Position numbers and translations under genes: made by a program
Notes under the pieces: model-generated
The model's database searches: none
Seen by the model: only the letters and a program-made list of their open reading frames with translations
What the model was told of the DNA's origin: nothing
In this document: positions 1 through 64,000 of the stretch, in pieces
How the letters are laid out: each line of letters opens with the position of its first letter
Numbering within the stretch: the first letter of the stretch is position 1
DNA from: Streptomyces humicola
Lineage (GTDB): Bacteria > Actinomycetota > Actinomycetes > Streptomycetales > Streptomycetaceae
Assembly (NCBI RefSeq): GCF_024436035.1
Contig: NZ_JANFNG010000007.1
Span: forward strand, 124,001 to 188,000
Direction of reading: 5' to 3'
Length of the DNA stretch: 64,000 nt

Positions 1-2
1 CC

Positions 3-1127
3 GCACTCGCCCAGGACGACATCAAGCGCGTCCTCGCCTACTCGACCATCGGGCAGCTCGGATACATGACCGCCGCCCTCGCCGTCGGCAACCGCAGCGC
101 GGCCGTCTTCCACCTCCTCACCCACGGCGCGTTCAAGGCCCTCCTCTTCCTCGGTGCCGGCGTCGTCATCCACGCCGCCGGCACCAACTCCCTTGCCGCG
201 ACGTCGCGCATGGGCGACCTGCGCCGCCGCGTCCCGGACGCCATGTGGACGATGGGGATCGGCCTCGCCGCCCTCGCCGCGCTGCCGCCCTTCTCCGGTT
301 TCTTCTCCAAGGAGTCCGTGCTGCGGGCCGCTGAGGACGCCGCAAGCGGCCACGTCGGTCACGTCCCGTCCGCGATCGGCTGGACCGTCCTCGTCGCCGG
401 GCTGCTCACCGCGCTGCTCACAGCCGCGTACGCCACGCGCCTGTTCCTGCTCGCCTTCCTCGGGAGCGCGCCCAGGATCGCAGAAGCCCCCGAGGGCGGG
501 GCGGCGCACGACGCTCACGCGATGCCGCCTGTCATGATCACCGTGCTGTGGGTTCTCGCCATCCCCTCACTCGCCCTCGGCGTCACCGGCGGGGTACTCC
601 CCGCGTGGTTCGACGGCACCCCACTCACCCCTACGCTCGCCACCTCCGTCCTCGGCATCGGCCTCGCCCTCGTCGGCGTCCTCACCACCTATGCGGCCTG
701 GCGTGCCGCCGCCGCCCGCCGGGCGGCCCTGGCCGCCCCGCCGGCCCACACCGAGATCGAGCCCGCCGCCACCGAGGCCTACGCGATCGCCCACCACGAG
801 CAGGTGTACGGGGACATCGCCGCCGCCGCGGACCCTGCCGACCCCGGCCGCCTCCTCCTGGGCAGGCTGCACCGGCATGCGGCCCACGGGTTCCATCTCG
901 ACGCCGTCTACACGGCGCTCTTCGTACGCCCCGTGCTCGCCGCCGCCGGCCTCGTGCGCTTCCTCGACCGCGAGGTCGTCGAGACGTATGTGCAGGGCGC
1001 GGGCGCCACCCCCGGGCTGCTCGGCGCGATCGTCCGTCGCGTGCAGACCGGCAATGTGCAGACCTACCTCAGCGCACTGCTCGCAGGCGCCGTCGTCCTC
1101 GCCGTCCTCGTCGCCGCCGGAGCATGA
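3..1127 (+). CDS. nuoL: NADH-quinone oxidoreductase subunit L, C-terminal part
   Basis: The gene enters from the left edge; the readable frame opens with ALAQDDIKRVLAYSTIGQLGY, a hallmark segment of the NuoL/NuoM/NuoN (MrpA-like) proton-pumping subunits, with the conserved lysine and following histidines (HLLTHGAFKALLFLGAG). Several hydrophobic helices follow, then a long lateral-helix-like C-terminal region and a last membrane segment, as in NuoL. It lies 3 bases before nuoM, so the two are probably co-transcribed. Function: membrane proton translocation in respiratory complex I. Identity is secure; only the N-terminus is missing because of the window edge. Confidence 0.95.
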   Translation, partial: ALAQDDIKRVLAYSTIGQLGYMTAALAVGNRSAAVFHLLTHGAFKALLFLGAGVVIHAAGTNSLAATSRMGDLRRRVPDAMWTMGIGLAALAALPPFSGFFSKESVLRAAEDAASGHVGHVPSAIGWTVLVAGLLTALLTAAYATRLFLLAFLGSAPRIAEAPEGGAAHDAHAMPPVMITVLWVLAIPSLALGVTGGVLPAWFDGTPLTPTLATSVLGIGLALVGVLTTYAAWRAAAARRAALAAPPAHTEIEPAATEAYAIAHHEQVYGDIAAAADPADPGRLLLGRLHRHAAHGFHLDAVYTALFVRPVLAAAGLVRFLDREVVETYVQGAGATPGLLGAIVRRVQTGNVQTYLSALLAGAVVLAVLVAAGA

Positions 1128-1130
1128 GCT

Positions 1131-2714
1131 GTGAACGACACCTTCCTCCGCTGGGTTCTGATCACCCTCCTCGTCCTGCCGCTCTTCGGAGCGCTCGGTG
1201 CGCTCTTCCCTGCACCCCCCGGCCTCAGGGGACGTAACCAGGACCAGGCCGTGCTCCGCCACGGCGTGTCGATCACCGGCATCGTCCTGCTGCTGACCGT
1301 CATCCTCGCGGCCGGTTTCGACTACGCGCACCCGGCCCGCATGCAGGCGAGCACCGACCTCAGCTGGATCTCCTCCCTCGGCATCCGCCTCCACCTCGGC
1401 GTGGACGGAGTCTCGCTCCCCCTCCTCGTGCTGACCGCGCTGCTGACCTTCCTGTGCGCCCTCTACTCGTACTTCAAGATGCCCGAGGGCCCCTCACCCA
1501 AGGGCTTCGTCGCACTCCTCCTCGTCCTGGAAACGGGCACGCTCGCCACCTTCGCCGTGCTCGACCTGATGCTCTTCTTCCTGGCGTTCGAGATGGTGCT
1601 CATCCCGATGTACTTCCTCATCGCCCGCTGGGGCGGCGAGGGCAGGGACCGCGCCGCCTTCCGCTTCATCCTCTACACGGTGCTCGGCTCCGTGATCATG
1701 CTGCTCGGCCTCCTCCTCATCGGTCTCAAGGCGGGCACATTCGACATGGTGGCACTCGCCTCTGACAACGGCTCAAAGCTCAGCCACACCACGCAGTTGA
1801 TCGCCGTGCTCGCCATCGGCATCGGCCTCGCCGTCAAGGCCCCCATGTGGCCGCTGCACAGCTGGCTCCCGGACGCCCACACCTCCGCGCCCACCGTCGG
1901 CTCGGTGCTGCTCGCCGGCGTCCTGCTCAAAATGGGCACCTACGGTTTCGTCCGGATCATCCTGCCCGTCGCCCCGCAGGGCGCCCACACCTTCGCCCCC
2001 TACCTCGCGGCCTTCGCCGTCGTCGGCATCATCTACGGGTCCCTCGCCTGCCTCGCCATCGGCCGGCAGGGCTCGGGCGGCGACCTGAAGCGCCTGATCG
2101 CCTACTCCTCCGTCGGTCACATGGGATTCGTGCTGCTCGGCATCGCCACCCTCACCCCGACCGGCGTCAACGGCGCGCTCTTCGCCAACGTGGCCCACGG
2201 CCTCATCACCGGCCTGCTCTTCTTCCTCGTCGGCGCCATCAAGGACCGCTACGGCACGACCGACCTCGACCGCCTCTCCGGCACCACCGGCGCCGCCCTC
2301 TACGGAGCCGCCCCGCGCCTCGGCGGACTGCTGGCGTTCGGCGCCGTCGCCTCCCTCGGCCTTCCCGGGCTCGCCGGATTCTGGGGCGAGATGCTCGCCA
2401 TGTTCGGCTCCTTCCACCCGGCAGCGGGCCTCAGCCGTCCCGCGTATCTCACGTTCATGGGCCTCGCCGCCTTCGGCACGCTGCTCACCGCCGCATACAT
2501 GCTGCTCGTCGTGCGCCGCGTCTGCATGGGCGAGCCCACCGCGGCGCCCACCGGGCAGCCGGCCACGCCGCGCATGCTCGCCGACGTCCAGGGCTACGAG
2601 TTCGCCTCCTGGACGCCGCTCGTCGCCCTCACGCTGCTCGCCGGGCTGTGGCCCGCCGCCCTCCTCGGCCTCACCGACCCGGCCGTCCATGCCCTCCTGG
2701 GAGGCAGCCGATGA
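1131..2714 (+). CDS. nuoM: NADH-quinone oxidoreductase subunit M
   Basis: A 527-residue, wholly hydrophobic antiporter-like subunit of complex I. The GTG start lies 3 bases after nuoL. The conserved glutamate helix (FFLAFEMVLIPMYFLIARWGG), the lysine segment VKAPMWPLHSWLPDAHTSAP and the second lysine/histidine block (LKRLIAYSSVGHMG, NVAHGLITGLLFFLVG) are all present. It overlaps nuoN by the four bases ATGA, implying translational coupling. From memory, the linkage to htpX matches the second, incomplete nuo cluster of S. coelicolor, but the rest of the cluster is outside the window. Confidence 0.96.
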   Translation: MNDTFLRWVLITLLVLPLFGALGALFPAPPGLRGRNQDQAVLRHGVSITGIVLLLTVILAAGFDYAHPARMQASTDLSWISSLGIRLHLGVDGVSLPLLVLTALLTFLCALYSYFKMPEGPSPKGFVALLLVLETGTLATFAVLDLMLFFLAFEMVLIPMYFLIARWGGEGRDRAAFRFILYTVLGSVIMLLGLLLIGLKAGTFDMVALASDNGSKLSHTTQLIAVLAIGIGLAVKAPMWPLHSWLPDAHTSAPTVGSVLLAGVLLKMGTYGFVRIILPVAPQGAHTFAPYLAAFAVVGIIYGSLACLAIGRQGSGGDLKRLIAYSSVGHMGFVLLGIATLTPTGVNGALFANVAHGLITGLLFFLVGAIKDRYGTTDLDRLSGTTGAALYGAAPRLGGLLAFGAVASLGLPGLAGFWGEMLAMFGSFHPAAGLSRPAYLTFMGLAAFGTLLTAAYMLLVVRRVCMGEPTAAPTGQPATPRMLADVQGYEFASWTPLVALTLLAGLWPAALLGLTDPAVHALLGGSR

Positions 2715-4255
2715 CCGCCCCCGCCGGAGGCCTCATCCAGTCCGTCGACTGGATCGCGCTCGCCCCGCCCGCCATCACCGCCGTCGTCGCGCTCCTCGTC
2801 CTCGTCGCCGACCTCTTCCTGCCCGCCGTCAGAAAACCGCTGCTCGGCCAGGCCGCCGTCGGCGGACTCGTGCTCGCCGGGCTCTCCCTGCTGCCCCTCC
2901 TGCACGCCGGCCGGGCGACGTTCTGCCTGACCACCGGTTCGCACGACTGCAGTTACGTCGCCGACCACTTCACCCTCGTCATCCAGCTGCTCGTGCTCGG
3001 CGGGGCACTCCTCGTCGCCCTGCTCTCCCTGAACAGCCAGGACGACCTTCCGGCCGGGGAGTTCTGGTTCCTGCTGCTCTCCTCGACCGCCGGAGCGGCC
3101 CTGCTGCCCGCCGCTCGCGATCTCGCCACGCTCGTCATCGCCCTCGAAGTCGCCTCGCTGCCCGCCTTCGCGCTCGTCGGCCTCAAGCGCGGCGACCGGC
3201 TCTCCAGCGAAGCGGCCCTGAAGTTCTTCCTCTCCTCCGTCACCGCGACCGCCGTGATGCTGCTCGGCGTGAGCTTCGTCTACGGAGCCACCGGCACCCT
3301 CCACCTCGCAGCACTCGCCGACGGCCTCGGCCACACCCCGCGCCAGCTGGACACCCTCGCCAGGACCGGCGTGGCCCTCACCCTCGTCGGCTTCGCCTTC
3401 AAGCTCGCCGCCGCGCCCTTCCACTTCTGGGTCCCCGACACCTACACGGGAGCTCCGCTGCCTGTCGCCGCCTACCTGTCGGTCGTCGGCAAGGCATCGG
3501 GCTTCTCCGGGCTCATCCTGATCACCGTCATCGCGTTCAGGCACTACGCCGACGTATGGGGCCCAGCGCTCGCGGTGCTCGCGGCGCTCACCATGACCGT
3601 CGGCAACACCGCCGCGCTGCGCCAGCGGCCCGGCCATCCCCGCAGCGCCGTGCGACTGCTCGCCTGGTCCTCGGTCGGCCAGGCCGGGTACCTTCTCGTA
3701 CCGCTCGCCGCGGCCGGGTACGTGGGACCGGGCTCGGACCCGGCCCGCCACATCGGCGCCACCGTCTCGTACGCGCTGATGTACGGCGTGGTGAACCTCG
3801 GCGCCTTCGGGGTCGCCGCCCTCGTCGCGCGGACGAGCGCGGGCAACCGCATCGCCGACTACCGGGGCCTGTACGCCACACGCCCGCTCGCAGCGCTGGC
3901 GATGGCCTTCTTCCTGCTCTGTCTCGCGGGGCTGCCACCGGGCATCGTCGGGCTCTTCGCCAAGGTTGTCGTCTTCTCGTCGGCGGTCGACGCCGGACTC
4001 GGATGGCTCGCCGTCGTCATGGCCGTCAACGTGGTGATCGCGCTCTACTACTACCTTCGCTGGACGGCGCTGCTGTTCGCACAGCCGGATGCGGTGCCGA
4101 CGGGAGCCGAGGCCGGGGGAGCACCCGCAGCGGTACCGGCGCTGCGCGCTCCTGTCTCGCTGACCGCCGCCATCGCCCTGACCGCCGTCGTCGGACTGGT
4201 GCTGTCGGGCGCACCCCAGATCGTCCTCCGGTTCACCTCGGGCACGCTCTTCTGA
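2711..4255 (+). CDS. nuoN: NADH-quinone oxidoreductase subunit N
   Basis: A 514-residue antiporter-like membrane subunit of complex I. The ATG start overlaps the nuoM stop (ATGA). Conserved segments include [19 protein letters not shown], the lysine helix [21 protein letters not shown] and [19 protein letters not shown]. The same frame is open far upstream inside nuoM, but that is a GC-rich shadow; the ATG at 2711 gives the family start and length. It closes the nuo operon, with 130 bases separating it from htpX. Confidence 0.95.
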
Positions 4256-4385
4256 TCGGGCACAGCCCCAGCACAGTGGACGGAAGGGAACCCGCGGCCT
4301 TCGCGTGGCGTTGACCCGGTACGGGAGGTTCCACTGGAGAGGTGGATGCCGTCAAGAGTTCCCCGCACGTCTGGGAGGGCGTACC

Positions 4386-5246
4386 GTGCACCGCCGGCAC
4401 AACGGGCTGAAGACCGCTGTTCTTCTCGGAGCGCTGTCCGCGATCATCCTGATCATCGGCAGCTTCTTCGGCAGGAACGGCCTGGTCATCGCGCTTGTCG
4501 TGGCGCTCGGCACCAACGCCTACGCGTACTGGAACAGCGACAAGCTGGCGCTGCGCGCGATGCGCGCCCGTCCTGTCAGCGAATTCGAGGCGCCCGCCCT
4601 CTACCGGATGGTCCGCGAGCTCTCGACGGCCGCGCGCCAGCCGATGCCGCGGTTGTACATCTCCCCGACCGAGGCGCCGAACGCGTTCGCCACGGGCCGC
4701 AATCCGCGCAACGCCGCGGTGTGCTGCACGGAGGGCATCCTGCGGCTGCTCGACGAGCGTGAGCTGCGCGGCGTCATCGGGCACGAGCTCAGCCACGTCT
4801 ACAACCGCGACATCCTCATCTCGTCGGTCGCGGGTGCGCTGGCCTCGGTCGTGATGTTCCTCGTCAACTTCGCCTGGCTGATACCGATCGGCCGCTCCGA
4901 GGACGACGAGGGCCCGGGTATCGTCGGCATGCTGCTGATGATGATCGTCGGTCCGCTGGCCGCGTCGCTCATCCAACTGGCCGTCAGCCGTTCCCGTGAA
5001 TACGAGGCCGATGCCTCCGGCGCCAGACTCACCGGCGACCCGCTCGCGCTCGCCTCCGCGCTGCGCAAGCTCGAAGTCGGTACGCAGCAGTTGCCGCTGC
5101 CGCCCGAGCCGCGTCTGGAGACGACGAGTCACCTGATGATCGCCAACCCGTTCCGTGCCGGTGACGCGTCCAAGCTCTTCTCCACCCACCCGCCGATGGC
5201 CGAGCGCATCGCACGCCTGGAGGATATGGCGGGTTATCGCCGATGA
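4386..5246 (+). CDS. htpX: membrane zinc metalloprotease HtpX
   Basis: A 286-residue member of peptidase family M48. N-terminal membrane helices ([22 protein letters not shown] and the next segment) are followed by the catalytic HELSH motif inside [14 protein letters not shown], two more helices, and the third zinc ligand region [13 protein letters not shown]. The GTG at 4386 is preferred because GGGAGG lies just before it and the product then matches family length; the frame is open for another 27 codons upstream. Role in the family: quality control of misfolded membrane proteins under stress. Confidence 0.93.
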
Positions 5247-5322
5247 GCCGGTGGCGATGAGCCAATGAGCCGGTGAGCCGGTGACGCAGGCGGCCGCGAT
5301 CGCACAGGCGGCTGGCCGCCGG

Positions 5323-5724
5323 TCAGAGTGTGCCGAACTTCCGGTCGGTCGAGACGATCTCGCGTCCGAGTGGCATGAGGGAGATGGGGATCATCTTCAG
5401 GTTCGCCCATCCGAACGGGATGCCGATGATCGAAACGAAGAGCGGGATGCTGGTGAGCAGGTGGCCGAGCGCGAGCCACCACCCGGCGAAGACGATCCAG
5501 ATCACGTTGCCCACGAGCGACGGTACCCCGGCGCCCGGGCGATCGACCGTCGTCCGCCCGAACGGCCACAGCACGAACCCGGCGATCCTCAGCGAGGCGA
5601 TGCCGAAGGGGATGGTGATGATCAGAACGAAGCAGATGATGGCCGCTACGGCATAGCCGATGGCCATCCAGATGCCGCAGAAGAGCAGCCACAGCACGTT
5701 GAGAACGAACTCAACCACCTTCAT
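5323..5724 (-). CDS. YccF-type small membrane protein
   Basis: 133 residues starting MKVVEFVLNVLWLLFCG, made of two similar hydrophobic halves (IPFGIASLRIAGFVLWPFGR and IPFGWANLKMIPISLMPLGR), which is the signature duplicated layout of the YccF/DUF307 domain. The frame is open upstream but that stretch encodes repetitive Arg/Pro text from a 33-base DNA repeat, so the ATG at 5724 is chosen. Biochemical function is unknown in the family. It is last in a same-strand series with the mini-peptides and the ABC exporter. Confidence 0.85.
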   Translation of the reverse strand: MKVVEFVLNVLWLLFCGIWMAIGYAVAAIICFVLIITIPFGIASLRIAGFVLWPFGRTTVDRPGAGVPSLVGNVIWIVFAGWWLALGHLLTSIPLFVSIIGIPFGWANLKMIPISLMPLGREIVSTDRKFGTL

Positions 5725-5807
5725 GAACGCCAACCTCCACGAGTCCCACGCTACGCCTCGACCTCGATCACGCACGGTCGGCGACGAGCGGTTCCCCTCG
5801 TGCCGCG

Positions 5808-5873
5808 ACGACACGCGACGACAAGGGGCCGGCGGACGGGACGACACGCGACGACAAGGGGCCGGCGGACGGG
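5808..5873. repeat. 33-bp direct repeat, two perfect copies
   Basis: Two adjacent identical units (5808-5840 and 5841-5873) beginning ACGACACGCGACGACAAGGG. They lie between the 35-residue peptide gene and the yccF-like gene and run straight into a hairpin, so they look like a local expansion of a terminator arm. Confidence 0.8.
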
Positions 5874-5886
5874 CTGCCGGCCCCTT
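5856..5886 (-). terminator. hairpin between mini-peptide gene and yccF-like gene
   Basis: Perfect 11-bp arms (AAGGGGCCGGC at 5856-5866, GCCGGCCCCTT at 5876-5886) around a 9-base loop. It may be a terminator or a processing site for the minus-strand genes; there is no clear U tract. Confidence 0.5.
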
Positions 5887-5949
5887 GCCCCCCTCGCGAC
5901 GCCTCACCGGGCGTCGGTCACCCGAGGCGGCTCAGGCTCAGGCCAAGGA

Positions 5950-6057
5950 TCAGTAGCCGTAGTCGCCACGGCCGAAACCGAATCCGTAGTCGTGGTGATG
6001 GTGTCGGCGGTGGTGATGCCGACGCCGGTGGCCGCCCCAGAATCCGAAGATGCTCAT
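5950..6057 (-). CDS. 35-residue His/Gly/Tyr-rich mini-protein (paralogue 1)
   Basis: Reads MSIFGFWGG, then an Arg/His block with nine histidines, then DYGFGFGRGDYGY and stop. A strong ribosome binding site (AGGGAGGG) sits five bases before the ATG. The head and tail resemble the 43-residue peptide at 8155-8286 on the other side of the ABC exporter (MHIFGFFGG at the head; GDYGY and RGDY at the tail), and both are on the same strand as the exporter. I do not recognise a named family. The His cluster suggests metal or acidic-polymer binding, but that is inference. It may be an exporter substrate, an accessory peptide, or unrelated to transport. Confidence 0.7.
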   Translation of the reverse strand: MSIFGFWGGHRRRHHHRRHHHHDYGFGFGRGDYGY

Positions 6058-6142
6058 GTCGACCCTCCCTTCTGAAAGTCGCTCGGATGTACGTCTAATG
6101 GTCTACGCAATCCGGCCAAATACCTCTCAATCGGTCGGGTGC

Positions 6143-6175
6143 CATCCGGGCGACATCCGGGCGACATCCGGGCGC
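6143..6175. repeat. 11-bp tandem repeat, three copies
   Basis: CATCCGGGCGA repeated at 6143, 6154 and 6165 (the last copy ends in C), in the gap after the ABC exporter stop. No function can be assigned. Confidence 0.75.
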
Positions 6176-6204
6176 CTCGGACGGGATGGCCTCGGCCAGG
6201 ACGG

Positions 6205-7977
6205 CTACGACGCTCCCGAGCTCACCCGCTGCCGCTGCTGCCCGCCGGAGGCCGTCCGCGGAAGGGTGTGGATGACGTCGGCACCGCCGGCGAGCCGGTG
6301 GTCGTGCGTGAACAGTACGGTCGTACGCCCTGTCATCAGCCGCCGCAGCGGCTCCAGTATGTGCGCGGCGGCCTCCGCATCGAGTCCGGCGGTCGGCTCG
6401 TCGAGGACGAGGACGGGCGTCCCCCGGAGGAACGCACGGGCTATGGCGATGCGCTGTGCCTGCCCGCCGGAGAGTTGGAAGCCGTCCTCCCCGATGACGC
6501 TGTCGTAGCCGCGCGGGAGGGCGGTGATGAAGCCATGGGCGTCGGCGTTGTGCGCGGCCTCGACCATCTCCTCCTCCGTCGCTCCCGGCCGTCCGTAGAG
6601 GATGTTGTCGCGGATCGTGGCGTGGAAAAGCTGGGCCTGTTGTGGCAACAGGGTCACCGCGTCGCGCACCGATGCCAGCGTGCAGTCTCGCAGGTCGACG
6701 CCGTCGAGCCGGATCGTGCCGGCGGCGGGGTCCATGAAGCGCACCAGGAGCTTGGCGAGCGTGGACTTGCCCGCACCGCTCGGCCCCATCACCGCCAGGA
6801 TCTCGCCGGGGGCCACGCTGAAGTTCACATCCCGCAGCACCGCCACCGCGCCTTCGCCGGGGTAGATGGCCTCGACGTTCTCGCAGCTCAGCAGCCCGTG
6901 GACGGGACGCAGGTCGATGGCGTCCGGCCGTTCCCTGGCGGGTGGGCTCGTGCCCAGCAGCTCGATGACGCGCTCGGCGCCCGCGGTCGCCGCGCCGAAC
7001 ACGCTCGCCAGGCGGGACAGCTGCTGCACGGGGCCGAACAGCTCGGTCAGGAAGGCGGCGAAGGCAAGCAGTCCCCCGATGGTGAGCGCTCCCCGGCTCA
7101 GCTCCAGCACGCCCAGGCCCACGACGGTGAGTCCGGCGACGACCTCCAGCACATCGAGGACGGCCGGGTAGGCGTAGGCCACCCGTGCGGTCGCCAGATC
7201 GGCGCGCAGCAGCGCCTGGCCTTCGCGCCGAACCCGTGCGATTTCCCGTTCCTGCTGGTTGTACGCGTGCGCCAGGGCGGAATTGGCCAGGCTCTCCTCG
7301 ACGACGGCGGTCACGCCGCCGTTCCTGCGCCGTGCCTCGCGCGACCGTATCTGGATGCGCCGGCTGAAGGAGCGGGCCGCGAAGAAGAACAGCGGCGAGA
7401 TGACGAAGGCAGCCACCGCCAACTGCCAGCTCAGATACACCGCGGCGCCGGCGAAGAAGACCAGACTGACCAGGGCGGAACCGACCTTGACCACGCCGGT
7501 GGCCACCAGTTCCTCGATCCGGTAGATGTCCGCCGTCAGCCGGGCGACCACATCGCCGTGCCAGCGCTTGCGATGCGTGTCCGGGGGGAGGGTGTGGAGG
7601 TGCTCGACGGTGGCGGTGCGCAGGCGCAGCATGAACCGCTCGGCCACGCGGGCCGCCGTGTAGTCGCCGAGGAACGTCGCGACCGCCGAGGCCGCCGCGG
7701 TTCCGGCCATCGCCGCCGCCACCGGCCAGAAGTGCGAGAACTGCCGGGGGACGAGAACGCCGTCGACCAGGTCCTTGAAGAACCAGATCAGGACGACCTG
7801 GCCGGCCGACCCGGTGACTAGCAGGGCGGCAGCAAGGACCAGCCAGTAGCGGTCCGGACGGGCCACGGGCCAGAAGCGGCGGAAAACGTCTCGAGGTGCC
7901 ACGGCGGGCGCTGCGGCCACCGGCCCTGGCTCGTCGTCTTTTGTGCCACTCGCGCCACGCTTGAGGTCCGCGCACAC
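6205..7977 (-). CDS. ABC transporter, fused membrane and ATPase domains
   Basis: 590 residues. The N-terminal half is an ABC-exporter membrane domain (about residues 40-330, six hydrophobic segments). The C-terminal half is a nucleotide-binding domain with Walker A GPSGAGKST (398-406), Q-loop LLPQQAQLF, signature LSGGQ (502-506), Walker B VLVLDEP (522-528) and the H-loop histidine in FTHDH. The GTG at 7977 is preceded by TGGAG. A half-transporter of this kind works as a homo- or heterodimer; no partner is adjacent. Substrate cannot be read from sequence. It is bracketed by two related mini-peptide genes on the same strand, and four 17-bp repeats lie just upstream. Confidence 0.93.
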   Translation of the reverse strand: MCADLKRGASGTKDDEPGPVAAAPAVAPRDVFRRFWPVARPDRYWLVLAAALLVTGSAGQVVLIWFFKDLVDGVLVPRQFSHFWPVAAAMAGTAAASAVATFLGDYTAARVAERFMLRLRTATVEHLHTLPPDTHRKRWHGDVVARLTADIYRIEELVATGVVKVGSALVSLVFFAGAAVYLSWQLAVAAFVISPLFFFAARSFSRRIQIRSREARRRNGGVTAVVEESLANSALAHAYNQQEREIARVRREGQALLRADLATARVAYAYPAVLDVLEVVAGLTVVGLGVLELSRGALTIGGLLAFAAFLTELFGPVQQLSRLASVFGAATAGAERVIELLGTSPPARERPDAIDLRPVHGLLSCENVEAIYPGEGAVAVLRDVNFSVAPGEILAVMGPSGAGKSTLAKLLVRFMDPAAGTIRLDGVDLRDCTLASVRDAVTLLPQQAQLFHATIRDNILYGRPGATEEEMVEAAHNADAHGFITALPRGYDSVIGEDGFQLSGGQAQRIAIARAFLRGTPVLVLDEPTAGLDAEAAAHILEPLRRLMTGRTTVLFTHDHRLAGGADVIHTLPRTASGGQQRQRVSSGAS

Positions 7978-8077
7978 GTTCTGTCATCTCCATCGGAGCA
8001 TCGGAGATTCATCGGACGGAGATCCATCGGAGCGGAGGCCGGCGACGCCTCGCTGGCCCCCGCGGTGATGTCCCGGT

Positions 8078-8145
8078 TGCCGTTCAGCAATATCTGCCGT
8101 TCAGCAACGTCTGCCGTTCAGCAATATCTGCCGTTCAGCAACCTC
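8078..8145. repeat. 17-bp tandem repeat, four copies
   Basis: Four adjacent units at 8078, 8095, 8112 and 8129, consensus TGCCGTTCAGCAAYRTC (the last unit ends CTC). Units alternate ATATC and ACGTC endings. They fill the gap between the 43-residue peptide stop and the ABC exporter start. They could be operators or a DNA-binding array; there are no spacers, so this is not a CRISPR. Confidence 0.9.
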
Positions 8146-8154
8146 CGACGTCGG

Positions 8155-8286
8155 CTACCAGCAGTAGTCCCCTCGGCCGCCGTAGCCATAGTCGCCTTCG
8201 TCGTCCCAGCCGTAGCCGTAGCCATGGTCACGGCCGTGATCGAAGCGGCGACCCCGGAAACCACCGAAGAATCCGAAGATGTGCAT
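8155..8286 (-). CDS. 43-residue Gly/Tyr/Asp-rich mini-protein (paralogue 2)
   Basis: Reads MHIFGFFGG, an Arg-rich stretch, HGRDHGYGYGWDDE, then GDYGYGGRGDYCW and stop. The site AAAGAGG lies five bases upstream of the ATG. Its ends match the 35-residue peptide at 5950-6057, so the two are probably paralogues, here carrying acidic residues and a Cys near the C-terminus instead of the poly-His block. It is followed by the 17-bp repeats and then the ABC exporter. No named family recognised. Confidence 0.68.
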   Translation of the reverse strand: MHIFGFFGGFRGRRFDHGRDHGYGYGWDDEGDYGYGGRGDYCW

Positions 8287-8300
8287 GACAACCTCTTTCA

Positions 8301-8343
8301 TTCGTATGGACGACGGCGCACGCCGCCGTATCTCTCATACGAA
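8301..8343. promoter_or_regulatory. inverted repeat upstream of paralogue 2
   Basis: TTCGTATG (8301-8308) and CATACGAA (8336-8343) form perfect 8-bp arms 27 bases apart, ending just before the ribosome binding site of the 43-residue peptide gene. It looks like a repressor site or a pair of half-sites; the binding protein is unknown. Confidence 0.5.
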
Positions 8344-8510
8344 CAACACTACGCATTCGGGACATATGCCGCTCACTCGAGTGGCCGACATCGTGCTCCG
8401 GATCGGGTCAAGAGATGCCAAAGAGCGTCAACGCTGGTGACGGCGCGTCGGACCCGAGTCACCGTCAGTTGACGGCCCGTACTGGCACCCCGTCGACGAC
8501 GCAGAATGGC

Positions 8511-8960
8511 TCAATGCTCCGGCGTCTCGTCCGGCAGGGCCTGGCCGAGCTCCCGCGCCTGCTCGGCGTAGACGTGGTGCAACAGGCGATGCGTCTCGCG
8601 CGCCAGCCGCAGCCGCTCCTCCTCCACGCGTGAACGCTTGCGGTTGGCGCGGACGAGGTGGAGCGTGCCGCCGGCGGCGATACAGGCTCCGACGTCGCTG
8701 GTGACGTTGGTGTAATTGCCGCCGATCAGCTCGGCGTTCGCGCTGGGGGCGAGGATGCGTGTCAGTGGAAGGATGATCAGATAAATACCCAGCGCGATAA
8801 GGAAGATGACGTGGGCCTTACTGGACAGCGCTCGGGGCACCCAGGCCAGGGCGCGGTCGAGACGGCTCTGCGGGTGGGCGACCTGGGTGAGTGACTCCCT
8901 CGGCTCCTCGTCGCGCGCGGATACGCCGGACGACGTGCCCTCGCCGTTTCCCGTGCTCAT
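8511..8960 (-). CDS. small membrane protein of unknown function
   Basis: 149 residues from MSTGNGEGTSS; the start is chosen for the GGGGAGACAGGG just upstream, although the frame is open eight codons further. An acidic, polar N-terminus is followed by one or two hydrophobic helices (AHVIFLIALGIYLIILPLTRIL, then a weaker VGACIAAGGTLHLV) and a charged helical tail rich in Arg/Glu that could form a coiled coil. No family is recognised with confidence. It stands alone between the mini-peptide region and the LCP gene. Confidence 0.75.
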   Translation of the reverse strand: MSTGNGEGTSSGVSARDEEPRESLTQVAHPQSRLDRALAWVPRALSSKAHVIFLIALGIYLIILPLTRILAPSANAELIGGNYTNVTSDVGACIAAGGTLHLVRANRKRSRVEEERLRLARETHRLLHHVYAEQARELGQALPDETPEH

Positions 8961-9006
8961 GGTCCCTGTCTCCCCGGTGCGCACGGGGGCGAACCGCCCT
9001 CCTGGG

Positions 9007-10293
9007 TCAGGGCGCGGAGTTGGGGACGCCTGGGCTGTCGGCGTACGCGTGGGCGGGGGTCATGGGGACGCCGTGGACGGCGACGGTGTCGAGGGCACTG
9101 ACCTGTGCGCAGGCTCTCGCGCTGCCGTTCTGGGCGCGGGAGCCGGTGATGGCGGCCGCTGCGGACGCGGAGGTTCCGCCTCCGTCGCCTCCGTCGCCCG
9201 CGTCTCCCGCACCGCCCGCCGGGCCCGAAGGCCGAGTGGTGGTGTGCCCCTGCGCGTCGTGGGCGTCCGCCCTGGACCTCCCGCTGCCGGGCCCGCTCAG
9301 CGATCGGTCGTAGATGATCGCGTCGAACAGCTTCCGCGCGGCAGGGGCGACCAACACCCGGCTGCTGTCACGGGGGTCGGGGACGGTCTGCATCGTAGTG
9401 AACGTGACCCGGCCGGCCGGCACCTTGTTCATGTCCGTGGCCAGGCCCAGCAGGCTGGGGATGCTGGCGAGCCCCTTGTCGACGGTGACTGCCTTGGTCG
9501 CCGCGTCCGCGAGCCCGTAGAGCGCGGCGGGTTCGGTGAGGGTGCCCGCGCTCTTCAGGGTGCGGATCATCGAAGCGAGATACACGTGCTGGGCGACGGT
9601 ACGGCCCAGGTCGCTGCCGTCACCGAAGCCGTGCCGGGTGCGGAGGAACTCCAAGGTCGAGACGCCCTTGAGGGTGTGGGTGCCCCTCGACAGCTTCAGG
9701 TGCGAGTACGTGTCGTAGACGTTGTTGCTGACGCAGACCGGGACGCCGCCGATGGCGTCCGACATGTTCACCACGCCGGAGAAGTCGACCATGACGAAAT
9801 GGTCGATGGGTATGCCCGTCAGTTCGTGCACGGCCGCCACCTGACAACCGGGACCGTAGGCCAGAGCTGAGTTGATGATCGTGGGGCCGGCGGGCACCGC
9901 CCCACCGGTGCCGGGGGCCTTGCACGTCGGCAGAGCGGTCAACGTGTCCCGCGGCACGCTCATCACCGTTGCATTGGACCGGTCCGCCGCAACGTGCACG
10001 ATCATCTCCACGTCCGCATTGCCCGGTCCGCTGCCGCAGTCCCCACCCAGCCGGCAGTCCTCCGGGGTGGACCGCGTGTCCGACCCGATCACCAGGATGT
10101 TGATCGGCGTCCGTCCGAACGCATCCGGCTTCTCCGTCCCCCCGCCGAATATCGGCACGCCCTTGATGTTGCCGTTGAGCTGCTCGTACACCAGCGCACT
10201 GACCCCGGCCACGACCAGCACAAGCGCCGACGCGACGGCTGCGAGAGCCTTCCCGACGGTGCGCGGAGCCGCCCGGCTGCGCGATGCGCTCAT
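9007..10293 (-). CDS. LytR-CpsA-Psr (LCP) family protein
   Basis: 428 residues from MSASRSRAAP. An N-terminal membrane anchor (ALAAVASALVLVVAGVSALVYEQL) precedes the extracellular LCP domain, with NILVIGSDTR, DVEMIVHV, VMSVPRDT and the arginine-rich FLRTRHGFGDGSDLGR segment. A disordered Gly/Ala-rich tail follows. LCP enzymes attach undecaprenyl-linked glycopolymers such as teichoic acids to peptidoglycan. The start is favoured by GGGTGAGG immediately upstream; an in-frame start 11 codons earlier is also possible. Confidence 0.9.
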   Translation of the reverse strand: MSASRSRAAPRTVGKALAAVASALVLVVAGVSALVYEQLNGNIKGVPIFGGGTEKPDAFGRTPINILVIGSDTRSTPEDCRLGGDCGSGPGNADVEMIVHVAADRSNATVMSVPRDTLTALPTCKAPGTGGAVPAGPTIINSALAYGPGCQVAAVHELTGIPIDHFVMVDFSGVVNMSDAIGGVPVCVSNNVYDTYSHLKLSRGTHTLKGVSTLEFLRTRHGFGDGSDLGRTVAQHVYLASMIRTLKSAGTLTEPAALYGLADAATKAVTVDKGLASIPSLLGLATDMNKVPAGRVTFTTMQTVPDPRDSSRVLVAPAARKLFDAIIYDRSLSGPGSGRSRADAHDAQGHTTTRPSGPAGGAGDAGDGGDGGGTSASAAAAITGSRAQNGSARACAQVSALDTVAVHGVPMTPAHAYADSPGVPNSAP

Positions 10294-10449
10294 CCTCACC
10301 CGCCTAAGGGCCGCGAGAGGACGCAACCCGAGTAGGGCCTGTAGAGCATTTGGAGCATTCCGGGCCTTTAGGGGCCTTTATAGGAAAGCCTGAGGAAATC
10401 TGACGGGCTCCGCCAGTCGGGGCAAGTCGGCATCGTCACCGACAGGCAT

Positions 10450-11217
10450 ATGAGCAGGTCACGGTCGCGTGCGCGATACGCCCCGGACCTGCCGTCACGA
10501 GCGCGGCGGGCAGCGGACGGCCAGCAGCACCGCCGTCGCCGTCAGGCAGCGCCGCGGGTCCCGGCGAGCAGCAGGAAACCGATGGCGGCCTTCGCGGTCG
10601 CCGCCGAGGTCGCCGATGCCGAAGCCCTGCTGGCGGCGATCGAGGAACACCGGCCGGATCTCGCGGTCGTTGACGTCAGGACGCCGCCGGGCTTCACCGA
10701 CGAGGGGGTACGCGCGGCACTGGCGATGCGTCGGCAGTGGCCGAAGAGGACGGTCGTCCCGCCTTCCCAGTACGTGGAGCAGCGGTACGTGGCCGACGTC
10801 CTGACGACCGACACCAGCGGCGTCGGCTACCTCCTCAAGCAACGGGTCGCGGACGTAGAGGAGTTCGGGGCGGCGGTGCAGCGGGGGGCGGCAGGCAGTA
10901 CGGCCCTCAGCGACCCGCTGGAGCGGCTGGCACCACGCGAGCGTGAGGTGCTCACGCTCATGGCCGAGGGCCGCTCCAACGCCGGTATCGCCGAGTCCCT
11001 GGTCGTCAGCGACAGCGCGGCGGCCAAGCACATCAACAACATCATCGCCAAGCTCGACCTGCCCACGGCCGACAGCGACCATCGGCGGGTCCTCGCCGTC
11101 CTCGGGTTCCTGGGCGCCTCCCGGAACCGAAGGCGGACGCAGGGAGGACGGAACGAGGGCTGCCGTCGGGGCCCCTCACGGTTTTTGTGCAGGTCAGGGA
11201 CGTTTGATCACCGGTAG
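10450..11217 (+). pseudogene. decayed LuxR-family response regulator
   Basis: The frame is open but the protein looks damaged. The C-terminal half has a good LuxR DNA-binding domain (LAPREREVLTLMAEGRSNAGIAESLVVSD, HINNIIAKLDLP). The receiver keeps the phospho-acceptor strand (LAVVDVRTPPGFTDEG) and GVGYLLKQRVADVEEF, but the first receiver strand with its acidic pair is missing, replaced by an Arg-rich leader. About 16 residues normally found between the receiver end and DPLERL also appear deleted. The conserved core starts near 10582. No sensor kinase gene is adjacent. It may still be expressed, but it is unlikely to be a normal phospho-switch. Confidence 0.6.
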
Positions 11218-11696
11218 TTGACGAACTGCACCGCGAAGTCGAGATCCTTGCCGCGCAGCAGCCCCTGCACGGCCTGCAAGTCGTCCCGGCTCTTCGACGA
11301 AACCCGCAGCTCGTCGCCCTGCACCTGGGCCTTGACGCCCTTCGGCCCCTCGTCCCGGATGATCTTGGCGACCTTCTTGGCGTTCTCCTGGGAGATGCCC
11401 TCCTGGATCGTGGCGAAGATCTTGTATTCCTTGCCGGATGCCTGCGGCTCACCCGCGTCCAGGGCCTTCAGCGACACACCGCGCTTGACGAGCTTGCCTT
11501 CGAAGACGTCGAGGATGGCCTTGACCCGTTCCTCGGAGTTGGCCCGCATCTCGATCTTCTCGCCCGACCACTCGATCGATGCGCCCACGTTCTTGAAGTC
11601 GTAGCGCTGCGCAATCTCGCGCGCGGCCTGGTTGAGGGCGTTGTCGACCTCTTGCCGCTCGACCTTCGAGACGATGTCGAAACTGGAGTCGGCCAT
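11208..11696 (-). CDS. yajQ: YajQ-family nucleotide-binding protein
   Basis: 162 residues, the usual family length. It begins [20 protein letters not shown] and ends [12 protein letters not shown], both highly characteristic of YajQ. The family adopts paired ferredoxin-like folds and has been reported to bind nucleotides including cyclic di-GMP. Located just before tRNA-Tyr, it is part of the conserved chromosome rather than the mobile block. Confidence 0.95.
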
Positions 11697-11864
11697 CTTC
11701 AGTTGGCTCCTTGCGTCGGGATACGGACGGTGAGCGCAAGCCTAGCCACCGCAGCCCGCCACGGGGCCGATCAGCCGAGTGGCGGACCACCCCCTGCCAT
11801 CAGGTATCGTTTACGTCGTTGCCACGGAGCAACGCCGGAGAGGCGTGCGCCGGGCACCTTCCTA

Positions 11865-11950
11865 GGCGGTGTGCCCGAGCGGCCAAAGGGAGCAGACTGT
11901 AAATCTGTCGGCTTACGCCTACGCAGGTTCGAACCCTGCCGCCGCCACCA
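11865..11950 (+). tRNA. tRNA-Tyr (GTA), CCA encoded
   Basis: Acceptor arms GGCGGTG and CGCCGCC, anticodon loop CTGTAAATC with GTA, a long variable arm (type II tRNA), T arm GCAGGTTCGAACCCTGC, and encoded CCA. This is the only complete copy; its 3' part is repeated four times downstream as attachment-site remnants. From memory, the SLP1 element of S. coelicolor also integrates in a tRNA-Tyr gene. Confidence 0.97.
11897..11948 (+). repeat. attL: 3' part of tRNA-Tyr, 52 bp
   Basis: Fifty-two bases from the anticodon arm to the start of CCA are identical to 21742-21793. They bound the AICE, and integration leaves the tRNA gene intact. Confidence 0.95.
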
Positions 11951-11961
11951 GGAAGAATCGG

Positions 11962-11988
11962 CCCTTGACCAGCAAGAACGGTCAGGGG
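11962..11988 (+). terminator. hairpin after tRNA-Tyr
   Basis: CCCTTGACC (11962-11970) and GGTCAGGGG (11980-11988) pair with one G-T wobble. It may terminate tRNA-Tyr transcription. A close copy with its flank recurs at 34308. Confidence 0.65.
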
Positions 11989-12116
11989 CTGATCGCTTTC
12001 CTGATCACTGCGGCTCCCCGCTGTTCCCCGTGGTTCCCCGCCTCATCTGGCACGCGTGTGGCACGAGCGTCCCACGACTTCTATTCAGCCCGGGGCAGCT
12101 AGGGGATCATCTGTGC

Positions 12117-12428
12117 ATGGTCGATGACGAGACTGGGGACGCAGCGGGCGAGTCGCACGAGGAGCTGAGCGGTGACGAGCTGGTCGAGGGGTCGCTGGGG
12201 TCATCAGCTTCGCTACTGACGGGGCGGATCCGCGGGCGGCTACCCATCCCCGGGGTCGGCGAGTTGACCTATCGCGGCAACCTCTGGAGACGTGTGCACA
12301 GGGTGGAGTTCCGCCCTTACGGACAGTCCGAGGTGATCCGATTCTCAGCGGACCGAGCCACGTTCTTCCAGATCGCGGACAGTGAGACCCTGGAAGAGGC
12401 CATGGCGATCATTGAGCGCTGTCTCTGA
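12117..12428 (+). CDS. hypothetical protein at the left end of the AICE
   Basis: 103 residues from MVDDETGDAAGE. The first 35 residues are acidic and probably disordered. The rest (GELTYRGNLWRRVHRVEFRPYG, IRFSADRATFFQIADSETLEEAMAIIERCL) looks like a compact beta-alpha domain. GGGG precedes the ATG at a loose spacing. No family recognised. It is the only plus-strand gene before the minus-strand cargo genes and may be accessory to the element. Confidence 0.6.
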   Translation: MVDDETGDAAGESHEELSGDELVEGSLGSSASLLTGRIRGRLPIPGVGELTYRGNLWRRVHRVEFRPYGQSEVIRFSADRATFFQIADSETLEEAMAIIERCL

Positions 12429-12482
12429 CCGAGGCTCCGCACGTGCTCACGCGGGCGGCGTAGCGGCTTTGGGCTGGAGCTG

Positions 12483-12590
12483 CCATGGGGCGAGAGATCG
12501 GGGCCCGTAAGCTGTTGGCGACTCGGGCGGTCTGTGGACCTGCCCGTTAAGGCCCGATGTGGGCCCCGATCTTCGAGGCTCGCCCCATGG
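12483..12590. repeat. long imperfect inverted repeat in a 363-base gap
   Basis: The arm at 12483-12505 (CCATGGGGCGAG, then AGATCGGGGCC) is matched in reverse at 12562-12590, which has six extra bases in the middle; about 56 bases separate the arms. The left arm and its upstream text recur at 35127-35146. The remainder of 12429-12791 is GC-rich with no convincing gene. It could be a structured transcript or a replication or transfer site of the element. Confidence 0.7.
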
Positions 12591-12791
12591 TGGCTGCGTA
12601 AAGCCGTGGAGCCGGCCGCCCCAGCCCCGTCGGGTCTCTTCACTCATGGCGTGATCGCTTCAGCCGCGCGCCCGGCGGAGCCGGGGCCGGAGCGGGGCGA
12701 AGACATGAGCGTCGGCCCCGGCGGTGAGCCGGGGCGCGCGCGGCGAGCGGGAGCGAGCCGCCTTGATGAGGTAGAGAAACCTGTAACAGGT

Positions 12792-13589
12792 CTAAGCGTC
12801 GGACGTTGCATCGCGGAGCAAGTGCAGCACTTCATCTCGGAGCGCAGGCGCAACCGCGATTGTGGCGGCGGAGTTCTCGTTGTGGGCACTGCCGTCCAAG
12901 TCGACTACGAGGGCACCGGCTTCCTTTGCGATGGCCACGCCCGCAGCGGTGTCCCATGGGTGATTCGACAGCATGATGCTTGCATCCAGCTTGCCAGCCG
13001 CGACCCACGCAAGATCGATTGCTGCTGATCCGAGCATGCGCACGCGCTGAGCGCGCTCAGAGAGGAGCCTTGTGATTGCCAGGCGGACTCGATTTTTCGT
13101 CGCAGCTTCGATACCTACGGCGTAGTCGCCAACGCTGACGATGGCGTCATGAAGCTGGGTTTTGCGGCTGGCGAACACCTGCCGTTCGCCGCAGAAGGAG
13201 CCGAGCCCTTGTGCGGCACTGAACCGAGATGCAAGAAATGGCAAGTCGATCACTCCGAGCACCGATTCGCGATTGCTTAGCAAGCCGAGAGAGATGCCGC
13301 AGAGGGGGATTTCACTTAGAAAGTTCGCCGTTCCGTCGAGGGGGTCGAGGACCCAAGTGAAATCTCGCCCTTCCCCGTAGGAACCGTTCTCTTCGCCAAA
13401 GAATCCGATATCTGGCGTCTCTTTGGCAAGGAACTCGCACAGCTCAGACTCTACGGCTAGGTCAACATCGGAGACCATGTCGCGGTCCCCCTTGGATTGA
13501 ACGGTTTTCGCTGGAGCTGCTAGAACCCTCTTTCTGGCTCTATCTACTGCTTCGTGGGCGACGGGGAGGAGTGAAGCTAGGTCAGGCAT
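12792..13589 (-). CDS. inositol monophosphatase family protein (AICE cargo)
   Basis: 265 residues from MPDLASLLPVAHEAV. Family metal sites are visible: DVDLAVESEL, the glutamate of FFGEENG, DPLDGTANF and HPWDTAAGVAIAKEAGA. The family removes phosphate from inositol or related sugar and nucleotide phosphates. The start overlaps the upstream regulator stop by eight bases with GGGAAG before it, so the two are translationally coupled. A palindrome, ACCTGTAACAGGT, ends at its stop. Such a phosphatase is not part of the usual AICE toolkit, where a NUDIX hydrolase often occurs; the substrate is unknown. Confidence 0.88.
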   Translation of the reverse strand: MPDLASLLPVAHEAVDRARKRVLAAPAKTVQSKGDRDMVSDVDLAVESELCEFLAKETPDIGFFGEENGSYGEGRDFTWVLDPLDGTANFLSEIPLCGISLGLLSNRESVLGVIDLPFLASRFSAAQGLGSFCGERQVFASRKTQLHDAIVSVGDYAVGIEAATKNRVRLAITRLLSERAQRVRMLGSAAIDLAWVAAGKLDASIMLSNHPWDTAAGVAIAKEAGALVVDLDGSAHNENSAATIAVAPALRDEVLHLLRDATSDA

Positions 13590-14442
13590 CGACTTCCCTT
13601 CTCTCCCACAGTGAGTTAAAGACCTGTTCGAAAATTTGATGCAATCCGCCATTGGCCCAACGCTTGCGAATCATGAACGTCGGCGAATCTACTCCTCGCG
13701 TCTCGGGCAGATACGGTTGCGCTATGCACAGCCCCTGATCGGCAAGGATGATGTTGAACCTGATGGGTTCGTCGTAGACCGCCATCTCCAGCCGTTGCTG
13801 TGCTTCGTCGGACAACCGAGGCCGCACGCGTTCTTGCAAAGTCATGATGTTGAGCGCTGTGAGCGCTGAGAGTTGTCCCGAGGGAAATCCCTCCTCGCGC
13901 TCACGCTCCCTGATGTATTGACCGTACGGCTTAAGGAAGAGGCACTTGAACGCGGTGCCCTCCTCGATCATTTCCCTGATCGCGCTATCTGAATAATGCT
14001 GGCAGATAAGATTAAGCGAAAGCCCGGCAGCCTTTACTTCGCCGGCCTCCCCGAAGACATCGGATAGTGGGACCCTAGCCAAGAACTCCGATCTACTGGA
14101 GTAGACGGCCGTGACATCCGCGAATTGGTCGCCAATCAGTTTTCCCAGAGGGTCATTTGGTTGACCTTCTGCTGACGTTTTGGCCGAGCCATGTCCGATC
14201 AGGCCCACTGCTACGAGAACGTCACCGGGTGGAACAGTACTGCTCTCCCAAGCCTCAACCGCTTCGGGCGTAACCGGCCAAGACAGAATAGAGGAAAGAA
14301 GTTCAGCGAACTCGCCATGGCTCAAGTTACCGGCCTCCCGAGTTGCCGCGATTTGGTTTCTCGCGAGGGCCGCGACATCCGGCCTGTAGGAAGTCCTTCC
14401 CTGCAAAGAGATCAAAGACGCGGTCTTCTCGTCGCGGGTCAC
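13582..14442 (-). CDS. XRE-like regulator with DUF5919-type sensor domain
   Basis: 286 residues. Residues about 25-80 resemble an XRE helix-turn-helix domain (LARNQIAATREAGNLSHGEF, VTPEAVEAWESS). The C-terminal 190 residues (YSSRSEFLARVPLSDVFGEA, LSLNLICQHYSDSAIREMIEEG, FNIILADQGLCIAQPYLPETRG) match my recollection of the DUF5919 domain of actinobacterial regulators. It sits in an operon with the inositol-phosphatase-like gene (8-base overlap) and follows the GntR gene. It probably senses a metabolite or nucleotide and controls the cargo, but this is inference. Confidence 0.75.
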   Translation of the reverse strand: MTRDEKTASLISLQGRTSYRPDVAALARNQIAATREAGNLSHGEFAELLSSILSWPVTPEAVEAWESSTVPPGDVLVAVGLIGHGSAKTSAEGQPNDPLGKLIGDQFADVTAVYSSRSEFLARVPLSDVFGEAGEVKAAGLSLNLICQHYSDSAIREMIEEGTAFKCLFLKPYGQYIREREREEGFPSGQLSALTALNIMTLQERVRPRLSDEAQQRLEMAVYDEPIRFNIILADQGLCIAQPYLPETRGVDSPTFMIRKRWANGGLHQIFEQVFNSLWERREVDA

Positions 14443-14457
14443 GCTCTCCCCCGATGG

Positions 14458-14952
14458 TCATCGGTCTCCGCTCGCGCGCTGGCGCTCGCCTGTGTTGTTC
14501 TGTCGTGCGGTGTCGTGCGGGTACGGCTGTCCCGTCCGAGCGTAGAGATCGATCAACCGGGCTTGCACTAGACCAACCGTCCGCCTGAGTTCGCCGACCT
14601 CCTCGCGCAGCGCATCAATGTCGGATGATGACTGCTGGACGGAGAGCCCTGATACCTCCTCGCGTAGTTCACTCAGGTCGCGTGCTAGGTCGTCCAACCC
14701 GATGCGCGCGCTGCGGCTCTGGTCTGGCGTCGCTCGCACATAGACGGCCTTGCCTGGCTGACCGTAGACCAGCCCCTCGTTTCGAAGCTCCTTGATCGCA
14801 GCGCGCACCACTGTGGTGGATGCCTTGTAGCGCTCTACGAGCTGCACGGTTGACGGCAGCGGCCCCCCAACTGGCAGTGCACCGCTCGCGATCTGCGACC
14901 GAAGATCGTCTGCGACGCGCTGGTAGGCGGGGCGCCCGATCATGTCGGTCAC
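14458..14952 (-). CDS. GntR-family regulator (KorSA-like)
   Basis: 164 residues. The N-terminal winged helix is typical (PAYQRVADDLRSQIASGALPVGGPLPSTVQLVERYKASTTVVRAAIKELRNEGLVYGQPGKAVYV). The C-terminal half is a long coiled coil (LARDLSELREEVSGLSV, IDALREEVGELRRTVGLVQ) rather than an effector domain. In pSAM2-type elements a GntR protein at this position represses transfer and replication genes. It is divergent from the plus-strand transfer operon, with a shared intergenic region carrying direct repeats. Confidence 0.88.
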   Translation of the reverse strand: MTDMIGRPAYQRVADDLRSQIASGALPVGGPLPSTVQLVERYKASTTVVRAAIKELRNEGLVYGQPGKAVYVRATPDQSRSARIGLDDLARDLSELREEVSGLSVQQSSSDIDALREEVGELRRTVGLVQARLIDLYARTGQPYPHDTARQNNTGERQRASGDR

Positions 14953-14968
14953 AAAGTGCCTCCCTTAC

Positions 14969-15080
14969 GCACATGGCTCAACAAGCCACACCTAGTGCAT
15001 CACAGTGCGCCGACACCTTCTAGGTGCGACCCAAGGTTGGTCGGCTTACAGCCTTGACATCCTTGTGCACATAGCTCAAC
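14969..15080. promoter_or_regulatory. divergent promoter region with direct repeats
   Basis: GCACATGGCTCAAC (14969-14982) and GCACATAGCTCAAC (15067-15080) are 14-base direct repeats, one near each divergent gene. The second lies within a candidate promoter beginning with TTGACA near 15055. They are good candidates for the operators of the GntR repressor. Confidence 0.6.
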
Positions 15081-15125
15081 CTTGTGTGTAAGGTCCTCAA
15101 GTCGAGCCTCACTCAAGGAGTTGGA

Positions 15126-15455
15126 ATGCCGTCCTTCAAGATCGACACATCGACCGCTGTCGTGTTCGTGGCGACCGCGCCGACTCCGAAGCTCGTCAGC
15201 AAGCAGACCGGTGAGATCGCGGTTGACCGGGAGACCGGCGCGAAGCTGATGACCGTGGGCCTGCTGATCTCCGACGAGGGCGAGGGGAACCTGTACCAGG
15301 TGACCGTCCCCGAGACCGGGATCCAGGCGGACTTGGCGCCGGGCACGCCGGTGTCGGTGATCGGGCTCCGGGCGCGGGACTGGGAGAACACCTTCAACGG
15401 CCAGACCCGGCACGGGATCTCGTTCCGCGCCGTCGCGATCACGGCGGGGGTCTGA
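15126..15455 (+). CDS. SCO3933-family regulatory protein
   Basis: 109 residues from MPSFKIDTSTAVVFVATA, preceded by AAGGAG. The body is beta-rich (GLLISDEGEGNLYQVTVPETG, GTPVSVIGLRARDW), consistent with a small OB-like fold. Proteins of this kind are the first gene of the transfer operon in many AICEs and sit directly before the FtsK-type gene, as here (4-base gap). The exact role is not settled. Confidence 0.75.
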   Translation: MPSFKIDTSTAVVFVATAPTPKLVSKQTGEIAVDRETGAKLMTVGLLISDEGEGNLYQVTVPETGIQADLAPGTPVSVIGLRARDWENTFNGQTRHGISFRAVAITAGV

Positions 15456-15459
15456 CGCC

Positions 15460-16836
15460 ATGTCGGATCTCGCGACGCTGCTGGAGGTGGCCGGGCCGCT
15501 GGCGGGTGCTGGCGGTCTCGGCTACGCCAAGGTGCGGGCACCGGGCGTGTACTGGTCCCTGGTGGGCCTGCCGTTGACCTGGGGCCGCTTCACCTTCTCC
15601 TACCGGTCCACGATGGACGTGTGCGGTCTGACGGTGCGGCCGTCCGCCCTGCGCGCGTTCGTCGTGCGCAACGTCGCCCGCCGTGAGGTCCTGCCGGTTC
15701 CGCCGAAGGTCCGCTGGGTCCGCGGTACCTCGACCGGCCTGCGGGTACGGCTGCGGCTTCCCGCCGGACTGGAACCGGCGGACGTGGCTGCCGCATCCGA
15801 ACGGCTGCGGCACGCCTGGGGCGTTCACGCGGTGCGCGTGACTGAGGTCAAGCCGGGCGTGGTCGAGCTGCGAATGACCGGTTACGACGTGCTGGGCCGG
15901 GTGCGCCTGCCGCGCCGCCTGCCGTCCGGCCCGATGCTGGTCCCGGTGGCGATGCGGGAGGACGGGACCGTGTTCGTCCGCGACTACCGGCAGATACCGC
16001 ACGCCCTGACCTTGGGCGCGAACCAGTCAGGCAAGTCGATGTATCAGCGCAACCTGATCAAGGGCCTGTCCCGGCTGCCGGTGGCGCTGGTGGGCATCGA
16101 CTGCAAGCGCGGTGTGGAACAAGCCCCGTACGCGCCCCGCCTGTCGGCGCTGGCCACCAACCCGGAGCAAGCCGCCGGACTACTCGATGCGCTCGTGACC
16201 GAGATGGAAGCCCGGTTCGACCTGCTCAAGGCGTATCAGGGCATCGCCCCGACCATGCCGGATGCAGAGATCACATCCGACATCTGGGGCCTGCCCGCGG
16301 AGGTGCGGCCGGTGCCGGTCGTGGTCCTGGTCGACGAGGTGGCCGAGCTGTTCTTGACCGCCACCAAGAAGGAGGAGGAACGCCGGGACCGGATGGTCAC
16401 GCAGTTGATCCGCCTCGCGCAGCTTGCCCGCGCGGTCGGCATCTACCTGGAGGTCTGCGGGCAGCGCTTCGGCTCCGAGCTGGGCAAGGGCGCCACCATG
16501 CTCCGCGCACAGCTCACCGGCCGCGTGGTGCACCGCGTCAACGACAAGCAGACCGCCGAAATGGGCCTGGGGGACATCTCACCCGAGGCGATGTTCGCCG
16601 CGACCACGATCCCCGTGGACAAGCCCGGTGTGGCCGTGGCCGGTGACTCCTCCGGCGGCTGGTCCCGCATCCGCACCCCGCACACCACCCTCGCCGACAC
16701 GGCCGCCGTGTGCCGCCAGAACGCGCACCTTGTGCCGGACCTTCCCGCCCTCGCCCCCTGGCGCCCCGTCGCCCCGGCCGTTGCCGATCCGGTCGACGCG
16801 CCGTCGCTGGTCAAGCCCCACGTGGTGACCGACTAA
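15460..16836 (+). CDS. FtsK/SpoIIIE-type DNA translocase (TraSA-like)
   Basis: 458 residues. Walker A is GANQSGKS (about 186-193) and Walker B is VVVLVDEVAEL (about 287-297), followed by VCGQRFGSELGKGATMLRAQLTGRVVHRV, typical of the FtsK motor. The first 60 residues have limited hydrophobic character. In Streptomyces a single translocase of this type moves double-stranded plasmid DNA between hyphae. It starts 4 bases after the upstream gene stop. Confidence 0.9.
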   Translation: MSDLATLLEVAGPLAGAGGLGYAKVRAPGVYWSLVGLPLTWGRFTFSYRSTMDVCGLTVRPSALRAFVVRNVARREVLPVPPKVRWVRGTSTGLRVRLRLPAGLEPADVAAASERLRHAWGVHAVRVTEVKPGVVELRMTGYDVLGRVRLPRRLPSGPMLVPVAMREDGTVFVRDYRQIPHALTLGANQSGKSMYQRNLIKGLSRLPVALVGIDCKRGVEQAPYAPRLSALATNPEQAAGLLDALVTEMEARFDLLKAYQGIAPTMPDAEITSDIWGLPAEVRPVPVVVLVDEVAELFLTATKKEEERRDRMVTQLIRLAQLARAVGIYLEVCGQRFGSELGKGATMLRAQLTGRVVHRVNDKQTAEMGLGDISPEAMFAATTIPVDKPGVAVAGDSSGGWSRIRTPHTTLADTAAVCRQNAHLVPDLPALAPWRPVAPAVADPVDAPSLVKPHVVTD

Positions 16837-16920
16837 CACCCCCCTCTCTACCGGTCGGCGTGACCGCCTCACGCCAAGTCCCTACCCCCGCCATGCCCGA
16901 AACCGAAAGGAGTGATCGCC

Positions 16921-17115
16921 ATGGCCGCTCGCAAAACCACCCGCCGCGCCCTCACCGAGCCCGCCGCCCCGCCCGCGCCGGACCCGTGCCCGGTCTGCAA
17001 GGGCGCCGGAGAGGTCGCCAACACGGTGCGCGTCGGCCGCAGGCATCGCGTCGTCGGCCAGCAATCCGGCTTCTGCCTGGCCTGCTTCGGCACCGGCGAA
17101 GCCCCCGCCACCTGA
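16921..17115 (+). CDS. 64-residue zinc-knuckle protein
   Basis: The start MAARKTTRRALT follows GAAAGGAG. Two Cys pairs occur, CPVCKGAGEV and CLACFGTGEA, of the DnaJ-like CxxCxGxG type, so it probably binds one zinc ion. It is similar in layout to the 60-residue protein at 18480-18662 in the same operon. Function unknown; such genes are common in AICE transfer operons. Confidence 0.75.
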   Translation: MAARKTTRRALTEPAAPPAPDPCPVCKGAGEVANTVRVGRRHRVVGQQSGFCLACFGTGEAPAT

Positions 17116-17147
17116 CCACCACGCCCCCTCGAAGGAGGTGAACGACC

Positions 17148-17813
17148 ATGCACCGACTCCGATTCGACGCCGTAATCATCCAAGCCGTGATCGCTGGAGC
17201 ATTGTCCTTCGCCCACCTGCACGACATCGCCAACGCCGCTGGACAACACGGCTGGAAAGGCTGGGCCTACCCCGTCAGCGTCGATCTGCTGCTCGTTGCC
17301 GCATGGCGTCGCATGCGGACCCTGCGCGCCAACGGCCAACCGGCCCGCGCCGCCTGGACCTGGTTCGCCATCTCCCTGACCGCCTCATTGGGCGCCAACG
17401 TCGCCACCGCCGGACTGCTCGACCTGCGGCACGTCCCCGCCGTCCTGCGCATCCTGGTCGCCGGATGGCCCGCCCTGGCCTTCCTCGGCGGCACCCTCCT
17501 CGCCCACACCCACACCACCACCCCGGCACCCGCCACCGAACCCGCCCCCGCACCGGTCGAGGAAGGCGCAGAGCCGGTCACGGTCGAACGCGCCCCCGAC
17601 CCCGCCCCGCAACTGCCGCCGCCCACGCCGACACCCGCCCCGGCCGCGACCACCGCCGCCGCGAGTGTGCCGGTCGCGTTGGTTGACCACGCCCGCAAGG
17701 TCGCCGACGCCCACCACGCCCGCACCGGCAACCGGATCGACACCGAAACCCTGCGCGCCCGCCTCGGCATCACGCCCGCCCTGGCCGACGCCATCGCCAC
17801 CCAACTCACCTGA
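17148..17813 (+). CDS. DUF2637-containing spread protein
   Basis: 221 residues. The N-terminal half has four hydrophobic helices (FDAVIIQAVIAGALSFAHLHDIA, VSVDLLLVAAWRRM, WFAISLTASLGANVATAGLLDL, RILVAGWPALAFLGGTLLAH) of the DUF2637 type. A Pro/Ala linker leads to a small C-terminal helical domain (DHARKVADAHHARTG, LRARLGITPALADAIATQL). AAGGAGG precedes the ATG. Related Spd proteins help plasmids spread within the mycelium. Confidence 0.8.
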   Translation: MHRLRFDAVIIQAVIAGALSFAHLHDIANAAGQHGWKGWAYPVSVDLLLVAAWRRMRTLRANGQPARAAWTWFAISLTASLGANVATAGLLDLRHVPAVLRILVAGWPALAFLGGTLLAHTHTTTPAPATEPAPAPVEEGAEPVTVERAPDPAPQLPPPTPTPAPAATTAAASVPVALVDHARKVADAHHARTGNRIDTETLRARLGITPALADAIATQLT

Positions 17814-17827
17814 CAGGAGGTCAGAGC

Positions 17828-18016
17828 ATGCCGCGCCCGAACCGCTTCTACGACGTGATCCGCATCGGACCCGTCCAGGTCGGCACCCACCACGACGGCC
17901 GCGGACGCACCAAGCACACCGCCGCCTGCACCGCCCCCGGCTGCGGCTTCAGCGCCGACTACGTCGACCGCTCCGCCGCCGAACTCGCCGCCCGCACCCA
18001 CCACTGCAACCCCTGA
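17828..18016 (+). CDS. small mobile-element transfer protein
   Basis: 62 residues with RFYDVIRIGPVQVGTHHDGRG and a possible zinc site (C-x5-C then HHC). GGAGG lies upstream. It is a conserved short protein of AICE transfer operons annotated as a mobile element transfer protein; biochemistry unknown. Confidence 0.7.
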   Translation: MPRPNRFYDVIRIGPVQVGTHHDGRGRTKHTAACTAPGCGFSADYVDRSAAELAARTHHCNP

Positions 18017-18036
18017 CCCCGGAAGGACAACCCGCC

Positions 18037-18387
18037 ATGCTGCTCCGCCCGACGTACCCCAAACCCGACACCTACACCCCACCGCCGGTCACTCCCACCG
18101 CGATCGTCCCGGCCGCTGGCGCGCCCGCCCCGGCCCCGGCTCCTGCCCCGGTTCCGGTCGCGGTACCGCCTGCCCCGGCACCGGCACCCACGCCGGTCTC
18201 GTCCGTCCCAGCGGTGCGGCTCACCCCGGCCGGACTGGTCACCGTCGCCGCCGGTGGTGCCGGTGTGGTTCTCGTCGTTGGCGCGGTCCTGGTCTCCCTG
18301 CTGCTCGCGGTCGCCGTCACCGGCGTCTCCGTCGCCGTGGTCGCGGTCGTCCTGCGCCTGCTCATCAAGGACCTGCACAAGCACTGA
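18037..18387 (+). CDS. SpdB-like membrane spread protein
   Basis: 116 residues from MLLRPTYPKPDTYTPPP. A Pro/Ala-rich N-terminal half is followed by two closely spaced hydrophobic helices (LVTVAAGGAGVVLVVGAVLV, LLAVAVTGVSVAVVAVVLRLL). GGAAGG precedes the start. Size, layout and position fit the SpdB proteins of Streptomyces plasmids. Confidence 0.72.
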   Translation: MLLRPTYPKPDTYTPPPVTPTAIVPAAGAPAPAPAPAPVPVAVPPAPAPAPTPVSSVPAVRLTPAGLVTVAAGGAGVVLVVGAVLVSLLLAVAVTGVSVAVVAVVLRLLIKDLHKH

Positions 18388-18479
18388 ACGGCCCCGGGGC
18401 GGCTCTCTCGCCAAAGATCCGCCGCCCCGGCGCCTGCACCCCCTTCCAGACCCAACGGACCCGAAAAGGGAGCCCCATC

Positions 18480-18662
18480 ATGCCTCAGCACGCCCAGAAC
18501 ACCCGCGTCTGCCGCGACTGCGACGGTTTCCCCACCGTCGCCATCACGACCGGCACTCGCCACGCCGACGGCACCCGCGCCACCTTCCGCGTCACCTGCC
18601 CGACCTGCAAGGGCACCGGCTACATCGCCCCCGCCTCCGTGCTCGCCCGCGCCGGGCGGTGA
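18480..18662 (+). CDS. 60-residue zinc-knuckle protein
   Basis: CRDCDGFPT and CPTCKGTGY give two CxxC knuckles around a beta hairpin (VAITTGTRHADGTRATFRVT). It has the same design as the 64-residue protein at 16921-17115. AAGGGAG precedes the start, and its stop overlaps the next gene. Function unknown. Confidence 0.72.
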   Translation: MPQHAQNTRVCRDCDGFPTVAITTGTRHADGTRATFRVTCPTCKGTGYIAPASVLARAGR

Positions 18663-18865
18663 CCGCCGTGGCTGACCTCACCCCGACCCCGGACCGCCCC
18701 GGCCTGCACGTGAGCAAGCCGTCCCCGTCCGCCCCCGCCCGAGGATCCGCCGTCTGCCACTGCGGCGCCCGCGCCACCGCCACGGGTGACGTCCAGGTCA
18801 AGGCGCTGGTGGGCGGCTACACCGCCAACCACGGACCCGCCCACCAGAAGGAGGGGCGTAAGTGA
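18659..18865 (+). CDS. small hypothetical AICE protein
   Basis: About 68 residues from a GTG that overlaps the previous stop (GTGA); a second GTG at 18668 is possible. It contains the single pair CHCGARATATG and a tail NHGPAHQKEGRK. Its own stop overlaps the GTG of the replication initiator, so it is translationally coupled on both sides. No family recognised. Confidence 0.6.
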   Translation: MTAVADLTPTPDRPGLHVSKPSPSAPARGSAVCHCGARATATGDVQVKALVGGYTANHGPAHQKEGRK

Positions 18866-20250
18866 CCGACGCCGCCACCATGGCGGGCCTGGACCCGACC
18901 ACCCTCAACGACCTGTTGCGCGTGGTCGGGTCTCCCGGCTTCGACCGCATCCAAGAACAGATCCGCCGCACGGGCGGCTGCTCTGATCCCATCCGCCTTG
19001 CGGGTACAACCAAAACGGTCGACCCGGCCACCGGCACAGTGCTGCACTACTACGCGACCGACGAGGAACCCGGCGGCGTCCTCCGCGTCGCCTGCGGCAA
19101 CCGCCGAGCCTCCCGCTGCCCCTCCTGCGCCTGGACCTACGCCGGGGACACCTATCACCTCATCCGCGCCGGGCTGACCGGTGACCCCGCGAAGGGCATC
19201 CCGCAAACGGTGCGCGATCACCCGCGGGTCTTCGCCACCCTCACCGCCCCGTCCTTCGGCCCTGTCCACAACCGCCCGGCGTCCGGTCGCTGCCGCTGCG
19301 GTACCCAGCATGCCGACGACGCCCCGGAGTTGGGCACGGCCCTGGACCCGGAGACCTACGACTACGCCGGGGCGGTGTTGTGGAACAACCACGCCTCCGA
19401 CCTGTGGCGCTACTTCACCATCTACCTGCGCCGCGAGATCGCCCGCCGGGCCGGACTCACCCAGAAAGCCGCCCGCGAACAGTCCCGCGTCAACTTCGGC
19501 AAAGTCGCCGAATACCAAAAACGCGGAGCCGTCCACTTCCACGCCGTCATCCGCTTCGACGGCCCCGACGGCCCCGACTCCCCGCCCCCCACCTGGGCCA
19601 CCCTCGACCTTCTCACCGACGCCATCCACGCCGCCGCCCGCCGCGTCGAAGTCACCGTAGACCCCGCCGGGCAACACCCCGCCCGGGTGCTGCGGTGGGG
19701 CACACAGCTCGACATCCAGCCCATCGGCGCGTTCGGCAACGGCGAAGAGATCACCGAACAAGCCGTTGCCTCCTACGTGGCCAAGTACGCCACCAAAGCG
19801 GCAGAGACCACGGGCACGATCGACCGGCGCATCGGCAACGTTGAAGCCCTCGACTTGTTCGACCTGCCCGACCACACCCGGCGCCTGATCGAAGCCTGCC
19901 TGACCCTCCACGCCGACTACCCGGGCCGCAAGCTCCGCGACTGGGCTCACATGCTCGGCTTCCGCGGCCACTTCTCGACCAAATCCCGCCGCTACTCCAC
20001 CACCCTCGGCGCGCTGCGCCAGACCCGTGCCGACTACCGCGCCGCGCAGGAACGCGCCCGCCTCGGCCTGCCCGACCCCGACGACAACCCGGAGGCAACA
20101 ACCCTCGTGCTCGCCCACTGGACCTACGCCGGACACGGCCACACCGCCGGCGAATCCTGGCTCGCAGCCAACATCGCCCGCGACATCCACGCCAACCGCG
20201 AGACCGCCCGCGAAGCGCTCGCCGACATCGACGACACGGGGGAGTGGTGA
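18862..20250 (+). CDS. RepSA-like rolling-circle replication initiator
   Basis: 462 residues. Cys-rich N-terminal segments (CGNRRASRCPSC; CRCGTQHAD) are followed by the HUH motif in GAVHFHAVIRFDG (His near 225 and 227) and the catalytic tyrosine helix AVASYVAKYATK (Tyr near 305 and 309). This order is that of RepSA-type HUH endonucleases of AICEs. The GTG overlaps the previous stop. Confidence 0.9.
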   Translation: MTDAATMAGLDPTTLNDLLRVVGSPGFDRIQEQIRRTGGCSDPIRLAGTTKTVDPATGTVLHYYATDEEPGGVLRVACGNRRASRCPSCAWTYAGDTYHLIRAGLTGDPAKGIPQTVRDHPRVFATLTAPSFGPVHNRPASGRCRCGTQHADDAPELGTALDPETYDYAGAVLWNNHASDLWRYFTIYLRREIARRAGLTQKAAREQSRVNFGKVAEYQKRGAVHFHAVIRFDGPDGPDSPPPTWATLDLLTDAIHAAARRVEVTVDPAGQHPARVLRWGTQLDIQPIGAFGNGEEITEQAVASYVAKYATKAAETTGTIDRRIGNVEALDLFDLPDHTRRLIEACLTLHADYPGRKLRDWAHMLGFRGHFSTKSRRYSTTLGALRQTRADYRAAQERARLGLPDPDDNPEATTLVLAHWTYAGHGHTAGESWLAANIARDIHANRETAREALADIDDTGEW

Positions 20251-20252
20251 CC

Positions 20253-20477
20253 ATGGCAGATCGCCTGCTGACCGTGGCACAGGCTGCTGAGCTGCTCGGA
20301 ACGCTTGAAACGTCCGGGGAACGTTTCCCACGCCGACTGATCGAACAACGTCGGATCGCGTTCGTGAAAGTCGGCCGCTACGTGCGCATCCCCGAGAGTG
20401 CCGTTGAGGCGTACATCAAGGCCAACACCGTCGAGCCGGTCACGGCTCGCTCTCGGCGACTGCGGGCGGTGGTCTGA
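20253..20477 (+). CDS. xis: excisionase (Xis)
   Basis: 74 residues from MADRLLTVAQAAELLG. The MerR-like/Xis winged helix is clear (LLTVAQAAELLG, RRLIEQRRIAFVKVGRYVRIPESAVEAYI). Three alternative starts lie within nine bases; the GTG at 20247 would overlap the replication gene stop. Its last base is the first base of the integrase start (TGATG), the usual coupled xis-int arrangement. Confidence 0.85.
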   Translation: MADRLLTVAQAAELLGTLETSGERFPRRLIEQRRIAFVKVGRYVRIPESAVEAYIKANTVEPVTARSRRLRAVV

Positions 20478-21700
20478 TGCCCAACAGCAAGGGGCGCCGC
20501 CGTCGCTTTGGTGCCGTCCGTCAGCTCAAGTCCGGTCGCTGGCAGGCGCGATACCGCGATCCCGCTACCGGAGAGCTGCAGGCCGCGCCCTACACGTTCG
20601 ACACCAAGACGGACGCGGATGTGTGGCTTACAACCACTGAGGCAGAAATCATCCGGGGCACCTTCCGCGATCCCGATGCGGGAAAGATCACCGTAAAAGA
20701 GTGGGGAGAGCGCTGGTTTCAGGCGGCTTCGCCCCACCTGAAGCGTCGAACCGTCACCCTCTACGCGGGATTGCTCCGCCTGTGGATCTATCCCCGGATG
20801 GGCGCCTACGAGCTGTCGGCGGTTCGCCCGATTCATGTCAAGGAATGGTTGCTCAGCCTCCAGAAAGCGGGCCTGAGCGCGTCGCGCATCCGCACGGCGT
20901 ACCGCGTGCTGTCGCAGGTCTTCGCCTCCGCCGTGGACAACGAGCTGATCGCCGTTACTCCGTGCCGGGGGATCAAGCTGCCGCGACTGCCCGAGACTGA
21001 ACCGCACATCCTCAGCACGGCGGAGATCGAGCGTCTGATCTCGCACCTTCGCCCGCCGCATGACCTCCTGGTCAAGCTCCTGGCCTATGCCGGGCTGAGG
21101 ATTGGGGAGGCCTTTGCTCTGCGCCGAATGGATGTCGACCTGGCCAACGGGATGATCTGGGTTGATGAAGCGCTCCTGGAGGATGCTGGTCAGCAGTTCT
21201 TCGACACCCCGAAGTCCCACCAGAAGCGCCCCCTTGCCTTGCCCACCTACCTGGTCAAGCATCTGCGTGCCCACCTGGACGCTCGTGTTGAGGACGAGCC
21301 TGAAGCACTGCTGTTCCTCGGCCGTACGCGCCGACCGCTTCGCTACAAGTCGTGGCGCCGTACACACTTCGACAAGGCTGTCGACCTTGCCGGACTGAAG
21401 GACGTGACGCCGCAGGATCTCCGTGCTACGCACGCATCGCAGGTCGCCGACCGCCACGGTGTCATGGCTGCGGCCAGACGTCTCGGCCATGCCAATGCCA
21501 GTGTGACCACTCGGCACTACGCCCGTTCGCGTGACGGCCAGGATGCCGAGATCGCCAAGCAGCTCAACGCCGATCATCAGAAGGCGCAGCGGGCGCGTAC
21601 CAAGAAGGCCAAAGCTCCAAAGCGCCCCAACGGCAACGTGGCACGGAAGTTGCACGACCACAGCAACGAAGATCCAAAATCCACAGAGCAAGGCGCCTGA
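20477..21700 (+). CDS. int: tyrosine recombinase, AICE integrase
   Basis: 407 residues. It has an N-terminal AP2-like arm domain, a core-binding domain, and a catalytic domain with Arg in YAGLRIGEA (about 208), Arg in DLRATHAS (about 316), His in GHANASV (about 338) and Tyr in TTRHYARS (about 348). The position three residues before the second Arg, usually His (HDLRHT), is Gln here. The gene ends 41 bases before attR, as expected for an AICE. Confidence 0.92.
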   Translation: MPNSKGRRRRFGAVRQLKSGRWQARYRDPATGELQAAPYTFDTKTDADVWLTTTEAEIIRGTFRDPDAGKITVKEWGERWFQAASPHLKRRTVTLYAGLLRLWIYPRMGAYELSAVRPIHVKEWLLSLQKAGLSASRIRTAYRVLSQVFASAVDNELIAVTPCRGIKLPRLPETEPHILSTAEIERLISHLRPPHDLLVKLLAYAGLRIGEAFALRRMDVDLANGMIWVDEALLEDAGQQFFDTPKSHQKRPLALPTYLVKHLRAHLDARVEDEPEALLFLGRTRRPLRYKSWRRTHFDKAVDLAGLKDVTPQDLRATHASQVADRHGVMAAARRLGHANASVTTRHYARSRDGQDAEIAKQLNADHQKAQRARTKKAKAPKRPNGNVARKLHDHSNEDPKSTEQGA

Positions 21701-21741
21701 CCTGCGCGGACGGCTCCGCATTCAAGATCAATCGCCACAGT

Positions 21742-21793
21742 CTGTAAATCTGTCGGCTTACGCCTACGCAGGTTCGAACCCTGCCGCCGCCAC
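21742..21793 (+). repeat. attR: second copy of the tRNA-Tyr 3' segment
   Basis: Identical over 52 bases to 11897-11948. The sequence to its left is not the 5' half of a tRNA, so this is an attachment site and not a gene. It is both attR of the intact AICE and attL of the next, decayed element. Confidence 0.95.
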
Positions 21794-21801
21794 ACGGAAG
21801 A

Positions 21802-21841
21802 AACGGCCTCTCACCAGCGGAAACGCGGGTGAGAGGCCGTT
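21802..21841 (+). terminator. hairpin right of attR
   Basis: Perfect 13-bp arms AACGGCCTCTCAC (21802-21814) and GTGAGAGGCCGTT (21829-21841), followed by CTCGTT. A closely related hairpin lies at the same distance from the third att copy (30104-30136). Confidence 0.75.
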
Positions 21842-21962
21842 CTCGTTGATCAAGGCAGGTGAGGGCGAAAAAGGGCTTCTGTCCCGGTATGTCTCACCTC
21901 AATCCCACTGTTGATCATTGTTTGTGGGGCATGTGTGGGGCACGGATCGGCCCCGGCCGGGC

Positions 21963-22040
21963 CTACTCCCACTGGCGTAGTGCCTGGTCAATGCGCTGAT
22001 TGGCGAGGTGAGCCGCACCGTCCAAGCACTTGGCGTAGAC
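21963..22040 (-). pseudogene. C-terminal remnant of a second integrase
   Basis: Only the last 25 residues survive (VYAKCLDGAAHLANQRIDQ, ending ALRQWE and stop), including the nucleophile tyrosine region. They are nearly identical to the longer remnant at 30699-30900. The sequence switches abruptly at about 22040 to an unrelated acetyltransferase fragment on the other strand. Confidence 0.8.
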
Positions 22041-22406
22041 CCCCGGCGGGCCGAGGACGAGGCCAGCGCCCGCGGCTGCCGCGCGGCCGTGCTCTACACG
22101 ATCACCTTCCAGGTCCCCGGCTTCTACCGGAAACGAGGGTGGAAGCACCTGGGAGAGGTCCCCTGCGATACGCCGGGCACCAGCCGCGTCTTCATGACCA
22201 AAGAACTCGCTGAGTCACTCAAACTCGCTGACACCGCCCAGCCTTCGTTGTCACAGGACATCCTGGCTGTGGCCGATGCACCTGATTGCCCAGATGGCCT
22301 GGTCAAAGCCCAGCGCGGGCTGATCGCGGTTAAGCAGGAGTCCAAGCTCCTCGCCTCGCTCCCCGCTGGGTCACCGAGCGCGTCGATGCCGGTCAAGCGC
22401 CGCTAG
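22041..22406 (+). pseudogene. GNAT acetyltransferase C-terminal fragment
   Basis: RRAEDEASARGCRAAVLYTITF, followed by PGFYRKRGWKHLGEV and TSRVFMTKEL, is the C-terminal half of a GNAT N-acetyltransferase (the acetyl-CoA binding helix, then the PGFY-x-GW turn). The N-terminal half is absent. The frame continues to 22406 into sequence I do not recognise. It is fused by a deletion or recombination to the integrase remnant just left of it. Confidence 0.65.
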
Positions 22407-22455
22407 AACTTGCGTGCTAGGCGGCTTTCCTCGTTTAGGAAACCGTGCATCCGAA

Positions 22456-22502
22456 GAAAACTTTCCTGGAAATTAGACTTGCTTAATTCAGGCAAGTTTT
22501 CC
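22456..22502. repeat. AT-rich inverted repeat
   Basis: GAAAACTTTCCTGG (22456-22469) and CAGGCAAGTTTTCC (22489-22502) pair with one mismatch. The spacer is unusually AT-rich for this genome (ATTAGACTTGCTTAATT). It is a candidate promoter/operator upstream of the small gene at 22530. Confidence 0.55.
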
Positions 22503-22529
22503 TAGCGTTACAGGTTGCCTCATGCCACG

Positions 22530-22742
22530 ATGGGAAGCGTGGACCCCGATGACATGATCCCGGATGCCCTCCTCGACCAGGGACTGCAGGCGCTGCGTGA
22601 CCGGCTCGGACCTACCTGGAGCGTGACCGTTAAGCCCGACTCGCACGAGTTCAGAGGTGGAAGTCCATGGAACGAGGTCGAACAACTAGCCATGCGCCGA
22701 TGGAGGTTGTTCTGGGCTCCCTTGAATTCAGCGTACAGCTGA
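22530..22742 (+). CDS. small hypothetical protein
   Basis: 70 residues from MGSVDPDDMIPDALLDQ, with a helical N-terminus (QGLQALRDRLGP) and a Trp-rich C-terminus (WNEVEQLAMRRWRLFWAP). A TTG five codons upstream is another possible start. It is convergent with the kinase gene, the two stops abutting. I do not recognise it; it could be a fragment. Confidence 0.4.
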   Translation: MGSVDPDDMIPDALLDQGLQALRDRLGPTWSVTVKPDSHEFRGGSPWNEVEQLAMRRWRLFWAPLNSAYS

Positions 22743-23826
22743 TCACTGTTGGTGGATGTTGGCGGAGGCGATAGTGCCGTTGCTCACGGTATACGTACCG
22801 GTGAAGTACCGGTGAGATCCGTCGGTTTGTGTGGCGTCGATTTTAACGCTCACGGTGTCGCCGGACACGGAGGTCACCGTGACGGAATCCGACGCGGTGT
22901 TCGAGAAGCCATTTACGAAGGAATCGTACGATGTCCCCAGGTTCTTGCCACCCAGCCCCCATGCGCGCGCGTAATCGTGAGCGTTGATGGCGGCGTAATA
23001 GTCCTGGACGACCTGTTGGACACCCGGGGTTGTTGGGGCATTCGAAGCCGGTGGTGGTGCTGGTGGTGTCACTGTCCCGCCGTTGCTGGGCGGTGACGGC
23101 GCTGGGGTGGGAGCGCCCTGGGTCGGCGGACGGGTAGGCGCGCCCTGCGCCGGCGGGGGGTTGGTCTGGGCTGTGGCGGGAGGCCTTTGTGTGTTATGGG
23201 CGCTGTTGATCAACTCCACCGCCGACAAGCCGCCTCCTATGACGGCCGCTATCAGGGAGAGGGCCATGATCAACAAGCGGGCGCGTGGTTGCCGCCTACG
23301 CTGGCCGGCGCCGTGTCCGGCCTTCCCGGTTGGGCCGGGGCCGCTTGTGCCTGCCGTTCCTGCGGCCGCAGACCGCGGTGTCGTGGGCGAGCGGGTTATC
23401 GGGGGTTGGGCTTGTGCGGGGGTCGGCGGGGACGGTGCCGTGCGTATCGTTTCGGGTCTGCGGTGGTCGAGGGGCGCTGTCGGGCGTGGAGGTGTGGCCG
23501 TCGATCCGGTGGCCAGGTCGCTGAGCGCCGTTTGTAGCTGCTCGGCGCGTGGGCGGTGATCGGGGTTCTTGCGCAGTAGCGCCTCAATCACCGGAGCCAG
23601 CGGTCCGGCGTGGCGTGCTTGCCCCGGCCGTTCGTTAATCACCGCTTGCAGGGCGTCGGAGGTGGTCGATCGGCGGAAGGGGGAGTCCCCCTCCACAGCG
23701 GCGTATAGGGTCGCGCCCAGCGACCAAAGATCGGAAGCTGGGGTGGGAGGATGGCCCATGACCTGCTCCGGCGAGAGGTACTCGGGTGATGCGACGGCTC
23801 CCAATGTGCGGACGGGATCGCTCCTA

Positions 23827-24703
23827 AGGGTTGTCCCGTAAGTAATCTTGATGTGGGATGATCTTGGGTGTGGCTGGTGTGATCACGGCGTCGGAGCCCT
23901 CCTGGATAGAGCCGTTCTCCGGACTGAGCCCGCGCGCCTTCGGGAAGTTGGTGACCGTGCTGCGGCGTGAAGGCGCCGATGCGCCGGGGCGAGGCCGGCC
24001 GTGGAGTCTTCCACTGGAAGACCGTGTGCTGCTGGTGGCGGCCTACTGGCGCACGAACCTGACCATGCGCCAACTCGCCCCGTTGTTCGGTGTGTCGAAG
24101 TCCGCCGCGGACCGGATCATCGATCACCTTGGCCCGCTGCTGGCGCTGCAGCCGCGTAAGCGGTTCCGCAAGGACGCGGTGCTCATCGTGGACGGCACCT
24201 TGGTCCCCACGCGCGACCACACGGTGGCCGAGCAGTCGAAGAACTACCGGTATTCGACCAACCACCAGGTCGTGATCGACGCCGACACCCGGTTGGTCGT
24301 CGTAGTCGGCCGGCCGCAGCCCGGCAACCGTAACGACTGCCGGGCCTGGAGCGAGTCCGGCGCGAAGGAGGCCGTGGGGAACACCACGACGATCGCCGAC
24401 GGCGGGTACATCGGCACCGGCCTGGTCATCCCGCACCGGCGACGGAGGAAGGGCGAGGAATTGCCTGCGTGGAAGCAAGAACACAACAAGTCCCACAAAC
24501 GGGTCCGCGCCCGCGTCGAGCATGTCTTCGCCCGCATGAAGGGCTGGAAGATATTGCGCGACTGCCGGCTCAAGGGCGACGGCGTGCACCACGCCATGCG
24601 CGGAATCGCCCACCTGCACAACCTCAACCTCGCCGGATAGGCGAAGCGCACCCACAGCCGACCACACCCACACTAGGCCGTAGATCATTTACGGGACAGC
24701 CCT
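23827..24703 (+). mobile_element. IS5-family insertion sequence, 877 bp
   Basis: The ends are inverted repeats: AGGGTTGTCCCGTAAGTAAT on the left, and on the right, read inward, AGGGCTGTCCCGTAAATGAT. It is flanked by a TA duplication (23825-23826 and 24704-24705) and carries one transposase gene. The intact frame and near-matching ends suggest a recent insertion. Confidence 0.9.
23858..24640 (+). CDS. IS5-family DDE transposase
   Basis: 260 residues. A helix-turn-helix region (LTMRQLAPLFGVSKSAADRII) precedes the catalytic domain: DDE candidates are Asp in VLIVDGTLVP, Asp in ADGGYIG and Glu in RVEHVFARMKGWKIL. The layout is that of the DDE_Tnp_4 group of IS5 elements. It is transcribed opposite to the kinase it interrupts. 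Other in-frame starts lie nearby. Confidence 0.92.
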   Translation: MILGVAGVITASEPSWIEPFSGLSPRAFGKLVTVLRREGADAPGRGRPWSLPLEDRVLLVAAYWRTNLTMRQLAPLFGVSKSAADRIIDHLGPLLALQPRKRFRKDAVLIVDGTLVPTRDHTVAEQSKNYRYSTNHQVVIDADTRLVVVVGRPQPGNRNDCRAWSESGAKEAVGNTTTIADGGYIGTGLVIPHRRRRKGEELPAWKQEHNKSHKRVRARVEHVFARMKGWKILRDCRLKGDGVHHAMRGIAHLHNLNLAG

Positions 24704-25241
24704 TAGCCCCGTAGACGGCCAGGCCGAAATCGCTGAGGGCCACTCGGCCACTGCGTTCCAGCAGGACATTAGTCGGTTTTATGTCTCCGTGCGGGATGCC
24801 GAGACGATGGGCCTCGCTCAGGGCGGACAGCATCTGGAGCCCGAGGCGTGCCGCCCAGTACGGCGGCACAGTGCCCTGGGTGGCTAGAACCTCGGCCAGT
24901 GACGGTCCGCCGATCAGCTCCATGACGATCCACGGTCGCCCATCCTGCTCGAGGACGTCCAAGATGGTGGCGACGTTAGGGTGCTTGAGTCGACTGGCCG
25001 CTCGGGCCTGCTGCTGCATGCTGCGGTACAGGGCGAGGCGTTCCTCTGGCGAGAGACCGGCGAGGATCAGCTCTTTCACTGCTACGTCGCGACCCACGGC
25101 CAGGTCCTGGGCGCGCCAAACAATTCCCTTAGGGCCGCGGCCAATCTGCTCGATCAGCCGGTACCTATTGACCAGCAGGGGATCTTGGCCTCCTGACGGT
25201 CGAGCACTCGAGCCGGTCCCCGGACCGTCGTGCCCGCTCAC

Positions 25242-25746
25242 GGTGCTTCCTTTCCAGGGCGTCGATGGCCGTGCTTATCCATTGTGCCTCCCGGTCAGCT
25301 GATCGGACGTGTTCGGCTGTTCTGCTGCGGCAGCGACGACACAGCGAGCAGGGTCCTCGGATTTCGATTAGGACCTTTGGCCCAACCCTTCTCGACTTTG
25401 CCCGTGATACACACCAAGTAGGGATGCTGATCAAGTAGGGATGCTGATCAAGTAGGGATGCTGGCCAAGGCTTTTGCACGAAAGAGTTAAGGGTCTTAAC
25501 AGTGGAGGCGACAACTTCTCCAAACCGCTTCGGCCCCAAACAATCGATGAGTCATCAATAAGCTGCCGGATGAGGCACCGACGCTGGATGGATCATCACT
25601 CAGGGTAGCCATCTCTCTCGCTAGCGTCCACGGCGTCATTTCCTTCACGTCGTTGTGCCGTGACGGACCACCAACGTCGAGACGCCAGATGCCAAGTTGG
25701 TGGCTCGATCGCCATATTCATACGGGGGAGAAACGGAGAGCAGTTC
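25242..25746. other. divergent intergenic region of the kinase system
   Basis: A 505-base stretch between the kinase and the divergent operon with no convincing gene. It contains the triple 17-bp repeat (25415-25465) and, near 25726, GGGGGAGAAACGGAGAG before the next gene. The promoters of both divergent units must lie here, but no clear -35/-10 pair stands out. Confidence 0.5.
25415..25465. repeat. 17-bp tandem repeat, three copies
   Basis: CAAGTAGGGATGCTGAT at 25415 and 25432, and a third copy ending GGC at 25449. It lies between the kinase and the divergent operon, where operator sites would be expected. Confidence 0.85.
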
Positions 25747-26328
25747 ATGACTCAGCGGAATCCGCTTTTCAAGCGGAACTCTCCTAAAGGCGGCGGGTCG
25801 GATCCGCGCCGGGTGCTCTGGGGTGACGGAGCCAGCACCACCGGCGAGGTGTTCATTCCTACCCACACAGTGCCTGCGTGGGGTCTCGAAATGTGGAACA
25901 CCCCCGACATGGCGCACGATCCCGCCGACATGATCGCGCCTGGAACGCAAGTACAGGTCCTTGAACGAAGGGCCAACGGGGTTGTGCGTCTGCAGGCACC
26001 CGGCCGCTCACCAGGCTGGACCGATGGGCGCCAGCTGCAGGAGATCCCCGGCTCCGCTCCTGCAGACAGCACCGCCGACTTTACACAGCCGCTCAAAGCC
26101 GCGCTGGCGACCAGTTCACGCCTCCTTCAAGAATTTAAGACTGGGCGCATCGACGCCGATTCATTTCGCGTCCAAGCGTTCCGAGCCGGCCTCGTGGTAC
26201 TCGACGAAGAGGCGTGGATGTGGGACTTCAGGAGTGGTTGGTTCCGTTACGACGGGATCGTGCTCAGTCATATGGCACTACCCGCTGAGGGGCGGGACGG
26301 AAATGAACGGAACGAGGAACGGTTATGA
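25747..26328 (+). CDS. unknown protein of the kinase-linked operon
   Basis: 193 residues from MTQRNPLFKRNSPKGGG, chosen because GGAGAG lies upstream; the frame is open earlier. The middle (IAPGTQVQVLERRANGVVRLQAPGRSPGW) reads like an SH3-like or beta-barrel segment. The C-terminus is helical (LKAALATSSRLLQEFKTGRIDADSFRVQAF) and ends WMWDFRSGWFRYDG. No signal peptide or membrane helix. Its stop overlaps the next start (ATGA). I do not recognise the family; genetic linkage suggests it serves the kinase or the membrane protein. Confidence 0.7.
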   Translation: MTQRNPLFKRNSPKGGGSDPRRVLWGDGASTTGEVFIPTHTVPAWGLEMWNTPDMAHDPADMIAPGTQVQVLERRANGVVRLQAPGRSPGWTDGRQLQEIPGSAPADSTADFTQPLKAALATSSRLLQEFKTGRIDADSFRVQAFRAGLVVLDEEAWMWDFRSGWFRYDGIVLSHMALPAEGRDGNERNEERL

Positions 26329-27665
26329 ACCCATGGGATGCGGTCAATGACCTGGTAGACATGGAAAAAATGGGGGACCTCCTCAAGTCGTATCAAAATT
26401 CCCTGGAGCTCAAACGAATTTACCTGGAAAGGTGTGAGCGATTCCTCACCTCCGGAAAGTACGCTGAGCATGGACTGACTCCCCAGACCGCGCAAGAAGA
26501 GATCAAGCTTCTGGAGGAAAGTATCGATCTATACGAGAGGCGAATCACCTGGTGCCGGCAAGTGTTGGACAAGGGTCCAGAGGCCTGTCGCGCCGGGCTT
26601 CAGCAGGTGGCAGCCGACACGCCCGATTGGATGAAGCAGATGGAGCAGGCGCTTGAGCCTCCGCCCGAACCGCCGGCTCCTCCGCCCCAACCGCAGGTTG
26701 TTCGTCGTGTGCCCGGTGGGGGTGGTGTAGGCGCCGACGCGGCGACCGGGGACGCCCCTGCACCTCAGGGACCCGTGGCCGGAGAGGCGGGCGGAGCCGG
26801 CGCCCCGGCCGCTGGCCCCGAGCCTCCTCCCATCGACCTCCCGGCACCGAACGTGATTCGGGTACCCGGCGGCGTGGGCCCTGAGGTTCCCACCGGCGGC
26901 CCTGCGGCAGCGGCCCCCGAGCCTCCCACCATCGACGCTCCGGCACCGAACGTGGTTCGGGTACCCGGCGGCGTGGGCCCTGAGGTTCCCACCGGCGGCC
27001 CTGCGGCAGCGGCCCCCGAGCCTCCCACCATCGACCTCCCGGCACCGCAGATCGCACGGGTGGGCGTAGCGACGGGAGAGGAAATAGCGGGTACAGGCGT
27101 CGCCGAAGCTGAGGCCCTTAGCCTGGGCAGGCTACTTGTGGGCGCCTTGATCGTCGGGGTCCTCGCGCTAGGTGCAGCAGCAGGCGCCTATACGGCATAC
27201 AACCATTTCACCTCGCGACCTCCGATGTCGTCGCAGCATTATTTCCCTCTCACGGGGGACTACAACGGAGCCGTAACCCTCGAGGGAAGCTCCACCGGAA
27301 CGACGGCAAACTGCTCCAAACCTCAGTGCTATGTCACGATCGTCAAGACGACTGCGCACGGTATCCAGGTGACGTTCACATCCACAGCTTGGCAACCGGC
27401 ATTCAATGGAGCAACCAGTTACTGGAACCAAAAAGTTGGCCCGATGGCCGCCTCACTTACCCGGGACGGAAAAGTCCAGGGATCCGGTACGACGACCCTC
27501 GCCGATACCAGCGGACAAACTGTGACAGTAAGGAATGGCTACACACTGAATGGAAATATCAGCGGCCTCAACAGCGATTCCCCCTCGTACAACCTCACTA
27601 TCAACTTGTCCGGTCTAGAAACACTACACATGACAGGCGCGAGAATCGGACCACCTTCTTCTTGA
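26325..27665 (+). CDS. coiled-coil, repeat-linker, single-span membrane protein
   Basis: 446 residues. Residues 1-115 are helical and charged (LLKSYQNSLELKRIYLERCERFL, EEIKLLEESIDLYERRITW). Residues about 120-250 are a Pro/Gly/Ala linker with two near-identical 33-residue repeats and part of a third. A membrane helix follows (LGRLLVGALIVGVLALGAAAGAYTAY), then an extracytoplasmic beta-rich domain of about 150 residues with one Cys pair (NCSKPQC). Topology resembles a receptor with a cytoplasmic partner domain, and mirrors the neighbouring kinase. Start overlaps the previous stop. Family unknown. Confidence 0.75.
   Translation: MNPWDAVNDLVDMEKMGDLLKSYQNSLELKRIYLERCERFLTSGKYAEHGLTPQTAQEEIKLLEESIDLYERRITWCRQVLDKGPEACRAGLQQVAADTPDWMKQMEQALEPPPEPPAPPPQPQVVRRVPGGGGVGADAATGDAPAPQGPVAGEAGGAGAPAAGPEPPPIDLPAPNVIRVPGGVGPEVPTGGPAAAAPEPPTIDAPAPNVVRVPGGVGPEVPTGGPAAAAPEPPTIDLPAPQIARVGVATGEEIAGTGVAEAEALSLGRLLVGALIVGVLALGAAAGAYTAYNHFTSRPPMSSQHYFPLTGDYNGAVTLEGSSTGTTANCSKPQCYVTIVKTTAHGIQVTFTSTAWQPAFNGATSYWNQKVGPMAASLTRDGKVQGSGTTTLADTSGQTVTVRNGYTLNGNISGLNSDSPSYNLTINLSGLETLHMTGARIGPPSS
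26841..27047. repeat. 99-bp in-frame tandem repeat
   Basis: Units start at 26841 and 26940, with the third start at 27039 breaking off after a few codons. Units differ by a few bases (GTGATT versus GTGGTT). They encode the 33-residue linker repeat containing RVPGGVGPEVPTGGPAAAA. Confidence 0.9.
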
Positions 27666-27674
27666 CCGGCTTTC

Positions 27675-27890
27675 CAGGACCCTTCGCGCCACGGTGCCTT
27701 CTTCCTCTGGGTCTTCGAGTTCATACGCCTCGGTGAACTGCTTGCCCAGCAGGTGTCCCGCCAGCGTGTCACGCAGCCCGCGCACGGCGGTGTTCACGCG
27801 GACCACGCGCAGCTGATCGTCGAGGACGAGCAGTGCCACCGGGGACTGGGTGAACACAGGTCGCTGACTCGGCCCCAGCCCGGCCCGGCG
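27675..27890 (-). pseudogene. PAS-domain fragment of a SpoIIE-type phosphatase
   Basis: SPVALLVLDDQLRVVRVNTA, followed by LLGKQFTEAYELEDPEEE, is a PAS domain as found in large Streptomyces SpoIIE-family phosphatases. Both ends run into unrelated sequence, so only a fragment remains. Confidence 0.55.
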
Positions 27891-27904
27891 CGACATCCCA
27901 CCCG

Positions 27905-28300
27905 CGACGCCCGCGAGAAGCGCGCCCTGCGGATCATCGCTGCCTCCTTCTTCGCTCTCGCGCTCTACGTCACCATCGACTCCGTACGCGCGCTGACCGG
28001 CACCGGCGAAGCCCACCACCCGCTCCCCGGCATCCTGCTCGCCTCTCGGTCAGTCAGCGCAAGGCCGGCCGGGAACTCGGCTCCGCCTCCGCAGTCGCTG
28101 ACTCCAAGCAGACCCTCCTCTGCACCTACCTCTCCGCTGTGCTCCTGGCCGGCCTGGTGGCCAATCTGCTGCTCGGCTGGTCCTGGGCCGACCCGATCGC
28201 CGCCCTCGTCATCGCCTCCGTCGCCGTCAAGGAAGGCCGCGACGCCTGGCAGGGCAAGGGCTGCTGCGCAGCCCCTCCACTGCTGAGCCGCCCGACCTGA
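27905..28300 (+). pseudogene. truncated, frameshifted cation diffusion facilitator
   Basis: The first frame reads EKRALRIIAASFFALALYVTIDS, then HPLPGILLA. After a small deletion near 28045 the homology continues in another frame: QRKAGRELGSASAVADSKQT, LLGWSWADPIAALVIASVAV, ending SRPT and stop at 28300. The N-terminal membrane helices and the first metal site are missing. It was a CDF-type metal/proton exchanger and cannot work now. It lies just before a small redox protein, a methyltransferase and a TusA-like gene. Confidence 0.75.
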
Positions 28301-28392
28301 GCACCGAGGCGGACCGGTGCGGCTGCCGCCCCGGCTGCGACTGCTGCCCCTTATCCCCGCGCCAAGGCCCCCAACCGCGTGATCCTGGAGCC

Positions 28393-28701
28393 ATGGACAT
28401 CGAACTGCAGGTCGTGCCCGACTGCCCCAACACCGAGCGGGCGGCCGAACGCCTGCGCGAGGCGCTTACCAACCTCGGCCTGACCCATGTCGCGATCACC
28501 ACCCGCGTGATCACCAACCAGAACGAGGCCGAGGCGGCACAGTTCACAGGCTCGCCGACCATCCTGATCAACGGACGCGATCCCTTCGCCGAGCCCGGCC
28601 AGGCACCAGCGCTGACCTGTCGGCTGTACCCAACCCCGGACGGCCTTGCCGTCACCCCCACAGCCGACCAGCTGCGACAGGCCCTGACCAGCGTCCTCTA
28701 G
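28393..28701 (+). CDS. thioredoxin-fold protein of the DF/alkylmercury-lyase-associated type
   Basis: 102 residues from MDIELQVVPDCPNTERAAERL. Layout is thioredoxin-like: beta strand, the CPN site in place of CxxC, a helix, then GSPTILINGRDPFAEPG, the cis-Pro region. A Cys in LTCRLYPT recurs in relatives. Such proteins accompany metal or metalloid genes in actinobacteria. The substrate is unknown. It could bind thiophilic metals, an inference from the Cys pair and context. Confidence 0.7.
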   Translation: MDIELQVVPDCPNTERAAERLREALTNLGLTHVAITTRVITNQNEAEAAQFTGSPTILINGRDPFAEPGQAPALTCRLYPTPDGLAVTPTADQLRQALTSVL

Positions 28702-28748
28702 GCTGCCCGACGCATAGGACACCGCGGGGGCGAGGAGAGCAGGACGAC

Positions 28749-29405
28749 GTGAGTGACGAGCTGGCCGACGCCCAGCGGCAGCACTGGCAGAACACCTACA
28801 CCGCTCACCCGGGCATGTACGGCGAGCAGCCCTCCGCACCCGCCGTCCACGCAGCCGAGGTATTTCACGCAGCCGGAGCACAGGACGTCCTCGAACTGGG
28901 GGCCGGGCACGGCCGCGACGCCCTGTACTTCGCCCGCCAGGGCTTCACCGTTCAGGCCACCGACTTCAGCCCCATCGGCCTGGAACAGCTCCAGCGCGCC
29001 GCCCAGTCTCAGGGCGTCGCTGAGCGGGTGACCACCGCGGTGCACGACGTGCGCGAACCACTGCCGCTGCCCGACACCTCCGTCGACGCCGTGTTCGCGC
29101 ACATGCTGCTGTGCATGGCACTTTCCACCAAGGAGATCCACGCGGCGGTGGGCGAGATCCGCCGCGTACTGCGGCCCGGTGGCACCTTCGTCTACACCGT
29201 CCGGCACACCGGCGATGCCCACTACGGGGCCGGCACCGCACACGGCGACGGCATCTTCGAACACGGCGGCTTCGCCGTGCACTTCTTCCCCCGTCACCTC
29301 GTCGACTCCCTCGCCGACGGCTGGACCCTCAACGAAGTCCACGCCTTCGAGGAAGGCGACCTGCCCCGCCGCCTCTGGCGCGTCACCCAGTCGCTGCCCC
29401 GATGA
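28749..29405 (+). CDS. class I SAM-dependent methyltransferase
   Basis: 218 residues from a GTG. SAM motif I is VLELGAGHGRDALYFARQG, followed by ATDFS (acidic end of strand 2) and LRPGGTFVYTVRH. The fold resembles TehB-like small-molecule methyltransferases. Between a thioredoxin-fold gene and a TusA-like gene, and coupled to the latter by an ATGA overlap, a role in metalloid or sulfur-compound methylation is possible but unproven. Confidence 0.85.
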   Translation: MSDELADAQRQHWQNTYTAHPGMYGEQPSAPAVHAAEVFHAAGAQDVLELGAGHGRDALYFARQGFTVQATDFSPIGLEQLQRAAQSQGVAERVTTAVHDVREPLPLPDTSVDAVFAHMLLCMALSTKEIHAAVGEIRRVLRPGGTFVYTVRHTGDAHYGAGTAHGDGIFEHGGFAVHFFPRHLVDSLADGWTLNEVHAFEEGDLPRRLWRVTQSLPR

Positions 29406-29698
29406 GCCAACACCCGACGCCCGCGGCGGACATCACCGTCGACGGCACCGGCCTGTTGTGCGTCACGCTGCTGCTCCGTCTTCGCCAGTGGATCGACAGC
29501 GCAGAACCGGGCACCGTCGTGCACGTGATTGCCACCGACCCGGCCGCACCACTGGACCTCCCGGCCTGGTGCCACCTGGTCGGGCACGACTACCTCGGCC
29601 CCGTGCCTGGCGATCAGCCGGCGTTCGCGCTCCGGCTGTCCGCCGACGTACGTCCTACTCGGCCGGAGGCACCCTGGCCCCCCGACTTGGCTCCATGA
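29402..29698 (+). CDS. TusA-like sulfur-carrier protein
   Basis: 98 residues; the ATG overlaps the methyltransferase stop. ITVDGTGLLCVTLLLRLRQWID contains the single cysteine at the TusA position (usually LxCPxP; Pro is not conserved here). EPGTVVHVIATDPAAPLDLPAWC and HLVGHDYLG complete the two-layer fold. TusA family members pass persulfide sulfur to partners. The missing CPxP proline makes this a divergent member. Confidence 0.75.
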   Translation: MSQHPTPAADITVDGTGLLCVTLLLRLRQWIDSAEPGTVVHVIATDPAAPLDLPAWCHLVGHDYLGPVPGDQPAFALRLSADVRPTRPEAPWPPDLAP

Positions 29699-30043
29699 CG
29701 TCGGATCCGAGTCCAGCCGCCTCAACCAGACTCGGGGCGAGGTGCCGTAGGCATTCCGCAACCTCTGATAGCCGGGGTTACCAGTACGCGACGTGCCCGG
29801 CCTCTTCAGCGTCGGTCGGCTCTCCGACGTGTTCGGCGCCCCGGCCAGCAAAGATCTCGTGCGGCCGGTCGCCAGCCCGTCCGTTGATTCGGCGATACGT
29901 CAGGGGCGGCGCGTGGCGAGCGCCCAACTGGCAGGGCCGCGTGGGCCAGCCGTGACGGGTTTCGACGACTCGATTCCCTCCTGTGTCCCGGGGGGTCGAC
30001 GGCCGGAAAGCTGCCAGGTCGGAGGGCGGGTAGACGGCCCGCC
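29699..30043. other. gap without a convincing gene
   Basis: 345 bases between the TusA-like gene and the third att copy. Reading frames are short and none shows a family signature or ribosome binding site. It is probably the worn right end of the second inserted element. Confidence 0.5.
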
Positions 30044-30093
30044 GTAAGTCTGTCGGCTTACGCCTACGCAGGTTCGAACCGTGCCGCCGCCAC
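30044..30093 (+). repeat. third tRNA-Tyr attachment-site copy
   Basis: Fifty bases match 11899-11948 with two changes (A to G in the anticodon region, C to G in the T arm). No tRNA 5' half precedes it. Confidence 0.93.
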
Positions 30094-30103
30094 ACGACAG
30101 AAT

Positions 30104-30136
30104 GGCCTCTGACCAGCGGAAACGCGGTCAGAGGCC
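30104..30136 (+). terminator. hairpin right of third att copy
   Basis: GGCCTCTGACC (30104-30114) and GGTCAGAGGCC (30126-30136) pair perfectly. It is the counterpart of the hairpin at 21802. The stretch 30137-30349 after it holds no gene but shares the motif TGTGGGGCATGTGT with the sequence after the second att copy. Confidence 0.7.
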
Positions 30137-30349
30137 GTTGTCATTTGATCGACCACAGGGCCGAGTGAAATGGTCGTGATACCCCACTCCGTCTCACCGG
30201 GGTCGCGCTATGGGTCAGCGTCTGTGGGGCATGTGTAGGGCAGAAAGAGGCTTTGCCGGAAGGCTTTGTCGGGCCGTCCCGCCGACGTAGGCGACTGGCG
30301 AGCCCGCCAGCGCCGTCGTTCGCCCTTGCGTGTCCGGCCGGCGAGCCGG

Positions 30350-30604
30350 TCAGCCCGTGAGCTGCGCGATAGCCCAGGCCGCCAGACCCAGAATGAGCAG
30401 GGCGATCACGACCCACGCCAGCACCGGACCCGGACCCCAGCCGCGACGCAGCGGCTCCCGCTCAGGGCCTGACAGCTCGGAGAAGGACGACTCGGCGGGT
30501 GTGCTCGCCCCCGGCCACATCGCGTAATCCGCCGGAACCTCAAGACCCTCGTCCGGAACCTCGGTCCGCGGTTTGCCTTCGCGGCGGGCATCGTGCTTTG
30601 CCAT
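30350..30604 (-). CDS. DUF6480-like small membrane protein
   Basis: 84 residues from MAKHDARREGK, preceded by GAGGTGG. An acidic Pro-rich stretch (STPAESSFSELSGPE), then RRGWGPGPVLAWVVIALLILGLAAWAIAQ gives a single C-terminal membrane helix. The TPAESS plus RRGWGP layout matches my recollection of the DUF6480 family. Function unknown. Confidence 0.65.
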   Translation of the reverse strand: MAKHDARREGKPRTEVPDEGLEVPADYAMWPGASTPAESSFSELSGPEREPLRRGWGPGPVLAWVVIALLILGLAAWAIAQLTG

Positions 30605-30698
30605 CGCATCCACCTCGTATTCGTTCCGTACCCGGGATGCCGGTAGACATGCAGTGCGGAGACCGTCAGAGCCCACTTTCCCGTGCGAGCACCTAGGG

Positions 30699-30900
30699 CT
30701 ACTCCCACTCGCGTAGTGCCTGGTCAATGCGCTGATTGGCGAGGCGGGCAGCGCCGTCGAGGCACTTGGCGTAGACCCGGAGCAGTACGGCGACGCTGTG
30801 CCCGGCGCGCTGCGCCACCTCCATGGGGTCCACTCCGGAGTTGAGCCACAGCGAGACGCAGGCGTGTCGCAGGTCGTAGGGGCGCTTCGCGAGCGGCGAA
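30699..30900 (-). pseudogene. C-terminal remnant of a tyrosine integrase
   Basis: RPYDLRHACVSLWLNSGVDP, then AQRAGHSVAVLLRVYAKCLDG and the tail ending ALREWE are the last catalytic boxes (DLRHA, GHS, VYAKC tyrosine) of an AICE integrase. The upstream two thirds are missing. The last 25 residues match the remnant at 21963-22040 closely, so the two tails come from related elements. The next 330 bases to 31231 hold no gene I can support. Confidence 0.85.
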
Positions 30901-31231
30901 GACGAGGGTCAGGAAAAATCACGCGATACCGCACATCCGTCCGGGCCCGGCATCGCGGTCGGCGGATTGCTTCCAGCGGCGCCAGCCCGAACGGGCAGAG
31001 GTGGCAAGTTGGCCAGACCACCAGAGACTGATCGGTCTCGGTGTGCGTGCACCTATCGGTTCAACAGCTACGACCGTTCGATGGACGTAGTGCCTGCCCC
31101 CGGTACGCCTGCCGCAGGCCGGGATATCCGTCCTCGCGGGGTGTGCGCAGACTGCTCACCCGGACAGCAAGGCGAGCGGGGCGCGAGCATGGGCTGTGCC
31201 TCGCCGTGGAGCGAGAGAGCGGGGAGAGTTC

Positions 31232-32140
31232 ATGCGAGCAGCCGTGGTACGGCGATGCCGGGTGAGGGCTGCTGCGGCGGCGGTGACAGCGGGGGCGGTC
31301 GGCCTGGTCGGGGGGATCCCGGCTGCGGCTGGATCCCGGACCGTCGTGGTGCACTGCAACGAGAACCCCGGCGCCCTGCAGCCTGCGATCAACGCGGCTC
31401 CGTCGGGTTCGACGCTGTTGGTGGAAGGAAAGTGCGTCGGTAACTTCACCATCAGCAACACGAGCTTGGCCTTGGTCGGCGGCAGACACGCGGTCCTCGA
31501 TGCTGGGGGCTTGGGTATCGTCGTCACCATCCTCGGCGCCAGTACTCGGGTGCGCCTGCAGGATCTCACCATCGTTCACGGCAACGACGCTGGCATCCAA
31601 AACGCCGGCGGCACCATGGAGCTGATCCGCGCCGCGGTACGCGACAACACCGGTGATGGCATCCTCAACAATGTCGGCACGATGACGCTGACCCGCTCCA
31701 CAGTATGCAGCAATAGCAGCCAGTTCAGTGGGGGCATCGGCAACATGGCTTCGATGACGCTGAACGACTCGACAGTGTGCAACAACGGCAGCCAAGCCAA
31801 CGGCGGCGGCATCTTCAACGAGGGCCCTATGACCCTGCACGACTCAACGGTACGTCACAACGGCGGGATCAACGGCGGCGGCATCTTCAACTTCAGCGCT
31901 GGCACGCTCACGCTGGACCGTTCCCGGGTACGCGACAACACCACCGCCAACAACGGCGGCGGCATCTACAACCAGGGCACGACGAAGCTGAAGGACTCCG
32001 CGGTAGAGCGCAACATCGCAACGGTCGACGGAGGCGGCATCTACAACACAGGCACCGTGACGTTGCAGCGCTCCAAGGTGCGCGACAACCGCCCGGACAA
32101 CTGCGCCCCGGCCGGGAGCGTCCCCGGCTGCACCGGCTAA
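31232..32140 (+). CDS. secreted right-handed beta-helix protein
   Basis: 302 residues from MRAAVVRRCRVRAAAAAV, with GGGGAGAG before the ATG. A twin-Arg-like/Sec signal peptide is likely cleaved after IPAAAGS. The body has about ten rungs of the NNGGGIYNQGT / LTLDRSRVRDN type, as in parallel beta-helix repeat proteins. Six Cys residues are present. Such proteins bind or cut polysaccharides or act at the surface. No catalytic motif is obvious. It is isolated in the third interval of the att array. Confidence 0.82.
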   Translation: MRAAVVRRCRVRAAAAAVTAGAVGLVGGIPAAAGSRTVVVHCNENPGALQPAINAAPSGSTLLVEGKCVGNFTISNTSLALVGGRHAVLDAGGLGIVVTILGASTRVRLQDLTIVHGNDAGIQNAGGTMELIRAAVRDNTGDGILNNVGTMTLTRSTVCSNSSQFSGGIGNMASMTLNDSTVCNNGSQANGGGIFNEGPMTLHDSTVRHNGGINGGGIFNFSAGTLTLDRSRVRDNTTANNGGGIYNQGTTKLKDSAVERNIATVDGGGIYNTGTVTLQRSKVRDNRPDNCAPAGSVPGCTG

Positions 32141-32379
32141 GCGCAACGATTGATCATGAATAGGCCAGCCCCGGATCTCTGACCTGCGCCGACCCTGGTG
32201 TCGGTTGTCGTCGTCTGTCAACGCTGGTCCACGTCGGACGGCCCGGAGACGGCCCGGGTCACTGGCCTGCTGTCGTACCCAGACACCTCGCCACACTGCC
32301 CCGGCGCAGCCGGATTTCCTTGACGAACTACATAGAGGCGCCCCCGCGGACCTGGCGTTGGGTTACCGGGGTCCGGAGG

Positions 32380-33249
32380 TCAGTATGTCGAGTCGGGGGG
32401 GAAGGGGGCGGGGTAGGGCTCGGCGAAGTCGGCCGAGCGGGCGACCTGACGCCACTTCAGGTCGTCCTCGAGCAGTTGACGGTCCATTTGGATGGAGCCT
32501 TCGGCCGCGTTGACCCCGAGCGGCAGGTGGTGGGGGATGTCGCGCCGCTTGGCGATCTGCACGAGGATCTCGGCGGCCCGGACGGGATCGCCGGCGGGGC
32601 CGTCGCTGTTCTGTCGCAGGCGCGTGTGGACGGCGCCGACCGTCTCGGCGTATGCCGCCGGGATGTCGTGGACGACCATCGAGGATCCGGCCCAGTCGGT
32701 GCGGAATCCGCTGGGTTCGATGACCAGCACCTTCACGCCGAAAGGGGCAGTCTCGGCGCGCAGAACGCGGCTGAATCCGTCGATGGCGAACTTGGCCGCC
32801 TGATACGAGGCGATACCTGGGGAGCCGCCGACTCTGCCGCCCATGGAGGAGAACTGCATGACCAGCGCGCCCTTCTGCTCACGTAGGAGCGGAAGCGCGG
32901 CCTTCGTGACGTTGTACACGCCCCAGAAGTTCGTCTCGAACTGCGCGCGGAAGTCGCTGTCCTGGGTGGTCTCGATCGGCGAGACGTTGGCGTAGCCAGC
33001 GTTGTTCACCAGGACGTCGATGCGGCCGAAGCATGCCTGCGCCTCGGTGAGGGCCGTGCGTGCGGCGGCTGGGTCGGTCACGTCGAGCGCGATTGGGCGG
33101 ATCCGTTCGCCGAACTGCTCTGCCAGGTCGGCCAGCTGCTCGGGGTGTCGGGCGGTCGCGGCCACGAAGTCGCCGGCTTCGAGCGCCGCGCGGACGAGGG
33201 TGCGGCCGAAGCCGCGGGAGGAGCCGGTGATGAACCATGTCTGCTGCAT
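32380..33249 (-). CDS. short-chain dehydrogenase/reductase
   Basis: 289 residues. The NAD(P) site is WFITGSSRGFG, followed by DVTD, VNNAGYANV and the catalytic Ser/Tyr/Lys set (MQFSSMGG, SYQAAKFAIDG). The C-terminal extension (LKWRQVARSADFAEPYPAPFPP) is typical of the larger classical SDRs. It is divergent from a TetR gene with a perfect palindrome between them, so it is the likely target of that repressor. The substrate is unknown. Confidence 0.92.
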   Translation of the reverse strand: MQQTWFITGSSRGFGRTLVRAALEAGDFVAATARHPEQLADLAEQFGERIRPIALDVTDPAAARTALTEAQACFGRIDVLVNNAGYANVSPIETTQDSDFRAQFETNFWGVYNVTKAALPLLREQKGALVMQFSSMGGRVGGSPGIASYQAAKFAIDGFSRVLRAETAPFGVKVLVIEPSGFRTDWAGSSMVVHDIPAAYAETVGAVHTRLRQNSDGPAGDPVRAAEILVQIAKRRDIPHHLPLGVNAAEGSIQMDRQLLEDDLKWRQVARSADFAEPYPAPFPPDSTY

Positions 33250-33260
33250 GAGATTACTAA

Positions 33261-33291
33261 AACACTGTTGCGTTAATAACGCAACAGTGTT
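33261..33291. promoter_or_regulatory. perfect palindromic TetR operator
   Basis: AACACTGTTGCGTTA, one base, then TAACGCAACAGTGTT: 15-bp perfect arms. It lies 11 bases from the SDR start and 16 from the TetR start and so can control both. Confidence 0.85.
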
Positions 33292-33307
33292 CCGCTATCA
33301 TCGACGT

Positions 33308-34024
33308 GTGGACACCTCCGAGTTTCAGCGCGCTCGCTCGCCCGAGGCCAAGCGCCTGCGCGAGGCCTCGATCCTGGAGGCCGCCCGAGCGCTCGGGCGG
33401 GAGCGCGGCATCAGGAACGTCACCCTGACGGACATTGCCGCCGCTGTGGCGATGCACAAGTCGGCGCTGCTGCGCTACTTCGAGACACGCGAGGAGATCT
33501 TCCTTCGCCTGACCGCAGAGGGCTGGCAGGAGTGGTCGCAGGCGCTGTCTGAGCGGCTGCGAGAGGAGGTGGATCCGGGCCCGGCGGCCGTGGCGCAGGC
33601 ATTTGCCGCCACGCTCGCTGACCGGGGGATGTTCTGCGACCTGCTCGCCCACGCGCCGCTCAACCTTGAGCGCAACGTTTCACTCGACGCGGTACGCGAC
33701 TTCAAGCTCGCCACGCTCGCCGCCCGTGCGCCGATCATCGCAGCCCTCCGCGAGCACCTGCCCGCATTGAGTGACCAGGACAGCGTCGATCTGATCGCGA
33801 CCGCTGTCGCGCTGGCCGGGGCGATGTGGCAGATCGCGAATCCGGGTCCGGATGTCGCCGCTCTCTACCGCAGTGACCCCCGCCTTGCCCACGCTGTCGT
33901 GGAGGTCGAACCCCGCCTCGCCCGGATCCTGACCGCGACGGTCAGCGGTATGGCCACGGGGGAGCGTGAGCAGTCAGGGACAGAAGCTACGTGGCGGCCG
34001 AGGCGCAGCAAGAACGCGGGGTAG
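33308..34024 (+). CDS. TetR-family repressor
   Basis: 238 residues from a GTG. The N-terminal TetR helix-turn-helix is clear (ASILEAARALGRERGIRNVTLTDIAAAVAMHKSALLRYFETREEIFLRL). The C-terminal ligand domain begins EGWQEWSQALSER. The palindrome at 33261-33291 immediately upstream is its probable operator, giving autoregulation and control of the divergent SDR. No strong ribosome site is seen, so translation may be leaderless or weak. Confidence 0.9.
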   Translation: MDTSEFQRARSPEAKRLREASILEAARALGRERGIRNVTLTDIAAAVAMHKSALLRYFETREEIFLRLTAEGWQEWSQALSERLREEVDPGPAAVAQAFAATLADRGMFCDLLAHAPLNLERNVSLDAVRDFKLATLAARAPIIAALREHLPALSDQDSVDLIATAVALAGAMWQIANPGPDVAALYRSDPRLAHAVVEVEPRLARILTATVSGMATGEREQSGTEATWRPRRSKNAG

Positions 34025-34242
34025 CGTCACCGCTGCATGGAGTCCCCAAGCGAGCAGTCCGTGACGAGACATCGCAACGTGACACATCCTCTAAGGAGGG
34101 CCTTGAAGTCGCAGAGGAGGTAGTTGCTCGACTATCGATCCGGGAAGATCCGGGCCATTTGCGGGCCAACTGCTGCTCTTTGTGCTCCGCTTGACGCGTA
34201 GTGCCACGTGAAAGGCATGATCAGCGCGAACTGCCCGACACC
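34025..34242. other. gap before the fourth att copy
   Basis: 218 bases without a convincing gene. The sequence TCTAAGGAGGGCC near 34090 resembles a ribosome site but no protein follows. It is probably worn element DNA. Confidence 0.4.
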
Positions 34243-34292
34243 CTGTAAATCTGTCGGCTTATGCCTACGCAGATTCGAACCCTGCCGCCGCC
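34243..34292 (+). repeat. fourth tRNA-Tyr attachment-site copy
   Basis: Fifty bases aligned to the tRNA-Tyr 3' segment, with C to T in the variable arm and G to A in the T arm. The 120 bases to its right strongly resemble the sequence right of the true tRNA (11950-12070). Confidence 0.92.
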
Positions 34293-34307
34293 GCACGGAA
34301 GATATCG

Positions 34308-34340
34308 GCCCCTGACTGACCAGCAAGAACGGTCAGGGGC
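34308..34340 (+). terminator. hairpin right of fourth att copy
   Basis: GCCCCTGAC and GTCAGGGGC arms with CAGCAAGAAC in the loop; it is the counterpart of the hairpin after tRNA-Tyr at 11962. The rest of the gap to 34503 carries GTTCCCCG repeats shared with 12010-12040. Confidence 0.65.
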
Positions 34341-34503
34341 CGATCACTTTCCTGATCACTGTGGCTCCCCGTCGTTCCCCGTAGTTCCCCGCCTCTTCAG
34401 GCACGCGGCGGGCACGGGTGGCATGGGGGCGCGAGCATGCCGCGGAAAGGGGAGGCTGGCCGTGCCTCGTCATCCACGGTGTGAGGGTATAAAGCTTGCC
34501 GGG

Positions 34504-35052
34504 TCACACGCCTATGGAGCCGTCGATGCGTTCGCGCAGCAGGTCGGCGTGGCCGTTGTGTCGGGCGTACTCGGCGATCATGTCCACCATGATCCTGCGC
34601 AGCGAGATCGGCTCGCCGGTCCTCTTCCGGACCCCTGTTTCGTCCAACGACGCTGCGGCAGTGGTGATCTGTCGGGACCGGTCGCATTCTGCCCGCCAGA
34701 CGGCGAAGGCCTCGTCGACATCACCATCCAGGCGGTCGAAGTCCTGGTCGGGGTCCTCGTCGGAGTAATAGAGCATCGGGACGTCCTCGTCAGCGAACTG
34801 GATGCGGAACCACCAGCGCTCGACGCCGGCCAGGTGCCGTGCCAAGCCATGCAGGGACAGCGCGGACGGCGGAACCGCCTTTTCAGACAGCCGATCCGGC
34901 GGCAGACCAGCGCACTTGAGCTCGAAGGTCGCCCGGTGCCAGTCCAGGACTGCGCTTAGCGTCTCCCGCTCGCCGCCAACGGCGGGCGGGTCGGGGCGAG
35001 GGTCACTGTTCCACCGGGGCGCATAGTGCTTGGGTGCGGGGGCGTCGGTCAT
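34504..35052 (-). CDS. DinB-family (DUF664) protein
   Basis: 182 residues. The three metal-ligand histidines of the DinB four-helix bundle are visible in SALSLHGLARHLAGVERWWF and EYARHNGHADLLRE. The usual length is 160-180. Family members are thiol-dependent metalloenzymes such as mycothiol transferases, or have unknown function. It stands alone in the fourth interval of the att array. Confidence 0.88.
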   Translation of the reverse strand: MTDAPAPKHYAPRWNSDPRPDPPAVGGERETLSAVLDWHRATFELKCAGLPPDRLSEKAVPPSALSLHGLARHLAGVERWWFRIQFADEDVPMLYYSDEDPDQDFDRLDGDVDEAFAVWRAECDRSRQITTAAASLDETGVRKRTGEPISLRRIMVDMIAEYARHNGHADLLRERIDGSIGV

Positions 35053-35126
35053 CGTCTGCCCTTCCTAGTCGGGGACGGGCTGAGTCTGGCAGGCATGACT
35101 GACACAGGGCCTTATTTGCTTTGGGC

Positions 35127-35146
35127 GGGAGCTGGCATGGGGCGAG
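35127..35146. repeat. partial copy of the AICE left-end sequence
   Basis: GGCATGGGGCGAGAGATC, with the preceding CTTTGGGC, repeats text at 12465-12500 in the intact AICE. With the flank at 34293 it suggests that an AICE-like left end once lay here. Confidence 0.65.
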
Positions 35147-35186
35147 AGATCAGGTTGCGTCCGCGGGCCGTGTCCTCGCCATCCCG

Positions 35187-35390
35187 ACTACGCCACGCTT
35201 GACGTCGCGGCCGCCTCGGCTTGGACGCGCTCGGTCACGTCCACCCACTCGCCTGAGATCTCTCCGATGGCCGCTTCAGCCTCGGAGAGGGAGCGTCCTC
35301 GTTCGGCGGCGGACATGCCGGCGGCGATGCTCTGCCACTTCGCGAAGACGTTCAGCAGCTCGTGGGCCGGTGCTGTTGCTCAGCATCGGA
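35187..35390 (-). pseudogene. C-terminal gene fragment, family unknown
   Basis: A frame ending at 35187 reads LLNVFAKWQSIAAGMSAAE, then LSEAEAAIGEISGEWVDVTERV. It is helical and well coded but has no start or upstream part. It looks like a tail of a lost element gene. Confidence 0.4.
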
Positions 35391-35539
35391 TTGCCCGGTG
35401 CTTCGCAGATGGATTCGATGGTCCACGTCTGATCTTGCGTCCCGGTCGCCGAGCAGCGCGAGGCATTTCATATTAGGTTTCGGTGACTGTAAGGAGTCGA
35501 CTTGTTGCTATAGGTATTCGATCGATCTACGGAGAAGAC

Positions 35540-35821
35540 ATGCGCAAGCTTCATAAGACTGCTGTAGTGGCCTCTGCACTCGCCGGCGTCGGCTTCCTCG
35601 GCGCCGGCACGGCCTATGCAGACGGCGGGCCGGGTGGCGACATCGGCGTCACGCAGAGGGTCTCGGGCAAGTCGTACGACCTGAACCTCGACGTTCTCGG
35701 CGAGGTCGGCATCGGGAACGGCCTGGCGGGCAACGCGCTCAACGGGGAGGGCAACCCGGGCGGGCAGGTCACCCCGCTGGGCTCGACCACGGGCCAGCCC
35801 AACAACGCCTTCGGCAGGTAA
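35540..35821 (+). CDS. small secreted protein
   Basis: 93 residues from MRKLHKTAVVASALAGVGFLG, with GGAG upstream. A Sec signal peptide is cleaved after GTAYA. The mature part, DGGPGGDIGVTQRVSGKSYD, then LNLDVLGEVGIGNGLAGNAL and NGEGNPGGQ, is Gly/Asn-rich. It resembles a family of Streptomyces secreted peptides of unknown role in which VLGEVG and GNALNGEGNPG are conserved; relatives usually carry cysteines that are absent here. Confidence 0.78.
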   Translation: MRKLHKTAVVASALAGVGFLGAGTAYADGGPGGDIGVTQRVSGKSYDLNLDVLGEVGIGNGLAGNALNGEGNPGGQVTPLGSTTGQPNNAFGR

Positions 35822-35917
35822 CCGAGGAAGGGCGCCGGCAGGGCGAGCCACTGGCTCACGCTCGGGCCCGTTGTCCTTCCTCTTCAGGGCCCGGGCGCGG
35901 GCCGGTTCGCGGTGTCG

Positions 35918-35946
35918 GTCGGCTCATGCCTACGCAGGTTCGAACC
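35918..35946 (+). repeat. fifth, shortest tRNA-Tyr attachment-site relic
   Basis: Twenty-nine bases match the variable arm and T arm of tRNA-Tyr with two changes. It ends one base before the stop of the next gene, so it marks the right border of the mobile block. Confidence 0.85.
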
Positions 35947-35947
35947 T

Positions 35948-36592
35948 CTACGGCTGTTGGCTGCCTGTACGGGGGTGGGGAACCCGGGCGGGGCGCGTCC
36001 ACGGGATGAGCGCCGGGACGCGGGCGCGGTACGCATCGTAAGAAGCGCCGAACTGACTGGCCATCATGCCGTCCTCGATCCGGACCCGGCGCAGCAGCCA
36101 GGGCACGGCGACCACCAGGAAGACAATCCAGACGCCGAAGCCGCAGGCCAGCATGCCGCCGACGATCAGTCCGAGGAGGCCGGTGTAGATGGGGTGGCGG
36201 ACCAGCCGGTAGGGACCGTCGGTGCGCAGCTCGTGGTGCTCCTGGACCATCGGGATGCTGGCCCACATCGTGCCCAGGACCCAGCGGGCCCACAGCAGCA
36301 GACCGGTGGATATCACGGCGAGCAGGGCGCCGAGGAGTGCGAGCTCGGGCTGCCAGTACTGCAGGTGGTGCCAGAAGGAATGCGGTGAGTGTCTGACCAG
36401 CGCGGAGAACAGATAGGCGCCCAAGATCAGCAGAGCCCGGCCGGGCAAGGTGCGACGCAGTCCGCGCGCCCAGCCGCCCACACCGGCCTGGCTCTTCACA
36501 CCGAAGTAGACAGCGCCCGCAATCCAGGCCACGACGAAGATCAGGACGCAGACCCCGGTGAGGGTGACGAGTACGGAATGAAGAGAGCCCAT
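35948..36592 (-). CDS. isoprenylcysteine methyltransferase-like membrane protein
   Basis: 214 residues with five to six hydrophobic helices. The C-terminal signature GPYRLVRHPIYTGLL is that of the ICMT/phospholipid-methyltransferase superfamily, which use SAM at the membrane face. The final part (QFGASYDAYRARVPALIPW) fits the family. Its stop abuts the fifth att relic, implying the 3' end may have been set by the insertion. Substrate unknown. Confidence 0.85.
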   Translation of the reverse strand: MGSLHSVLVTLTGVCVLIFVVAWIAGAVYFGVKSQAGVGGWARGLRRTLPGRALLILGAYLFSALVRHSPHSFWHHLQYWQPELALLGALLAVISTGLLLWARWVLGTMWASIPMVQEHHELRTDGPYRLVRHPIYTGLLGLIVGGMLACGFGVWIVFLVVAVPWLLRRVRIEDGMMASQFGASYDAYRARVPALIPWTRPARVPHPRTGSQQP

Positions 36593-36648
36593 GGCCCAAG
36601 CGTGCTCTGCGCGGGCAGTGGGTCACCACCACCCACGGGCTGAATCAG

Positions 36649-36674
36649 GGGTCTCCACCCACGGGTGGAGACCC
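36649..36674. terminator. hairpin between ICMT-like gene and relic
   Basis: GGGTCTCCACC and GGTGGAGACCC pair perfectly around CACG, followed by CTTTG on the plus strand. Confidence 0.6.
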
Positions 36675-36728
36675 TTTGCTCGACAACGCCCCTGTGTGAC
36701 GCCAAGTACCGGTGCGGTGCCCCTGGCG

Positions 36729-37095
36729 CTACGTCCGGGGGTCGCGGCGGAACAGTGCCGTCCAGAGGAAGAGCTCGCCGAACCAGGGGGACTGCGACGG
36801 TTCGTCGCGCATGCGGCGCAGGTCGACTTCCGCCAGGTCGGAGAAGATCCAGCGAAAGGACTCCGGCGTGTACGCGAGGCCGCCGTGGAGGTGGGACTGG
36901 CGGTAGAGGTCGGCGTGGGCAGCTCGGATCCCATCGCGCCGGCTGCGAAGCAGGTGAGGGCGAAATGGCCGCCGTGCGTGAGAGTGCGGTCGAGGAGTGC
37001 GAGGTAGCTGGTGCGGCGGTGCGGCGGTGCGGCGGTAGGTGGTGGAAGCAGCCGGATTCGTAGATCAGTGACCCGTGCCCCCCGGCGAGGGACCA
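36729..37095 (-). pseudogene. SAM methyltransferase C-terminal relic with frameshift
   Basis: Three frames must be joined: GSLIYESGCFHHLPPHRR, then LALLDRTLTHGGHFALTCFA, then DLYRQSHLHGGLAYTPESFR through SPWFGELFLWTALFRRDP and stop. The first break coincides with a CCGCCGCAC repeat run, the second is a one-base shift after GSEL. The N-terminal SAM site is missing. Confidence 0.75.
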
Positions 37096-37102
37096 TGGGG
37101 CC

Positions 37103-38119
37103 ATGAAAGGCCGTGCAGTGGCAGCTGCGCTGCTCTCCGGGCGGCTTCAGCGGTACGGCATCGCGGGTCTGCGGATCGTCGCCCTCGCTGCTGCTTACTT
37201 CGGTGCCGCGAAGCTGGGTCTGCTCGAGCAGCTGGTGAGAGGCGTGGTCACGCCTCTGTGGCCCCCGACCGGCATCGCGTTGGCCGCTCTTCTCCTGCTC
37301 GGCCCCAGGATCTGGCCGGCGATCGCGATCGGGGCGTTCGCGGTCAATGCCACGCTCGGGCTGCCGGCCGTGGCCGTAGTGGTGATCGTCATCGGCAACA
37401 CGCTCGCCCCTCTCTGCTCGTACGCGCTGCTGCGTCGCGTGGGCTTCCGTATCGAGGTGGACCGGCTCCAGGACGCGCTCGCGCTCGTCTTCCTCGGGGC
37501 CCTGGCCGGGATGCTGATCAGCGCGACCCTGGGCAGCGGAATACTCGTGCTCTCCGGCGTCCTGCCGGCCAACGGCTTCTTGCCGGCGTGGTCGGTGTGG
37601 TGGACCGGCGATGCCACGGGCGTGCTCATCGTCACCCCGGGACTGCTGGCACTGCGTGCTGCCCGCCTGCCGGGGGGAGTGCGGCCCCGGCGATGGGTCG
37701 AGGCGGCAGCGTTGCTGATGGGCACGCTGGGCATCGGGTATCTGGCGACGCGGACCTCGAACCTGCTGTTTCTCGTCTTCCCCTTCCTGGTCTGGGCCGC
37801 GTTCCGCTTCCAGCGCGCGGGCGCCGCACCGTGTGCGCTGGCCGTGTCCACGCTGGCGATACTGGCCGCCACCCGCATGACCGGGCCGTTCGCCGGACAC
37901 AACCTGTTCACCAATATGGTCACGCTCCAAGCCTTCGACGGTGCCACCGCGCTGACTGCGCTGCTCCTCGCGGCAGTGGTCACCGAGCGGAAGAAGACCC
38001 GCTGGGAAATCGAAGCGGCCTGCGCACGGCTCTCGGACGTGGTGTCCCGTCTGCCACCGGACCTGATCGAGCGTCGCCGGCCACCACCGTCGCCCCCGCC
38101 TGTCCCGGGAGCGCGGTGA
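37103..38119 (+). CDS. MASE1-domain membrane protein
   Basis: 338 residues, about eight hydrophobic helices. LAAAYFGAAKLGLL, TPLWPPTGIALAALLLLG and WSVWWTGDATGVLIVTPGLLAL are MASE1 signatures, a sensory membrane domain usually fused to kinases or GGDEF domains. Here it ends after the helices with a short polar tail, so it is a stand-alone MASE1 protein. The signal sensed is unknown. Confidence 0.85.
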   Translation: MKGRAVAAALLSGRLQRYGIAGLRIVALAAAYFGAAKLGLLEQLVRGVVTPLWPPTGIALAALLLLGPRIWPAIAIGAFAVNATLGLPAVAVVVIVIGNTLAPLCSYALLRRVGFRIEVDRLQDALALVFLGALAGMLISATLGSGILVLSGVLPANGFLPAWSVWWTGDATGVLIVTPGLLALRAARLPGGVRPRRWVEAAALLMGTLGIGYLATRTSNLLFLVFPFLVWAAFRFQRAGAAPCALAVSTLAILAATRMTGPFAGHNLFTNMVTLQAFDGATALTALLLAAVVTERKKTRWEIEAACARLSDVVSRLPPDLIERRRPPPSPPPVPGAR

Positions 38120-38238
38120 CGCATTCGTGACGTTTGCGACCGGGCCGGTGCGGGCCAGGCGAAACTGATCGCTCGCGCGGGGCGTGATGACGCACGTAGG
38201 TCACTTCGCTGACGCGTCCACAACACGCTGGAGGATTC

Positions 38239-38913
38239 GTGAACCCGCGCCGGGCCGCACTCGTCCGCGGCACTGCCGCCGCCCTCACCACACTGGTGGT
38301 CGCCCTCGGAGCCGTCGGCTGCGGCGGTCAGGCCGGCGGCAGCAGCAGCGTCGGCAACGGCAGTGGGCCGCGTGCGACGCCGTCGCGTTCTGCGGCCTCC
38401 GCAGCCTCCTCGGCCTCTGCCTCTGCCTCTCCGTCCGCGGTCGTGGTCGGCGACGCCTCAAGCGTCAGCAGTGCCTCGACCCGTTGCCGGACGGGTGAGC
38501 TGAAGGCCGACATCCAACTGCAGAAGGAGGGCTCGGCCATGGTGATCCTCACGAACAAGGGTTCGCACACCTGCACGGTCGACGGCTATCTCGGCTACGG
38601 CGGGCTGCTGGCGGACAACAGCGTGGTGAACGTGCCGACGAAGCGCGAGGCCTACCCGGGCGCATCGGTGCGGACCACGCTCAAGCCGGGCACCAGTGCC
38701 TTCTCCGGCCTGAAGTGGGCGAGCTGCGACAAGGCCGATGCGAGCTGCAAGGTGCTGGCCGGTGTGCAGGTCACCCCGCCCGACGAGACGACGCAGCTCA
38801 CCGCGACCGTCATCGGCCTGAACGGCAAGCCCGTGGACCAACTGCCCGTCTCTGCCCCGGGATTCACCGTGGGCTCGCTCCAACCGTCCAACGAGGGCGT
38901 CGTCTTCCCGTGA
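38239..38913 (+). CDS. DUF4232 lipoprotein
   Basis: 224 residues. The signal peptide has a lipobox (VALGAVGCGG), followed by a Ser/Ala-rich linker and a DUF4232 domain: CRTGELKADIQLQKEGSAMV, TNKGSHTCTVDGYLGYGGL, WASCDKADASCKVL. GGAGGA precedes the GTG. Membrane-anchored, extracellular; function of the domain is unknown. Confidence 0.87.
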   Translation: MNPRRAALVRGTAAALTTLVVALGAVGCGGQAGGSSSVGNGSGPRATPSRSAASAASSASASASPSAVVVGDASSVSSASTRCRTGELKADIQLQKEGSAMVILTNKGSHTCTVDGYLGYGGLLADNSVVNVPTKREAYPGASVRTTLKPGTSAFSGLKWASCDKADASCKVLAGVQVTPPDETTQLTATVIGLNGKPVDQLPVSAPGFTVGSLQPSNEGVVFP

Positions 38914-39004
38914 TCCAGCCGGATGAGGAGGCGCCTCGACCACGCCGAGGGCCCTCGATCACATGAGGTGGCCGAGGGCCCGGGCAAGGGTGGGTGACAG
39001 TGCG

Positions 39005-41362
39005 TCAGTGCGTGGGGGAGCACTGGTAGAGGGAGCCGGAGGACTCCTGCGAGCCGCCGCCGTAGTAGCGGGCTGGGACGATGGCGCACTTCGCCTTGAC
39101 CCATGAGATGATACTCGTCGCCGAGTCGGCCGAGCCGGCTGAACCGTTGCCACCGCCGAAGAAGGCGCCGATTCCGCGCCCGCCGCTCACCAGCACGTAC
39201 TGCACCTTGCCGGAGTGCACCAGCTGCTGGAACTGACTGAGCGTCGGGGACGGCACGTCGCCGGTGAAGCCGCCGATCGGCAGCACCTCGGCGTTGGCGG
39301 CGACGATGTACGGGGACGATGCGCTCCAGCTCGTCGTGGCGAAGACGTACTCCGCCTTGCCCCGGTGCGCCTCGGTGTAGTCGAGCAGCTCACGCTGCTG
39401 CGCCGTGAGCGTGCCCGAGCTGTCGCCGAATCCGCCCATGCCCCCGGCGCGTCCGGCGCCGTGCGAGCCCTGGCCCTGGCCCTGGCGTGCGCCGCCCGCC
39501 AGCGCCGCCCATGGCATCTCGGCCGCGCGGCCGCCGGCCGCCGCCCGGGCGAAGCCTCCACCGCCGTGCCCGCCCATGCCCGAGGGGCCGACGGCGCCCA
39601 TCATCGTGTTGCTGTACGCCGGGTTGAACACCTGGACCGCCCAGGCGCCGGGCGCGATGAGCACCGCCGCGAGGCCCGCGAGCAGCCCCGCAAGGGCGAT
39701 CCGGCCGCGCGTGGCCAGGCGGGCGCCGGGCCTGGCGAGCGCGAGCAGCACCACCGCGGCGAGGCCCAGCACGATCGACACCGGCGCCAGCCAGGGCAGG
39801 AACGACGGGAACTGCAGCGAGATGAACGCGCCCCACGCCGCCGTCGCGCCGACCGCAGCCGGGAGCGCCCAGGCTCGACGTCCCCCGGCGCGATAGGCCC
39901 GCCACATCAGGGTGATCCCGCCGCCGGTGAGTGCTGCGAGCGGCACCGCGATCACGCCCATGTAGTACGTGTGGCCGCCGACGCTGCCAGCGCTGAAGAC
40001 GAGGAAGTACGTCACCAGCCAGATGCCCCAGAGCAGGAAGCCCCCGCGGATCTTGTCGGTGCGCGGCTTGCCGCGGCGCCACGCCAGGCCGCAGACGATG
40101 GCGATGGCCGCCAGCGGATAGAGCCAGCCGGTCTGCGAGGCGAGTGACGAGCCGAACATCTTCCCCCAGCCGTCCTGGCCGCCGAAGCCGCCTCCGCCGT
40201 GCATGCCGCCGCCGGCGCCCGCGGCGGCCCCGGCTCCCGTACCGCCCGCCTGGGCGCTCATGCGGCCCGCTCGGGTGAACCCGGAGCCCGAGCCGCTGCC
40301 GAACCCGCCGCCGGATCCGCCGGCGTGGCGGTGGTGGAACGCACCGCTGCTGCCGGAGCCGGACTGCCCCTGGCCCTGTCCCTGTCCCTGGCCAAGGCCA
40401 AGGCCAAGGCCAAGGCCCGCGCCGGACTGCGGCGCGGCACCGGCGTTCCGGGCGCCGCCACCGTGGCCGCCGCCCTGCGTGGCGCTGACGCTTCCCGTGG
40501 AGGCGGCGCTGATGCCGAGCGAGGAGAAGCGGTTCAAGAAGTTGTAGCCGACAACCATGCTGAGGGCGGAGTTGTTGGTCGTGCCGTCCACGTACGGGCG
40601 GTCCTTCGCCGGGGTGAGCGTGACGGCCACGATCCAGGACGCCGAAACGGCCACCATCACCAGCCCGGCGACGCAGACATGGGCGATCCGCTTGCGCAGG
40701 ACGTGGGGTGCCGAAACCAGGTACACCACCGCGAGCGCGGGCAGCACGGCCCAGGCCTCCAGCATCTTGGCCTGGAAGCCGACCCCCACCCATACGCCGG
40801 CGAGGATCAGCGATCGCAGACGCCCGTTCTCGGCGGCGCGCTGGGTGGCGTCGGCGGCGAGCAGGACACAGAGCGTGAACGCCGGATCCTCGACAGCGGT
40901 ACGGAACAGCCCCGCGGCTGCCGGTGTGAGCAGAAACGCGACGCAGGAGATGAGCGCCGCATTGACACCGGCCCACCGGCGGATGACGCGGAACAGCACC
41001 AGGACGCTTGCGACGCCCTCGATGACCTGAGGAAGGGTCAGCGCCCAGGGGTGGAAGCCGAAAATGCGAGCGGAGAGCGCCTGCGGCCACAGAAATCCGG
41101 GCAGCTTGTCAAGGGTGATCGAATTGCCGGGGTCGAACGATCCGAAGAAGAAGGCCTTCCAGCTGTCGGTCATGCTCCGCGCGGCGTTGGCGTAGAACAT
41201 GTGGTACTGGCTGTGGTTGATGTCCCAGGCGTAGAGCAGGACGGCGAACGCGGCGATCGCCAGCAATGCCGGGCGCGAGTACGCGGGTTGGTCGACCGGC
41301 GATCTCCACAGGCGGCGGGCGGTGCCGGCGGGGACGGCCGGGGTGAGCACAGTCGTAGCCAT
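39005..41362 (-). CDS. GT39-type polytopic glycosyltransferase (mannosyltransferase-like)
   Basis: 785 residues. An N-terminal C-type glycosyltransferase region has many helices and the segment FFGSFDPGNSITLDKLPGF with its conserved acidic residues. A long Gly/Gln/Ser-rich low-complexity loop (about 280-380) is inserted before further helices. The C-terminal extracellular domain contains LLDYTEAHRGKAEYVFATT and PIGGFTGDVPSPTLSQFQQL. Homologues use polyprenyl-phosphate sugars. The loop DNA has short tandem repeats and may vary in length between strains. Confidence 0.88.
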   Translation of the reverse strand: MATTVLTPAVPAGTARRLWRSPVDQPAYSRPALLAIAAFAVLLYAWDINHSQYHMFYANAARSMTDSWKAFFFGSFDPGNSITLDKLPGFLWPQALSARIFGFHPWALTLPQVIEGVASVLVLFRVIRRWAGVNAALISCVAFLLTPAAAGLFRTAVEDPAFTLCVLLAADATQRAAENGRLRSLILAGVWVGVGFQAKMLEAWAVLPALAVVYLVSAPHVLRKRIAHVCVAGLVMVAVSASWIVAVTLTPAKDRPYVDGTTNNSALSMVVGYNFLNRFSSLGISAASTGSVSATQGGGHGGGARNAGAAPQSGAGLGLGLGLGQGQGQGQGQSGSGSSGAFHHRHAGGSGGGFGSGSGSGFTRAGRMSAQAGGTGAGAAAGAGGGMHGGGGFGGQDGWGKMFGSSLASQTGWLYPLAAIAIVCGLAWRRGKPRTDKIRGGFLLWGIWLVTYFLVFSAGSVGGHTYYMGVIAVPLAALTGGGITLMWRAYRAGGRRAWALPAAVGATAAWGAFISLQFPSFLPWLAPVSIVLGLAAVVLLALARPGARLATRGRIALAGLLAGLAAVLIAPGAWAVQVFNPAYSNTMMGAVGPSGMGGHGGGGFARAAAGGRAAEMPWAALAGGARQGQGQGSHGAGRAGGMGGFGDSSGTLTAQQRELLDYTEAHRGKAEYVFATTSWSASSPYIVAANAEVLPIGGFTGDVPSPTLSQFQQLVHSGKVQYVLVSGGRGIGAFFGGGNGSAGSADSATSIISWVKAKCAIVPARYYGGGSQESSGSLYQCSPTH

Positions 41363-41437
41363 GCATCGCAGTCTTCGGCATGCGCAACGGTGCTCTATGC
41401 CATGGCAGCTCGATTCAAGGAACTTCTCATGAGTTCC

Positions 41438-42103
41438 TCATGGGCGCATGGACAACCTTTTAACTGCTTGACCGACCGTTGTCGTGCCGCTAATCAGTTC
41501 CAGCGTCCGGCCGGCCGTCCCCGGCTCGTCCAGCAGAGCGAGGAGCACCGCGGCCACGTCGTCCCGCGGCACGGCGCCGCGGCCGGTGTGGTCGGCCAGC
41601 TCCACCAGGCCGGTGCCTGCGTCGTTCGTCAGTCGGCCGGGCCGCAGCACCGTCCAGTCCAGGCCGCTGCGTGCCCGTATGTCCGCATCGGCCGCGCCCT
41701 TCGCCTCCAGGTATGCGGCGAAGACGTGATCCGTGCCCGGGGGCGGTGGGCTGTCGGCGCCCATCGCCGAGACGACCAGGTGCCGCCGTACGCCCGCGCG
41801 CTCTGCCGCGTCGGCGAAGAGCACCGCCGCTCCATGATCCACGGTGTGTTTGCGGGCCGCTCCGCTGCCGGGCCCCGCACCTGCTGCGAAGACGGCCGCG
41901 TCGGCTCCGGCGAGGTGACCCGCGACCTCCTCGACCGTGGCCGACTCCAGATCGCAGACGATCGGCTCGGCCCCCGCCGCCCGCACGTCGTCGGCCTGAT
42001 CCGCGGAGCGGATGATGCCCGCGGCGCTGTCACCGCGCGCGGCCAGCAGTCGTTCCAGCCGCAGCGCTATCTGTCCGTGTCCACCAGCGATCACGATGTG
42101 CAT
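41438..42103 (-). CDS. NAD(P)-binding SDR-like protein
   Basis: 221 residues. MHIVIAGGHGQIALRLERLL carries the GxxGxxG-type nucleotide site, then VVSAMGADSPPP and DWTVLRPGRLTND, as in the atypical NmrA/HSCARG-like SDRs. Usually involved in redox sensing or small-molecule reduction; no specific substrate can be inferred. Confidence 0.88.
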   Translation of the reverse strand: MHIVIAGGHGQIALRLERLLAARGDSAAGIIRSADQADDVRAAGAEPIVCDLESATVEEVAGHLAGADAAVFAAGAGPGSGAARKHTVDHGAAVLFADAAERAGVRRHLVVSAMGADSPPPPGTDHVFAAYLEAKGAADADIRARSGLDWTVLRPGRLTNDAGTGLVELADHTGRGAVPRDDVAAVLLALLDEPGTAGRTLELISGTTTVGQAVKRLSMRP

Positions 42104-42156
42104 GAAAGGACCGTACGCCGGGCCACTGACACTCGCGCCCGGAACCGCTGATCGTC

Positions 42157-42199
42157 GCTCGGGCTCGGGCTCGGGCTCAGGCTCGGGCTCGGGCTCAGG
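42157..42199. repeat. hexanucleotide repeat GCTCGG
   Basis: Seven near-perfect GCTCGG/GCTCAG units, the last overlapping the amidohydrolase stop codon. It is prone to slippage and could shift the C-terminus. Confidence 0.8.
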
Positions 42200-43559
42200 C
42201 CGGCGAACCGCCGCTGCGCCACTGCCGCGGCAGGTCCATCGCCTCGGTCACCGCACAGTCTGCGTACTCGCGCACCGCACTCGTCCGTGAGACCACCCGC
42301 CCGCGGTGGATGACGATCCTGCTGTACCCGAGCGACAGCACGCCCTCCATCCGCTGCCCGCGCACCGCGAGCAGGTCCGCAGGGAACCCCGCCTCCACGC
42401 GCACCTCCGGCAGCCCGAGCACCGCCCGCGCCTCTGTGCTCACCGCTTCGTAGGCCGCCCACGGCGCGCACTCGCCGTACGAGGCGAGCAGGAAGGCGGC
42501 CTCGACCGGATCGGCCCGTCCGACCGGGTTCGCCGCGTCCCGCAGCGCCCCGCTGCCGGCAGCCACCCGCACGCCCGCGCCGCGCAGCGTGCGCACCACG
42601 CCGGGCCCGGACGCGCCGCGCGGGCCTTGTTCGAGCGCCCCGCAGCCGCCCTGCGGCAGGCACACCACCGAGACTCCGGCGGCCGCCAGCTGCCCCGCGG
42701 TCCGCACGGCAACGTCCTGCGGCAGCCGGGCGAGCCCGGCACACGGCCCGATCGTCACTCCGGGGCGCAGCCCGCCCGCCATGGCCGCGAGCCGCGCGAG
42801 CCGTGCCGGGTCGTCGCCGTCGGTGTGCAGGTCCACGGGGCATCCGAACTCCGCGGCGACCCCCAGCACCGCCTCCGCGTAGCCGGCCGGGTCCGGATCG
42901 AGGTCCGGGCATCCCCCGACCACCTCCGCTCCCATCTTCAGCGCGTCGCGCAGCATCGCGAGCCCGTCGGCACCGGCGGCGCCGGTGAGCACCCGGGGCA
43001 TCGCCACCGTGCCCAGGCAGACGAGCCCGCGCAGCGAACGCCGCGCCTTGAGCACCGCCTCCAGCGCCTGCAGCCCCTGCACATCGCCGATCCGTACGTG
43101 TGTACGCAATGCCGTGGCGCCGTGGCCGAGTTGGAGCAGGGCCGCCTCGGTGACGCGGCGTTGCACGTCCTCGGGGTCACCGCTCGGCGGCCCGCCTCCG
43201 TCGGCGGTGAGGGCGGAGTCGAGGTGGGCGTGGGGCTCGGCGGGCGCGGGCAGCAGCAGATATCCGCTCAGGTCGACGCGCGCCCCCTCGGCCGCGGCCG
43301 GTTGCGTGAGGCTTCCGGCGGTGCCGACCGCCTCGATCCGTCCTCCGCACAGGCGCACGTCCACGACGCGGCCGTCGCCGAGCCGGGCGCCGGTGAGCAG
43401 GAGTTCGTGCGTCGGGCCCTCGTCCGGCCCGTCGCACCCGGCCGGCTCCGCCCGCTCGCCCCGCTCCGCCCGCTCGCCTCTGTCGTCGGGGCCGTTGCCC
43501 GTGGTGCCTCCGTCGGGCTTACGAGGCTGATGGGGCTGCGGCGGCACGCTCTCGGTCAT
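42195..43559 (-). CDS. cytosine deaminase-like amidohydrolase
   Basis: 454 residues from MTESVPPQPHQP, chosen for the perfect GGAGGAG upstream; the frame is open for 82 codons before it. The first 60 residues are disordered. Metal sites: AEPHAHLDSAL (HxH), VDLHTDGDD, and a late IGPCAGL at the position where the usual third histidine would be expected. The C-terminus shows the small beta-sandwich (FPADLLAVRGQRMEGVLSLG). Deaminates or hydrolyses a cyclic C-N substrate; which one is not clear. Confidence 0.82.
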   Translation of the reverse strand: MTESVPPQPHQPRKPDGGTTGNGPDDRGERAERGERAEPAGCDGPDEGPTHELLLTGARLGDGRVVDVRLCGGRIEAVGTAGSLTQPAAAEGARVDLSGYLLLPAPAEPHAHLDSALTADGGGPPSGDPEDVQRRVTEAALLQLGHGATALRTHVRIGDVQGLQALEAVLKARRSLRGLVCLGTVAMPRVLTGAAGADGLAMLRDALKMGAEVVGGCPDLDPDPAGYAEAVLGVAAEFGCPVDLHTDGDDPARLARLAAMAGGLRPGVTIGPCAGLARLPQDVAVRTAGQLAAAGVSVVCLPQGGCGALEQGPRGASGPGVVRTLRGAGVRVAAGSGALRDAANPVGRADPVEAAFLLASYGECAPWAAYEAVSTEARAVLGLPEVRVEAGFPADLLAVRGQRMEGVLSLGYSRIVIHRGRVVSRTSAVREYADCAVTEAMDLPRQWRSGGSPA

Positions 43560-43757
43560 CGCGCTCCTCCGGTCAGGGTCGGCGACGTCGGGCCGGCGCA
43601 CAAGATCACTCAGCATGAGCCTATGGGCCAGGGCGTGGCGAGACGCGCAGGAGGGCAATAGTCGTACCGGAGCTGTCGATTGGGAGCGAGGCGCAGGTGG
43701 CTGCTGTGGTGCCCGGGACGAGGGCTGGTGCGCCGCTCGACCACCGCCGATACGGAT

Positions 43758-43787
43758 TTCACGATCAGGCGGTGGACCGTGTAATGT
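43758..43787 (+). promoter_or_regulatory. promoter of tRNA-Thr
   Basis: TTCACG (43758-43763), an 18-base spacer and TAATGT (43782-43787), 11 bases before the tRNA. Confidence 0.55.
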
Positions 43788-43798
43788 CTTCCTCGCTC

Positions 43799-43871
43799 GC
43801 CCCAATAGCTCAGTCGGCAGAGCGTCTCCATGGTAAGGAGAAGGTCTACGGTTCGATTCCGTATTGGGGCT
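43799..43871 (+). tRNA. tRNA-Thr (GGT)
   Basis: Acceptor GCCCCAA/TTGGGGC, anticodon stem TCTCC/GGAGA with loop ATGGTAA giving GGT, T arm GGTTCGATTCC. CCA is not encoded. Confidence 0.96.
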
Positions 43872-43918
43872 CTGGTGTGACGGTTTTCCCGCCTTCGGGC
43901 GGGGCGGCCGCTCATCAC

Positions 43919-43991
43919 AGCGGCGTAGCTCAGTCGGTAGAGCAAGCGGCTCATAATCGCTGTGTCACCGGTTCAAGTCCGGTCGCCGCTA
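43919..43991 (+). tRNA. tRNA-Met (CAT)
   Basis: Acceptor AGCGGCG/CGCCGCT, anticodon loop CTCATAA giving CAT, D arm GCTCAGTCGGTAGAGC and T loop TTCAAGT. The 5' A1-U72 pair is that of an elongator, not initiator, tRNA. Confidence 0.95.
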
Positions 43992-43998
43992 CACTGTG

Positions 43999-44032
43999 TA
44001 GCCGATTGTGGGATCGGTCCTCCAATCGGCTA
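43999..44032 (+). terminator. hairpin after tRNA-Met
   Basis: TAGCCGATTG and CAATCGGCTA, perfect 10-bp arms, followed by CTCTTGCT. The right arm merges into TACTCT, a possible -10 box for rpmG. Confidence 0.7.
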
Positions 44033-44079
44033 CTCTTGCTGCGTTCACCCGTCTGTCTTGTCCGTCAAGGAGCACTCAC

Positions 44080-44244
44080 GTGGCTGCCACCGACGTCCGC
44101 CCGAAGATCACGCTGGCCTGCGTGGAGTGCAAGGAGCGGAACTACATCACCAAGAAGAACCGGCGCAACGACCCGGACCGTCTTGAGATGAAGAAGCACT
44201 GCCCGCGTTGCAACGCGCACACCGCGCACCGCGAAACGCGCTGA
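44080..44244 (+). CDS. rpmG: 50S ribosomal protein L33
   Basis: 54 residues from GTG with AAGGAG upstream. It retains both zinc pairs (CVEC and CPRC), so it is the zinc-binding form; bacteria with two L33 genes usually express the zinc-free one when zinc is scarce. Begins [20 protein letters not shown] and ends TAHRETR, typical actinobacterial L33. Follows tRNA-Thr and tRNA-Met, a conserved actinobacterial order. Confidence 0.97.
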
Positions 44245-44268
44245 GCCAGGCCCCACTGCAAGGCCTAC

Positions 44269-44298
44269 AAGGCCGTCCCCGCTTCCGGGGGCGGCCTT
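44269..44298 (+). terminator. terminator after rpmG
   Basis: AAGGCCGTCCCC (44269-44280) and GGGGGCGGCCTT (44287-44298) form a near-perfect stem with a 6-base loop, then GCGTCGTTCC. Confidence 0.75.
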
Positions 44299-44387
44299 GC
44301 GTCGTTCCGCCGACCCAGTCGCTGCCACGGCCACAGACACGGCCACAGACACAGAACACAACAGAACCCGGTCAACCGGAGGTGCCG

Positions 44388-44840
44388 ATGCCGCTGGACC
44401 AGTCCTTCGTCGGGCGTACGTACCCGCCCACCGAACCGTACGAGGTGGGCCGGGAGAAGATCCGTGAATTCGCCGAGGCGATCGGCGACGCGAATCCCGC
44501 GTACACCGACCAGCGGACGGCGAAGGCGCTCGGCCACCCCGATGTGATCGCGCCGCCCACCTTCCCCTTCGCGATCACCTATCGCGCCGCGGCCCAGGTG
44601 GTCAATGACCCCGATCTGGGCCTGGACTTCAGCCGCGTGGTGCACGGCGACCAGAAGTTCACCTACATCCGCCCGGTGCACGCGGGGGACCGGCTCTCGG
44701 TCACCTGCGCGATCGAGGCGATCAAGTCGATGGCGGGCAATGACTTCATCACCATCACCGGCACGGTGCACGACCAGTACGGCGGGCACGTGGTGACGTC
44801 GACGATGATGCTCGTGGTGCGCGCTGCGGAGGGCGAGTGA
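44388..44840 (+). CDS. MaoC-like dehydratase subunit, HadA-type
   Basis: 150 residues from MPLDQSFVGRTYPPTEPYEVG with GGAGG just upstream. Hot-dog fold with the N-terminal MaoC pattern (FAEAIGDANPAYTD, APPTFPF) but lacking the full hydratase-2 catalytic Asp/His pair, as in HadA/HadC subunits. It pairs with the next gene (stop and start touch). In actinobacteria this pair sits between rpmG and murB and acts in fatty-acid elongation or a related dehydration. Confidence 0.88.
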   Translation: MPLDQSFVGRTYPPTEPYEVGREKIREFAEAIGDANPAYTDQRTAKALGHPDVIAPPTFPFAITYRAAAQVVNDPDLGLDFSRVVHGDQKFTYIRPVHAGDRLSVTCAIEAIKSMAGNDFITITGTVHDQYGGHVVTSTMMLVVRAAEGE

Positions 44841-44842
44841 GC

Positions 44843-45277
44843 ATGGCGACGAGGCTGAAGTACGACGAGGTCGAGGCCGGGACGGAGCTCCCGCCGCTGA
44901 CGGTTCCCGTGACGCGCGCCACGCTGGTGCAGTATGCGGGCGCCTCCGGCGATTTCAACCCGATCCACTGGAACGAGAAGTTCGCCAAGGAGGTCGGTCT
45001 CCCGGACGTGATCGCGCACGGCATGTTCACCATGGCCTCCGCGATCCGGGTGGTGACCGACTGGGCGGGCGACCCGGGCGCGGTCGTCGAGTACGGGGTG
45101 CGCTTCACCAAGCCGGTCGTGGTGCCCAATGACGACAAGGGCGCGGTCATCGAGGTGTCCGGCAAGGTCGCGGCGAAGCTGGACGACGAGGCGCGCACCG
45201 TGCGCGTGGACCTGACAGTGACGGCCGGGGGCCAGAAGGTGCTGGGCCAGCCGCGCGCGGTGGTGCAGCTGGCCTGA
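44843..45277 (+). CDS. MaoC-like dehydratase, HadB-type
   Basis: 144 residues from MATRLKYDEVEAGTEL; a GTG at 44837 overlapping the previous stop would add two codons. The hydratase-2 motif is intact: SGDFNPIHWNE, then AHGMFTMA. It is the catalytic half of the heterodimer with the preceding HadA-like protein. Confidence 0.9.
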   Translation: MATRLKYDEVEAGTELPPLTVPVTRATLVQYAGASGDFNPIHWNEKFAKEVGLPDVIAHGMFTMASAIRVVTDWAGDPGAVVEYGVRFTKPVVVPNDDKGAVIEVSGKVAAKLDDEARTVRVDLTVTAGGQKVLGQPRAVVQLA

Positions 45278-45609
45278 GCGCCGCGGCCGGTGCGAGTCGG
45301 TGCGAGCCGTCGTGAGCCGTCGTGAGCGGTCGGGCCCAAGAACATGGGGCGGGAGGGCGGAACCGGCCTCGCGCGTCGGCAGCCTGCCCCCGGCGCTGCG
45401 GACCGGCGCTGTGGACCGACGCCGCGGCCGTCGTCCTCGGCGCGGCCACCGCTGTGCTCATCCCGGGAATCATCCCGCGAAGCGACCGGCCGCAGCCGGA
45501 CCTCCTCCGGGACGAGGAGACCGCCGCGGTGGCGCAACCCGCCTGACGGCCGACCTCCGCCCGTCAGCCGTTCGCCGAGCCGGCGAGGCGCACCCGTAGG
45601 GTGGAGCGC
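45278..45609. other. gap before murB
   Basis: 332 bases. A 74-codon plus-strand frame at 45322-45546 contains one hydrophobic segment (AAVVLGAATAVLIPGII) but competing frames are equally open and no ribosome site is visible, so I do not call a gene. The murB ribosome site lies at the right end. Confidence 0.45.
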
Positions 45610-46665
45610 GTGCACGAGACCTACGACGCCCCGCTCGCCCCGCTGACGACCTTCCGGCTCGGCGGCCCGGCCACCCGCCTCGTCACCGCGACCACCGACG
45701 ACGAGGTGATCGAGACCGTCCGTTCCGCGGACGATTCCGGTACGCCGCTGCTCATCATCGGCGGCGGCAGCAACCTCGTCATCGGCGACGAGGGATTCGA
45801 CGGCACCGCCCTGCGCATCGCCACCCGCGGCTTCGCCCTCGACGGCACCGCCCTCGAACTCGCCGCGGGCGAGACCTGGACCGAGGCGGTCTCGCGCACC
45901 GTGGAGGCCGGCCTCGCCGGGATCGAGTGCCTGGCCGGAATCCCCGGCTCCGCCGGTGCGACGCCGATCCAGAACGTCGGAGCGTATGGCCAGGAGGTCT
46001 CCTCGACCATCACCGAGGTGATCGCCTACGACCGCGCCGGCCGCGAGACCGTCACCCTCACCGGCGCCGAGTGCGGCTTCGCCTACCGCGACAGCCGCTT
46101 CAAAGCGGACCCGTCCCGCTACGTCGTGCTCCGCGTCCGCTACCGGCTCGAAGACGCCGACGGTCTGTCCGCCCCCGTCAAGTACGCGGAGGTGGCCCGT
46201 GCCCTCGGCGTCAGCCCCGGTGAGCGCGTCCCGGTCGCCACGGCCAGTGAGACCGTGCTGAAGCTGCGCGCCGGAAAGGGCATGGTGCTCGATCCCGAGG
46301 ACCACGACACCTGGTCGGCCGGGTCCTTCTTCACCAACCCGATCCTCCCGGACGCCGACTTCGCCGCCTTTCTCGGCCGGGTGCGCGACCGCCTCGGCCC
46401 CGACGTGCAGCCGCCCGCCTTCCCTGACGGGGAGGGCCGCACCAAGACCTCCGCGGCCTGGCTGATCGACAAGGCCGGGTTCACCAAGGGCTACGGCACC
46501 GGGCCCGCCCGCATCTCCACCAAGCACACCCTCGCGCTCACCAACCGCGGTACGGCCCGCACCGAGGATCTGCTCGCCCTCGCCCGCGAGGTCAGGGACG
46601 GGGTGCAGACCGCGTTCGGTGTGACCCTCGTCAACGAGCCGGTGATGGTGGGTGCCCGGCTGTAG
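45610..46665 (+). CDS. murB: UDP-N-acetylmuramate dehydrogenase
   Basis: 351 residues from MHETYDAPLAPLTTFRLGG; GGTGGAG lies just before this GTG, so it is preferred over the GTG at 45601. FAD-binding motifs are LIIGGGSNLV and AGIPGSAGATPIQNVGAYGQ; catalytic Ser/Glu regions are GSFFTNP and NEPVMVGARL. It reduces UDP-GlcNAc-enolpyruvate to UDP-MurNAc in the cytoplasm, a committed step of peptidoglycan synthesis. Confidence 0.96.
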   Translation: MHETYDAPLAPLTTFRLGGPATRLVTATTDDEVIETVRSADDSGTPLLIIGGGSNLVIGDEGFDGTALRIATRGFALDGTALELAAGETWTEAVSRTVEAGLAGIECLAGIPGSAGATPIQNVGAYGQEVSSTITEVIAYDRAGRETVTLTGAECGFAYRDSRFKADPSRYVVLRVRYRLEDADGLSAPVKYAEVARALGVSPGERVPVATASETVLKLRAGKGMVLDPEDHDTWSAGSFFTNPILPDADFAAFLGRVRDRLGPDVQPPAFPDGEGRTKTSAAWLIDKAGFTKGYGTGPARISTKHTLALTNRGTARTEDLLALAREVRDGVQTAFGVTLVNEPVMVGARL

Positions 46666-46770
46666 CGCGGGAAGCGCCAGGACGGCCGCGGCTTCGAGGC
46701 GTTAGAGGCGTTCGTCTTCGATCGCTTTCGACGTCCTCGATACTGAGTCGAGATCTTTTCGAGACCTGAC

Positions 46771-48102
46771 GTGACCATCAGGACCCTGCTCATGAGATTC
46801 TCATCCAAGCGCCCACAGGCGGGCGGACGGGAAGGACGGGACGTGCGGAACGCGGGCAACGCGGGAACGACGAGTACCGCGGAAAGGGACGCGGCACAGG
46901 TCGGGCGAATAGCCGGCTCGCCACTGCGGTGGCACCACGCACTGCTCGTCGCGTGGACGCTCGCATGGTTCATCGTCGCCGAACGTCACGGGGGCGTGTC
47001 CTGGCATTACCTCAAGCAGGGCGAGGAACTGCTCTTCGGCCAGATGGGCGGCGGCGGCCTCGCCCTCTACGCCAACAACCCCCAGCTGCAGATAGGCCCC
47101 GTCAGCTTCCTCGTCGCCGGCCTGTTCGCCCCTTTCCCCGACGTGATCGGCGAGAAGCTCGCCGAGGCCACCATGTCCGGCCTCGGCCTCTACATGCTCG
47201 TCCTCGTCGGGCGCACCGCCGCCGAGCACTACCGAGGCACTGGGCTCAACCACAAGCGCCTCCAGCAGCGCGTCCTGATCGCCGGGCTCGCCTTCATCCC
47301 CATGTGGGTCGAGGTCTCCGTGCGGTTCGCGCACCTGGACGACGTGCTGGCGCTGTTCTTCACCACGCTCGCCGTGCGCTCCCTCGTCCGCGGCAACGCC
47401 ACTGCGCTCGGCGTCTTCCTCGCCCTCGGGGTCGACTCCAAGCCCTGGGCCGTCGGATTCCTGCCGCTGCTGCTCGCCCTGCCGAGAGCGACCTGGCTGC
47501 GCTCGTGCGTGGTCGTGATCGGCGTGGTCGCCGTGGCATGGCTGCCGTTCTATCTGACGCACATGAACACCTTGAACGCGGCGCACTTCACCATCCCCAA
47601 CCAGCCCGCCTCGTCGCTGCGCTGGTTCGGCGCGACCGACCCCGTCACGCCCTGGTGGGACCGGCCCGCCCAGATGGCACTCGGGCTCGGCCTCGGCACC
47701 TGGGCGGCACGCAGGGGCCGGTGGCCCGCCGTCGTGCTGCTCGCGGCCGACGCGCGCATCGTGCTCGACCCGAGCGTCTACACGTACTACAACGCCTCCG
47801 TGCTGCTCGGCACCCTGATCTGGGACGCGATAGGACAGCGCCGGCTCGTGCCGTGGGTGAGCTGGATCGCGCTGATCACGCTCTACGGCAGCGCCCTGTT
47901 CGTGCCGTCGGACTCCACGCGCGGGCTGATCCGGCTCGCCTTCGCCGTCGGCTCCGCGGCGTATGTGCTGTTCTCGCCTGTGCGCCCGCCGCGGCAGGGG
48001 CGGCGTAGACGGCAGGGACGCAGCCCTGGCGACGCGTCCGCGCAGGTCCCGGCGCAGTCCACCGGCGCCCACGACCGCCTCTACACCGTCCGGACGGCCT
48101 GA
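46771..48102 (+). CDS. polytopic membrane protein, possible glycosyltransferase
   Basis: 443 residues if started at the GTG at 46771; an ATG at 46792 is possible. About nine hydrophobic helices follow a disordered 45-residue head. The segment EVSVRFAHLDDVLALFFTTLA, with a pair of Asp residues in the first loops, and DSKPWAVGFLPLLLALP recall GT-C-type polyprenyl-dependent glycosyltransferases. The Arg-rich tail is cytoplasmic. It is not assignable to a named family by eye. Confidence 0.78.
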   Translation: MTIRTLLMRFSSKRPQAGGREGRDVRNAGNAGTTSTAERDAAQVGRIAGSPLRWHHALLVAWTLAWFIVAERHGGVSWHYLKQGEELLFGQMGGGGLALYANNPQLQIGPVSFLVAGLFAPFPDVIGEKLAEATMSGLGLYMLVLVGRTAAEHYRGTGLNHKRLQQRVLIAGLAFIPMWVEVSVRFAHLDDVLALFFTTLAVRSLVRGNATALGVFLALGVDSKPWAVGFLPLLLALPRATWLRSCVVVIGVVAVAWLPFYLTHMNTLNAAHFTIPNQPASSLRWFGATDPVTPWWDRPAQMALGLGLGTWAARRGRWPAVVLLAADARIVLDPSVYTYYNASVLLGTLIWDAIGQRRLVPWVSWIALITLYGSALFVPSDSTRGLIRLAFAVGSAAYVLFSPVRPPRQGRRRRQGRSPGDASAQVPAQSTGAHDRLYTVRTA

Positions 48103-48104
48103 GG

Positions 48105-49118
48105 CTACGAGTCCAGCCAGTCGTCGATCCCAGCGAGCAGCCGCTGCCGTACATCCTGCGGCGCCTGCGAGCCGCGCACCGACTGGCGCGCCAGCTCAGC
48201 CAGCTCCTCATCGGCGAAGTCGTGCGCCTCGCGCGCGAGCGTGTACTGCGCCGCCAGGCGCGAGCCGAACAGCAGCGGGTCGTCCGCGCCGAGCGCCAGC
48301 GGAACCCCCGCCTCGTACAGCGTGCGCAGCGGCACGTCCTCGGGCTTCTCGTAGACGCCCAGCGCCAGGTTGGACGCCGGGCACACCTCGCAGGTGATCT
48401 GCCGTTCGGCGAGCCGTGCCAGCAGCCGCTCGTCCTCGGCCGCGCGCACCCCATGGCCGATCCGACCGGCGTCGAGGTCGTCGAGGCAGTCGCGGACGCT
48501 GGAGGGGCCCGACAGCTCGCCGCCGTGCGGAGCCGCGAGGAGCCCGCCGTCGCGCGCAATGGCGAACGCCCGGTCGAAGTCACGGGCGAGGCCGCGCCGC
48601 TCGTCGTTGGAGAGCCCGAAGCCCACCACGCCGTGGTCCTTGTACCGCACGGCGAGGCGGGCGAGCGTCCTCGCTTCGAGGGGATGCTTCGTACGGTTGG
48701 CGGCGACGAGGACGGCGATGCCGATGCCGGTCTCCCGCGCCGCGCGGGCCACCGCGTCCAGGATGATCTCCAACGCCGGGATCAGACCGCCGAGCCGCGG
48801 CGCGTACGAGGTGGGGTCGACCTGGATCTCCAGCCACCCGGAGCCGTCCTTGACCTCCTCCTCGGCGGACTCCCGCACCAGACGCTGGATGTCCTCGGCA
48901 GAGCGCAGCACCGAGCGGGCGATGTCGTACAGCCGCTGGAAGCGGAACCAGCCGCGCTCGTCGGTCGCCCGCAGCCTGGGAGGCCGGCCGCTGGTGAGGG
49001 CGTCGGGAAGGTGCACTCCGTACTTGTCGGCCAGTTCCAGCAGGGTGCCCGGCCGCATCGAGCCGGTGAAGTGCAGGTGCAGGTGTGCCTTGGGCAGCAG
49101 GGAGACATCGCGAGCCAT
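48105..49118 (-). CDS. add: adenosine deaminase
   Basis: 337 residues. Zinc and catalytic motifs are in order: KAHLHLHFTGSM (HxH), LLAAPHGGELSG (His and catalytic Glu region), RIGHGVRA and LALGADDPLLFGS (metal Asp pair). It deaminates adenosine or a close analogue in purine salvage. Its stop is 2 bases from the convergent membrane-protein stop. Confidence 0.92.
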   Translation of the reverse strand: MARDVSLLPKAHLHLHFTGSMRPGTLLELADKYGVHLPDALTSGRPPRLRATDERGWFRFQRLYDIARSVLRSAEDIQRLVRESAEEEVKDGSGWLEIQVDPTSYAPRLGGLIPALEIILDAVARAARETGIGIAVLVAANRTKHPLEARTLARLAVRYKDHGVVGFGLSNDERRGLARDFDRAFAIARDGGLLAAPHGGELSGPSSVRDCLDDLDAGRIGHGVRAAEDERLLARLAERQITCEVCPASNLALGVYEKPEDVPLRTLYEAGVPLALGADDPLLFGSRLAAQYTLAREAHDFADEELAELARQSVRGSQAPQDVRQRLLAGIDDWLDS

Positions 49119-49217
49119 TCCGTGATCCTGCTATACGGGAGCCCCCGCCGGAAGCCGCTTTGTGATGCGCGGTCTGAAGGACGGGGGCTCGCCGAATGCG
49201 TGAGCGGTGCTCGGGCG

Positions 49218-50465
49218 TCAGTCGCGCGCCTCGCCGAGCAGCTTCTGGATACGCGAGACGCCCTCGACGAGGTCCTCATCGCCGAGCGCGTACGACAGCC
49301 GCAGATAGCCCGGGGTGCCGAAGGCCTCGCCCGGTACGACCGCGACCTCGGCCTCCTCGAGGATCAACGCGGCCAGTTCGACGGTGTCCGCCGGGCGCTT
49401 GCCACGGATCTCCCTGCCGAGCAGCGCCTTGACCGACGGGTAGGCGTAGAACGCGCCCTCCGGCTCGGGGCAGACCACACCGGGGATGTCGCTGAGCATC
49501 CGCACGATCGTCTGCCGGCGCCGGTCGAAGGCCTCACGCATCGTCGCGACGGCCGTCAGGTCGCCGGAGACCGCGGCGAGCGCCGCCGCCTGCGCCACGT
49601 TGGAGACGTTGGACGTGGCGTGCGACTGCAGGTTGGTGGCCGCCTTGACGACGTCCTTGGGGCCGATCAGCCAGCCGACGCGCCAGCCGGTCATCGCGTA
49701 CGTCTTGGCGACGCCGTTGACCACGATGCACTTGTCGCGCAGCTCGGGCACGACCACGGGGAGGGACGAGAAGGTCGCGTCGCCGTAGACCAGGTGCTCG
49801 TAGATCTCGTCGGTGAGGACCCACAGCCCCTTCGCGGCGGCCCAGCGGCCGATCTCCTCGACCTGCTCGCGCGTGTAGACCGCACCGGTCGGGTTGGACG
49901 GCGAGACGAAGAGCAGCACCTTGGTGTTGGGGGTGAGCGCCGCCTCCAACTGCTCGACGGAGACCCGGTAGCCGGTCGTCTCGTCGGCGATGACGTCCAC
50001 CGGCACGCCGCCGGCGAGGCGGATCGACTCGGGGTACGTCGTCCAGTACGGCGCCGGGACGAGCACCTCGTCGCCCGGGTCGAGGATCGCGGCGAACGCC
50101 TCATAGATCGCCTGCTTGCCGCCGTTGGTCACCAGCACCTGTGAGGCGTCGACCTCGTAGCCGGAGTCGCGGAGCGTCTTGGCGGCGATGGCGGCCTTGA
50201 GCTCGGGTAGGCCGCCCGCGGGGGTGTAGCGGTGGAACTTCGGGTTGCGGCACGCCTCCACGGCGGCCTCGACGATGTAGTCGGGCGTGGGGAAGTCGGG
50301 CTCGCCGGCGCCGAAACCGATGACCGGGCGCCCTGCTGCCTTCAGCGCCTTGGCCTTCGCGTCGACGGCGAGCGTCGCGGACTCGGAGATCGAGCCGATG
50401 CGGGCCGAGACCCGCCGGTCGGTAGGGGACGTAACGGGGGGAGTTGCTGCGGTCATGGCTGCCAT
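49218..50465 (-). CDS. aspC: PLP-dependent aminotransferase (aspartate type)
   Basis: 415 residues (412 if the ATG at 50456 is used). Class I motifs: [29 protein letters not shown], the PLP lysine in [17 protein letters not shown], and [17 protein letters not shown] with the substrate arginine. Probably aspartate or broad-range aminotransferase. The symbol is a best guess. Confidence 0.88.
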
Positions 50466-50677
50466 CGTCGCAGACGGCGGCGGGGAGCGGCACGCGGGAT
50501 TCCACGGGTCGCCTCAAGGAGTGAGACGCGAGCCGGGCACGCCGCAGGCGCTGTGCGGCGGTTGTCGTTCGACGGCCAGGCTGCAAGCACGTACACTCTT
50601 CCCTCGTGGTCCTCGCGGACAATCCGTGCTGCACACGCAGTGCTGCGGCGCGGATGCTGTACGTTGGGGGGCGTCAA

Positions 50678-50750
50678 AGGGTCGTAGCTCAATTGGTAGA
50701 GCACTGGTCTCCAAAACCAGCGGTTGGGGGTTCAAGTCCCTCCGGCCCTG
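50678..50750 (+). tRNA. tRNA-Trp (CCA)
   Basis: Acceptor AGGGTCG/CGGCCCT, anticodon stem CTGGT/ACCAG with loop CTCCAAA giving CCA. A possible promoter (TTCGAC, 18 bases, TACACT) ends near 50596. It precedes secE-nusG, the standard actinobacterial order. Confidence 0.96.
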
Positions 50751-50875
50751 CTACACGCATCGTCGCCAGGGGTGCGTGCGCGCGTACGCTTGCTAGTGAC
50801 ATGAACTATGAGACGCAACGCCGTGCGGCCGGGCAGGGCGCGGCACGGCCACGACCCGGATTCAGGTGAGGACGA

Positions 50876-51178
50876 GTGACGGAAGCCCTGGGCTCCACCG
50901 CGACGCCTGAAAGTGGTCGTCCCGAGAGCGAGACCGAAGAGCTCGACGCGAAGGCAAGGAAGAAGCGGGGTGGCAAGCGCGGCAAGAAGGGCCCGTTCGC
51001 GCGCATCGGCCTCTTCTACCGGCAGGTCATCGCGGAGCTGCGGAAGGTCGTCTGGCCCAAGCGCGACGACCTGATGCAGTACACCACCGTGGTGATCATC
51101 TTCGTAGCCGTCGTCATCGGCATCGTGACCGTGATTGACTGGGGATTTACCGAACTCGTCAAGTACGTCTTCGGCTAA
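50876..51178 (+). CDS. secE: preprotein translocase subunit SecE
   Basis: 100 residues from GTG. A charged N-terminal half (Lys/Arg-rich around KARKKRGGKRGKKG) and the conserved FYRQVIAELRKVVWPKRDDL lead into a single membrane helix (TTVVIIFVAVVIGIVTVIDW). Essential clamp of SecYEG. Followed by nusG after 76 bases. Confidence 0.95.
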   Translation: MTEALGSTATPESGRPESETEELDAKARKKRGGKRGKKGPFARIGLFYRQVIAELRKVVWPKRDDLMQYTTVVIIFVAVVIGIVTVIDWGFTELVKYVFG

Positions 51179-51254
51179 GACCCCGCGGAGGGCGCCCGAG
51201 CGGGGCGCCCGTTCGCATGTTCCACCCCATTGAAGTCAGGAAGAAGCAGCCATC

Positions 51255-52151
51255 GTGTCTGACCCGAACCTGTACGACGTCGACCAGCCCGCCGAGGGCG
51301 AGGAGGCCGGCGAGGCTGCGGTGACGCGAGACGTGGCCGAGGCCCAGGGCGACGACACCGAGCTCGACATCGTCGAGGCCGCCGACGACGACCAGGCCGA
51401 GGCTGCCGATGCCGCCGCCGGTGTCCCTGCCGAGGAGGCAGCGGTGCACGAGACGACGGAGCCCGAGGCTCAGCAGGAGACCGAGGGCGAGGTCGAGGGC
51501 GAGGAGGCCGGCGAGGCTGCGGCGGAGGCCGAGCCCGCCGTCGACCCGCTGACCGCCTTCCGCGAGGAGCTCCGCTCCCAGCCCGGCGAGTGGTACGTGA
51601 TCCACACCTACGCCGGCTACGAGAACCGCGTGAAGTCCAACCTGGAGCAGCGCGCCGTCTCCCTCAACGTCGAGGACTACATCTACCAGGCCGAGGTGCC
51701 CCAGGAAGAGGTCGTCCAGATCAAGAACGGCGACCGCCGCACCGTCAAGCAGAACAAGCTGCCCGGCTATGTGCTGGTGCGCATGGACCTGACCAACGAG
51801 TCCTGGGGCGTCGTCCGCAACACCCCGGGCGTGACGGGCTTCGTCGGCAATGCGTACGACCCCTACCCGCTGACCCTGGACGAGGTCGTCAAGATGCTCG
51901 CCCCGGAGGTCGAGGAGGAGGCCGCAGCCGCCGCCGAGGGCGGGGAGGCAGCGCCGAAGAAGAAGGTCGAGGTCCAGGTGCTGGACTTCGAGGTCGGCGA
52001 CTCGGTCACAGTCACCGACGGCCCGTTCGCGACGCTGCAGGCGACGATCAACGAGATCAACGCCGACTCGAAGAAGGTCAAGGGCCTCGTCGAGATCTTC
52101 GGCCGCGAGACGCCGGTCGAGCTGAGCTTCGACCAGATCCAGAAGAACTAA
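51255..52151 (+). CDS. nusG: transcription antitermination factor NusG
   Basis: 298 residues. The first 100 form a highly acidic extension (Glu/Asp/Ala-rich) typical of actinobacterial NusG. Then the NGN domain ([48 protein letters not shown]) and, after a short acidic Ala-rich insert, the KOW domain ([21 protein letters not shown]). Binds RNA polymerase during elongation. GGAAGAAG before the GTG. Confidence 0.96.
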
Positions 52152-52168
52152 CCGATCTACGCCACGAA

Positions 52169-52208
52169 AGAGCCCCTGACCAGCGGTTTCCCGTTGATCA
52201 GGGGCTCT
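52169..52208 (+). terminator. strong terminator after nusG
   Basis: AGAGCCCCTGA(CC) and (GA)TCAGGGGCTCT, at least 11 paired bases around a loop of about 17, then CTCGCG. It separates secE-nusG from the inserted genes and from rplK. Confidence 0.85.
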
Positions 52209-52388
52209 CTCGCGTGCGCTGGGGGCCGTCACGGGGCCGTAGGCCGTCGCCAGGCCTTCCGGTAGACCTCATCCACCGCCTTGCGGGCGCGGGTCTCACT
52301 GGTGGTACCTGGCCCGCTTCGCGGCCACGCCGCTGTGGTAGCCCGGCTGAGCGCCGGGTGCCACCGGGGCGGTTGGTACGCTCGCGGC

Positions 52389-52859
52389 ATGAACCCGCAG
52401 GACCTGGCCAACCTCGCGAACCTGCGCCGAGCGCGGGATCTCATCGACCGGGAGTACGCCCGCCCACTCGACGTGCCGACAATGGCACGCCACGCGCTGA
52501 TGTCCTCGGCGCACTTCTCGCGCCAGTTCCGTGCCGCCTATGGTGAAACGCCCTACAGCTACCTCATGACCCGCAGGATCGAGCGGGCGATGGCGCTGCT
52601 GCGCGGCGGCGTGAGCGTGACCGACGCCTGCATGGCGGTCGGTTGTACCTCCCTGGGCTCGTTCAGCACCCGTTTCACCGAGCTGGTCGGCGAGACCCCC
52701 AGCGCGTACCGCAGCCGGGAGCACCGCGCCGTGTCGGCGATGCCCGCGTGCGTGGCGAAGGTGCGCACCCGGCCGGTCAAGGGCGCGCCGAGCACTGGGG
52801 CGCCGAACGGCGGCAGGTCGAGCAGGACCCGAGAAGCGAGCCCCGAAGCCGCCGCCTAG
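52389..52859 (+). CDS. AraC-family transcriptional regulator
   Basis: 156 residues from MNPQDLANLANLRRARDLI. Residues 10-110 are the double helix-turn-helix AraC domain (VPTMARHALMSSAHFSRQFRAAYGETPYSYLMTRRIERAM; VGCTSLGSFSTRFTELVGETPSAYR). There is no N-terminal sensing domain. It lies 10 bases before a VOC-family gene, which it probably controls. The pair sits between nusG and rplK, where no gene is normally found. Confidence 0.9.
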   Translation: MNPQDLANLANLRRARDLIDREYARPLDVPTMARHALMSSAHFSRQFRAAYGETPYSYLMTRRIERAMALLRGGVSVTDACMAVGCTSLGSFSTRFTELVGETPSAYRSREHRAVSAMPACVAKVRTRPVKGAPSTGAPNGGRSSRTREASPEAAA

Positions 52860-52869
52860 CGTTGGCTGC

Positions 52870-53280
52870 ATGACCATCGCACTCCAGTACTGCCACATCA
52901 CCGTCAACGACCCCGACGAGGCGCTCGCCTTCTACCGTGACGGGCTCGGCCTGGAGGTCCTCAACGACGTCGCCTCGGGCGACTACCGCTGGATCACCCT
53001 GGGCAGCACGACCCAGCCGGGCCCGGAGATCGTGCTCAGCGAACCGCACGCCGGCCGCTCCCAGGCCGACGGCGACGCCCTGCAGGAACTGCTGACCAAG
53101 GGCGTCCTGCCGATGACCGTCTTCCGCACCGATGACCTCGACGCGACCTTCGAGAGGGTCCGGGCGTCCGGCGCCGAGGTGCTGCAGGAGCCCATCGACC
53201 AGCCCTGGGGTCCGCGCGACTGCGCGTTTCGCGATCCCTCGGGCAACATGGTCCGGATCTCACAGGCGCCGAAGGCGTAG
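52870..53280 (+). CDS. VOC-family (glyoxalase/dioxygenase fold) protein
   Basis: 136 residues. Metal ligands of a VOC fold are visible: His in ALQYCHITV, Glu in EIVLSEP and Glu in EVLQEPIDQPWGPR, followed by CAFRDPSGNMVRI. Small VOC proteins act in resistance (bleomycin, fosfomycin) or small-molecule metabolism. Adjacent AraC gene suggests an inducible unit. Confidence 0.9.
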   Translation: MTIALQYCHITVNDPDEALAFYRDGLGLEVLNDVASGDYRWITLGSTTQPGPEIVLSEPHAGRSQADGDALQELLTKGVLPMTVFRTDDLDATFERVRASGAEVLQEPIDQPWGPRDCAFRDPSGNMVRISQAPKA

Positions 53281-53326
53281 CCCGCCGAACCGCGGCCGGC
53301 GCCGATCAGGATCAGCCGACGGCCGA

Positions 53327-53357
53327 TTACAGGGCTCGCCGCGATACCCGTTATCGT
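53327..53357 (+). promoter_or_regulatory. possible rplK promoter
   Basis: TTACAG, 19 bases, TATCGT, about 85 bases before rplK. A promoter is needed here because nusG is followed by a terminator, but the boxes are weak. Confidence 0.35.
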
Positions 53358-53442
53358 AGTGCGGTATGCCTCCATCCAGCCGATGCCGCCGGCTGATGCG
53401 GATGGACGGCGGAAACTCTCACTCAAGGACCCGGAGAGAGCA

Positions 53443-53877
53443 ATGCCTCCCAAGAAGAAGAAGGTCACGGGGCTGATCAAGCTCCAGATCCAGGCCGGCG
53501 CCGCCAACCCGGCCCCGCCGGTCGGCCCGGCGCTGGGTCAGCACGGCGTCAACATCATGGAGTTCTGCAAGGCCTACAACGCCGCGACCGAGTCGCAGCG
53601 TGGCATGGTCGTGCCGGTGGAGATCACGGTCTACGAGGACCGTTCCTTCACCTTCATCACCAAGACGCCGCCGGCCGCGAAGCTCATCCTCAAGGCCGCG
53701 GGCGTGGAGAAGGGCTCCGGTGAGCCGCACGTGAAGAAGGTCGCGAAGATCACCCGCGACCAGGTGCGTGAGATCGCCACGACCAAGATGCCCGACCTGA
53801 ACGCCAACGACCTGGACGCCGCCGAGAAGATCATCGCCGGCACCGCCCGTTCCATGGGCGTCACGGTCGAGGGCTGA
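53443..53877 (+). CDS. rplK: 50S ribosomal protein L11
   Basis: 144 residues from [19 protein letters not shown], with GGAGAG upstream. The conserved [20 protein letters not shown] and the C-terminal RNA-binding domain ([32 protein letters not shown]) are intact. L11 binds the GTPase centre of 23S rRNA. 87 bases before rplA. Confidence 0.97.
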
Positions 53878-53964
53878 CGAGGGCCGAGCCCCCGCAAGAC
53901 CTCCGTGGGAGGGCCAGGCGCTGGCCCGTGACCACGAACTCCACACTGATACCGAGGAGCAGCA

Positions 53965-54687
53965 GTGAAGCGCAGCAAGAGCCTCCGGGCTGCGGACGCC
54001 AAGATCGACCGGGAGCGGCAGTACGCCCCGCTCGAGGCCGTGCGTCTCGCCAAGGAGACCGCCAGCACCAAGTTCGACTCGACCGTCGAGGTCGCCATGC
54101 GTCTGGGCGTCGACCCGCGCAAGGCCGACCAGATGGTCCGCGGCACCGTGAACCTTCCGCACGGCACCGGCAAGACCGCCCGGGTCCTGGTCTTCGCGAC
54201 CGGTGACCGCGCCGAGGCCGCGCGTGCCGCGGGCGCCGACATCGTCGGCGCCGACGAACTGATCGACGAGGTGTCCAAGGGCCGCCTGGACTTCGACGCC
54301 GTCGTCGCCACCCCGGACCTGATGGGCAAGGTCGGCCGTCTGGGTCGCGTGCTCGGTCCGCGGGGTCTCATGCCGAACCCGAAGACCGGCACCGTCACCC
54401 CGGACGTCGCCAAGGCCGTCACCGAGATCAAGGGCGGCAAGATCGAGTTCCGCGTCGACCGCCACTCCAACCTGCACTTCATCATCGGCAAGACGTCGTT
54501 CGGTGAGCAGCAGCTGGTGGAGAACTACGCGGCGGCGCTGGAGGAGATCCTGCGTCTGAAGCCGTCCGCCGCCAAGGGCCGCTACATCAAGAAGGCCGTC
54601 GTGAGCACCACGATGGGCCCCGGCATCCAGCTCGACCCGAACCGCACGCGCAACCTCCTCGTCGAAGAGGACGCCGCCGCGGTCTGA
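53965..54687 (+). CDS. rplA: 50S ribosomal protein L1
   Basis: 240 residues from GTG (GAGGAG upstream). [19 protein letters not shown], the [26 protein letters not shown] region and [14 protein letters not shown] are characteristic. L1 forms the stalk at the E site and commonly represses its own L11-L1 mRNA. Confidence 0.97.
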
Positions 54688-54792
54688 TCACCGGCGTACG
54701 CAGGGGGGCCCGGGGCTTTGCGCCTCGGGCCTCCTGCGCGTGCGCCAGCGCGCTCTCCTCGAATCGAACATAAGACCGAATGGGGGGGTCCC

Positions 54793-54971
54793 GTGAGGAA
54801 TCGATTCCGCAGAGGTGCGGCGCTCGCCGCCGTCGTGGCGCTAGGCGCGCTGTCGGCCTGCAGCAGCAGCGGGGGAGTCAAGGCCGCTCCCGCGCCCGGC
54901 TGATCCCTGCATCCGACACCCTCGACTACGCAGCCCTGCTGAAAGGCGCGGGGACGGGCCAGACGTCCTGA
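54793..54971 (+). pseudogene. collapsed lipoprotein gene
   Basis: A GTG-started 36-codon frame encodes a perfect lipoprotein signal (RRGAALAAVVALGALSAC, then SSSGG) and stops after KAAPAPG. In another frame a typical lipoprotein tail follows at once (IPASDTLDYAALLKGAGTGQ, TS and stop). So the head and tail of a lipoprotein remain with the body deleted. From memory, a full lipoprotein gene lies at this place between rplA and rplJ in S. coelicolor. The 36-residue lipopeptide could still be made. Confidence 0.72.
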
Positions 54972-54972
54972 T

Positions 54973-55002
54973 TTGCCTCGCCGCGGGCGGCTCACGTACT
55001 CT
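54973..55002 (+). promoter_or_regulatory. rplJL promoter
   Basis: TTGCCT (54973-54978), 18 bases, TACTCT (54997-55002), upstream of the L10 leader. Confidence 0.6.
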
Positions 55003-55019
55003 CTTGCGGAAGCCAAAGA

Positions 55020-55239
55020 CCGCTGGTCGCTGTCGTGCCTGCCCGCAAGGGGCCGGGCGCGGTGGCCGAAGGATCCGCTAACGGCGGACGGCCCGCGTAG
55101 GTGACACAAGGATGAGCTCCCGGAACGTCTGTTCCGGTGGAGTGACGCCCCGTGCGCCTGCGCCGGGGCGTTTCGTGCGTTTCCAGTCGCCTCCTTCACT
55201 CCTTGCGGTCCGCAATCACCCGGAAGGAGGCCGAGGCTC
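55020..55239 (+). promoter_or_regulatory. ribosomal protein L10 leader (candidate)
   Basis: A 220-base untranslated, structured region before rplJ. It contains the hairpin ACGCCCCG(T)...CCGGGGCGT (about 55145-55172) and the CCGGAACGTCTGTTCCGG stem just upstream. In other bacteria the L10-L12 complex binds such a leader to repress rplJL. Assignment rests on position and folding potential only. Confidence 0.6.
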
Positions 55240-55800
55240 ATGGCGAGGCCTGACAAGGCTGCCGCGGTTGCCGAGCTGACGGACAAGTTCCGCAACTCCA
55301 ACGCCGCTGTGCTCACCGAGTACACCGGTCTCACCGTGGCGCAGCTCAAGGAGCTGCGTCGTTCGCTCGGTGAGAACGCCAATTACCGCGTGGCGAAGAA
55401 CACGCTGACCAAGATCGCGGCCAACGAGGCCGGGATCACCGCGCTCGACGACCTGTTCACGGGTTCGACGGCGATCACCTTCGTCTACGGCGACCCCGTC
55501 GCCTCGGCAAAGGGACTGCGGGACTTCGCCAAGGAGAACCCCGCTCTCGTCATCAAGGGCGGTGTCCTTGACGGCAAGGCGCTGTCCGCCGACGAGATCA
55601 AGAAGCTCGCGGACCTCGAGTCCCGTGAGGTGCTGCTCGCCAAGCTGGCCGGTGGCATGAAGGCGTCCATGGCCAAGGCCGCGGCGACCTTCCAGGCCCC
55701 GCTCTCGAAGTTCGTCCGTACCGCGGATGCGCTGCGCAGCAAGGTCGAGCAGGGCGGTGCCGGTACGCCGGCTCCCGCCGCCGAGGACGCGGCCGAGTAA
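55240..55800 (+). CDS. rplJ: 50S ribosomal protein L10
   Basis: 186 residues from [20 protein letters not shown] (GGAAGGAGG upstream). [21 protein letters not shown] and [12 protein letters not shown] are hallmark L10 sequences; the C-terminal helix for L7/L12 dimers ([16 protein letters not shown]) is intact. Base of the ribosomal stalk. Confidence 0.97.
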
Positions 55801-55890
55801 TCACCCGGCCCCAGCCCTCGCAGCGGGCCCGTCACACGCCCGCCGAAACATCCCCCCGGCACCAGCCGACTTAGTGGAAGGACCGCCACC

Positions 55891-56280
55891 ATGGCGAAGC
55901 TCACCCAGGACGAGCTGCTCGAGCAGTTCGGCGAGATGACCCTCATCGAGCTCTCCGAGTTCGTGAAGGCCTTCGAGGAGAAGTTCGACGTCGAGGCTGC
56001 CGCTCCGGTCGCCGTTGCCGCCGCTGGTGGTGCCGCTGCCGGTGCCCCGGCCGAGGCTCCCGAGGAGAAGGACGAGTTCGACGTCATCCTCACCTCCGCC
56101 GGTGACAAGAAGATCCAGGTCATCAAGGTCGTGCGCGAGCTGACCTCCCTCGGCCTGAAGGAGGCCAAGGACCTGGTCGACGGTGCGCCGAAGCCGCTGC
56201 TCGAGAAGGTCAACAAGGAGGCTGCGGACAAGGCCGTCGAGGCCCTCAAGGGCGCCGGCGCCGGTGTCGAGGTCAAGTAA
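55891..56280 (+). CDS. rplL: 50S ribosomal protein L7/L12
   Basis: 129 residues. N-terminal dimerisation domain ([20 protein letters not shown]), Ala-rich hinge, and C-terminal factor-binding domain ([36 protein letters not shown]). Recruits translation GTPases. Confidence 0.97.
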
Positions 56281-56333
56281 GACCCGGCACACGCACCGAC
56301 CTCGTGTCGTGCCTCTTTCGAGGGGCTGATCAG

Positions 56334-56371
56334 CCGCAGGGCGGCCACCCTTTCGGGTGGCCGCCCTGCGG
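56334..56371 (+). terminator. perfect 17-bp hairpin between rplL and rpoB
   Basis: Arms 56334-56350 (CCGCAGGGCGGCCACCC) and 56355-56371 pair perfectly around TTTC, then TGTTTC. It is a terminator or attenuator separating the rplJL and rpoBC transcripts. The rest of the 613-base gap holds no convincing gene. Confidence 0.9.
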
Positions 56372-56689
56372 TGTTTCGGCCTGTGACGGAACGGATCCGT
56401 GCCGTCGGCGGTGAGCACAGGTATGGTGATCTTCGCCGGTTCGTTCCGGGGCGTCGGAGGCTCGCTGTGAGCATCCCCGCGGGGCGGGGGCCTTGACGAA
56501 CCGGACGCAGCGCGCAATTCTCAGGACGCGTCGCGATGTCGTTCCGCCTCTCAGGGGGTGGGAGGAATGGAACGGCGGCGATGAGGGAATGACTGTGGTC
56601 GAGCGCAGGACCCAGACCTTGGGGTCCGCCCTGAGGCGGGCCCTACCGGATGACGAGGGGGAGATGATTCGGTCTCCGAATCACTGCTC

Positions 56690-56718
56690 TGGACATCAGT
56701 GTGCCGAGTGGCTACACT
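56690..56718 (+). promoter_or_regulatory. rpoBC promoter
   Basis: TGGACA (56690-56695), 17 bases, TACACT (56713-56718); a good vegetative sigma-factor promoter about 175 bases before rpoB. Confidence 0.78.
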
Positions 56719-56893
56719 GACCCTTTGCGCTGCCTGTTAGCTGCCGTCTGGCCCGTCACCAGCGGCATGCCCACGTCTGAGTATCGCCGATGGAGATGTC
56801 CCCGACCTTCCGGTCGCCGGAGTTCGCCATCCATGCTCAGGGGCGGGGACCGGTACGCGCGTAGTGAGTCCGAGCCCTCGGAAGGACCCCCTC

Positions 56894-60379
<3,486 letters not shown>

Positions 60380-60548
60380 CGGGTTGGCCGGGTCCCGCCC
60401 GTCACCCGACCGCCACCCCGGTCGGAGTCCCTTCGGGACACGTGACATTGGTCCCCGGCCGCACCCCGGACCCGTTCAGACCCTGTTTGACACTCGACCC
60501 CGGCAGCATCGATTTTCGGGGCAAGCCCGAAGGTGGGATTGACACAAA

Positions 60549-64000
<3,452 letters not shown>

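What the first reader, a model, noticed from the sequence alone, without database searches (positions are those of the whole stretch)
12792..14442. Inositol-phosphatase-like enzyme plus DUF5919 regulator as AICE cargo
Within an otherwise standard AICE, a translationally coupled pair (8-base overlap) encodes a full IMPase-type phosphatase and an XRE/DUF5919 regulator next to the KorSA-like repressor. pSAM2-type elements often carry a nucleotide hydrolase in this region; a sugar/inositol phosphatase in its place hints at a signal or small-molecule switch controlling transfer, or an antiphage or stress function.
Basis: partly seen in the sequence, partly recalled or inferred. Interest (0 to 1): 0.6.

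Follow-up and report, generated by a model that had tools for sequence, protein, structure and literature searches.

The report
Swappable phosphatase-sensor cassette in conjugative elements
A small mobile DNA element of a soil actinomycete carries a phosphatase gene coupled to the gene of a probable small-molecule sensor, at a place where related elements keep other sensor-enzyme pairs, which suggests that such elements use small metabolites to control their own transfer.

Summary
In detail: at 14442-12792 (minus strand) genes for a DUF5919 regulator and a complete inositol-monophosphatase-family enzyme overlap by 8 bases, 15 bases behind a KorSA-like GntR gene, in a 9.8-kb pSAM2-type AICE. 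The pair is strict: 80 of 80 loci found by the DUF5919 sequence alone have the phosphatase directly downstream, catalytic residues kept. 46 of 80 loci have a TraB, Rep or Int match within about 10 kb (42 TraB or Rep); 34 do not, 22 of these with full flanks, so it is AICE-enriched, not AICE-exclusive. The predicted DUF5919 fold is phospholipase-D-like with the HKD motif altered, matching among others the sugar-sensing regulator TrmB. A distantly homologous sensor is paired with a NUDIX hydrolase in 29 of 30 loci. Beside GntR genes, other elements carry other cassettes (NUDIX, guanylate-kinase-like, RibD/deaminase, isochorismatase); 4 of 24 such loci share the window's operator. Best reading: a Pif-like transfer-control or immunity cassette in which the phosphatase removes, and the sensor reads, a phosphorylated metabolite. 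Function is inferred; ligand, substrate and phenotype are untested.

The parts
12792..13589 (-). inositol-monophosphatase-family phosphatase, 265 aa
   Evidence: Pfam Inositol_P 3.3e-53; E66, D82, D85, T87, D213 kept in 90-91 of 92 aligned rows; the seven NCBIfam models hit, all equivalogs (HisN, inositol-1-monophosphatase, CysQ and others), are below cut-off
13582..14442 (-). HTH + DUF5919 regulator, 286 aa; 8-base overlap with the phosphatase gene
   Evidence: DUF5919 4.1e-26; AlphaFold2 model mean pLDDT 85.1: Cro/C1(POU)-like HTH about 20-85, PLD-like domain 108-286
14458..14952 (-). KorSA-like GntR repressor, 164 aa, first gene of the presumed operon
   Evidence: Pfam GntR 4.3e-15; 46, 41 and 40% identity to the GntR genes of the three plasmid triads
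15052..15074 (-). conserved operator-like site upstream of the GntR gene, overlapping a TTGACA of the other strand
   Evidence: same site at or just before the GntR gene in seven of nine further DUF5919-phosphatase loci of this HTH type, and in 4 of 24 loci with other cassettes (L158, L159, L202, L203); none at 3 mismatches or fewer in 20 control windows
14963..14982 (.). second, GntR-proximal copy of the 20-nt repeat (85% to 15061-15080)
15084..15455 (+). Pra-like (SCO3933-family) regulator, divergent from the GntR operon
   Evidence: NF051478 145.7 bits, cut-off 80
15460..16836 (+). FtsK/SpoIIIE-type DNA translocase (TraB-like)
   Evidence: Pfam FtsK_SpoIIIE 2.9e-31
17148..17813 (+). DUF2637 (transfer-region) protein
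   Evidence: Pfam 1.6e-19
18862..20250 (+). RepSA replication initiator
   Evidence: NF041486 831.5 bits, cut-off 700
20477..21700 (+). tyrosine integrase
   Evidence: Pfam Phage_integrase 1.7e-19
11865..11950 (+). tRNA-Tyr (gta), integration target
11893..11980 (.). left att repeat
   Evidence: 88-nt direct repeat, 89% to the right copy
21738..21825 (.). right att repeat
   Evidence: 88-nt direct repeat

Best explanation
The pair is the sensor-enzyme half of a transfer-control cassette that, in the window, sits in one run of genes with the KorSA-like repressor. Shown by sequence: strict pairing, gene layout, kept catalytic residues, sensor homology to NUDIX-linked sensors, other sensor-enzyme pairs beside related repressor genes, an operator shared with some of them. 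Inferred: the DUF5919 protein binds element DNA through its HTH and reads a phosphorylated small molecule (sugar, polyol or nucleotide-like) with its HKD-less phospholipase-D-fold domain, as archaeal TrmB reads sugars; the phosphatase lowers that molecule in cells that own the element.
For: 80 of 80 DUF5919 loci have the phosphatase coupled downstream. Catalytic and metal residues kept in 90-91 of 92 rows. Run of GntR, regulator and phosphatase genes in the window and on three Streptomyces plasmids; divergent from the Pra-like gene, as kor and pra are in the S. coelicolor remnant (PMC8584621, passages). Sensor homologous to the NUDIX-linked sensor (hhalign probability 96.5, E 7.9e-10), which has NUDIX beside it in 29 of 30 loci and the phosphatase in 0 of 30. 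Same operator before GntR genes followed by IMPase, guanylate-kinase-like (2 loci) and NUDIX (2 loci) cassettes. PLD-like fold with TrmB among the best matches. Pif, a NUDIX protein of pSAM2, acts in the recipient to prevent redundant exchange (PMC3218068, passages).
Against: 34 of 80 loci have no TraB/Rep/Int match, 22 of them with at least 9 kb on both sides, so the pair can live outside conjugative elements. In 32 of the 39 loci with a GntR match the nearest one is on the opposite strand, so the single run of genes seen in the window is not the common layout. 20 of 24 loci with other cassettes lack the operator, two guanylate-kinase loci of plasmids and the one in the own genome among them. 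The NUDIX-linked sensor was found in 100 of 167 genomes of the order, and its surroundings beyond the next gene were not surveyed. Of 11 inspected proteins with the second HTH type but without DUF5919, eight showed no recognised coupled enzyme. pSAM2 Pif itself could not be compared. Some cassette enzymes are not hydrolases (kinase-like, reductase), which weakens a simple 'destroy the signal' reading. No ligand, substrate or phenotype is known.
Confidence: 0.5

Rival explanations
1. A stand-alone metabolic regulator-enzyme pair: the regulator controls its own phosphatase in response to a sugar or polyol phosphate of the host, and elements carry it as a beneficial accessory without a role in transfer.
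For: 34 of 80 loci lack TraB/Rep/Int matches, and 98 larger neighbours of 32 of these loci share no common family (at most 4 of 98 in one family), as for a stand-alone unit; TrmB-like fold.
Against: 42 of 80 loci have TraB or Rep against 0 of 20 control windows; in the window the pair directly follows the repressor gene, and other sensor-enzyme pairs occupy the corresponding place elsewhere.
Confidence: 0.25
2. A stability or addiction-like module: the enzyme (phosphatase, kinase, NUDIX, deaminase) neutralises a harmful metabolite, or makes one, so that loss of the element is punished.
For: Cassettes are compact, varied and tied to repressor genes; the regulator of a guanylate-kinase-type cassette has a weak Zeta-toxin-like match (1.4e-4, 21.8 bits, cut-off 22.3).
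Against: The phosphatase has an ordinary complete active site and family; no toxin-like partner is recognised in the window cassette; nothing here tests lethality.
Confidence: 0.1
3. Anti-phage defence or interference with other elements by depleting a nucleotide-like signal.
For: Mobile location; hydrolases of nucleotide-like molecules are common in defence (general knowledge).
Against: No PADLOC match for the phosphatase or the regulator; no record of the phage collection carries the regulator; no relative found in viral contigs.
Confidence: 0.07

Closest known systems
pSAM2 korSA-pif (NUDIX conjugal immunity factor; Possoz et al. 2003, not read, known here through passages of PMC3218068; that korSA and pif are clustered is recalled)
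   Same: small enzyme gene beside a KorSA-like GntR repressor in a RepSA/TraB/Pra AICE
   Different: enzyme is of the inositol-monophosphatase family, and a DUF5919 sensor gene lies between; immunity not tested
XRE + NUDIX (+ HD) gene clusters of AICEs and plasmids (mdp-nud-xre of PMC3218068; L152, L153, L154, L208 here)
   Same: HTH protein with a homologous sensor domain, hydrolase directly downstream
   Different: NUDIX instead of phosphatase; sensor only distantly alike (Pfam DUF5919: L152 23.2 bits, just under the cut-off; L146 15.4; L153 none)
Archaeal TrmB/TrmBL2 regulators
   Same: DNA-binding domain plus PLD-like-fold domain; Z 11.4 and 12.2 to the model
   Different: other type of HTH (recalled); no sequence match among solved structures; tied with FAM83 and close to PLD nucleases, so the ligand class is not shown
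SAV2148-type HEPN + DUF5919 proteins of Streptomycetaceae
   Same: DUF5919 domain, and the stretch before it matches the end of the HEPN_SAV2148 model weakly (0.0023)
   Different: longer open frames (mostly over 420 aa) in the listed rows; 278 of 293 genomes of the order have a match of one kind or the other, and in the listed rows of this type query residues before about 77 are not matched
Bacterial inositol monophosphatases (SuhB, HisN, CysQ relatives)
   Same: family, metal and catalytic residues
   Different: below the cut-off of each of the seven NCBIfam models hit; own marks D155-Y156, N166, N209, and no Glu at position 206 in 91 of 91 rows with a residue there

Membership tests
pSAM2-type AICE | att repeats at a tRNA gene, tyrosine integrase, RepSA, FtsK/TraB-type translocase, KorSA/Pra-like regulators | tested here: met
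Inositol monophosphatase superfamily (PF00459) | profile match over the whole domain and kept metal/catalytic residues | tested here: met
   181.4 bits, cut-off 27; residues, their role recalled
HisN / inositol-1-monophosphatase (SuhB) / CysQ equivalogs | score above the curated cut-off | tested here: not met
   147.3 of 275.15; 118 of 332; 92.8 of 228.8
DUF5919 (PF19319) | score above the gathering cut-off | tested here: met
   92.1 bits, cut-off 23.5
PLD superfamily, catalytic | H-x-K-x4-D motif | tested here: inconclusive
   fold matches; the stretch with the right spacing reads R228-x-N230-x4-D235, R in 92, N in 87, D in 81 of 93 rows; register assigned by spacing, not by superposed coordinates
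TrmB-like sugar-sensing regulator | sugar binding by the PLD-like domain | not testable with these tools
   only fold similarity, tied with FAM83 and near PLD nucleases
Pif-type conjugal immunity factor | NUDIX motif | tested here: not met
   the only Pfam family hit by the enzyme is PF00459
Pif-type conjugal immunity factor | presence in the recipient blocks transfer | not testable with these tools
   needs mating assays
Known anti-phage systems (PADLOC) | match to a defence model | tested here: not met
   no match for phosphatase or regulator up to E 0.1; the GntR protein matches Csa3 weakly, 1e-4

The most novel reading that the evidence does not exclude
Actinomycete conjugative elements carry interchangeable sensor-enzyme cassettes (phosphatase, NUDIX, HAD, guanylate-kinase-like, RibD/deaminase, isochorismatase, creatininase) next to a KorSA-type repressor; each makes the element recognise its own presence through its own small molecule, a chemical mating-type code for conjugation, with Pif as the one member seen so far by experiment.
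Probability: 0.3. Interest if true: 0.82.

Novelty: new variant of a known kind. Interest (0 to 1): 0.6.

Why it matters
How Pif blocks redundant transfer was called unknown in PMC3218068 (passage). If the NUDIX gene is one of a series of enzymes, each with a matched sensor, the open question becomes concrete: find the metabolite that the sensor binds and the enzyme changes. The phosphatase version is a good entry point, because phosphatase substrates can be screened directly and the sensor can be purified for ligand binding. It would also give a function class to DUF5919, a name found in no paper of the held library.

Tried and rejected
Fixed chromosomal locus: rejected as the main picture (46 of 80 loci with a TraB, Rep or Int match), but 34 remain without; a Pfam tally of 98 larger neighbours of 32 of those 34 loci (L095 and L106 left out) showed no shared family. 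Three Actinoallomurus loci (L098, L105, L107) may have similar neighbourhoods, judged only from similar frame lengths and three PAC2 and three aldo/keto reductase matches in the tally, so local fixation is possible there. The TraB/Rep/Int/GntR models were built from genes of these same loci, and some matches are weak (for example L117 TraB 77 bits, several Int matches under 50 bits).

Known enzyme identity: HisN, SuhB and CysQ were considered; all below cut-off. I considered arguing against inositol phosphate from the missing Glu at position 206 (equivalence to human IMPA1 E213 is recalled; of the two other own-genome phosphatases with Glu there, the alignment of one is gappy nearby). The argument is weak, because the closest solved inositol monophosphatase (2p3n) appears from the printed alignment to have Thr there.

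Antiphage role: no support. Riboswitch or other RNA: only the tRNA was found by Rfam in 11500-22200. SCO3932 operator motif from PMC8584621: not enriched, 10 matches against 13.07 expected. Relatives in viral contigs: none for either sensor type. First genome-contig scan with the single protein gave nothing; the alignment scan worked. The correlation of sensor C-domain and phosphatase divergence (0.83, 0 of 500 permutations; N-terminal part 0.57) fits co-inheritance, but the N-terminal value is lowered by the two HTH types not being alignable. Papers on inositol monophosphatase plus conjugative elements: no hit in one search and two off-topic papers in another (listing only). TrmB and PLD fold: no hit in one search.

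Duplicates kept in counts: the 92 phosphatase rows and 93 regulator rows contain loci fetched twice (by matching coordinates or contig lengths, L047/L059, L048/L063, L049/L071 at least).
Full report
What is there. The window holds a 9.8-kb AICE between two 88-nt repeats (11893-11980 and 21738-21825, 89% alike) at a tRNA-Tyr gene. It has RepSA (831.5 bits, cut-off 700), an FtsK/TraB-type translocase, DUF2637, an SCO3933-family protein and a tyrosine integrase on the plus strand. On the minus strand are a GntR gene (14952-14458), the DUF5919 regulator (14442-13582) and the phosphatase (13589-12792), with a 15-base gap and then an 8-base overlap. The SCO3933 protein is described as homologous to Pra, and SCO3932/SCO3933 (kor/pra) share an intergenic control region with two repressor sites (PMC8584621, passages only). 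The window has the same divergent arrangement, so the phosphatase and regulator belong to the repressor's side of the switch.

Is the pair more than a local accident? In 293 genomes of the order, 3 (own included) have the full-length regulator, while 278 have some match at E 1e-10 or better; in the rows listed these others are longer proteins that match only from about residue 77-89 on. In 394 genomes of the class, 7 (own included) match at E 1e-40 or better. I fetched the eight non-self loci; all eight have the phosphatase directly after the regulator. Three Streptomyces plasmids have GntR > DUF5919 > phosphatase; all three have a WhiB gene nearby, two DUF2637 and one FtsK. An 11.85-Mb Nonomuraea record filed as a plasmid has the pair beside Rep, TraB and Int matches. 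A scan of the genome collection (84,980 species by the tool's description) with an alignment of the regulators gave 130 relatives, of which the tool keeps the best 80. In 80 of 80 the phosphatase model matches on the same strand at the regulator's end; one (L126) is a partial match of 59 bits, one (L130) overlaps out of register, and one locus (L073) has an extra, broken regulator copy. The loci were chosen by the regulator only, so this is a real partnership in many genera of Actinomycetes (record titles).

Mobile or fixed? With models built from neighbours in these same loci, 46 of 80 loci have at least one of TraB, Rep and Int within about 10 kb; 42 have TraB or Rep, 33 have all three, 4 have Int alone; 39 of 80 have a GntR match somewhere in the locus, the nearest being on the opposite strand in 32. 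Some matches are weak. One more locus (L055) has plasmid-type DUF2637 and WhiB genes. Of 20 arbitrary 20-kb windows from four genomes, none has TraB or Rep, 2 have an integrase and 1 a GntR match. Of the 34 without TraB/Rep/Int, 22 have at least 9 kb on both sides, so contig ends do not explain them. tRNA genes occur in 26 of 46, 7 of 34 and 1 of 20 of these sets, of unequal total length. The pair is strongly tied to conjugative elements but also lives elsewhere.

The enzyme. In 92 aligned rows (79 of the 80 loci plus 13 others, some loci twice) E66, D82, D85, T87 and D213 are kept in all but one or two rows; their role as metal and catalytic residues is recalled from the family. The subfamily has its own marks: D155-Y156, N166 and N209 nearly invariant, and never Glu at position 206, where both other phosphatases of the own genome have Glu. 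NCBIfam equivalogs for histidinol phosphatase, inositol-1-monophosphatase and CysQ all score well below cut-off. So it is an active-looking enzyme of unassigned substrate.

The sensor. The AlphaFold2 model (51 aligned sequences, mean pLDDT 85.1; residues 1-16 and 88-96 below 50) shows a helical N-terminal domain and a C-terminal alpha/beta domain. Against solved structures the N-terminal part matches POU/Cro-like HTH domains (for example 1e3o, Z 9.0, rmsd 2.0, 68 residues), which by the tool's own note is middling for a helical domain. The C-terminal part matches the phospholipase-D-like fold: TrmBL2 (5bqt, Z 12.2, rmsd 4.3, 141 residues), FAM83B (5qhm, Z 11.6, rmsd 3.1, 139), TrmB sugar-binding domain (2f5t, Z 11.4, rmsd 2.9, 131), NucT (6ehi, Z 11.2, rmsd 3.2, 138) and Nuc (1byr, Z 10.2, rmsd 3.3, 140). 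The first three are ties. In Foldseek's own ranking FAM83 leads and TrmB is fourteenth (E 8.5e-4). At the spacing of the HKD motif the family has R-x-N-x4-D (R in 92, N in 87, D in 81 of 93 rows), so I read it as a pseudo-enzyme that binds rather than cuts; that register is by spacing only. Two N-terminal HTH types are joined to the same C-terminal domain and the same enzyme: 10 of 93 rows have the window's motif, 62 of 93 the motif of the second type, 21 neither, some of these being truncated frames.

Sensor type and enzyme type go together. A search with the second HTH type (13 of 296 genomes, 16 places) also found proteins without DUF5919. Of the 11 such loci inspected, L146 is followed by a NUDIX gene (by similarity to other NUDIX genes here), L138 by a HAD hydrolase (Pfam) and L135 by a 399-aa frame; the other eight, mostly weaker matches with long C-terminal parts, showed no recognised coupled enzyme. 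The L146 C-terminal domain and those of XRE proteins on plasmids L152-L154, all followed by NUDIX, are distant relatives of DUF5919: hhalign probability 96.5, E 7.9e-10 for the set; with Pfam's DUF5919 model L152 reaches 23.2 bits against a cut-off of 23.5, L146 15.4 bits, and L153 is not hit. For the L152 sensor 100 of 167 genomes of the order matched; of the 30 loci returned (the best matches) 29 have the NUDIX gene beside it (24 by the script's gap rule, five more where long stop-to-stop frames overlap; L231 has none) and 0 have the phosphatase. Conversely only 1 of the 80 phosphatase loci contains that NUDIX family at all, 2.7 kb away.

Other cassettes beside GntR genes. Plasmids carry: HTH/P-loop protein > guanylate-kinase-like enzyme (L158, L159, L166, L170); HTH-TPR protein > RibD-type reductase, with a deaminase in four of five (L161, L162, L167, L168, L171); an HTH protein sharing part of the window regulator's N-terminus > isochorismatase (Nocardia L044, L160); GNAT directly (L165); PP2C directly (L164); and XRE > NUDIX about 1.3 kb away (L152) (alignments; families tested on one member of most kinds). 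FtsK, TraM or DUF2637 genes are annotated nearby in L044, L152, L159, L160, L161, L165, L166, L168, L170 and L171; none of these three in L158, L162, L164 and L167, where the genes on that side are mostly WhiB or hypothetical. I picked these hits from longer lists (259 and 54 records), so they show variety, not frequency. One picked hit (L169) had no transfer genes and no such cassette. Of four regions picked by the second HTH type, L163 has a creatininase gene and L157 an NTF2-like gene directly downstream; L155 and L156 have no recognised enzyme there. In chromosomal Streptomyces elements GntR is followed by XRE-TPR > NUDIX (L202; L203 by the same GntR and NUDIX matches, its middle gene not read) or by the guanylate-kinase cassette (L204, L205, L207, and L206 in the window's own genome). 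AICE L209 shares 71-75% Rep and 58-62% TraB identity with its five best phosphatase-bearing matches each but has the HAD cassette (its integrase is no more than 43% alike to any here); L210 shares RepSA (50%), TraB (43%), a Pra-like (38%) and a GntR gene with the window's type of element but has another pair.

A shared operator. Upstream of the GntR start lies an imperfect palindrome followed by GGTTGTCAAGG or nearly so. With 3 or fewer mismatches it was found in the window (15052-15074) and in seven of nine other loci of its HTH type (L040, L041, L045, L046, L053, L054, L055; not L042 or L057). Of 24 loci tested with other cassettes it was found in four: L158 and L159 (guanylate-kinase cassette), L202 and L203 (NUDIX cassette). 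It was absent from the other 20, including L166, L170 and the own genome's L206, and from 20 control windows at that level. That one control site serves elements with three different enzymes is the clearest sign of cassette exchange, though it covers a minority of the cassettes. Which protein binds it is inferred (KorSA-type autoregulation).

Mechanism, with the status of each step. Shown by sequence: pairing, gene layout, kept active site, relation of the two sensor types, different cassettes beside related repressors and in some cases one operator. Inferred from fold: ligand sensing by an inactive PLD-like domain. Inferred from Pif, a NUDIX protein that acts in the recipient to prevent redundant exchange (PMC3218068, passages and its section 12; Possoz 2003 itself not read): the phosphatase lowers a phosphorylated signal in element-bearing cells, and the regulator reports its level to the transfer genes. 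A metabolic pair without transfer role remains a serious rival.

Novelty. AICEs with GntR, XRE and NUDIX genes are known, and PMC3218068 describes an mdp-nud-xre cluster in AICEs; PMC11706625 (passages) states the same roles for GntR, XRE and NUDIX. I found no paper in the held library that mentions DUF5919, and none on inositol monophosphatase in conjugative elements of actinomycetes in two searches; most subscription papers are not held. I rate it a new variant of a known kind, with a wider and bolder reading that the data allow.

Noticed in passing
L206 (G000:C4:124000-143000): The window's own genome has a second mobile-looking element with a KorSA-like GntR gene followed by the P-loop/guanylate-kinase-type cassette, so one host holds two different cassettes.
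   Followed up: partly
window 22743-25241: Two minus-strand frames that look like the halves of a Ser/Thr kinase gene flank a plus-strand transposase-like frame (23858-24640), as if an insertion sequence had split the kinase gene (read by eye, not searched).
   Followed up: no
L040 (NZ_CP108257.1): On the Streptomyces sp. NBC_00057 plasmid the triad is followed within 10 kb by type I-C CRISPR genes.
   Followed up: no
L073 17224-17661: A second regulator-phosphatase copy in Nonomuraea ceibae with the regulator frame broken and a full-scoring phosphatase match.
   Followed up: no
G000:C66:192966-197001: Two neighbouring genes for the NUDIX-type PLD-like XRE sensor in the own genome; similar doublets in a few other genomes of the order, such as G013:C2 and G002:C19.
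   Followed up: no
L155, L156, L157: Mycobacterium plasmids carry proteins with the second HTH type and an unrelated C-terminal domain, one directly followed by an NTF2-like protein.
   Followed up: partly
L210 10875-12074: In this RepSA-type AICE the place of the enzyme is taken by a 399-aa open frame with a zinc-protease-like HExxxH-type stretch (read by eye).
   Followed up: no
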